DNA of 32,376 bases. Origin: Pseudomonadota bacterium (GTDB lineage Bacteria > Desulfobacterota > Desulfobacteria > Desulfobacterales > Desulfobacteraceae). The translations under genes were made by a program, and so were the position numbers. Below, piece by piece: positions 1 to 32,376 of the stretch (position 1 is the stretch's first letter; each line of letters starts with the position of its first letter). The notes beneath the pieces were generated by a model that worked only from the letters and a program-made list of their open reading frames with translations, did not search any database and was not told where the DNA came from. Location: the NCBI GenBank assembly GCA_018821715.1, contig JAHJLN010000170.1, positions 1-32,376 on the forward strand. Direction: 5' to 3'.

Positions 1-13
1 CGGTCGCAGAAAC

Positions 14-1741
14 TTGATTTTTTTTGGTTATAACCCTTTAGTAATCATACAGATATTGGTTTATAATGCACAATATAGAAGGAATCGTTGCCACACCCCC
101 AATCGTGAAGGCCATCACCTTACACCTTCGGTTTTTGCAGTCACAAATGAAAACGAGTATCTGGTGGGAGAGGCAGCAAAAGACTATGCAAGAAAAAATC
201 CAGACAAGGCTGTTTTCTCAATAAAAAGAATAATGGGTACCGACCATGAAGTCCTGGTGAACGGGCAAAGGTTTTCACCCCGGCAGATATCTTCTTTTAT
301 TTTAAAAAAAATTAAAGCGGATGTTGAAAACCATCTTCATGAGCCGGTAGACAAGGCTGTTATCACGGTGCCGGCCTATTTTAACCATTTAAGCCGCCAG
401 GCGACAAAAGAGGCGGGCGAGTTGGCAGGGTTCAAGGTTTTGCGGGTTATCAGCGAGCCCACGGCGGCAGCACTGGCATACGGACTCAAAAGAAAGGACA
501 TTAAAACGGTTCTGATCTGGGATCTTGGCGGCGGCACCTTTGATGTTTCCATACTTGAGCTGGACCAGGGATTTTTCAAGGTAAGGGCTGTGAACGGGAA
601 CAATAAACTTGGGGGCGAAGATTTTCTGAAAAAACTGGTGGACCATGTGGCTCAAGAATTTTACGCCATACACGGGGTTGATCCAAGAAAAAATGGTTTT
701 TCCCATCAACAGCTCAAGGAGTCCTGTGAAAAAGCAAAGGCTGAGCTTTCAGACCAACAGACGACACGCCTGTGTTTAACCTCAATACAAAGTCTGGATG
801 GCAGGATGATTGATTTCGAGACAAGGGTAGACCGGAAAACCTTTGAAGAGATAACTTCAGATCTTGTCGGGATGATGCTTCTGCCCACAAAGCAAGCCAT
901 AAAGGATGCAAGGATAGAGATCGAAAATATTGATCGGATTCTCCTTGTGGGCGGGGCCACAAGGATGGCATGTGTACAAACCATTGCAAAAGAATTTTTC
1001 CATCAGGATCCCTACCGGAAAATCAATCCGGACGAAGTGGTCGGGCTTGGAGCGGCAGTCCAGGCCGGTATTCTGACAAAAGAGATAGAGGATGTGGTTT
1101 TGCTGGATGTCAACCCCCTTTCTCTGGGCGTTGAAACCAAAGGCGGTCTCGTCGCAAGGATCATTCCCAGAAACACCATCATCCCCTTTTCAGACACACA
1201 GATCTTTACCACTGCCAAAATCAACCAGACCCGTATGGACATCAATGTTCTGCAGGGGGAGCGGGAACTTGCCCCTGACAATATCAGTCTGGGGCAATTC
1301 GGATTGACCGGGATTTATCCTCAACCCCGGGGTCAGTCCAGGGTGGAGGTCAGTTTTTCAATGGATGCCAATGGCATCCTTACTGTATCGGCCATGGATC
1401 TGCAGACAGACCACGAAGTGGGGATTACCATTGATTCAATGCAAAGGCTTACTGAAGAGATGATCAAAAAGACCATAATGGATGCTGAAGAACATTTTAA
1501 AAATGATGCAGAAAATAAGAAAAAGATAAAAACCCTTATCAAGGCTGAAAATCTTGTCACAACGGTTGATGAACTGATTAATGAAAAGTTTCAACAATTA
1601 TCAGAGGAACTGTTATTGCCGGAATTAAATTCTTTGGTTCAAGAGCTTAAAAAAAGCATGGAACAAGGGAATGTCACCGATATAGAGACAAGGGCCGGAC
1701 TCTTGACTCAGTTTGCCACTGGCGTGGGAAAAGGCAGGTAA
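14..1741 (+). CDS. Hsp70 (DnaK-like) chaperone with an aberrant N-terminus
   Basis: Hsp70 proteins are ATP-driven cytoplasmic chaperones that bind unfolded segments. The reading frame shows NREGHHLTPSV (residues ~30-40), the ITVPAYFN region (~117-124), the phosphate-2 motif LGGGTFDVS (~171-179), the adenosine motif VGGATR (~312-317) and the linker/substrate domain start VLLDVNPLSLGVET (~362-375). At 575 residues it is shorter than DnaK (about 610-640) and lacks most of the C-terminal lid tail. Residues 1-29 do not match any Hsp70: the phosphate-1 motif (DLGTT) is missing and the only available start is a TTG. Another frame (from 67) reads MHNIEGIVATP and would join the Hsp70 frame if the C5 run at 94-98 gained one base or lost two, so a frameshift or a rearranged 5' end is likely. 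The next gene begins 2 bases after the stop, suggesting translational coupling. The family call is firm; whether it works is not. Confidence 0.8.
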   Translation: MIFFGYNPLVIIQILVYNAQYRRNRCHTPNREGHHLTPSVFAVTNENEYLVGEAAKDYARKNPDKAVFSIKRIMGTDHEVLVNGQRFSPRQISSFILKKIKADVENHLHEPVDKAVITVPAYFNHLSRQATKEAGELAGFKVLRVISEPTAAALAYGLKRKDIKTVLIWDLGGGTFDVSILELDQGFFKVRAVNGNNKLGGEDFLKKLVDHVAQEFYAIHGVDPRKNGFSHQQLKESCEKAKAELSDQQTTRLCLTSIQSLDGRMIDFETRVDRKTFEEITSDLVGMMLLPTKQAIKDARIEIENIDRILLVGGATRMACVQTIAKEFFHQDPYRKINPDEVVGLGAAVQAGILTKEIEDVVLLDVNPLSLGVETKGGLVARIIPRNTIIPFSDTQIFTTAKINQTRMDINVLQGERELAPDNISLGQFGLTGIYPQPRGQSRVEVSFSMDANGILTVSAMDLQTDHEVGITIDSMQRLTEEMIKKTIMDAEEHFKNDAENKKKIKTLIKAENLVTTVDELINEKFQQLSEELLLPELNSLVQELKKSMEQGNVTDIETRAGLLTQFATGVGKGR

Positions 1742-1743
1742 CC

Positions 1744-2715
1744 ATGCGAATCCAACCTAAACACAGCACCATGCGGTTTTTGAAAATGAACCGGCCTTTT
1801 TTATACCCGGATGAACAGATCGTGCTGGAGGATCAGGGCGGGTTTAAGCATCTGTTTCTCTACGGTTGGAAACCAGCCCATATTTTTCTCACAACCAGAA
1901 GATTGATTCTCTGCCAGCTGAAAAAAAATGTTTTTGAGATTGATCTTTCAGCAATTTTTAAATTGGCTTTTGAAAACCAGTATTATGTATTACGCAAAAG
2001 GCAGATTTTATGTGTTCATTATAAAGAGGGCAATAGGAACGGGATTTTACGGATGGTGGTCAACGGGTTGCACACATGGAACAGCAGACTTTTCCAGTCA
2101 ACCCTTTTAAAGGTGGATGATAATTGTATCAAAATGATTGCAGGAAAGCTTGATGATAATTGCAGAACCATCCTGTGGTTTTTAAAGGAAAATGGCCATG
2201 CAAGAATTGATGAGCTGGCAGACATGATTGATGCAGCCAATCACATGGAGGTGCTGACCCATATCAAGGATGCCATCAATCCGGTTGCCCAAAAGTTTTT
2301 AGGGTGCCCGCTGCTGTCATTTGAAAGATCCAGGATTGATCCTGATACAGGAAAGACTGTTTTATTCTCCTGGTGGCTTGCAGGAGAGCGACAACACAGG
2401 AGCAAGGACCGTCTCCTGGATATCTTTGAAGAAAAAGACCATTACCAGATTATTCTAGAGGTAAAAAAGGTGGAAAAATCAGATTTGATTATATCCCTTG
2501 TGGGGAATGACATCAATGGTAAAGACCTGATGATAGAATCAAGGAAAATAGGATCAAAATGGGTTGAAAGATTCAGACTCTCACAGGAAGCTGTGTTTGA
2601 AAATCATGAAATTTATCTGAAAAACAATTTGCTTGAAATAAGATTGTTTAAAAAATCATGTCCCAAAAGCCTTGAAAATGCTGGCAAGGAGGAATCGGTA
2701 GTTATAATCCAATGA
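1744..2715 (+). CDS. PH-like / winged-helix / Hsp20-like fusion protein
   Basis: No single known family covers this 323-residue protein. Residues ~15-120 look like a PH/GRAM-type beta domain (PDEQIVLEDQGG, then an IFLTTRRLILCQ strand pair). Residues ~135-190 look like a small winged helix (ILWFLKENGHARIDELADM). Residues ~222-305 look like an Hsp20/alpha-crystallin (CS-like) fold: DIFEEKDHYQIILEVKKVEK corresponds to the family's DVFEEDD..VVVAELPGVEK stretch, and NNLLEIRLFKK corresponds to the final NGVLEVRL strand. GvpH, a gas-vesicle accessory protein, is an Hsp20 relative of this sort. Its position directly behind an Hsp70 gene suggests that the two proteins act together in folding or assembly. 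The domain assignment is by eye; the C-terminal Hsp20 call is the best supported of the three. Confidence 0.6.
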   Translation: MRIQPKHSTMRFLKMNRPFLYPDEQIVLEDQGGFKHLFLYGWKPAHIFLTTRRLILCQLKKNVFEIDLSAIFKLAFENQYYVLRKRQILCVHYKEGNRNGILRMVVNGLHTWNSRLFQSTLLKVDDNCIKMIAGKLDDNCRTILWFLKENGHARIDELADMIDAANHMEVLTHIKDAINPVAQKFLGCPLLSFERSRIDPDTGKTVLFSWWLAGERQHRSKDRLLDIFEEKDHYQIILEVKKVEKSDLIISLVGNDINGKDLMIESRKIGSKWVERFRLSQEAVFENHEIYLKNNLLEIRLFKKSCPKSLENAGKEESVVIIQ

Positions 2716-2759
2716 TATAGGTTCATTCCCGATTTTGACATTAAGAGCGAGGTACGAAT

Positions 2760-5462
2760 ATGGTTGAAACCCCGACTAATAAGAGAACAAAAGGAAGGTT
2801 TCCCAGGGAATCAAAAAGATCTTATTACTCTGGCAAACAAACAGAGGCGTTGGGAGGCAAAGGAAAACGGTTTCGTGGAATCCTTGAGAAGATGGAGCAT
2901 TGGATATGGGAAGTTGACTCTAATGGTCGATATACAGATTGCTCAAAGAGTGTTGAAAAGATTCTTGGTTACTTTCCCCATGAACTGATAGGGAAGACAC
3001 CTTTTGATTTCATGCCTTCCGATGAGGCCAAAAGAGTTAAAGAGACGTTTACTAAAATTATTATTAAAAAAGAATCAATAAAAGATCTGGAAAACTGGAA
3101 TGTTCACAAGGACGGAAGACAGGTGTGCCTTCTGACCAATGGAGTGCCCATCATAAGTGCAAAAGGAGAGATGCTTGGATTTCGCGGTGTTGACCGTGAT
3201 ATCACCGAACGTAAGCTGGCAGAGGATGCTCTGCAGAAGAGCGAGAGGCTGTATAAGAATATTTTTAACAACGCACGTGCAGGATTGTTTCGTTCAAGGC
3301 TATCCAATGGTAAAATTATGATGGCGAATAAACGAATGGCCGAAATTTTGGGGTATCAAAGTGTCGACGACTGCGTAAATAATTACGTTGCCATTGAACA
3401 TTATGTATATCCGGCAATGGGAGATGAACTGACTGCAATCCTGCAAAAAATAGGCAAAATTGATAATTTTGAAGCCCTGATCAGAAAAGACGATGGTTCT
3501 ATAGTATGTATTCAATTTTCAGGATCTCTATCTTTACAAGACGGCTTTTTCGAGGGAATCGCAACAGATATCACCGAGCGTAAGGACCTGGAAACCCTGT
3601 TAATAGATTCTGAAAAACGCTACAGGCGCCTTTTTGAAACCGCAAATGATGGGATATTGCTTCTCGAAAAAAAGGAATTTAAAATTCGTCATGCTAATCC
3701 GGCCATCACCTCGATATTTGGGTATTCCAACGAGGATTGCATTGGAAAAGAAATGAAGGATATTGGTTTCACATTTGAGGAGGGCACACCTCAAGAACTA
3801 TTACAAAGATTGGAAATAGACGGAGTAATTCATTTTAATGATATCCAGATAAAAACCAAAGACGGGCAGACCATCGATACCGATATTTATTTGGTAGACA
3901 AGACAAGTTTAATTCAATGTAATATCCGTGATATCACTGAACGGAAACAAATGGAGGCTGATCGAAATCAACTGCTTTCAGCGATTGAACAGGCTGGTGA
4001 GTCCATTGTTATCACCACCCTGGATGGTAGTATTAAATATATTAATCCAGCATTTGAGCGAATGACAGGCTATTCAAAACAGGAATCTGTCGGCAGAAAT
4101 CCCCGCTTCCTGAAAAGTGGGCTGCAGGATAAATCATTTTATAAGAACCTGTGGGATACCATTCTATCCGGCAACCACTGGTCTGGACGTCTGACTAACA
4201 AGCGCAAGGATGGAACTTTTTACGTCTCTAAATGCTCAATATCTCCAGTTAAAGACCCCCAAAGCAACCTTTTAAATTTCATTTGGATTGCAAAAGATAT
4301 CACCAAAAAGGCAGCACTTGAAAAAAAAATAGCACAGGTTCAGAAAATGGAATCTATAGGTATCTTAGCAAGTGGAATTGCCCATGACTTCAATAATATT
4401 CTTTCTGCCATTATTGGATTCACAGAATTGGCGCTTGACGAGGTAGAAAAAGAGACCACACTTGAAGATGATTTAAAGGAAATTCTTGTTGGCGGGATAA
4501 GAGCAAAGGATCTGGTCAAACAAATACTATCATTTGCAAGGCAGTCAGATGAACTCATTAATCCCCTTCGGATTGATGTTATTGCCAAAGAGGTGTTACG
4601 GTTCATCCGCGCTTCGATTCCTTCAACCATTGAAATTGACTCAGACATTGAGAGTGACTCCTTTGTCATGGGTAATCCAACACAAATTCATCAAATTTTC
4701 ATGAATCTTTGCACAAATTCAGCCCATGCAATGAAAGAGAACGGTGGCATTCTCCGGGTAAGCATTAACGATGTGGAAATAGATAAAAATCCTGAAGTTA
4801 AGGATATTGGTCTGGAAGAGGGAAACTATATCAAAATAAAAGTATCTGATACTGGAACCGGTATCCCGCCCGCCATCATTGGTAGAATTTTCGAACCATA
4901 CTTTACCACAAAGACAGTCGAAGACGGAACTGGAATGGGACTTTCGATGATCCACGGGATCATTGAAAATTATAGTGGTAAGATTATGGTAGAAAGTACA
5001 TTGGGAAAAGGAACCATTTTTACACTTTATTTTCCCATCACACAAAAGCCTGAGGCTTATCAACCCTATGAAGCAGGAAAATTGCCTTCAGGTACGGAAC
5101 GTATATTAGTTCTAGATGACGAAGCCTCAATATTAAAAATAGAGAGTCAAATTCTTAAGCGTTTTGGATATACAGTTGCAGCTTCGAGCAGCAGCGTGGA
5201 AGCATTGGAGCTGTTCCGCTCCCATCCAGATAATTTTGATCTGGTTATCACAGATATGACTATGCCAAAAATAACTGGTGAAAAGCTGGCTGCCGCACTC
5301 ATTGAAATCAGACCGGATATTCCGGTTATTTTGTGTACCGGCGGGAACCAGAAACTATCTGATAAAGATATTGGTCCTAAAGGCATCAAGGAGGTTATGC
5401 TCAAGCCAATTTCAATTGATGATCTGTTAAAATCTGTTAGAAAGGTCCTTGATGAATGTTAA
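2760..5462 (+). CDS. Hybrid sensor histidine kinase, four PAS domains plus receiver
   Basis: This is a 900-residue cytoplasmic sensor kinase with no obvious membrane segment. Four PAS domains occupy roughly residues 38-152, 160-275, 284-396 and 400-515, and each ends in an RDITERK-type or KDITKK signature. The HisKA helix carries the phospho-acceptor in GIAHDFNN (His542). The ATPase domain shows the N-box (Asn649/Asn653), the G1 box DTGTGI (Asp697) and the G2 box GTGMGL (~723-728). The C-terminal receiver has the LDDE acidic pair (Asp786/787), the phospho-acceptor Asp832 in ITDMTMP and Lys882 in LKP. The ATG at 2760 has GAGG seven bases upstream. It sits between the Hsp20-like and ArsA genes on the same strand, so it may sense conditions for that operon. 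Its third PAS resembles the second PAS of the kinase at 8229. The ligand is unknown. Confidence 0.93.
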   Translation: MVETPTNKRTKGRFPRESKRSYYSGKQTEALGGKGKRFRGILEKMEHWIWEVDSNGRYTDCSKSVEKILGYFPHELIGKTPFDFMPSDEAKRVKETFTKIIIKKESIKDLENWNVHKDGRQVCLLTNGVPIISAKGEMLGFRGVDRDITERKLAEDALQKSERLYKNIFNNARAGLFRSRLSNGKIMMANKRMAEILGYQSVDDCVNNYVAIEHYVYPAMGDELTAILQKIGKIDNFEALIRKDDGSIVCIQFSGSLSLQDGFFEGIATDITERKDLETLLIDSEKRYRRLFETANDGILLLEKKEFKIRHANPAITSIFGYSNEDCIGKEMKDIGFTFEEGTPQELLQRLEIDGVIHFNDIQIKTKDGQTIDTDIYLVDKTSLIQCNIRDITERKQMEADRNQLLSAIEQAGESIVITTLDGSIKYINPAFERMTGYSKQESVGRNPRFLKSGLQDKSFYKNLWDTILSGNHWSGRLTNKRKDGTFYVSKCSISPVKDPQSNLLNFIWIAKDITKKAALEKKIAQVQKMESIGILASGIAHDFNNILSAIIGFTELALDEVEKETTLEDDLKEILVGGIRAKDLVKQILSFARQSDELINPLRIDVIAKEVLRFIRASIPSTIEIDSDIESDSFVMGNPTQIHQIFMNLCTNSAHAMKENGGILRVSINDVEIDKNPEVKDIGLEEGNYIKIKVSDTGTGIPPAIIGRIFEPYFTTKTVEDGTGMGLSMIHGIIENYSGKIMVESTLGKGTIFTLYFPITQKPEAYQPYEAGKLPSGTERILVLDDEASILKIESQILKRFGYTVAASSSSVEALELFRSHPDNFDLVITDMTMPKITGEKLAAALIEIRPDIPVILCTGGNQKLSDKDIGPKGIKEVMLKPISIDDLLKSVRKVLDEC

Positions 5463-5533
5463 AATTAATATGAAGGAACTCGGAAACAACGACTACTCTG
5501 TCTTAAAAATCTGAACAAGGAGGCTTGACTCTC

Positions 5534-7516
5534 ATGAAAAAACTACCGGAATACCTGGAAAATTCAAACCTGCGCCTCCTTATTTTTGGGGGAAAAGGGG
5601 GTACCGGCAAAACAACCATGTCAAGTGCGGCTGCGGTCTGGCTTGCAAAGGCCAATCCCTTAACAAAAGTGATGATTATTTCCACGGACCCTGCACATTC
5701 TCTTTCCCACGGTTTTGGAGTGAAATTAGATAATCAAAGTACCTGTTTGATTTTTAATAACACCTCAGAATCCAATTTATATGCAAAACAGCTGGATGCA
5801 CAGGAGCTGACCGCTCAATTCAAACAGGAAAACGGTGATATCATGAAAAAAATTGCGAGCCGGGGCACCTATTTTGATCAAAAAGATATCTCTGAGTTTT
5901 TTGACCTCTCCCTGCCCGGCATGGATGAAGTAATGGCAATTATTGAGGTTGCTCAATTGCTGTCTGAAAACCTCTTTGATGTGCTGATAATTGATACCGC
6001 ACCCACCGGACATACCCTGCGCATGTTAAATCTTCCATTCCAAATGGAAAAATGGATCCAGGTGATGGACATGATGCTGGAAAAGCATCGCTATATGGCC
6101 ACACAATTTACCCGGCGAAAATATGTCAAAGATGAATGTGACTTTTTCCTGGAAGGACTAACTCAAAAAATACATACAGTGAACAATTTATTAAAGGACC
6201 AGCAGATAACACGGTTTATTCCGGTCATGATCCCTGAATTCATGAGTATTCAGGAGACTCAAAAATTGGTGAAAACATTGCTTGAAATGCATATTCCGGT
6301 TAAGGAGATTATTGTCAACCATGTAGCAGTTCAGAACGTATGTGAGTTCTGCACTGCACGAAAGTTTCAACAGGCCAACCCCATACTACAGATTCAACAG
6401 GAATTTTCAAAATTTGACCTGATTTTTGTGGAAAATTTTCAAGACGAGATCAAAGGGTACGATGATTTGTCTCTGCTTGGGAATTATTTGACAGGCAATT
6501 TTTATGACCTTTACAAAAAACAGGAACTTCAAAAACATGAGGCCATAATCCAAGATACAGACCAAACAATGAAAGTGTCAAATCCGGATTTTGATCCGGA
6601 TATCCAGTTTGTCATTATCGGTGGGAAAGGCGGTGTGGGCAAAACCACTGTTGCTTCTTCCATCGGACTTTATTTATCAGGTCTGTTTCAGGACAAAAAA
6701 ATATTGCTTTTTTCCACTGATCCGGCTCATTCTCTTTCAGATAGTCTGGATTTAGAAATAGGAAACTGTATAACCCCTGTCTCTTCCAATCTCTGGGCCA
6801 TGGAGATGAATGCCGACCAATTGTTTGAAGATTTTAAAAATTCCTATAAACAAGATATTTATCTCATGTTCGATCAATTTTTAACCAAAGGAATGGATAT
6901 TAAATTTGACAGGGAAGTAATGGCCGAGCTCTTTTCCATGGCACCCCCGGGATTGGATGAGATTATGGCAATAAACAAGATAATGGATCTGAAACTAAAA
7001 AATGAGTTTGATATGATTATTATAGATTCTTCCCCAACAGGCCACTTGTTGAGGTTCTTAGAACTTCCGGGACTTGTAAGGCAATGGCTCAAGACCCTTT
7101 TCAATCTGTTGATAAAGTACGAGGGAATCGTTAAATTAACCCGATCTGCACAAAAAGCCCTTGATCTGTCCAAAAACATAAGAAGAATTCAAGAAAACCT
7201 GACAGATCCTAAAAAAACCGCCTTTGTACTGGTTGCCATATCCGAGGCCATGGGGGTGCTGGAATCAGAAGACCTGTCTGCCTATTTGACTCAGGCAAAA
7301 ATTCCCTTAGCCCATCTTTTCATTAATATGGTATTGCCGGACACTGACTGTCCAGTCTGCGCCGTTAGACAAAAAAGCCAAAAATTTTATATTGAAAAAA
7401 TAAAGAGAAAATTTGCAAAAATATGTGTCTGGCAGATCCCTTTGTTCCCCCATGAGATTCATGGGAAAACCAATTTGAAAAAATTTATGAATAAACTTTT
7501 TAAATTGGATCAATAG
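5534..7516 (+). CDS. Tandem ArsA/Get3-family ATPase
   Basis: Two complete ArsA/Get3 ATPase units are fused. The first carries GGKGGTGKTT (~19-28), the STDPAHSLS segment (~51-59) and IIDTAPTGHTLR (~152-163). The second repeats these as GGKGGVGKTT (~363-372), STDPAHSLS (~394-402) and IIDSSPTGHLLR (~496-507). Each half also has one CxxC pair (CEFC ~270-273 and CPVC ~606-609), placed like the zinc pair at the dimer interface of Get3. ArsA drives arsenite export with ArsB, and Get3 delivers tail-anchored membrane proteins. No arsB, arsR or arsD is nearby, and the neighbours are chaperones, so a targeting or chaperone role fits better than arsenic resistance. The ATG at 5534 is preferred over the TTG at 5525 because AAGGAGG (5517-5523) lies ten bases upstream of it. 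The gene follows the kinase by about 70 bases. Confidence 0.88.
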   Translation: MKKLPEYLENSNLRLLIFGGKGGTGKTTMSSAAAVWLAKANPLTKVMIISTDPAHSLSHGFGVKLDNQSTCLIFNNTSESNLYAKQLDAQELTAQFKQENGDIMKKIASRGTYFDQKDISEFFDLSLPGMDEVMAIIEVAQLLSENLFDVLIIDTAPTGHTLRMLNLPFQMEKWIQVMDMMLEKHRYMATQFTRRKYVKDECDFFLEGLTQKIHTVNNLLKDQQITRFIPVMIPEFMSIQETQKLVKTLLEMHIPVKEIIVNHVAVQNVCEFCTARKFQQANPILQIQQEFSKFDLIFVENFQDEIKGYDDLSLLGNYLTGNFYDLYKKQELQKHEAIIQDTDQTMKVSNPDFDPDIQFVIIGGKGGVGKTTVASSIGLYLSGLFQDKKILLFSTDPAHSLSDSLDLEIGNCITPVSSNLWAMEMNADQLFEDFKNSYKQDIYLMFDQFLTKGMDIKFDREVMAELFSMAPPGLDEIMAINKIMDLKLKNEFDMIIIDSSPTGHLLRFLELPGLVRQWLKTLFNLLIKYEGIVKLTRSAQKALDLSKNIRRIQENLTDPKKTAFVLVAISEAMGVLESEDLSAYLTQAKIPLAHLFINMVLPDTDCPVCAVRQKSQKFYIEKIKRKFAKICVWQIPLFPHEIHGKTNLKKFMNKLFKLDQ

Positions 7517-7839
7517 ATTGTTATACCGTATACTGCGGTGGCGTCCGCCTCGCTTGTCATAACTCTCAGAGGACTACTGCCTTCCATCATATATAGAACG
7601 TCGGATTTTCCTTGTCATTTTATTTGAAAAAAATCGGAGTTTATCTATTGAACACATTAATCTTCTTCTCGGAGTTCAATACAGGGCCTGTATTCTTGAT
7701 CCAGTCCCTTTTCCCACAGACGTGTGGATGATGAGATATAATCAAAAGTTGTGTATGAGGTGTTAGGTGGTGTATCCTCCGGAAGATTGTTTAGCCGCAG
7801 TCGTTCCGGGTTTAAAAAAAACAAAAGGATACACACACC
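7517..7839. other. Intergenic stretch without a supported gene
   Basis: These 323 bases separate the ArsA-type gene from a transposase stump. There is a small palindrome (TATACCGTATA, about 7524-7534) and a GC-rich patch (GGCGTCCGCC). The possible 63-codon reading frame on the minus strand (7657-7848) shows no recognisable motif and overlaps the stump. The last ~150 bases are probably the upstream part of the IS256-type element, but I could not identify its inverted repeat. No clear terminator follows the ArsA-type gene. Confidence 0.4.
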
Positions 7840-7995
7840 ATGAAACAAAATACCGTAGTTGAGATGAAAAAACCAGAACCATTTGTTGATGACCCTTTGA
7901 CCGCAATTGTCCGCCAGGGAGCCAGAGACATATTGGCTAAAGCATTAGAAATGGAAATCAATAATTTCATAACCCAATATTCCTACCAAAGGTAG
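7840..7995 (+). pseudogene. N-terminal remnant of an IS256-type (MULE-like) transposase
   Basis: A 51-codon reading frame starts at an ATG and ends at TAG. Its peptide contains DDPLTAIVRQGARDILAKAL followed by EMEINNFITQY. This matches the start of IS256-family transposases, where DPLTEVLRQGARxLLxxA(L/V)E.E...F...Y is the usual opening. Those proteins run to about 400 residues and carry a DDE catalytic core, none of which is present here: the frame stops right after the conserved opening and the AT-rich DNA that follows encodes nothing similar. It is therefore a dead stump, left by a deletion or imprecise loss of the element. Confidence 0.7.
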
Positions 7996-8134
7996 GCGAC
8001 TATTGACGTTTCAAGCCATGGGTAAAATTTTAATTCGGGATAAGTTTAAAAATACCATCTATAATCGCGAGTTAAGCGAAAAAAAATTAAACTTTTAACA
8101 TTTTCGATATAAGATAAATATAATCGTATCAGTG

Positions 8135-8164
8135 AATTCATGGATATTTAAAGTGTCATGAATT
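8135..8164. promoter_or_regulatory. Inverted repeat upstream of the second kinase promoter
   Basis: AATTCATG (8135-8142) and CATGAATT (8157-8164) form a perfect 8-base inverted repeat with a 14-base spacer. It ends 14 bases before the predicted -35 box at 8179. The spacing would suit a dimeric activator or repressor. The repeat is AT-rich, so chance occurrence is possible. Confidence 0.3.
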
Positions 8165-8178
8165 AGCAAAAGCAACCA

Positions 8179-8208
8179 TTGACATTCAAACAAAATGAAA
8201 TCAATAAT
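8179..8208 (+). promoter_or_regulatory. Predicted sigma-70-type promoter of the second kinase
   Basis: TTGACA (8179-8184) is a perfect -35 box. AATAAT (8203-8208) follows after 18 bases as a -10 box. Transcription would start near 8215, giving a very short leader with the G-rich ribosome site GGGGG (about 8216-8220) before the ATG at 8229. Confidence 0.4.
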
Positions 8209-8228
8209 TTATTTTGGGGGAAAACAGC

Positions 8229-11036
8229 ATGTCAGATATTGAATCAAATCCTTTATTCAAAAATATCGTAGAGTCAATCAGTGAAGCCATTTTGATACTC
8301 AATGCAGATTTGAATATTCTCTTTGCAAATAAAAATTTCTATAATTTATTCAAGGTACAACCAGAAGAAACTTTAGGTCATTTGATCTATGATATTGGCA
8401 ACCAACAATGGGATATCCCTGAGCTGCGAAAACTTTTGGAAACAATCCTTCCTCAACAGACTTCCTTTGACGACTATGAGGTTGACCACCACTTTCCCAC
8501 CATTGGCAGACGCACAATGCGTTTAAATGCTCGGCAGGTTGAACAGGATTCAGACAAGGTGCTGATTATTCTCCTGATAATTGAGGACATCACTGAACGT
8601 AAGCAAGCGGAAATTGAATTGATGGATTCTGAAGAGCAATACAGGCGTCTTTTTGAGACTGCAGACGATGGGATCTTGCTTCTCGAAAAAAGGGAATTAA
8701 AAATTTGCCATGCAAATCCGGCCATCAGCTTATTGTTAGGTTATTCCAACGATGAATTGATCGGGAAAAATATGAAGGGTATCGGTTTCTCGGATAGAAT
8801 TGTTGATTTTCAAGAAATACTGCAGACATTGGAAAAAAAGGGCATTTTCCATTGCCCAAATGTTGTGGTACAAAACAAGGCCGGGCAATTTATTGAGACC
8901 GATATTTATATGGCCGACAGGGCAAGATTGGTTCAATGCAATATCCGAGATATTTCCCTGCCCAAGCGGACAGAAAGAAAAATGCAGCGCCGGAACTTGA
9001 TGTTGGAGGGCATCAATAGGATTTTACAGGAAGCCCTCAGCAATATAACAGAGGAAACTTTGGGAGAGATCTGCCTGTCCGTGGCTGAGGGAATCACGGA
9101 GAGCAAGATTGGATTCATTGGAGAAATCGGAACAGACGGGTTACTCCACGACATCGCGATAAGCCAGCCTGGTTGGGATGCTTGTCAGATGATCAACCCG
9201 GACGACCATCAAAGAAAACCCCTGGTGGACTTACAGATCCACGGCATCTATGGCCGGGTTTTAAAAGACGGCAAGGGGTTTTTTACCAATAATCCCGCCA
9301 TCCACCCTGACAGGATTGGACTTCCAAAAGGACATCCACCGCTTACTGCATTTCTGGGTGTGCCATTAATCTTAGAAAATCAGACTTTCGGTATGATCGC
9401 CGTGGGCAATCGTGATCATGGGTATAGTAGTGAGGAACAGGAAGCGCTTGAATTCCTGGCTCCGGTAATTATGGGTGCTTTTCTGTACAAACGGGCGGCG
9501 GAAGCGTTGAAAGAAAGTGAGAAGAGGCTGGACACTATTCTTGATTCGAATCCCGATCCAATCGTTGTTTATGACAATATGGGCCATCCGCAATACATCA
9601 ATCCGGCATTCTCCAGGTGCTTTGGATGGTCTTTTGATGAACTAAATGGCATGACCATTCCCTTTGTTCCTAAAGATCAGGAACAAACCACTAAGTTAAA
9701 AATTAAAGAGCTTTATGAATCTGGTAATCCTGTTCGATTTGAAACAAAACGACTGTCTAAAAAGGGAAAGATGATCAACGTTCTCGTCAGTGGAGCAATA
9801 TTACGGGATCTTCAAGAAAGCAATATTGGGCTTGTTGTTAATTTGAGGGATATTACAGAAACAAAAAAGTTGGAAGATCAATTCCGTCAGTCACAAAAAA
9901 TGGAATCGGTTGGCCGCCTTGCAGGTGGCGTGGCTCATGATTATAACAATGTACTAAGTGTGATCATTGGCACTGCCGAACTGATGATAGATGAGGTTGA
10001 CCCGACCGGACCCTTGCGTGCGGATCTCGATGAAATCCTCAAGGCAGCAAACCGTGCAACGAACATTACCCGCCAACTGCTCGCCTTTGCCCGGAAGCAG
10101 ACGATTGCACCAAAGGTTCTTGACGTGAACGAGATTGTGGAGAGCATGCTCAAAATGCTCAAACGACTCATCGGGGAGGACATTGATCTTGCCTGGTTAC
10201 CAGGAGCAGACCTGTGGCCGGTCAAGATGGACCCAACCCAAATCGATCAAATTTTGGCAAACCTATTGGTCAATGCCCGGGATGCCATCACCGGGGTGGG
10301 CAAGATCACGATAGAAACGACTATGCTGGTTTTTAATGAAGCCTATTGTGCAGATCATACCGGTTTTATTCCGGGCGATTTTGTTATGCTTGCCGTAAGT
10401 GATAATGGATGCGGCATGGACAAAAAAATACTGGACAATGTTTTCGAACCATTCTTCACCACAAAAAAACCGGATAAAGGCACCGGACTGGGACTAAGTA
10501 CCGTCTACGGCATCGTCAAACAAAATAACGGGTTCATCAACATCTACAGCGAACCAGGTAAAGGGACGACCATCAAAGTCTATCTGCAGCGATGTGAGGG
10601 AGAGGCCATTAATAATCAGGAGATCTGCATTGAGAAAATTCCTCAAGGACGTGGTGAAACTATCCTGGTCGTGGAGGATGACCCTTCAATTTTGAAGCTT
10701 GCTAAAAGAATGCTTGATGATCTGGGCTATACCGCTTTGACCTCAGATACACCGAAAGAGGCCATACGTTTGGCAGAGAAACATAGAGGCGCAATTCGCC
10801 TGCTCCTCACGGATGTAATTATGCCAGAAATGAGTGGGCGTGAACTGGCTGATAGCCTGAAATCCCTATATCCGGATTTCAAGTGTGTCTTCATGTCCGG
10901 ATATACAAGCAATGCTATCGCCCACCATGGTATTCTTGAGGACGGACTGCATTTCGTTCAGAAACCCTTCTCTAAAGAAGACCTGGCAAAAACAGTTAGA
11001 AAGGCTCTGAATGAAAACAACAATGCTGACTCATGA
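8229..11036 (+). CDS. Hybrid sensor histidine kinase, PAS-PAS-GAF-PAS-HK-REC
   Basis: This is a soluble sensor kinase of 935 residues when started at the ATG at 8229. That start has a GGGGGAAAA ribosome site; a TTG at 8214 in the same frame overlaps the site and is unlikely to be used. PAS domains occupy about 7-122 and 134-245, a GAF domain about 258-423 (ending in a FLGVPLILENQTFGMIAVGN core) and a third PAS about 428-545. HisKA carries GGVAHDYNN (His570). The ATPase has NLLVNARDA, DNGCGM (Asp725) and GTGLGLS. The receiver has VVEDD, Asp862 in LLTDVIMP and a QKP lysine. The second PAS is close to the third PAS of the kinase at 2760, pointing to a domain shared by duplication. The gene has its own predicted promoter and seems independent of the upstream operon. 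The stimulus is unknown. Confidence 0.93.
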   Translation: MSDIESNPLFKNIVESISEAILILNADLNILFANKNFYNLFKVQPEETLGHLIYDIGNQQWDIPELRKLLETILPQQTSFDDYEVDHHFPTIGRRTMRLNARQVEQDSDKVLIILLIIEDITERKQAEIELMDSEEQYRRLFETADDGILLLEKRELKICHANPAISLLLGYSNDELIGKNMKGIGFSDRIVDFQEILQTLEKKGIFHCPNVVVQNKAGQFIETDIYMADRARLVQCNIRDISLPKRTERKMQRRNLMLEGINRILQEALSNITEETLGEICLSVAEGITESKIGFIGEIGTDGLLHDIAISQPGWDACQMINPDDHQRKPLVDLQIHGIYGRVLKDGKGFFTNNPAIHPDRIGLPKGHPPLTAFLGVPLILENQTFGMIAVGNRDHGYSSEEQEALEFLAPVIMGAFLYKRAAEALKESEKRLDTILDSNPDPIVVYDNMGHPQYINPAFSRCFGWSFDELNGMTIPFVPKDQEQTTKLKIKELYESGNPVRFETKRLSKKGKMINVLVSGAILRDLQESNIGLVVNLRDITETKKLEDQFRQSQKMESVGRLAGGVAHDYNNVLSVIIGTAELMIDEVDPTGPLRADLDEILKAANRATNITRQLLAFARKQTIAPKVLDVNEIVESMLKMLKRLIGEDIDLAWLPGADLWPVKMDPTQIDQILANLLVNARDAITGVGKITIETTMLVFNEAYCADHTGFIPGDFVMLAVSDNGCGMDKKILDNVFEPFFTTKKPDKGTGLGLSTVYGIVKQNNGFINIYSEPGKGTTIKVYLQRCEGEAINNQEICIEKIPQGRGETILVVEDDPSILKLAKRMLDDLGYTALTSDTPKEAIRLAEKHRGAIRLLLTDVIMPEMSGRELADSLKSLYPDFKCVFMSGYTSNAIAHHGILEDGLHFVQKPFSKEDLAKTVRKALNENNNADS

Positions 11037-11148
11037 TGATTACAATATTTTTACCAGGCATGAAATTGTAAAAAATTCCATTGGCATTTGTGGACAAAAA
11101 GTATCCATTATTGATGGGTCTATTGAGATAGTAAAAAAGCGATTGTAG
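11023..11148 (+). CDS. Possible 41-residue small protein overlapping the kinase 3' end
   Basis: An ATG inside the last codons of the kinase opens a 41-residue frame ending in TAG at 11146-11148. It contains HEIVKNSIGICGQ followed by KVSIIDGSIEIVKKRL. The composition is protein-like and the final part is weakly reminiscent of the C-terminal end of an Asp/Glu racemase, but the conserved cysteine motif of that family is absent. It could be a translationally coupled small gene, a decayed gene end, or chance. I do not recognise it. Confidence 0.2.
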   Translation: MLTHDDYNIFTRHEIVKNSIGICGQKVSIIDGSIEIVKKRL

Positions 11149-11352
11149 TGTCTATCTATAAACCCTTTTTTCCTACCTTGTCTTAATGGGGACTGGTATT
11201 TTAAAGACTCAGTCCAGGCAAAATTTGGACACCCCCACATATGGTGTATTGCTTTTTTTAAGCTTTGATATTTTCATTCAATTATATGAACCGAAAGCGA
11301 CGTCATAAGCCATTCTTTCAGATTAAAGTGTATAATATATTTATTTTAAAAA
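11149..11352. other. Intergenic stretch, no gene seen
   Basis: AT-rich DNA without a convincing reading frame. The only notable element is the minus-strand segment around 11215-11235 (GTCCA-N9-TGGAC), a small imperfect hairpin that looks like the end of an old insertion element. I could not tie it to a family. Confidence 0.3.
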
Positions 11353-11396
11353 TTAGGGTTACCCTGATTGACAGGGACAGAAAAACTCGATAAAAA
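11353..11396 (+). promoter_or_regulatory. Promoter with palindromic operator (site A)
   Basis: AGGGTTACCCT (11355-11365) is a near-perfect palindrome and is followed by GATTGACA. TTGACA (11368-11373) forms a perfect -35 box, and a weak -10 box (TAAAAA, 11391-11396) lies 17 bases downstream. The same arrangement, palindrome then GATTGA overlapping the -35 box, recurs at 17722-17741 (minus strand) and 18186-18205 (plus strand). The predicted transcript start falls just before a pair of hairpins ending in a terminator. Confidence 0.45.
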
Positions 11397-11400
11397 AAAG

Positions 11401-11485
11401 TATCGCAAAGCAAAAAATGGATGGGCTTTGCGGTATTCAATTATTTTAACCCCCGGTTCCTGATCAGATCCGGGGGTTATTTTTT
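11401..11485 (+). ncRNA. Candidate small RNA with two hairpins
   Basis: No protein-coding frame lies between the site A promoter and the strong terminator at 11448-11484, so the predicted transcript is about 80 bases of non-coding RNA. Its first hairpin pairs TATCGCAAAGC (11401-11411) with GCTTTGCGGTA (11425-11435), eleven pairs with one wobble. The second is the terminator stem. I compared it by eye with the c-di-GMP (GEMM) riboswitch because of the CGCAAAGC string and found no further match. The target is unknown. Confidence 0.35.
11448..11484 (+). terminator. Strong rho-independent terminator
   Basis: AACCCCCGG (11448-11456) pairs perfectly with CCGGGGGTT (11470-11478) across a 13-base loop and is followed by ATTTTTT. 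Because the upstream side reads TTATTTT, it could also stop transcription on the minus strand. Confidence 0.8.
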
Positions 11486-11679
11486 ATATAAAAATTACGG
11501 CAACCATTTATTATCCAACTTCTCAGAGTCGTGTCAAAATTTGAATCTTTTGATCAACGACAAATATTATTTTTCTGTGACGACAATTAAATTTCCCGTT
11601 CCCATAAAAATATAACACGCTAATTTTATTAAAAAATACTTGCATTCCCCCCTTTATTGTGTTTTTTAAAAGTATCCTT

Positions 11680-11810
11680 CCGGAGGATAGGGCAATGCTG
11701 GAGAGCAACCCGAGCGCCGAGAAGGTGACCGAAGTATGAGGGCCGTACTTTTAAGTGCGGCCTGATACTCACTGATCTCATACTTTGGTCCGGCATGCGA
11801 TAAACTCCGG
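11680..11810. repeat. 131-base nested imperfect palindrome
   Basis: Three nested inverted repeats share one centre region. The outer arms are CCGGAGGATAGGGCAATGCTG (11680-11700) and CGGCATGCGATAAACTCCGG (11791-11810), which are imperfect. The middle arms are GACCGAAGTATGAG (11727-11740) and CTCATACTTTGGTC (11777-11790), with one mismatch. The inner arms are GGCCGTACTT (11741-11750) and AAGTGCGGCC (11753-11762), also with one mismatch. A G-rich tail and GGGGGCTGGCCCCC (about 11817-11830) follow directly. The structure looks like a non-autonomous dispersed repeat (REP/MITE type) or a structured RNA fragment. It lies directly against the IS21 boundary. Overlapping reading frames here are artefacts of the repeat. 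Confidence 0.6.
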
Positions 11811-11855
11811 GGGTTTGGGGGCTGGCCCCCATTATAAATTGGTTAAAAGTCCTTT

Positions 11856-12074
11856 TTAATCATAAAAGCCGGTTCTTCCATGGGTCAATCCATGATGTGA
11901 TAATATCCGCCCAATGCTGCTTTCAGATGGCAAAGGATTGATCTCCTGTTCCTCCATTTCGGTTTTAATGGCCTTGGGACCGCAATGCAGGCCCTTGTTA
12001 TATAGACTTAAACGTATCATCTTGACGATTTCTTTGATCTCTTTTTGGGTATGAGATGTGCTATGGTCGATCAT
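11856..12074 (-). pseudogene. Truncated third ORF of the IS21 element (integrase-type N-terminus)
   Basis: This 72-residue frame follows istB after a short gap, with AAGGAAT before its ATG. It contains IRLSLYNKGLHCGPKAIKTE and then SSIGRILSHHGLTHGRTG. This matches the helix-turn-helix portion of IS481/IS3-like integrase proteins, whose usual text is ...L..KG..CGA.AI..E......P.PS.RTIGRIL.R.GLTHRRTGRY. The catalytic DDE domain should follow but the frame stops five bases or so inside the element border. It is therefore a fragment, either carried by the IS or an older transposase that the IS joined. Confidence 0.6.
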
Positions 12075-12088
12075 TATTATAATTCCTT

Positions 12089-12832
12089 TTATTTGTTTTT
12101 TGCCTGTTCCATGCGGTAACTGTCGATATTCAGCTCAAGGATGATGCTGTGGTGAACAAGCCGGTCAATGGCTGCTGCTGTAGTCATGGGATCTTTAAAA
12201 ATTTGCTCCCATTTAGAGAATGGCAAATTGCTGGTGATCATCAGGCTACCCTGCTCATAACGATCAGCCAGGAAGGTGAACAGAACCTCCATTTCTTCCC
12301 GGCTTTGTTGGACATATCCGATATCATCAACGATGACCGCATCAAACCCGGACAGTTTTTTCAGTTTTTTGGTCAACTCCAGCTCTTTTTTAGCGATCAG
12401 CAAATCCTGAACAAGCTGACCACACGATATAAAAAGAACTTGCTTCCCTTTTTCAATCAATTCATGACCGATGGCGCATAACAGGTGTGTTTTACCACTG
12501 CCGGGATTACCAAAAGCCAATATGTTCTCTGATCTGGTTAAAAAAGAACCGTTGATCAAAACATTCAGGTGATTGGCTACCTTTGCAGGGAGCCGCTTTT
12601 TATCAAAATTTTCAAACGTTTTGGACGGTGGAAGTTTGGATACCTGAAGATTGCGGTTTATCCGGTTCTGCCGCCGCACCTGGCATTCGATGTTTAACAA
12701 CTCCAATAGATATTGCTCATAACTCCAGGACTCTGCCCGTGCCTGGTCCGCTATGTTTTCATAGTTGTGGCGTATGGTTGGCATATGAAGCTGTTTGAGA
12801 TTGTTTAAAATCTGTTCCTGGTCGCTCAGCAT
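12089..12832 (-). CDS. istB: IS21-family helper ATPase IstB
   Basis: IstB is the DnaC/DnaA-related AAA+ ATPase that helps IstA choose and capture target DNA. The 247-residue length is typical. The Walker A motif is GNPGSGKT (~108-115), Walker B is FDAVIVDDIGYV (~163-174), and the sensor-like segment LMITSNLPFSKW follows. The start codon overlaps the end of istA, the usual translational coupling in this family. No frameshift is visible. Confidence 0.95.
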   Translation of the reverse strand: MLSDQEQILNNLKQLHMPTIRHNYENIADQARAESWSYEQYLLELLNIECQVRRQNRINRNLQVSKLPPSKTFENFDKKRLPAKVANHLNVLINGSFLTRSENILAFGNPGSGKTHLLCAIGHELIEKGKQVLFISCGQLVQDLLIAKKELELTKKLKKLSGFDAVIVDDIGYVQQSREEMEVLFTFLADRYEQGSLMITSNLPFSKWEQIFKDPMTTAAAIDRLVHHSIILELNIDSYRMEQAKNK

Positions 12833-14307
12833 GGTATCATCTCCTCAAGCAACCGGTCATAACAGGTCAAATCAACTTCCGGGATATGGATATCTTCGGC
12901 CTTAAAAACAGAAGTTTTAGACTGCATAAACTGCCGGACCTGCTCTTTACAGATATCCTTGTTTTTATTGATCAGGATTCTTAAAGCATTGTCCACGGCC
13001 ATTTCACTTTCCTTTGCAGCCAGATTTAAGATATCCAGATATCGAGCAGCAGCGCTTTGGGCACTGTATCTTTTTTTCAAATGATCGTATGCAATCCGGA
13101 ACCGGCTGGTGGGGAACATGGCATCACGATAACGATAATTTTCAAAAGCCCCCGGCTTTCGGATCAGACTGTCGATCAAGTGACGATAATTGATTTTGTG
13201 TTTGCCTTCACCTCGTTGCCTTGGCAATGTATCAATCTTTTTTTGGCCGTACCATATTTCAAGGCGCTCCATATACAATCGGATCTGAATGCTTTCACCG
13301 ATGAGTCTGCTGTCCACCGAATAGGCATTATGATTTACCCGTATCGTACTGCTGGGGCCGACTTTTATGTTCTGTTTTTTGCATGAGTCAATCCGACGAT
13401 TGGGCAACCGTCTTAAAATTGCCTGCTCCTCAAGAAAGCGTTTCTTTCTGCCGGCATTTAACTGGGCAAATAATTTACTTAAAAAATAATCATACTCTGC
13501 CCGATCATTAAAATCCCGGCTACCCCTTAACATAAGGGTTTGATCAACAGCTTTCTTAAAACGGTAATTTCGTTGCTCCACATCTCCATTCTCGTGTGGA
13601 CTGTCAGGGTTTGTTCTGCAGGGGATCACACCATAATAATCAACAAGATCCTTATATCTGCGGGTAAATTCTTCCGGATGGGTTGCTTTGTTCACTGCCG
13701 TTGTCAAACAATCCGTCTGGTGTTTTACCGGTACTCCTCCCAGTTCCCATAAAGCATTTTGCAACCCTTGACTCAGGCTTTCAAAACTTTCAGAAAAACA
13801 GACTGTGCCTGTTTCCCAGTTGGAATAGGTCAAGACAAAATGATAAATCATATGATCAAACGGAATGCTGTTTATCGTTATCCCAAGTTTATTCATATGG
13901 GTAAAATCAGACTGGCACAACTCTCCTGGTTTATGTGTTTGGGCGAAGAATACCTCTTTAGGCGGCCCTTCTGTTGCCCGCCACTGTTTGATACGGCGTT
14001 GCAAAGTTCTCAGCTGGCCGTCTGTAAATCTGCCGGGCAGTCTTTGCTGAAGATCTTCAAACAGGGTCCTGGCCTCCAATCCCGGATTGATTTCTAACAT
14101 GGATTTGATGCCATCCCATACGTCCTCAAATGAATCTTCCCGTGTTCGCCAAGTGTGTTCCCTTACGAGTTCACTTGGCAGTTTGCCTTTTCTGCGGTAC
14201 TTTCGAGCGGTTTTTTCGTCCATTCCTGCTTTCATTGCCGCTATCCCGAAATTTCTCTCTGTCTGAGTCAATTTGAATAACCTCCTCACTTGCTGGTCCG
14301 TTACCAT
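12826..14307 (-). CDS. istA: IS21-family transposase IstA
   Basis: IstA is the DDE transposase of IS21 elements. An N-terminal helix-turn-helix region (FGIAAMKAGMDEKTARKYRR) precedes the catalytic core, which shows CQSDFTHMN and the later HENGDVEQRNYRFK block that supplies the glutamate. The C-terminal beta domain includes RVNHNAYSVDSRLIGE. I place the start at the ATG at 14307 (493 residues, MVTDQQVRRLFKL), because AAGGAGAGG lies just upstream and because family members start with this sequence. An in-frame ATG at 14325 overlaps that ribosome site. The frame is open throughout, so the element could be functional. Confidence 0.95.
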   Translation of the reverse strand: MVTDQQVRRLFKLTQTERNFGIAAMKAGMDEKTARKYRRKGKLPSELVREHTWRTREDSFEDVWDGIKSMLEINPGLEARTLFEDLQQRLPGRFTDGQLRTLQRRIKQWRATEGPPKEVFFAQTHKPGELCQSDFTHMNKLGITINSIPFDHMIYHFVLTYSNWETGTVCFSESFESLSQGLQNALWELGGVPVKHQTDCLTTAVNKATHPEEFTRRYKDLVDYYGVIPCRTNPDSPHENGDVEQRNYRFKKAVDQTLMLRGSRDFNDRAEYDYFLSKLFAQLNAGRKKRFLEEQAILRRLPNRRIDSCKKQNIKVGPSSTIRVNHNAYSVDSRLIGESIQIRLYMERLEIWYGQKKIDTLPRQRGEGKHKINYRHLIDSLIRKPGAFENYRYRDAMFPTSRFRIAYDHLKKRYSAQSAAARYLDILNLAAKESEMAVDNALRILINKNKDICKEQVRQFMQSKTSVFKAEDIHIPEVDLTCYDRLLEEMIPC

Positions 14308-14358
14308 CCAAACCTCTCCTTTCATTCGATTTGGATGTTCTTACCATTTTTTTGGTTC

Positions 14359-14592
14359 TTAAATTTCGGGAATTTTAATTGTCGTTCCGTGGGTATTATA
14401 AATGACGCTGATCAATCTTTCCATATTATATTTTTTAGCCAGACTAAGTCGCTCTTCTCTTGGAAGAGATTTCAGATACTTATTCCAACCGGGACACCAG
14501 CCGGCATGCCATCGCCAGAATCGACCCAAAAGTGATTTTGGATTGTTGTCATATTTCGCTCGGAACCCACAGTTCCTACAGTTATGTGCCAT
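14359..14592 (-). CDS. Small zinc-ribbon protein, 3' end replaced by IS21 insertion
   Basis: This 77-residue protein begins MAHNCRNCGFRAKYD and continues FWRWHAGWCPGWNKY. Cys5, Cys8, His29 and Cys33 could bind zinc. I recognise it as a recurrent small unknown protein, not as a named family. The ATG has GGAG seven bases upstream and sits 2 bases after the stop of the MBL-fold gene, so it is the last gene of that operon. The proposed 9-base target duplication lies at 14395-14403, so the last eleven residues (from THGTTIK on) are probably encoded by the insertion sequence instead of the original gene. Confidence 0.65.
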   Translation of the reverse strand: MAHNCRNCGFRAKYDNNPKSLLGRFWRWHAGWCPGWNKYLKSLPREERLSLAKKYNMERLISVIYNTHGTTIKIPEI

Positions 14593-14596
14593 TTGA

Positions 14597-15685
14597 TTAC
14601 TCCATCCTGACCCTAAAAATTCTATTAATACTCATTCCATCCGTTTCAAAAACAAATGAATCATCAAGGATAGCATCCTCTGTGTCTTCTGTTTCTCCAT
14701 CATCTGTCCTAAAAGTTTTACTTTCAGAGATACCGACTTCCTTTAATCGGAATAATGCTTCAGCTGTTGGATGCCCATGCCCAAATCCTGCAGCGATGAC
14801 TGCATACTCAGGATTTATTGCTTTCAGGAATGCCATTGATGATGCACCGTTGCTGCCATGGTGAGGGACCTGGAGAACAGTGGATTGCAAATTGAATTGA
14901 TTCCCGGCATACAGATGTCTTGAAACCAGCTCAAGCTCTTCACTGTCACATTCATAAAGCCCCTTGCCCTCATTAGATGTTTCCAAATCTCTGCCGTTGA
15001 TATCACCTGTAATCAAAAATGAAATGTCCTTAAATATAAACTTGAACACCAGAGAAGCATTGTTTCTTATGAGGCTCTCATCAAATCGTCTGTTGGAGAT
15101 GGGATCTCTTTCAGGTGGTTGGCTATCCGTATTGAGCAACGATACCTTAACGTCATCAGAATCATTGAAGGTGTAAGAGTCATCAATCACAACGACATCC
15201 CCGACCTGATTCCAATTGTTTAATGGGATCTTTATTGTGCACCCCTCTTCTACCTGAACACGATTTTCAAGAAATTTCTTCTTCCAATAACCTGTTGGGG
15301 TAAGGGCTTCATTGTCATAGCCTGAATACCAAAATTCTTTAACAGCATAGCTATCAAAGATTTTCATCATGCCATAGAAATGGTCATTGTCGGGATGGGT
15401 TACCAGTGCAAGATCAATATTGGAATTTTTTGGGTGAAAATGATCAACATAATCAATGATCTTTTCACCTGCTTCTTTGCCACCATCAATGAATATGTTT
15501 TTGCGGTCATTTGGTGTCTGGATGAAAATGGCAAGGCCGGTACCAACATCAATGAAATGAACCCTGAGTTTTGTTTTATCGAGTGTGGTTACGGCCTCAT
15601 TCACAGAAAGCTCTGTTAATTCAGCATGGCCAATTCCAATGAAAAAAAATACGATTATTGCTATGACTGCGGCAATACGTTTCAT
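14597..15685 (-). CDS. Exported ComEC-like metallo-beta-lactamase-fold protein
   Basis: A signal peptide (MKRIAAVIAIIVFFFIGIGHA) predicts export. The mature part has the order of the MBL domain of ComEC/Rec2: RVHFIDVGTGLAIFI (about 41-55), an IFIDGG strand, the metal motif THPDNDHFYG (His97, Asp99, Asp101, His102) and later FLITGDIN and the VPHHGSNGAS motif. ComEC's MBL domain is thought to degrade or process DNA during uptake; stand-alone secreted relatives are mostly uncharacterised hydrolases. It lies in a six-gene minus-strand operon between the DUF72 gene and a small zinc ribbon. A DNA- or nucleotide-directed hydrolase in the periplasm is the likeliest role, inferred from fold only. Confidence 0.82.
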   Translation of the reverse strand: MKRIAAVIAIIVFFFIGIGHAELTELSVNEAVTTLDKTKLRVHFIDVGTGLAIFIQTPNDRKNIFIDGGKEAGEKIIDYVDHFHPKNSNIDLALVTHPDNDHFYGMMKIFDSYAVKEFWYSGYDNEALTPTGYWKKKFLENRVQVEEGCTIKIPLNNWNQVGDVVVIDDSYTFNDSDDVKVSLLNTDSQPPERDPISNRRFDESLIRNNASLVFKFIFKDISFLITGDINGRDLETSNEGKGLYECDSEELELVSRHLYAGNQFNLQSTVLQVPHHGSNGASSMAFLKAINPEYAVIAAGFGHGHPTAEALFRLKEVGISESKTFRTDDGETEDTEDAILDDSFVFETDGMSINRIFRVRME

Positions 15686-15726
15686 GGCTTCTCCTTTTTT
15701 CCCTGGTATTTCATGGATTCTAACCT

Positions 15727-16602
15727 TTAATTGAAAGCACCGTTTAAAAATATTTTCAAAAATCTGTTGATTGTCAAAGGGGCAGATCCTTCATAATGAT
15801 TATTGACACTGAGGGTTACCTTGACTTCTTTTGAAAGCAGATCGTCAATCATTCTTTTCAGGCTGTGCAGTTCTCCATCTTTGGGATCAACAATCACATC
15901 CCATTGATTTTTGGTTTGTTGCTCCATACCTTTCCGGTCAGGTCCATGCAATCGGATAACAGTATGCTTCTTGATGAATTCTTTAAAATGGCCGTAAACC
16001 CCAAATATCGAAGGCATCCAGTATCCCTGTATGAACACATGGGACAGGTTCATATGCTCAAGGAACTCAAAGTATGGCTTATTCAAATAATTCTGATTCC
16101 GTGTTTCAATGCAATAGTGAAATCTTGGAGGCAGTTTCCGGCAGAACTCCTGTAATCGATCTTGAAAGGCCATTTGATTCGGCATCTTTTGTTTGTTGAG
16201 ATATTCAAACTGGAAGATCAGTGAGTTGATTTGCTTGGCCATGGGCTCCAATACTTTCAGGAAATCTTCCATCAGATCATTTGACAGGAAATGAGGATTG
16301 ACCTCCAATGGTCCTTTGCCGTATTGATGAGTCAGTGTGATTGCATTTGGCACCTTGATACTGAATCGGAAATTCTTTGGAACTGATCCCACATACTCAG
16401 CAACAACTTCAGGATTCGGCATGACAACCTTTTCCCCAAACAGTGACCAGAACCACTGATCAACTTCTACAATGGAGTAATGCTTGGCGTATTCCGAAAG
16501 TTGATTGCTGCCAACATCCTCCGAATAAACAAGACCTTTCCATGAGTCATGCTTCCAGCTGCAGGTTCCTATCCTTATGGATTCCGGTAAGCGGTTCGTC
16601 AT
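15727..16602 (-). CDS. DUF72 (YecE-like) protein
   Basis: The 291-residue protein has the DUF72 hallmarks: IRIGTCSWKHDSWKGLVY at the start, YAKHYSIVEVDQWFW, a FRFSIKVPNAITLTHQ segment, FQFEYLN and FHYCIETRN, then VIRLHGPDRKG near the end. DUF72 proteins fold as TIM barrels, are widespread and have no established reaction. Its ATG overlaps the stop of the upstream repeat-rich zinc protein in an ATGA arrangement, so the two are co-translated. About 40 bases separate it from the MBL-fold gene downstream. Confidence 0.88.
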   Translation of the reverse strand: MTNRLPESIRIGTCSWKHDSWKGLVYSEDVGSNQLSEYAKHYSIVEVDQWFWSLFGEKVVMPNPEVVAEYVGSVPKNFRFSIKVPNAITLTHQYGKGPLEVNPHFLSNDLMEDFLKVLEPMAKQINSLIFQFEYLNKQKMPNQMAFQDRLQEFCRKLPPRFHYCIETRNQNYLNKPYFEFLEHMNLSHVFIQGYWMPSIFGVYGHFKEFIKKHTVIRLHGPDRKGMEQQTKNQWDVIVDPKDGELHSLKRMIDDLLSKEVKVTLSVNNHYEGSAPLTINRFLKIFLNGAFN

Positions 16603-17156
16603 CCTGTTTCCTTTTTTTTCTGCCTGTATTCCTGCTGTTTCTTTTGCAACCTTTCCTTATTTTTTAAATAGTATGCTCTCCGTTGCTCCCTGATTTTTTC
16701 CTTGTTCTTACGTCTATATTCACGGCGTTTCTGTAGGATTTTTTCTTTGTTTTCCTGATAATAAGAGATAACCCTTTCAATGTTCTCCTCCCTGTTTTTA
16801 TTGTATCTCTCACGATCCCGCTTTCGTTCTCGTTCAATGTTTGCTTGGTAATAGTTTTTTTGCTTTTGTTTGACCACATCTCTATTTTCTTCACGATACT
16901 GCCTTGCTTTGAGGAGGATTCTTTCCCTGTTTTTTTGATAGTATTCCTTATACGGCTTTCTTTTAGCGTCACTTTTGGAGTGCTTCAACAGGTCACACCG
17001 AAGGCAGCCATATCCTTTTGTTCGTCTGGGTGCTATATGCCCATTTTTACAAAGTTTACCGGTGAAGTAATGAGAATGTCCGGCAAATTCAGCCTCTTTT
17101 GCATTAGAGTGCATCTGATCTATTGTGAGCTTATCGGGGCCGTACGCTTTGCTCAT
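16599..17156 (-). CDS. Zinc-finger protein with seven 15-residue basic repeats
   Basis: The N-terminus contains YFTGKLCKNGHIAPRRTKG and CLRC (Cys36, His40, Cys51, Cys54). This Cys/His module is also found at the N-terminus of phage and intron HNH-type endonucleases. Residues 72-176 then form seven exact-length 15-residue units starting YYQKN, YREEN, YYQAN, RYNKN, YYQEN, YRRKN and YYLKN, rich in Arg/Lys/Glu and predicted to be helical. No nuclease catalytic motif follows. A DNA- or RNA-binding rod is a reasonable guess. The gene overlaps the DUF72 start by four bases and begins six bases after the 69-residue zinc-ribbon gene. Confidence 0.72.
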   Translation of the reverse strand: MSKAYGPDKLTIDQMHSNAKEAEFAGHSHYFTGKLCKNGHIAPRRTKGYGCLRCDLLKHSKSDAKRKPYKEYYQKNRERILLKARQYREENRDVVKQKQKNYYQANIERERKRDRERYNKNREENIERVISYYQENKEKILQKRREYRRKNKEKIREQRRAYYLKNKERLQKKQQEYRQKKKETG

Positions 17157-17162
17157 TCAGGA

Positions 17163-17372
17163 TTACCCCACAATAACCAAGCAGTCACATTTGGGACACT
17201 TTACTTTCAAACCCAACAGCAAGCCGATTCCCAAAGCTACCCCACAGTTTAAACAATAGAAGGTCTTAAACAATTCACCTTCAGGTTGTCTTATGTCTTC
17301 TCTCGCAGTCCCGCAAGTAGGACAGTAAAGAGTTGAGCTGTCTTCGCTGACACCGGTCGTCTTTTTATCCAT
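17163..17372 (-). CDS. Small triple-CxxC zinc-ribbon protein
   Basis: This 69-residue protein has three CxxC pairs: CPTC (17-20), CLNC (40-43) and CPKC (59-62, then another Cys at 64). A hydrophobic stretch GVALGIGLLLGL lies between the second and third pair. The C-terminal VKCPKCDCLVIV resembles the end of Com, the zinc-binding translational activator of phage Mu. The gene sits between the 91-residue gene and the repeat-rich zinc protein, with short gaps on both sides, as the second gene of the operon. The function is unknown. Confidence 0.6.
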   Translation of the reverse strand: MDKKTTGVSEDSSTLYCPTCGTAREDIRQPEGELFKTFYCLNCGVALGIGLLLGLKVKCPKCDCLVIVG

Positions 17373-17388
17373 TCCGGTCTCCTTGGTT

Positions 17389-17664
17389 TTACTTCTGGTC
17401 TTCCTCCGGTTCAGCCCAAAGGATATGACGCTTATTCACCATCAGTGTTTTGTGTTTTACCGGATTTTCATAGCCATTGTGGTTAACTGTTGCATTTATA
17501 ATCACAAGGAAAGGTTCTTCTTTGCTTGCAACAATTTCACTCAGCCGATCATACCCCGGTGATCTTTTTATATTTACCTGGCCGTTTATTCGACTGCCAT
17601 CAACCATTTTTAACCGGATAATACGGGGTTCAATCTCTTTATCGATTTTTGATTCCGGAGTCAT
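17389..17664 (-). CDS. Small conserved beta-rich protein, first gene of cargo operon
   Basis: The 91-residue protein contains IIRLKMVDGSRINGQVNI, then GYDRLSEIVASKEEPFLVII and NKRHILWAEP. It recalls small LSm-like or DUF6812-type proteins that begin with a 'v.LmDGs.i.G.v.' strand pair and end with 'VNK..I..v.p', but I cannot name a function. The ATG has AAAGGGAG ahead of it and lies about 26 bases after the start predicted from promoter site C. It is the promoter-proximal gene of the six-gene minus-strand operon. Confidence 0.6.
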   Translation of the reverse strand: MTPESKIDKEIEPRIIRLKMVDGSRINGQVNIKRSPGYDRLSEIVASKEEPFLVIINATVNHNGYENPVKHKTLMVNKRHILWAEPEEDQK

Positions 17665-17696
17665 GAAGCTCTCCCTTTTTAAGAGTTGTTTTATAT

Positions 17697-17741
17697 TTCA
17701 TATGATAAAAAAGGTGTTTTTTCAATCGGGGAAAACCCTGA
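17697..17741 (-). promoter_or_regulatory. Promoter with palindromic operator (site C) of the cargo operon
   Basis: Reading the minus strand, TCAGGGTTTTCCCCGATTGA (17741-17722) overlaps a -35 box TTGAAA (17725-17720). A -10 box TATGAA (17702-17697) follows after 17 bases. The 20-base operator is identical, in opposite orientation, to the one at 18186-18205. Transcription would start near 17690, just ahead of the 91-residue gene. Confidence 0.55.
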
Positions 17742-17883
17742 ATTCTTCCCGCTCTTTCAATTGACTTTACCGTCAAAGAAACTGGTTTGAAATTTAAAGG
17801 ATCATTGAATAATAAATATCGATGCTTATTTTTATATCTATCAAAATGATTTATCTCCTTTAAACCATACACAGAGAGGATGA

Positions 17884-18087
17884 ATGGATAATTTAGATAC
17901 TGCAACGATTAAAACTCCGCCGATCCAATGTAATACGGATCTAAAAACATACCGCTGCCCTCATTGCCACAGGTTTCTTTTCAAAGGAAATGTCAAAAAT
18001 TTGAATATGGTGTGTCATCATTGTCAAAAATTTATAAGTGCTGACAATAATGAACTTATGAGCTCCGGAAAAATCAGCATCTCCTGA
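17884..18087 (+). CDS. Com-like zinc-finger protein
   Basis: The 67-residue protein has YRCPHCHRFLFKGNVKNL followed by MVCHHCQKFI, with Cys25, Cys28, Cys44 and Cys47. This is the layout of phage Mu Com (RCxxCxxLLxxG......xKCPRCxxxN), a zinc-binding translational activator of the mom gene. AGAGAGGA stands just before the ATG. It faces away from the cargo operon, and the two copies of the 20-base operator flank it at 17722-17741 and 18186-18205 in opposite orientation. No mom-like gene is visible. A weak C-rich hairpin followed by CTTTTTTT (18107-18114) may terminate it. Confidence 0.65.
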   Translation: MDNLDTATIKTPPIQCNTDLKTYRCPHCHRFLFKGNVKNLNMVCHHCQKFISADNNELMSSGKISIS

Positions 18088-18185
18088 ACAGAAGCATTCC
18101 TGTCTTTTTTTATTTGCATGAAGTAATAAAAAAGTTTCATAAGATTCTTTTCTGTTTAAAAAACCCTTATTTTTATTGCAAAAAT

Positions 18186-18230
18186 CAGGGTTTTCCCCGA
18201 TTGACCGGATCTTTCTCAAAAGATATAAAT
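18186..18230 (+). promoter_or_regulatory. Promoter with palindromic operator (site B) of the HU gene
   Basis: TCAGGGTTTTCCCCGATTGA (18186-18205) overlaps the -35 box TTGACC (18202-18207), and TATAAA (18225-18230) follows after exactly 17 bases. Transcription would start near 18237. The leader to the HU start is about 170 bases and contains three hairpins. Confidence 0.6.
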
Positions 18231-18249
18231 AAATGAAAAAAGATTTCAG

Positions 18250-18372
18250 GCCCTCACGGGCTCCTCCGCTGACAATCTCTTTTTTTACCCGGGACAGGAC
18301 TTTGGTCCTGTCCTGTTGTTTGGGATATAACCTTTAGTCTTGAAATATTTTATCGAGACCGGTAAAGGTTAT
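18250..18372 (+). promoter_or_regulatory. Structured leader of the HU/IHF-like gene
   Basis: Three hairpins lie between the promoter and the gene. GCCC-TCAC-GGGC spans 18250-18261. GGACAGGAC (18292-18300) pairs perfectly with GTCCTGTCC (18305-18313) over a four-base loop. ATAACCTTTA (18327-18336) pairs perfectly with TAAAGGTTAT (18363-18372), with a further inner GTCTTGA/TCGAGAC pairing. None is followed by a T run, so they are more likely translational or stability elements, or protein sites, than terminators. I recognise no known riboswitch. No separate gene is visible between 18088 and 18409. Confidence 0.45.
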
Positions 18373-18409
18373 GTCAGTGTTAAACCTTTTATGGATGAGG
18401 ACAGAAACA

Positions 18410-18694
18410 GTGAACAAGCTGGAACTGATTCAAGAATTTAAAAACAAATGCAACCTGACCACGCAGGAAGCATCAGAGGTTGTTGAGCTTTTTTTTAAGG
18501 AAATGATTGATGCCTTTGTTAATGGCGAAAGGGTTGAAATAAGAGGCTTATTTTCTTTCTACATCAAAGAATACGAAGGCTACACCGGACGGAATCCTAA
18601 GACCGGCGAGAAGGTCCGGGTCGGTTCAAAAAAATTGCCCTTTTTCAAATGCGGCAAAGAATTGAAAAAACGGGTTGATTACCTGGCCAATTAG
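18410..18694 (+). CDS. HU/IHF-family DNA-binding protein
   Basis: These proteins bend and compact DNA as dimers. From the GTG at 18410 the protein is 94 residues, the usual length, and starts VNKLELIQEFKNKCNLT. It contains NGERVEIRGLFSFYIKEYEG and the DNA-contact arm tip GRNPKTGEKVRV, then FFKCGKELKKRVDYL. The GTG is preferred over the ATGs at 18371 and 18395 because TGAGGA lies about eight bases before it and because homologues begin at this point. The gene has its own promoter, which shares an operator with the cargo operon, and it converges with the transfer operon ending at 18756. IHF-type proteins commonly assist integration and relaxosome formation on mobile elements. Confidence 0.9.
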   Translation: MNKLELIQEFKNKCNLTTQEASEVVELFFKEMIDAFVNGERVEIRGLFSFYIKEYEGYTGRNPKTGEKVRVGSKKLPFFKCGKELKKRVDYLAN

Positions 18695-18755
18695 CATTGA
18701 CCGCGGTTAAATTTTCAAACTATATTTTTACAAACTTCATCATCCGGCACCTTCA

Positions 18756-19997
18756 CTACTGATCAATAGCCGTCACCACCGGGACCCCGAACAAACCAGC
18801 CCAGGCAGATACGCAATCTCTTTGGATTCTTAGCAATGACGTATCCTTTGACCACCAGTGGTTGGCAACAAAAAGGATTATTTCAGGATCACCGGATAAA
18901 AAACTTTGCAGGACTGGCCAGGTCAGATACGCTTCGTAACAGACCAAGGCCGTTGCCTTTTTCCCGGCAATCTCAAAAACCGGATTATCAAACCAGTTGC
19001 TTTTAACACTGTCCTTGTCCCAGGGCCTCCACATGGCCACCGGTACAGACTGTCTTGCTTTATATAAAACAGCAAATCCATCCTTTTTCATTTCAACAAG
19101 AGCATTATAGGTTTTCAGACTCCTATCGTTTTCAGGCAGCAGCGTTGACAAAATAACACTTTGATCTTTTTTAAGACCCCGCTGCCATCTTCCCCACAAC
19201 TGTTTTGTTGAATCAAACCAGATCCCCGCTGATGTTTCCGGCAGCACCAGGGTTTTGAAATCAGACCGGCCATACTCATTATAAATCTTAATAAATTTCT
19301 GATGATCTTTATTGAACTTATCGCCCAGGTGGACAGGGTTACCGGCAAAATCTGTTGATATCCCTTTTATATTTGGAAGGTTGCTTTCAGATTCCCCGGG
19401 AGAGCTGTTAACCAGGGGCAGAGAAAACATTAAAACCATCACGATTCCGAGGGCTGCTTTATTTTTTCCGTACAGCCAAACCATTGAGCAGATCAGCAAA
19501 ATCGTTAAAAACAGCCCTGCAAATCCGGTTCCGGGGAAAAGAACCCCGGCTGCGGTCAAAGGATTTGCCCATCCGACAATACCGACCGGCGGCAGAATCA
19601 AAACAGTGAATAACAGCATGATTGCAATATAAGGATTTTTTATGTACGCGCACAAATAATAAGGCAACGACTGTATTGATCCTGCCGCCAACCAAAGGAA
19701 AACACCGTAAAAAACCGTTGCATCAAAAAAAACAGGTATGCCGGATATCAACCCCCTGGAGGCCACCAGGTGATATCCCAGACCAACCAGCCAGGCGGAT
19801 TTTTTTATGGTCGTTTTTGACCAGATAACAGGAAGCAGGACAGCCACCGGCAAATAGATGTTCCAGGCGATTAAACCGGTGGCCATGCCCAGGAGGATAC
19901 AAATACAGCTTTGTATCCTCCTGGAGGGAAAGGCTATCAGCTTTTCGGGATCTTTCAAAAAGAATTCATCTGCCGGTATTGTTTTTAATTGGTCCAT
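18756..19997 (-). CDS. traB: Conjugal transfer protein TraB (nitrilase-like membrane protein)
   Basis: The 413-residue protein has several hydrophobic segments in residues ~28-200 followed by a carbon-nitrogen hydrolase domain. The catalytic triad is visible: Glu254 in LPETSAG, Lys313 in VLYKARQ and Cys353 in LVCYEAY, with FVANHWW after it. This is the layout of apolipoprotein N-acyltransferase (Lnt) and of TraB from Ti plasmids. The position directly behind traF matches the Ti traAFB order. The start codon overlaps the end of traF. A perfect 15-base inverted repeat lies inside codons 25-37. TraB's substrate is not established; it may modify a transfer-system component. It is the last gene of the transfer operon and converges with the HU gene. 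Confidence 0.8.
   Translation of the reverse strand: MDQLKTIPADEFFLKDPEKLIAFPSRRIQSCICILLGMATGLIAWNIYLPVAVLLPVIWSKTTIKKSAWLVGLGYHLVASRGLISGIPVFFDATVFYGVFLWLAAGSIQSLPYYLCAYIKNPYIAIMLLFTVLILPPVGIVGWANPLTAAGVLFPGTGFAGLFLTILLICSMVWLYGKNKAALGIVMVLMFSLPLVNSSPGESESNLPNIKGISTDFAGNPVHLGDKFNKDHQKFIKIYNEYGRSDFKTLVLPETSAGIWFDSTKQLWGRWQRGLKKDQSVILSTLLPENDRSLKTYNALVEMKKDGFAVLYKARQSVPVAMWRPWDKDSVKSNWFDNPVFEIAGKKATALVCYEAYLTWPVLQSFLSGDPEIILFVANHWWSKDTSLLRIQRDCVSAWAGLFGVPVVTAIDQ
19889..19924 (-). promoter_or_regulatory. Perfect 15-base hairpin inside traB
   Basis: CCAGGAGGATACAAA (19889-19903) and TTTGTATCCTCCTGG (19910-19924) are perfect inverted copies with a six-base loop. In the traB mRNA the 5' arm contains AGGAGGA, a strong ribosome-site sequence, which the stem would bury. 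No start codon is well placed after it, so its purpose is unclear. Lacking a T run, it is not a standard terminator. Confidence 0.6.
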
Positions 19998-20539
19998 ACC
20001 AGCACAGGTTTTGCGGTTCCTATAACATTTTCCATGGGGATGGTATCAAAGTATCGGGAATCAAAACTGAGTGAATGCAGGGTTAAAACAAAAATGCGAT
20101 CCCTTTGGACAATGCCGTCTAAAATCTTTGGCATCGGCCGCCCTTTTGAATCGGTTTTTCGTCGTTTTGCATTCTCAACCGGCAAATTATTGATCCTGAC
20201 AATATCGTCGAAAAAAGAATAAGAATCCCCTGGCAGACCATAAACCTGTTTAAGCAACGGGATAGAATAATTAGGACAGCTTTTGTTTTCCTCCAGGTAC
20301 CCTCTTTGGATACCGAAATCCGCTATTTCCCGGGTGGGCGTGAACCACACATAATCGCCCTTTTCAATGCGGATGAAGTTTTTATCGATTTTCCACACGC
20401 CAATCGGTAAAGACGGCGTCAGGTTGAATCTCAACCCTGACTCAAAAAGCAGATATCCTGTCATTACGGTTATCGAAAATACCGTAACGCTTATCCCGGC
20501 CACTTTTTTAAACCGGTTTTTATTAAACCTTAACCGCAA
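19985..20539 (-). CDS. traF: Conjugal transfer peptidase TraF (signal-peptidase-like, S26)
   Basis: TraF of RP4 and Ti plasmids is an S26-type peptidase that matures the pilin TrbC, including its cyclisation in RP4. This 184-residue protein has one N-terminal membrane segment (~14-33). The nucleophile Ser43 is in NLTPSLPIGVWK, and the general base Lys97 is in PLLKQVYGLPGD. Near the end, DSRYFDTIPMENVIG matches the conserved box E region. Its stop overlaps the traB start, and its own start overlaps the traL end. The substrate gene trbC is not in the window. Confidence 0.88.
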   Translation of the reverse strand: MRLRFNKNRFKKVAGISVTVFSITVMTGYLLFESGLRFNLTPSLPIGVWKIDKNFIRIEKGDYVWFTPTREIADFGIQRGYLEENKSCPNYSIPLLKQVYGLPGDSYSFFDDIVRINNLPVENAKRRKTDSKGRPMPKILDGIVQRDRIFVLTLHSLSFDSRYFDTIPMENVIGTAKPVLVWTN

Positions 20540-21273
20540 AGTGCAACCTCTTCAAACTGAACAAACATCTGTTCCTTGAAAAGATTCAACCTTCGCTTGA
20601 CCATAAATTTTAAAGCATCGTCGCAGGCCACTTCGTTAAACGTTTTATTTTCAGTGAACATCATTTTGATGTCCTCTCCAAAGGTGTCGATGCTTTGTTC
20701 CGGAATAATAATTTTGGCAAAAATCCTGTCCCGGATATCCTTATAAAAACCAAAGGTCTCAATGTCTTTGCCGAGTTTTCCAAAATATTCATTAATCCAT
20801 ATGACAATCTTTATTTTTTCATCAAACTGATTGGCAATGCTGATCAGGCCCTTGGCTGTTTCCTTGAAGGCCTGGCCGCCTGTGAGCGGAACATGGATAA
20901 AAACATCATAGCCGGCCAGGACATTGATAATTTCATTTTCAATGATATAATTGGATATGCTCAGGAACCCCCCTGCCCCGTTGTCGATAATGAAATTTTT
21001 ATCCGATGACAAAATGCTTTCGATAAGCTCATCAAAAATTCTTTCATTGATCCGGTTGGGAGAACTTAAAAGGTTTAAATGCTCAACCTTTAAATCCTTA
21101 TATTTTGCAAATGTCGGGTTTATGGGATCTGTATCAATACAGCACAGCTCCCCGTGCTCCCTCAGGTATTGTGCAAGCAGCGAGGCGACAACGCTTTTGC
21201 CGACACCCCCTTTGCCCTGCAGAACAAAATGAATCTGTTTATCAAGCGTCTGTCCGTTCTTCTGTCTGGTCAT
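20530..21273 (-). CDS. traL: Conjugal transfer protein TraL (ParA/MinD-like ATPase)
   Basis: The protein begins with the deviant Walker A HFVLQGKGGVGKSVVASLLA, followed by CIDTDPINPTF and a later IDNGAGGF. It closely parallels RP4 TraL (MVLQGKGGVGKSFIA...LCIDTDPVNATF...VIDNGA). RP4 TraL is associated with the relaxase region, and its exact role is unsettled. I prefer the ATG at 21273 (247 residues), because AAGGATG lies eight bases before it; an ATG at 21282 abuts that sequence. It lies between traG and traF; in RP4 these genes are more dispersed. Confidence 0.85.
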   Translation of the reverse strand: MTRQKNGQTLDKQIHFVLQGKGGVGKSVVASLLAQYLREHGELCCIDTDPINPTFAKYKDLKVEHLNLLSSPNRINERIFDELIESILSSDKNFIIDNGAGGFLSISNYIIENEIINVLAGYDVFIHVPLTGGQAFKETAKGLISIANQFDEKIKIVIWINEYFGKLGKDIETFGFYKDIRDRIFAKIIIPEQSIDTFGEDIKMMFTENKTFNEVACDDALKFMVKRRLNLFKEQMFVQFEEVALCG

Positions 21274-21302
21274 CTGTATCATCCTTAGTAATGTTTGTTA
21301 TA

Positions 21303-23108
21303 TCAGTTCTTCATGAGGGGTCTTAAAACCTGAGAGCACAAAGGCGGTGCTATTTGGGTTTGCCGGTGGAATTCAGGATCTTCAAAAAACAAAACCTGCA
21401 TTCCGTAAATCGGGGAATACCCGGCCACAAAAATCAGCATTACGCCCGGCTCAAGTATCCTGCCGTCTTTATCCTTGACGGCTGATTTCAATTTTAAAAT
21501 TTCATCTGCCGTCATTAACGGCCGCTGGATCTCCTGCGTTGATATGCTGACATGTTTCAGGGTCGGTGAGTGCATGCCCCCGCTTTTGGTGACGGCCTGT
21601 TTTTGAACGGTCGTGACGCCGGTCATTCTTGACAGCAATTCTGCGGTATCCATCTTTGAGGGGGCCAACGCCATTTTTATGTTGCAGGTGGAAAGGATGC
21701 TTTCATCTTTTCCATAGGTGTTGAAAAGCTGGCTGATGTCCTGGACGATAATCAAGGCCTTGATGCCGTAGCCCGGCATATAGGCAAGCTGCTTTTCAAC
21801 CATTGGCAGTTTGCCGATGGCGGTGAACTCATCCCATAAAAGAAGCAGTTTGTGTCTTTTCCTTATCTGCTCTCCCTGGTCAAAAACCATGTTATCGGTC
21901 AGTCCCAAAACGATTTGCGTCATGAGGATCCGCAAAATCGGGGTCAACCTGATCAGATCTTTGGGTTCAACACAAATATACAAAGAAACGGCGGCTTCAT
22001 TATCCATTAAATCAATAATCCTGAAATCGGATTGTCTGGTATTTTTTTCCACCACCGGATCTTTGTAAATTTCAAAAAACGCTTCGGCAGTAGAAATGAT
22101 ACTGCCCCGCTCCCGATCCGGCGTGTTTATCAAAGAGTCGGCAGCCGCATAAATATATTTATCCCGCTTGCCTCCATTATGTGTATTGTCCCGCATTTCG
22201 ATCAGATGCTGATCAACCGTCGTACTGATAAAATAAGCCAGGGTTGTCATGGTGGCCGTTTTATCCAGATACAGCATGTGCAGAATGGCGGCAGAAATAA
22301 GGCTTCTTGCTTTTTTCTTCCAATGACCGTCATAACCGTCCAGGCCTTTGCCGTCAGGGTCAATGATGATGGTTGAAAGATTTTGAGCGTCGGAAATAGC
22401 ATATTCCGTATGAATCCTGATTTCAGATAACGGGTTATACTGACAATTTTCTTTGATGGATCCGGGAGAAAATTTTAAAACCTTCTGGCCCTTGGCTTTT
22501 CGGGCTCCGGCTGTCAGTTGCCAGAGCTCCCCTTTCAAATCCATGCAGATCATGCTCTCCTGCCAGGTCAAGGCGGTCGGGATAACAACCCCCACCCCCT
22601 TGCCGGATCGGGGCGGGGCGATCATGATCGCATGGTCCGGACTGTTGCTCTGCAGATAATATTTAAAGCCTCCGGCCTGGTATCCTCCGATGATCACGCC
22701 ATTGTCGTCATCATCCTCCTGGATAATGCCCATTTCTTTGATTTCATTAAAGTTCGCCCAGGCCGCACTGCCGTGAAGGTCTTTGATAAACCTTAATGAC
22801 CGTTGCCGGTGTACGATGATGACAAAGGCAAAGATTACGACAATGCCCAGTAAGAAACCGGTGATGACAAGGGCTTCATAAAAGGTTTTCGGGTAGTGCT
22901 GATAATATTTAAAATACCAGGCAGGTCCGTTAAACGGGTTATAAAATTTTTCATACAACGGGTTGCCAAGGGCAGCATTATAGCTGAATTTATGGGCAAC
23001 ATACTGCGTATAAAAACTTAATGCCCCAAACAATACAAAAAATGCAGTGCTTAATCGGATAATGATACTTTTACGGGCCTGGTTTCTAAAAGAGTTTATG
23101 ACTCTCAT
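21303..23108 (-). CDS. traG: Type IV coupling protein TraG/VirD4
   Basis: TraG is the inner-membrane ATPase that links the relaxosome to the secretion channel. This 601-residue protein has two N-terminal membrane segments (~17-38 and ~77-100), Walker A in IMIAPPRSGKGVGVVIPT (~161-178) and Walker B in LLLLWDEFTAIGK (~421-433). Between them is the YNPLSEIR motif typical of the family. The length is slightly shorter than RP4 TraG (635). It sits between the secreted unknown protein and traL in the transfer operon. Confidence 0.95.
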   Translation of the reverse strand: MRVINSFRNQARKSIIIRLSTAFFVLFGALSFYTQYVAHKFSYNAALGNPLYEKFYNPFNGPAWYFKYYQHYPKTFYEALVITGFLLGIVVIFAFVIIVHRQRSLRFIKDLHGSAAWANFNEIKEMGIIQEDDDDNGVIIGGYQAGGFKYYLQSNSPDHAIMIAPPRSGKGVGVVIPTALTWQESMICMDLKGELWQLTAGARKAKGQKVLKFSPGSIKENCQYNPLSEIRIHTEYAISDAQNLSTIIIDPDGKGLDGYDGHWKKKARSLISAAILHMLYLDKTATMTTLAYFISTTVDQHLIEMRDNTHNGGKRDKYIYAAADSLINTPDRERGSIISTAEAFFEIYKDPVVEKNTRQSDFRIIDLMDNEAAVSLYICVEPKDLIRLTPILRILMTQIVLGLTDNMVFDQGEQIRKRHKLLLLWDEFTAIGKLPMVEKQLAYMPGYGIKALIIVQDISQLFNTYGKDESILSTCNIKMALAPSKMDTAELLSRMTGVTTVQKQAVTKSGGMHSPTLKHVSISTQEIQRPLMTADEILKLKSAVKDKDGRILEPGVMLIFVAGYSPIYGMQVLFFEDPEFHRQTQIAPPLCSQVLRPLMKN

Positions 23109-23120
23109 TTATCTGATTTC

Positions 23121-23843
23121 CTATTTTCCGCCGTGTTCCACCAGGTTGCCCTGACAGGTATTTGTTAAATCAAAGATGTTGTAATAGGCATTTTTCTGAA
23201 ACATGTTGCTTTGAGCGATTGCCCACTGCATGGTCTGTATATCCAGCAGTTTGAATCCCGGCTGCTGTTGCATCACCGGGTTGTTTTCCATGGCTTTTTG
23301 CCGGTTGATCAGATCAACGTTCTCCTGGGTCAAAAACCCATACCCGGCCATAAAATTAACGCCCAGGATTTTGTCCGGATCCGGGGCGTTGAAAAAGCTG
23401 ATGCCGTTCAAGCATACCGTTCCGGCAACGCCTTGAAGGCTATCGGGTATCGGCTGGGAAAACAATTGATACCGCCCTATGCTTCCGGGCTGAACCACAT
23501 AGTAGGACGGCTCATACAATGCCTGGTTGATATCTGTCAGCTCCCTGATTCCGCCCCCGGGAAAGAGTTGATAATATCTGACCCCGGTTTGATAGACTAC
23601 CCGGAATCCCGCATATTCAATTCTCTGCAGATTCTCATGGGCTGCAGCAGGTTTTACATCAAGGTAATATTGATATTCGACTTTTGTTCCACCTTCATCA
23701 TATCCCGTGGTTGTGATTTTTTCCTGGGTCATGATAAATGGAGAATTAGCCACACCATATGTCTGATATGTTACAGTTGTATATGCCCGGGCGTCAAAAG
23801 CCGCTCCCGCAACCAGGGCAACGATTAAAAAAAGCGTTTTCAT
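23121..23843 (-). CDS. Exported protein of unknown function in the transfer operon
   Basis: A signal peptide (MKTLFLIVALVAGAAFDARA, cut before Tyr21) predicts export. The mature part is rich in Tyr and Gln and has two cysteines, in GTVCLNG and NTCQGN, which could form a disulfide. It ends in HGGK. I know no family for it. Its place between trbI and traG, in line with and close to both, suggests a periplasmic or surface component of the transfer apparatus, possibly element-specific. Confidence 0.65.
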   Translation of the reverse strand: MKTLFLIVALVAGAAFDARAYTTVTYQTYGVANSPFIMTQEKITTTGYDEGGTKVEYQYYLDVKPAAAHENLQRIEYAGFRVVYQTGVRYYQLFPGGGIRELTDINQALYEPSYYVVQPGSIGRYQLFSQPIPDSLQGVAGTVCLNGISFFNAPDPDKILGVNFMAGYGFLTQENVDLINRQKAMENNPVMQQQPGFKLLDIQTMQWAIAQSNMFQKNAYYNIFDLTNTCQGNLVEHGGK

Positions 23844-23857
23844 TATATCCTCCGGAC

Positions 23858-25204
23858 TTAATTAATATCTGCGGTTTTCAAAAAATAGGTTGGTTTTTGA
23901 GCCGGATTATAGGGTTTCAGGCCCAGAACATCCTTTGTCAGGATGATATGCCCTTGTTTTCCCTGCCTGATGATCAGTTCCGGCTGGATATTCATTATTT
24001 TATCAATCAGCCTTGCAAAGGTTTGCTGCATCTGCTGTGCTGCGGATTTTGCCAGAGCGTCCTGGGTGGTTTCCACATTATTTTCATTATTCTTCGTATC
24101 GGTTGCCATTGTAAATCCGGCATTGACAACAGACATCAGGATAGCGGCCCCGAATATCTGGAAATAATGATTGTCCACAAGGTCTTTAAGCCCTGCGGTC
24201 CCTTCCTGATCCGTGCCGGGCATGGAGCCGACATTAAGACTTGAACCGTCCGGGAATATCAGTCTCTGCCAGGCGATCAATACCCTTTTCTGGCCAAAGA
24301 CCACCCGTGAATCATAAATGCCGTTTACCATTGTTCCCTGCGGGACCAACAGGTAATTGCCGGTGGCCGTATCATACACATTTTCCGTTACCTGTGCCTT
24401 TATCCTGCCCGGGAGATCGCTGTTGATCTTTGTGATGAGGGTCATCGGGATTAAATGCCCCTGCTTGAGCTCAAACGGGGAAACGGCTTCATGGTATGCA
24501 TTGGTCAAAGTGACGGCATCCTCGGTTGCCGTGTTCAAAAAACCCTGCTTCAACGCCTGGTCCTTTTCTTCCTGCTGACTCACCATCATGGACGGCTGCT
24601 GATATTGGGGGATTCCCGGCAATGGTCCCAATGATGAGGACGGTTGCTGACTGGACGATGTGCCCATAATGGGCACGCCGGTCGGTGCCATCTGGGCCTT
24701 AAAGGCCATTTCCCTTTTCTGGCTGGCCACTTTTTCCCTGAAAAGCTCGGCATCTGATTTTTTGGGTTCAATCTGGGGACCGGGCTCCCTGTAAAATTGC
24801 GGGGGTGACTTTTTTGCCTGTTGAAGATCCGGTTGAAGCGGCTCATTGACTGCCGCCTTTTCAAGTCCCTGGGGTTCATTATCCGGGGTTTGAACAGATG
24901 CTCCTGTTGTCTGCGGTTTTCCGGCTGCAGTTTCTTCCGGGAGTTTCTTTTCAGATCTGGCCATATCCTCAAGCGTTTTGGCGTAATTTTCGGTTAAAAA
25001 TTCAGGGGAAGGCGTGTTGTTGTTAATCGGTTGAGAATTGATGACATTGCCGCTGCCGGCAGCCTTTTGGAGCCGTTTCTGTCTTTCCGTAACCACATAG
25101 AAACAAACAATGACAACCGCAAAAACAACGGTTGAAACGATGATGACCGGCAACTTGTTAAGCCTTTTTGCTGCAGGTCTTGTCGGAATCCCTTTTGCAG
25201 TCAT
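23858..25204 (-). CDS. trbI: Conjugal transfer protein TrbI (VirB10)
   Basis: VirB10-type proteins span both membranes and form the core complex with VirB7 and VirB9. This 448-residue protein has a single membrane segment at ~19-38, a long Pro/Gln-rich linker (~60-210), and the VirB10 C-terminal domain with GHLIPMTLITKINSDLPG, VPQGTMVNGIYDS and LNVGSMPGTD. The order TM, linker, beta-barrel matches TrbI. It starts directly after trbH, with its ATG sharing the A of the trbH stop region. Confidence 0.93.
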   Translation of the reverse strand: MTAKGIPTRPAAKRLNKLPVIIVSTVVFAVVIVCFYVVTERQKRLQKAAGSGNVINSQPINNNTPSPEFLTENYAKTLEDMARSEKKLPEETAAGKPQTTGASVQTPDNEPQGLEKAAVNEPLQPDLQQAKKSPPQFYREPGPQIEPKKSDAELFREKVASQKREMAFKAQMAPTGVPIMGTSSSQQPSSSLGPLPGIPQYQQPSMMVSQQEEKDQALKQGFLNTATEDAVTLTNAYHEAVSPFELKQGHLIPMTLITKINSDLPGRIKAQVTENVYDTATGNYLLVPQGTMVNGIYDSRVVFGQKRVLIAWQRLIFPDGSSLNVGSMPGTDQEGTAGLKDLVDNHYFQIFGAAILMSVVNAGFTMATDTKNNENNVETTQDALAKSAAQQMQQTFARLIDKIMNIQPELIIRQGKQGHIILTKDVLGLKPYNPAQKPTYFLKTADIN

Positions 25205-25627
25205 TTAAATTTCTCCTTTGCAAAGTGGTGATGCAGGAGAGATCTTTCCTGTCTGTGCTTCAAATAAGAAAAAGCGTGAAAACATTGTTTTATCGAGCGT
25301 GACACAAAGATAGATCCTGTTTTCACCGTAACTTTCAACAGTAAAGGCTGTCGTGATTCCGTCCGTGTCAGACAGGCCGAACCCTCTTTTTTTCAATTCG
25401 GTCAAAACTTCATCTGCAATGGCGTTTTCACCGTCATAAACCAGGTGAATGACGGTGTTTGCAATATTTTTTTCCTGGTGGATCAGGTCAACAATTTCAA
25501 TGGCCAGTTTTTTGATGATGTCAGGGTTGCCTTCAATATCCACATAGGATGATTTTTCCTGTTTGGCAGCGCAGCTGAAGCTGATGATGCAAAGACAGGC
25601 CACCATTAAAAATTTAATCGTTTTCAT
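25205..25627 (-). CDS. trbH: TrbH-like lipoprotein
   Basis: The 140-residue protein has a lipoprotein signal ending in ISFSC (lipid-modified Cys19). The rest is a small alpha/beta domain with no catalytic motif. Its place between trbG and trbI, its size and its lipobox match TrbH of RP4 and Ti, which is the likely VirB7 counterpart that anchors the core complex at the outer membrane. The ATG overlaps the trbG stop by four bases. The symbol rests mainly on position. Confidence 0.7.
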   Translation of the reverse strand: MKTIKFLMVACLCIISFSCAAKQEKSSYVDIEGNPDIIKKLAIEIVDLIHQEKNIANTVIHLVYDGENAIADEVLTELKKRGFGLSDTDGITTAFTVESYGENRIYLCVTLDKTMFSRFFLFEAQTGKISPASPLCKGEI

Positions 25628-26484
25628 GGCTGCTTTTCCTTATGTTCAATATTTACGATGGTCTGTTTGCTGCCCACGCCGGAAATCAGCATTGCCTTGT
25701 GGAAAAGCATGTCAACCACGAATTTGTTATCCAGCAGCCTGTAATTAACGATGGCCTTCTCTTTATTTTCATCTATGACGGATAGAACAGGAACTTTTGT
25801 ATACCTTGCCTTTTCAGGCAGCTCGATAATAGTTTTTACACCGTCGTTGTAAACCCTCACAGGTTTCCAGGCCGGATCATCCCCGTCAATTTTGTAATCA
25901 AAATCAAGGCTTGCTATGGCAATTCTCTTTTGATCGTCTTCAATGGCCGGCAAGGTATTTTTCTTTGCTTTTTCCTTTTCAATGTGGTCTTCGATTTTCA
26001 GTTTTGCCACAACATCTTCATAGTGTTGAGGATATTCAAACCCGACAATACTCATGTGATCCGTTTTGGAGCTTTCGAGATTAAACCGGTAGGCCCGCTT
26101 GTTTGTCAGCACCGTAAGATTTGTTTTTAAGCCCGTATCCGTAGGCTTTACAAAAACATGAAGGGTTTTGTTTTCTCCTGAGCCGTGATAGGCAGGAGTT
26201 ACCGCCCACCGGACCGTATCACCGGCATTTATGAATTCTATGGTTTCCCCGGCCTGCAGTTCAATATCGGTGGAATGAAAAAGCTTTGTTTTTATGGTGA
26301 CGGCGGTTGCCGCATACAGATATGTTATCTTGCCGTCCAGGCTTAAAATAGGTTTTATTCTTTTATTCTGCCATTCTTCGGCTAGCTCCAGCGCTGCCCT
26401 GGTTTGTATTTCCGGCGATAACGCCCAGGCGTTGCAGATTCCAAAAACCAGGGCCAAACTCATCATTACCGCAATTTTTTTCAT
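25624..26484 (-). CDS. trbG: Conjugal transfer protein TrbG (VirB9)
   Basis: VirB9-type proteins are the outer-membrane-side part of the core complex. From the ATG at 26484 the protein is 286 residues, with a signal peptide MKKIAVMMSLALVFGICNAWA. I prefer this start to the one at 26499, because GGGAG lies about eight bases before it and it overlaps the trbF stop in an ATGA arrangement. The middle part has the TrbG pattern: TAVTIKTKLFHSTDIELQAG, then HVFVKPTDTGLKTNLTVLTN and a tail beta-region ending FHKAMLISGVGSKQTIVNI. Confidence 0.92.
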   Translation of the reverse strand: MKKIAVMMSLALVFGICNAWALSPEIQTRAALELAEEWQNKRIKPILSLDGKITYLYAATAVTIKTKLFHSTDIELQAGETIEFINAGDTVRWAVTPAYHGSGENKTLHVFVKPTDTGLKTNLTVLTNKRAYRFNLESSKTDHMSIVGFEYPQHYEDVVAKLKIEDHIEKEKAKKNTLPAIEDDQKRIAIASLDFDYKIDGDDPAWKPVRVYNDGVKTIIELPEKARYTKVPVLSVIDENKEKAIVNYRLLDNKFVVDMLFHKAMLISGVGSKQTIVNIEHKEKQP

Positions 26485-27182
26485 GATTTCTTCTCCCATT
26501 CAAAATCAATAACCCATATGCCAAACGGGTTAAGGTTCCATTGTTCCTGAGTTTCCGGGTCTTTTTTTAAAACCGTTATAATTGCCTTATAGTTTTCGGT
26601 TTTAATGACATCCCCGTTTGAAACATCTCTTGTTGTTTCTATCCATTCCACCGACCAGGTATTGTCCGTGACAGGCAATATGCTGTTTACCTGGTCCACA
26701 ATTCTTGTTTTTTTATTGATCAGCTCAAAGGGGTTGTTCTCTTTGAAATGGGCATTGAGCTTTTTTAACGATGGGGTGTTGGGCAAAAGATGTGCATAAA
26801 CCCAATTGATGTTTTGAAGCATCAGTTGCCTGTCCACAGAGGCTAACCGGTTTTTCTTTAAAAAAGATTCGAGCTCCTTTTTAATCACCTTGGTATCTGT
26901 TGTTGAGCTTTTTGATGCGATCCCGGTGTGAAGTTCCTGGCCGTCTTTGCCCAGGACAACCACATAGGGAACAACCTTGCTTTGTGATCCCTGCCAGGTA
27001 AGGCCGGCGATAGCCGCAAGCAATACGATTGCAAGAACAAAACTGAGATTGCGCCAGTTGCGCTTTCCGGAAACCGCCCGGCCGTAAACTTCGTTCCAGG
27101 CTTCCTGGGCTCTTATAAAATGCTTATGGGCATCCGGATAGCTTTCCGTAAGATCATTTTTTTTTGAAAATAATTTGTCCAT
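26481..27182 (-). CDS. trbF: Conjugal transfer protein TrbF (VirB8)
   Basis: VirB8-type proteins nucleate the secretion channel at the inner membrane. This 233-residue protein has a single membrane segment at ~43-63 (NLSFVLAIVLLAAIAGLTW) and a periplasmic domain containing WSVEWIETTRDV and NPFGIWVIDFEWEKK, typical of TrbF. The length matches the family. It starts 3 bases after the ssb stop. Confidence 0.92.
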   Translation of the reverse strand: MDKLFSKKNDLTESYPDAHKHFIRAQEAWNEVYGRAVSGKRNWRNLSFVLAIVLLAAIAGLTWQGSQSKVVPYVVVLGKDGQELHTGIASKSSTTDTKVIKKELESFLKKNRLASVDRQLMLQNINWVYAHLLPNTPSLKKLNAHFKENNPFELINKKTRIVDQVNSILPVTDNTWSVEWIETTRDVSNGDVIKTENYKAIITVLKKDPETQEQWNLNPFGIWVIDFEWEKKS

Positions 27183-27185
27183 GGC

Positions 27186-27515
27186 TTAATCTTTCGAATC
27201 CAGAAATTGAATGTCATACTGGGCCTGTACTTCAGTGATATAAAAAGTCTGGCCGTCTTTCTGGTAGCTCCTGGTGGCATTGCAGCCTTCAATAAAAATC
27301 TGACTTCCTTTTTTAAGATATTTTTGACAGGCTACTGCCCTTTTCCCGAAAACTACGATATTATGCCATTCGACCTTTTCTTTGGTGTTGCCGTCAGCGT
27401 CCTGGTAGTTGATGTTTGTGGCAAGTGTAAACCTTGCCATGGTGCTGTTGTCGTTTTCCGTTACCACCGGATCTTTCCCAAGCCGTCCGATTAAAAATAC
27501 TTTATTCAATCCCAT
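27186..27515 (-). CDS. ssb: Single-stranded DNA-binding protein lacking the acidic tail
   Basis: The protein has the SSB OB-fold pattern MGLNKVFLIGRLGKDPVV, MARFTLATNINY, EWHNIVVFGKRA and KGSQIFIEGCNATRSYQKDG, and is 109 residues long. Chromosomal SSB is about 150-180 residues and ends in an acidic DDDIPF-type tip that recruits repair proteins. This one stops at FLDSKD right after the OB fold, so that tail is absent. AAGGAG precedes the ATG. It is inserted between trbL and trbF inside the transfer operon, so it would be made together with the channel. It likely coats transferred single strands. Confidence 0.92.
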   Translation of the reverse strand: MGLNKVFLIGRLGKDPVVTENDNSTMARFTLATNINYQDADGNTKEKVEWHNIVVFGKRAVACQKYLKKGSQIFIEGCNATRSYQKDGQTFYITEVQAQYDIQFLDSKD

Positions 27516-27517
27516 GT

Positions 27518-28684
27518 TTAATCTCCTTTATCTAAATTATTAAGTTCGCTTTTTTGTCTTTGTTCTCTCAGGTTGGCATATGTTCCCCCGATGATCGGAG
27601 ACCTGAACGCCGCGGCCCTGCCCATATTATCTGCAACAGTTCTGACCCCAGCTCCTGCAATGGTGGCGATGGTACTGCCGATCCCGCCTGTGTTGCCGGG
27701 AGCTTTGGTGGCCTCTCTTAAAACAGCCATTGATTTGGCAACGCCTCCGGCTCCACCGGCAGCCATCCCGATCCCCCCCATTACCATGCCTGCTCCCATG
27801 GCAACGGCAGATCCAAGTACGCTGACGGGATTTGAGCCGAACTGACCGCCGGAAATAATCCCGCTTATTATTTCCGGTATTGTTTTCATGATGAAAAACA
27901 GCAAAAGCATGGCTATGACAAGGGCGGCAACTTCGTGCAAATCAAACTGCGCGGCGGGAATGTTTGCCCATCCGGTGAATAAATTATTGGCCATTGCGGC
28001 AATAAGCTGAATGGCCATAAGTTTTAACCCGACAGAAACGATATATTTCACAAAAGAAACCGCATAATCCTTTGACCATTCAGAACCGCCAAAACCAAGC
28101 ATAATCTGGCCGACTATCACCGCCAGATACATTTCGATCAGGACAAGAACCTGAATGGCGGTCATCAAGGCCCCTATTATGACTATCCCTATTCCTGCAA
28201 CGCCGATCATCCAGGATTGCGGACTTGTGATGGACATTTTCTGGCAGGCCGCCATATAAACATCAAAGGCGTTTTCCAAAATAGTTCCCGGCGTGATGGC
28301 CCCTGCTCCACCGGGAACATTTGCAGCAATGGTTCTGAATGAATTAACAATAGCCATCATCCACTGATTGCCATTGAGCAGCAGCGCATAGAAAAATCCG
28401 AAAAATAGAATTTTTCTTACCAGGTTAAAAACAAAATCGTAAAAATCCCCGTTTTTTAAAATGAGGACTATCCCCATGTAGGTAAAATCCAAAATGGCCA
28501 ATAACCAGAAAAGCCGTTGCGCATAGGCAGAAATTAACGGAAGCCATTGAGCAGCGGCGTTTCGATAGGTGTTTATTATGGTATCTGATAAATTGTTTGT
28601 AGGTGCGTTCGCTTGAGCAGACTCAAGCAAAATCAACATAAACAATAAAAAAAGGGAGGATAGCAAAAATGATTTTTTTCTCAT
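27518..28684 (-). CDS. trbL: Conjugal transfer protein TrbL (VirB6)
   Basis: VirB6/TrbL is the polytopic inner-membrane channel protein. The 388-residue sequence has an N-terminal hydrophobic signal (1-25, ending AQA), about five further hydrophobic segments between residues ~55 and 270, and a Gly/Ala/Met-rich stretch (AMGAGMVMGGIGMAAGGAGG) in the C-terminal part, which is characteristic of TrbL. It lies between the trbK-like lipoprotein and ssb. RP4 TrbL is longer (about 528), so this is a short version. Confidence 0.88.
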   Translation of the reverse strand: MRKKSFLLSSLFLLFMLILLESAQANAPTNNLSDTIINTYRNAAAQWLPLISAYAQRLFWLLAILDFTYMGIVLILKNGDFYDFVFNLVRKILFFGFFYALLLNGNQWMMAIVNSFRTIAANVPGGAGAITPGTILENAFDVYMAACQKMSITSPQSWMIGVAGIGIVIIGALMTAIQVLVLIEMYLAVIVGQIMLGFGGSEWSKDYAVSFVKYIVSVGLKLMAIQLIAAMANNLFTGWANIPAAQFDLHEVAALVIAMLLLFFIMKTIPEIISGIISGGQFGSNPVSVLGSAVAMGAGMVMGGIGMAAGGAGGVAKSMAVLREATKAPGNTGGIGSTIATIAGAGVRTVADNMGRAAAFRSPIIGGTYANLREQRQKSELNNLDKGD

Positions 28685-28691
28685 TTTTACA

Positions 28692-28991
28692 CCTTAATAT
28701 TTTGTATTGTCGTTTGGATTTGTAATATTCGGATCATATTTGATTACATCCTCAACTTGTTTTTGTTTTTCTAAATCTCCTTTGCAAAGTTTTAACTGCT
28801 CTTCTAAACCGGCCACCCTTGCTTTTAATTTGATATTTTCATCAACAAGTTCCTGCTTGCAGCCCACAAATAGGCTGAAAAAAATTATCAGAAAGACCAT
28901 GACGGTTAATTTTTTCATCGAAATCTCCTTAATATGCTGTATCATCGTTTGGATTTGTAACATTCGGATTGTATCTGTATAAATCTTCAAC
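28692..28991 (-). repeat. Duplicated 64-base C-terminal tail of trbJ and trbK
   Basis: The stretch 28692-28755 (trbK end) and 28928-28991 (trbJ end) are direct repeats about 236 bases apart. They share CCTTAATAT, then TCGTTTGGATTTGTAA and ATTCGGAT at equal spacing. Both include the stop codon and the bases behind it. Differences are mostly at third codon positions, so the copies have been kept under protein-level selection. Confidence 0.8.
28694..28918 (-). CDS. trbK: TrbK-like small lipoprotein (possible entry exclusion)
   Basis: From the ATG at 28918 (AAGGAG six bases before) the protein is 74 residues. It starts MKKLTVMVFLIIFFSLFVGC, a lipoprotein signal with lipid-modified Cys20, and continues as a coiled coil (VDENIKLKARVAGLEEQLK). 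The position between trbJ and trbL, the size and the lipobox match TrbK, the RP4 entry-exclusion lipoprotein. Unusually, its tail (VEDVIKYDPNITNPNDNTKY) repeats the C-terminus of TrbJ encoded just upstream. The longer open frame to 28993 overlaps the trbJ end and is not needed. Confidence 0.75.
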   Translation of the reverse strand: MKKLTVMVFLIIFFSLFVGCKQELVDENIKLKARVAGLEEQLKLCKGDLEKQKQVEDVIKYDPNITNPNDNTKY

Positions 28992-29678
28992 ATACTTTTG
29001 CTTGGCTTCTTCCTCTGCTTTTTGTTGTGATAAATAGACGCTTTGGGCCTGTGTCTGGGCAGCCGTTAAAAGCTTTAATTCTCCCAGTTTTGCCGCCATC
29101 TGCAGGGCAATTTCATTGCCGACCTGGACGGCCGCTTTTTGACCGGCCGCGCTTTGTGATGCCTGGTTTAACGTCTGCAATACCTGGGCATCCGTTTGCA
29201 TGCCGCTGACGCTGAAATTTGCAGCTTTTAAAGAGGCTTCGCAGTGGTCATAAACAGAGTCCCGCCAGAACTGCTGCTGGGTTGCATAATTATTGCCCTG
29301 GAACAGCGTGCTGTAATCCGGATTCAGGAGCTGAAAATAAGTGTCAACGCTGCCGATCGAATAACTCAGCTGTGTGGCCTGATCTATCACATTTTTCAGC
29401 TGCAAAATACTTTGCATGGCAGATTGAAAGGGATTGCTGATCATATTCTGGGTATTGGTCAGCATGTTCTGATACATGCTCAACTGATTTGTAATCTGTA
29501 CGATCTGGTTTTGCACCTGCGTGACTTCCTGCACGTAACTCTGCATCAACTGGATATTGTTTGCCAGTTGTGTGACTTCCAGTGACCCGCCAAACCCTCC
29601 GACGCTTCCGGCATAAGAATTACAGACAAGAAAAAGGCCGATGCATGACAAAATGATTGTTTTTATAGTTTTGGCCAT
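28929..29678 (-). CDS. trbJ: Conjugal transfer protein TrbJ (VirB5)
   Basis: VirB5-type proteins sit at the pilus tip or base and may contact recipients. This 249-residue protein has a signal peptide (about 1-23, ending SYA) and then long Gln-rich helices (LANNIQLMQSYVQEVTQVQN and later AQTQAQSVYLSQQKAEEEAK), typical of TrbJ. The last ~20 residues (VEDLYRYNPNVTNPNDDTAY) match the tail of the next protein, TrbK. The gene overlaps trbE by 16 bases and is followed ten bases later by trbK. Confidence 0.9.
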   Translation of the reverse strand: MAKTIKTIILSCIGLFLVCNSYAGSVGGFGGSLEVTQLANNIQLMQSYVQEVTQVQNQIVQITNQLSMYQNMLTNTQNMISNPFQSAMQSILQLKNVIDQATQLSYSIGSVDTYFQLLNPDYSTLFQGNNYATQQQFWRDSVYDHCEASLKAANFSVSGMQTDAQVLQTLNQASQSAAGQKAAVQVGNEIALQMAAKLGELKLLTAAQTQAQSVYLSQQKAEEEAKQKYVEDLYRYNPNVTNPNDDTAY

Positions 29679-32155
29679 AATTCCCTCCAGTTTTCGGGAT
29701 GTTGAACAATAAATCCATCAAGCTCTTTTTTAATGTGTTCCCCTGCCCTGCCCACAAATGCCAGGGTGTAGGCATCAAGGTTAAAATTAATCAATCGTTT
29801 GCCCTGCCCTTTCTGGACGATGTAATAGTCGCGTTTGGGTATGGCTGTGCTGATGATGTTTAATTCGGCACTGTTGATGCCAAGGCCCGTATAGTGCTTT
29901 GCCGATGTCTCGTTTTTTGCCGAACTGTTGGGCAAAAACACCTTTGTAAAGCAGGACTCATCCAGGATATCCATGATACCGGAATGTGTGGCATCACTGA
30001 TTGACTGGGTGGCAAAAACAACGGAGCAGTTTCTTTTCCTTAAAACCTTGAGCCATTCCTTTAATTTTTCCCGGAAAGTGTCATTTCCAAGGGCAATCCA
30101 GCCTTCATCAAGGCTTAAAACCGTTGGTTCCCCATTGAGGCTGTTTTCTATCCTGTGAAAAACATATAAAAGGACCGGCAGCATATACCGTTCTTCAAGT
30201 TTCATAAGGTGTTCAAGCTCGAACACGGAAAAATCGGACAAGGATAAATTGTCTTCCTCGTTATCGAGCATTTCTCCCAAAACCCCGTCGTTTGTGTACG
30301 AATCGATGCACTTTCTGAGATCCTGGTTTTGAAGTAGAACCTTGAAGTCCGTCAGGCTTCTCATATCCGCATCTTTCAACAGCTTCATGGCTTCAATGAT
30401 GTCGCTGTTTTCCTGCGGTGTTATGTCCCGTTTCAGCTGCAACCGAACCAGCACGGCCACCCAATCCACCGCCCATTGAAAATCAGAGGCACAATCAATG
30501 TTTTTAAGAGGGCTGAACTGCAGTTGAGAGGATTTTCCGGCCAGGTCGTAATGATCCCGGTCAATGGCCCTGGTCAGCGTATAAAGACTGTAACCCTTGT
30601 CAAAGGCATAGACCCTGGCATTTTTAAACGCCCTGAACTGTGCCAGGATCAACCCGATAAGGGTTGATTTGCCGGCACCGGTTGGACCGAATATCAAAGT
30701 ATGCCCCACATCCCCCACATGCAGGTTGAACCGGAACGGGGTAATCCCTTCCGTGGAGGCATGCATGAGAGAGGGGGTATTTGGCGGGAATTCCGGGTGG
30801 GGGCAGTGTCGCAGCCCGGCCCAGATGCTTGTCGTGGGTAAAATATCCGCCAGGACTATTGTGGATATCGGCATTTGCCGCAGATTATGGGTGATGTTGC
30901 CCGGCAGGCTGCCCAGGAAGGCCTCGGTTGTGTTGATATCTTCCACGCATGAGGTAAAACCGGTTTCCGACAAGAGCCTTTGAACCAGTGTTGCATTTTC
31001 GAAAAGGGTTTCTCTGTCATTGCCCATCAACGTTACGGTACAGGTATGAAGACCGTAGGACACCAGGCCCGATTCTATTTCTGAATAGGCGAGCCCGGCC
31101 TCTTCCGTCATGGCCACGGCATCCTGGTTGATGGGCCCCTTTGCTGTATTATTGAACTGGTCCAGCATGCCCCTTGTTTTTTGCTGCCATTTTCTTTGCT
31201 GCTTCTTTGTGATTGAAACAGCCGTTTCCCTCGGCAGGAGGATAAACCGGTGTGAGAGCCTGTATTCACACGGCAGCTTGTCCAGGGCCGTTAAAATGGC
31301 CGGGATGCTTTCCATGGGGTAGCCGTTGACGGAGACACAGACAATGTTTTTGTTCCCAAGGACAGAAATCAGGCCCGGCTCAAAGCTTTCCACACCCAGG
31401 AGGGATGTAATGTGCATGGGCGTCGGCGGGATACTGATCCTGACATACTGGCCGGTCAGGCAGTAATTGATGTAATTCACCAGTTCATCATCATGAATGG
31501 CCTGGTTAAATTCGTTCTCCCTGAAAATAGATCTCATTTTATTGAGCCTCAGAACGCTTTTCAGGTTTTCTTCCAGGCCGTACAGTTTTTCTTTAAAAAT
31601 GTTTAGATTCCGGTTAAACGGGCTTTCCTCCTTATGCCCTTCCGGATTGTCATACATTAAATCCGTCACTTTTTTCTCTCTGACTGCCGGGGGAACATAG
31701 GTGATTAAAAAGGCATAGGTTGTTTCTGAATGGACCCCGCCTTCAAATAGTTTCCTTCTTATGCTGTCAATTTCCCTGGTAATCCGATCCGGGAAAAACC
31801 TTTTTTCGGGCGACGGATACTCGGTTGAAGGAGTCCGGATCGCATCCACATGAATGACAAAATTTTCACCAAGATTTTTGATTGTATCGTTCAATATTGC
31901 GCTTCGGCCTTCCATTTCGGACCGGGTAAACGCCTGGATATCATCCCCCTGGAAAAAGAATCCTGCGATCAGTGTTCCCTGGGTTGTCAGAAGAATGCCG
32001 TCATCAACCAGTGCCGTATAGTTCAACAGCTCTGAAAAGCTTTGATTCCTGTCTTTGATTTTAGGGGTGATGAACTCTTTTTCTTTAAAATTATAAAAGA
32101 AATTGACCAGTACGATTAAGGCAACCGCAACAAAAAATGTATAAAAAATTTCCAT
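29663..32155 (-). CDS. trbE: Conjugal transfer ATPase TrbE (VirB4)
   Basis: VirB4/TrbE is the largest ATPase of the secretion channel and drives pilus assembly. The 830-residue protein has one N-terminal membrane segment (~5-21), Walker A LIFGPTGAGKSTLIGL (~487-502), Walker B VLSLDEGWIALG (~679-690) and the downstream FATQSISDA motif (~714-722). Length and domain order agree with TrbE. It is the first transfer gene complete in the window. In Ti and RP4 order trbB, trbC and trbD precede it, so they may lie beyond 32376 or be absent. Confidence 0.96.
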   Translation of the reverse strand: MEIFYTFFVAVALIVLVNFFYNFKEKEFITPKIKDRNQSFSELLNYTALVDDGILLTTQGTLIAGFFFQGDDIQAFTRSEMEGRSAILNDTIKNLGENFVIHVDAIRTPSTEYPSPEKRFFPDRITREIDSIRRKLFEGGVHSETTYAFLITYVPPAVREKKVTDLMYDNPEGHKEESPFNRNLNIFKEKLYGLEENLKSVLRLNKMRSIFRENEFNQAIHDDELVNYINYCLTGQYVRISIPPTPMHITSLLGVESFEPGLISVLGNKNIVCVSVNGYPMESIPAILTALDKLPCEYRLSHRFILLPRETAVSITKKQQRKWQQKTRGMLDQFNNTAKGPINQDAVAMTEEAGLAYSEIESGLVSYGLHTCTVTLMGNDRETLFENATLVQRLLSETGFTSCVEDINTTEAFLGSLPGNITHNLRQMPISTIVLADILPTTSIWAGLRHCPHPEFPPNTPSLMHASTEGITPFRFNLHVGDVGHTLIFGPTGAGKSTLIGLILAQFRAFKNARVYAFDKGYSLYTLTRAIDRDHYDLAGKSSQLQFSPLKNIDCASDFQWAVDWVAVLVRLQLKRDITPQENSDIIEAMKLLKDADMRSLTDFKVLLQNQDLRKCIDSYTNDGVLGEMLDNEEDNLSLSDFSVFELEHLMKLEERYMLPVLLYVFHRIENSLNGEPTVLSLDEGWIALGNDTFREKLKEWLKVLRKRNCSVVFATQSISDATHSGIMDILDESCFTKVFLPNSSAKNETSAKHYTGLGINSAELNIISTAIPKRDYYIVQKGQGKRLINFNLDAYTLAFVGRAGEHIKKELDGFIVQHPENWRELWPKL

Positions 32156-32376
32156 TTTATAAAAACCTATGAATTGAAGGTTTGGCCAAATAAAACTTTC
32201 TGAATTTTATGTGCCTTAAATAGATCGTGACCATAATGGGGTTCTAAGCCCAAAACCGCTGAATTTCCTTTATTCTATATAAACAGATGGTTACAGCTTC
32301 GTTACTGATTATTGTCAGCCTGCTACCTTTTAATTTAATACCACATCAATCCCCCCAAAGTCGAACTTATGTTGAA
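32156..32376. other. Region upstream of trbE, no gene supported
   Basis: In Ti and RP4 order trbD and trbC would lie here. The minus strand has only a 25-codon frame (32157-32234) ending next to the trbE start, too short and too unlike TrbD to call. Frequent stops in all frames suggest a leader or decayed gene. The palindromic operator of sites A, B and C is not present here. The window ends before a promoter can be defined. Confidence 0.35.

Follow-up and report, generated by a model that had tools for sequence, protein, structure and literature searches.

A palindromic operator-promoter probably places loci of a conjugative element within a host two-component regulon in the Desulfobacteraceae

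Among described systems, the best parallel to the operator presented here is the site of SsrB, a NarL/FixJ-type regulator of Salmonella. The passages on SsrB binding in PMC2837388 describe an 18-bp palindrome with 7-4-7 organisation, tolerance of spacer deletion in the promoter tested, and a regulon of both ancestral and horizontally acquired genes; SsrB is reported to have been itself horizontally acquired (PMC4769171). The dyad analysed here has the same 7-4-7 arithmetic, with two inverted heptamers 4 bp apart. However, its half-site and gene order are different and there is no virulence link. Furthermore, unlike SsrB, the regulator considered here is widespread in its genus and the element looks like the newcomer. 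For sulfate reducers, the sections consulted on the two-component response regulators of Desulfovibrio vulgaris report mostly palindromic sites (PMC3333781). The strings GGGT, CCCT and CAGGG are absent from the main text of that paper, a weak negative that covers the main text alone, and no such dyad was met in the sections consulted of another sulfate-reducer paper (PMC11887813). In Tn4371-family integrative and conjugative elements, the element-borne traR is reported to regulate cargo (PMC11448139). The present locus resembles that family in tying cargo expression to a regulatory protein, but there the regulator resides on the element, whereas here it apparently belongs to a host chromosomal system. 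Neither this motif nor a change of spacing across a whole regulon was met in the literature listings searched, which is not proof of absence; six long forms of the motif string were unreported, and shorter forms returned only seemingly unrelated titles among the matches listed.

We consider it likely that the repeats described below are operator-promoters of a host two-component regulon activated by a NarL/FixJ regulator, with the element loci co-switched. Sequence comparison provides the motif itself, the geometry of the promoters that bear it, its spread throughout the genus, its position in the gap between regulator and kinase genes, and a matched spacing change between genera. The stretch analysed in full (the window) comprises 32,376 nucleotides, contig JAHJLN010000170.1 of assembly GCA_018821715.1 (C233 in our numbering). 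Exactly two perfect copies of TCAGGGTTTTCCCCGATTGA were present in the window, at 17722-17741 (minus strand) and 18185-18204 (plus strand), with no further match at up to three mismatches (shuffle expectation, 0.01). A preceding sequence-only reading had the first copy right and the second one base off (18186-18205). The features concerned are:

11355..11373, plus strand: third operator, 16-base form, with its dyad AGGGTTACCCTGATTG at 11355-11370
11368-11373 and 11391-11396, plus strand: third-operator promoter, -35 TTGACA, 17 bases, weak -10 TAAAAA
11391..11480, plus strand: candidate short RNA after the third operator, with two stable predicted hairpins
14597..17372, minus strand: rest of the cargo operon, four ORFs after DUF6812
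14597-15685, minus strand: cargo protein with a metallo-beta-lactamase fold
15727-16602, minus strand: cargo DUF72 protein
16599-17156, minus strand: cargo 185-aa protein
17163-17372, minus strand: cargo 69-aa protein with paired cysteines
17389..17664, minus strand: DUF6812 protein, 91 aa, first cargo gene (Pfam PF20660, 2.2e-11)
17725-17720 and 17702-17697, minus strand: copy 1 promoter, -35 TTGAAA, 17 bases, -10 TATGAA
17720..17746, minus strand: operator copy 1, AGAATTCAGGGTTTTCCCCGATTGAAA, dyad overlapping the -35 box, 1 mismatch to the extended genus pattern
17884..18087, plus strand: Com-like zinc ribbon ORF (Pfam PF10122, 19.9 bits against a cut-off of 22.9), with a related ORF in L200
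18180..18206, plus strand: operator copy 2, AAAAATCAGGGTTTTCCCCGATTGACC, 0 mismatches to the extended genus pattern
18201-18206 and 18224-18229, plus strand: copy 2 promoter, -35 TTGACC, 17 bases, -10 TATAAA
18240..18409, plus strand: HU gene 5' leader, long and predicted to form stable hairpins
18410..18694, plus strand: HU/IHF-like protein, GTG start (or ATG 18371) (Pfam PF00216, 3.1e-26)
18756..32155, minus strand: conjugation module adjoining the HU gene, including several ORFs without a match

The copy 1 promoter leads to the DUF6812 start codon at 17664, and the copy 2 promoter to the HU/IHF-like gene (start 18371 or 18410, end 18694). These coordinates confirm the earlier proposal that the two promoters are aimed at the cargo operon, via DUF6812, and at the HU/IHF-like gene, and the proposed overlap with the -35 box and 17-base spacing were found at both copies (TTGAAA-17-TATGAA and TTGACC-17-TATAAA). 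The close spacing of the cargo genes on one strand suggests that they form one operon. Amongst NCBIfam models, IHF-beta came closest to the HU/IHF-like protein, below cut-off. The fold of its ~170-base leader (18240-18420) gave z = -3.75, and that of 11400-11480, where the first hairpin has a 12-bp stem, gave z = -5.6; an Rfam scan of the window at gathering thresholds returned no match. The metallo-beta-lactamase-fold protein (14597-15685) showed weak likeness, far below cut-offs, to ComEC/Rec2 and to Avs1a-type anti-phage proteins.

The half-sites of the third operator are one base closer together than those of the two perfect copies. TTG-17-TA geometry is kept at all four 16-base matches in the own genome (C49, C139, C202 and window 11355), and the third copy is therefore best seen as a shorter form, not as decay. 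The diverged third version noted earlier is real (11355-11370, with a promoter).

The motif was not confined to the window. Across the own genome (5.73 Mb), AGGGTTTWCCCYGATTG occurred 16 times at up to one mismatch and the backwards pattern not once. The whole-genome search proposed as a check in the sequence-only reading thus came out in its favour, as 14 of these 16 matches were promoter-like; the other two were not, C195 encoding the prepilin signal GFTLIE and C256 lacking flanks and box. TA stood at the expected -10 offset in 12 of the 14, the atypical pair being C223 (one base off) and C160 (TGCATA), with an upstream A-tract only. The gene controlled is doubtful at C1, C318, C360 and C49:71027, owing to contig ends or uncertain starts. 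An extended pattern made up of flanking AAAA, dyad and -10 TAT (AAAANTCAGGGTTTWCCCYGATTG-N20-TAT, up to two mismatches) was found in 24 of 389 genomes of the class, namely 21/26 from the same genus and 3/363 others, compared with 0/389 for its backwards control. Viral contigs gave no exact match to AAAANTCAGGGTTTWCCCYGATTG. A shared operator-promoter, from which one regulator over several parts of the element had been proposed, is well supported, but the motif is genus-wide and chromosomal rather than element-specific. Because the palindrome also precedes many ordinary chromosomal genes, including that of a kinase, the element appears to be plugged into a host control circuit.

This distribution bears on an alternative raised earlier, in which the Com-like gene sits on a small insertion and the two perfect copies are its terminal inverted repeats. 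The copies are indeed inverted and flank one small ORF, the Com-like gene having been found between them as described (17884-18087). However, the same block lies at many chromosomal promoters and between the regulator and kinase genes, mostly singly before a gene. The few divergent pairs lie between different genes, and no flanking pairs bounding a mobile unit were found. Moreover, the Com relative in L200 has one motif copy only on its contig stretch, ~4.5 kb away. We regard this explanation as extremely improbable. Two divergent motif pairs, 74-196 bases apart, resemble the window pair (G021:C29, L063; G019:C192, L124); ComEA-like genes occur at both, and a ketoacyl synthase gene also at G019.

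To describe the operator-promoter, 91 distinct 17-base sites were split by eye into 72 promoter-like sites that were used, 10 prepilin sites, 8 others set aside (7 within coding or coding-like DNA, plus L041 without flanks) and 1 near a contig end. TA at the -10 offset (37) was found in 65/72, 0/10 and 0/8 of the first three groups, respectively; flanks were inspected during the split and partly decided the set-asides, and the plain all-group figure is 65/90. At the other offsets from 28 to 49, TA occurred in 0-42 of the 72 sites, the runners-up (42 and 32) being displaced by 2 and 3 bases. AAAA at -7 to -4 was present in 58/72, compared with 0-5 at nine control offsets and 1/18 set-aside sites. 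The dyad consensus, ATCAGGG-TTTW-CCCTGAT, consists of 7-4-7 inverted heptamers, whereas 16-base sites are 7-3-7; the centre of the consensus lies 31.5 bases upstream of the -10 box and at ~-43.5 relative to the inferred start. A sigma-70 layout, TTGnnn-17-TAnnnn, was found in 65/72 promoter-like sites, the TTG being built into the search pattern. A filter dropping any site able to spell GFTL was abandoned, as it kept 46/91 sites and lost true promoters; its logo consensus still agrees.

A fixed distance to the -10 box could also mean that the conserved block is recognised by an alternative sigma factor and does not serve as an operator. This is very unlikely, since the block forms a near-perfect dyad, the -10 boxes conform to the sigma-70 type, and in the 16-base sites of the own genome the left half has moved one base while the CCCYGATTG-to--10 distance is kept. 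A Crp/Fnr-type factor acting on the dyad was also considered and is disfavoured by the position of the dyad centre, near -43.5, and by the linkage to a GerE regulator.

One source of false sites was the prepilin signal, whose codons (GGG TTT ACC CTG ATT GAG) mimic the motif; 10 of the 91 distinct opened sites were prepilin genes. This mimicry includes most opened sites from other genera, so that unfiltered counts outside the genus mislead. Order-level matches were accordingly rejected as a wider distribution, those opened from other genera being prepilin coding or inside other ORFs. GFTLIE mimicry is a general trap for GGGTTTACCCTGATTGA searches (L053, L072, L078, L079, L308 and others).

GerE-family proteins were searched for in three motif-rich genomes (G017, G025 and G006) and three with no or few sites (G001, G003 and G004). 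In all three motif-rich genomes, a regulator gene was found just before the gene of a 381-aa kinase, with the motif in the gap. This candidate regulator (216 aa) has a receiver and a GerE helix-turn-helix, PF00196 scoring 63.6 bits (G006:C2), 64.3 (G017:C38) and 62.2 (G025:C95) against a cut-off of 23.5, and the receiver stretch MDI[SA]MP with its aspartate is kept in 18/18 aligned orthologues. The kinase is a hybrid histidine kinase with HisKA, HATPase and receiver domains only and no recognised sensor domain. Relatives with solved structures matched nearly the full length of the regulator in phmmer, the best being VraR (2.5e-33) and NarL (1.3e-24), with EvgA and RcsB also matching. These and DevR share its two-domain architecture, as does ComA, another NarL/FixJ regulator; no close orthologue was present among solved structures.

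Of the 26 genus genomes, 18 had the regulator at 73% identity or more; a 64% partial match (G013) came next, followed by those at no more than 50%. A dyad was recognisable behind the regulator in 17 of the 18, including a variant in G003, GGGGTTTTCCCTAATTG, that the extended-motif pattern missed; it was degenerate in G008, which has few motif sites. An intact kinase start followed in 15/18; the 5' part of the kinase was absent in G019 and G023, and the G008 stretch ends before any kinase start. In G013 the regulator is apparently disrupted, with motif and kinase kept. In G024:C422 (L066) only the two ends of the regulator gene are left, motif and kinase again being kept, and an assembly fault is possible there. 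Own-genome contig C301 opens with the codons GIVSLE-stop of the regulator C-terminus, followed by the motif and the kinase, so the missing own-genome regulator is most likely an assembly gap. Overall, the regulator was whole or partial in 20 of 21 motif-positive genomes (17 at 73% or more, plus the G000 contig end, G013 partial and the G024 ends). The motif-positive genome without a regulator at that identity was G022 (81% complete). Among motif-negative genomes, 1/5 had the regulator (G003).

Could the dyad be bound by a different protein, be it a response-regulator paralogue or a dimeric factor encoded elsewhere, with the regulator's neighbour merely one target? Each genome examined encodes 6 to 15 GerE proteins, any of which could read the dyad, and the own genome has 15. 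The motif was found without the regulator in G022, and outside the genus no dyad follows the regulator in 9/18 stretches. Against this stand the motif behind the regulator in 17/18 genus genomes, their co-distribution, and the matched spacing described below, and we judge this explanation quite unlikely. The GATTG/AATTG variant in the gap agreed with same-genome sites in 46/52 comparisons (permutation p 0.008); by eye, no clean match was seen between the AATTG variant and residues of the regulator recognition helix.

The linked regulator could equally be followed beyond the genus. At 50% identity or more it was detected in 27 further genomes across the class, the same family contributing 24. 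The DNA behind it was examined in 18 of the 27; nine had a dyad, and all nine were of the 16-base form (four g36, one g37, two g9, and G222 and G112 from other families). The nine gaps without a dyad came from six g8 genomes, G028 (g4), G195 (g9) and G078 (another family). None of the six g8 gaps had a dyad, yet G235 and G237, both of g8, have 4 and 9 exact 16-base matches elsewhere. The 381-aa kinase was not found after the regulator within the stretches examined in G222, G112 and G078. In G222 (L190), a tandem variant, AGGGTTTTCCCTATTGC then AGGGTTTTCCCCTATTGC, lies upstream of an ORF with a PEP-CTERM-like tail (by eye).

Genome-wide matches shifted in the same direction. Unfiltered exact matches in the genus were predominantly 17-base (54/64, with 8 16-base and 2 15-base), whereas those in the other family genera searched were predominantly 16-base (36/44, with 4 17-base, 2 15-base and 2 18-base). 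The difference (54/8 vs 4/36) gave a Fisher p = 2e-15, with related sites treated as independent, and at least one of the four outside 17-base matches is prepilin coding (L308). Amongst 21 opened outside 16-base matches, a mixed set (20 from the family and 1 from G078), TA was at the exact offset in 12/21 and AAAA adjoined the dyad in 13/21. As gap dyads and genome-wide matches both shift spacing, operator and regulator appear to have moved in concert.

The genes behind the operator were diverse. The kinase gene itself was a target in 14 genomes and 4 more. Further genus targets included ComEA-like helix-hairpin-helix proteins (7 loci), ketoacyl synthase (3), Rhs/SpvB-like proteins (3) and polysaccharide epimerase (2). 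Single targets encoded a PEP-CTERM protein, ATP sulfurylase/APS kinase, a GFO/IDH oxidoreductase, a DUF6765 protein, a cold-shock protein and, below cut-off, a TIR-like protein. No Pfam match was obtained for 9/28 genus proteins scanned. At the seven ComEA-like loci the motif-to-start distance was 112-188 bases, long like the HU leader. The regulon looks like one of surface and signalling functions, without an established common pathway. A PEP-CTERM/exosortase explanation of the whole regulon was rejected, only one PEP-CTERM gene (L107) being present among the 28 proteins scanned.

Two short ORFs of the own genome, L155:8155-8415 (G000:C440) and L156:2085-2312 (G000:C223), lie under the same operator. 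Their likeness to the kinase is confined to its dimerisation/phospho-acceptor domain (40 and 44% identity), in which the acceptor histidine has been lost, AHD having become VND and ASD; no further kinase domains were detected downstream in adjoining DNA at E 1e-4. From sequence, it is possible that these short proteins act as inhibitors or decoys of the 381-aa kinase.

Mating-pair formation and coupling genes are present on the element (TrbI, CagX, VirB8, TrbL, CagE/TrbE/VirB and T4SS-DNA_transf). The families of its conjugation module comprise TraB-like, ParA-like, T4SS coupling protein, TrbI, CagX, VirB8, SSB, TrbL and VirB4/TrbE. The last conjugation ORF ends 221 bases before the contig end, and the element may be a conjugative plasmid rather than an integrative and conjugative element. 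A second, related conjugation module occurs in the own genome (G000:C315, L293), with TraB 66-67% identical and a distant HU-like match at 28%. No motif was found at up to two mismatches, in either spacing form, in the TraB-adjoining stretches of C315 (7.5 kb), G003 and G014, G003 having one weak 3-mismatch match and G014 being a 3.1-kb contig only. We therefore rejected the motif as a part of the transfer backbone; the operator seems instead to belong to the cargo/HU segment. Both window copies read CCCC, with C as their twelfth base. This variant predominates in the own genome, where it occurs in 5/8 listed sites outside the window versus 2/65 listed sites from other genus genomes (p = 7e-5). 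This shared preference suggests that the element uses the local dialect. A joint reading, which combines a concerted, regulon-wide change of operator spacing with an element in the local dialect and two short kinase-like dampers, is tentative, and we would put it somewhat short of an even chance. In this reading, most exact sites have a 4-base centre in this genus and a 3-base one in sister genera, their distance to the -35/-10 boxes being preserved, and each lineage bears a record of the change in the dyad next to the regulator gene.

Relatives of the cargo gene include Desulfobacula MAGs. The closest other cargo operon was found in another genus, on a 12.9-kb contig of a Desulfocicer vacuolatum MAG (L200, G367:C63). 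There, DUF6812, a relative of the 185-aa protein and DUF72 (81% identical) follow an exact 17-base motif. No other motif match was found in G367 with the extended or exact patterns, which fits transfer of the cargo operon and its promoter from the genus. This site carries the caveat that, if the ORF of an Mrr-type gene is extended upstream, the site can be read as part of it (GFSLIE), and its -10, TACAAG, is weak; a start of that gene with a good ribosome site lies downstream of the motif. Next to DUF6812 (L200:3762-8526) are an Mrr-type restriction endonuclease, a DNA/RNA non-specific endonuclease and the Com-like ORF, and a neighbouring ORF is one we take to be ADP-ribosylglycohydrolase-like. 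These neighbouring genes suggest that the L200 cargo is nucleic-acid-directed or defence-like. At four further DUF6812 loci (L198, L199, L201 and L202), the 17-base form, the only one searched, had no match at up to three mismatches in adjoining DNA.

Considered together, these observations suggest the following model. The 381-aa kinase, when stimulated, would phosphorylate the NarL/FixJ regulator, a dimer of which would bind the consensus dyad ~43.5 bases before the inferred start, overlapping the -35 box. From this class-II-like position the bound regulator would probably activate weak promoters, typically TTGATT-17-TATAnn. The kinase gene would be amplified through the dyad in its own gap, and the regulator would also control a gene set in which surface-related, secreted or signalling products seem frequent. 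The cargo operon, the HU-like gene and, via the shorter-spaced operator, the candidate short RNA would be switched together with the host regulon. The same regulator and dyad could alternatively act in repression, with the dimer on the -35 box keeping RNA polymerase out as long as the kinase receives no stimulus. In the 72 promoter-like sites the dyad adjoins the -35 TTG, as the search pattern dictates, and many -10 boxes are good. However, beyond TTG the -35 boxes are weak, as for activator-dependent promoters (the commonest are TTGATT, 18, and TTGAAA, 14, compared with TTGACA in 4 of 72), and the dyad centre near -43.5 is close to the position of class II activators. In addition, many characterised NarL/FixJ relatives are activators. 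Repression is thus unlikely in our view, and activation remains our preferred sign. Physical binding, the sign of regulation, the signal and the gain of the sites by the element, rather than their having always been there, are what we infer from these patterns.

The element loci have probably been recruited into a host two-component regulon. This provides a defined operator, a testable regulator and a target list for an uncharacterised regulon of (probably) sulfate-reducing bacteria, together with a conjugative element shown using an apparent host operator. Finally, the spacing change between sister genera makes it testable how a whole regulon and its dimeric regulator reach a new operator geometry together.
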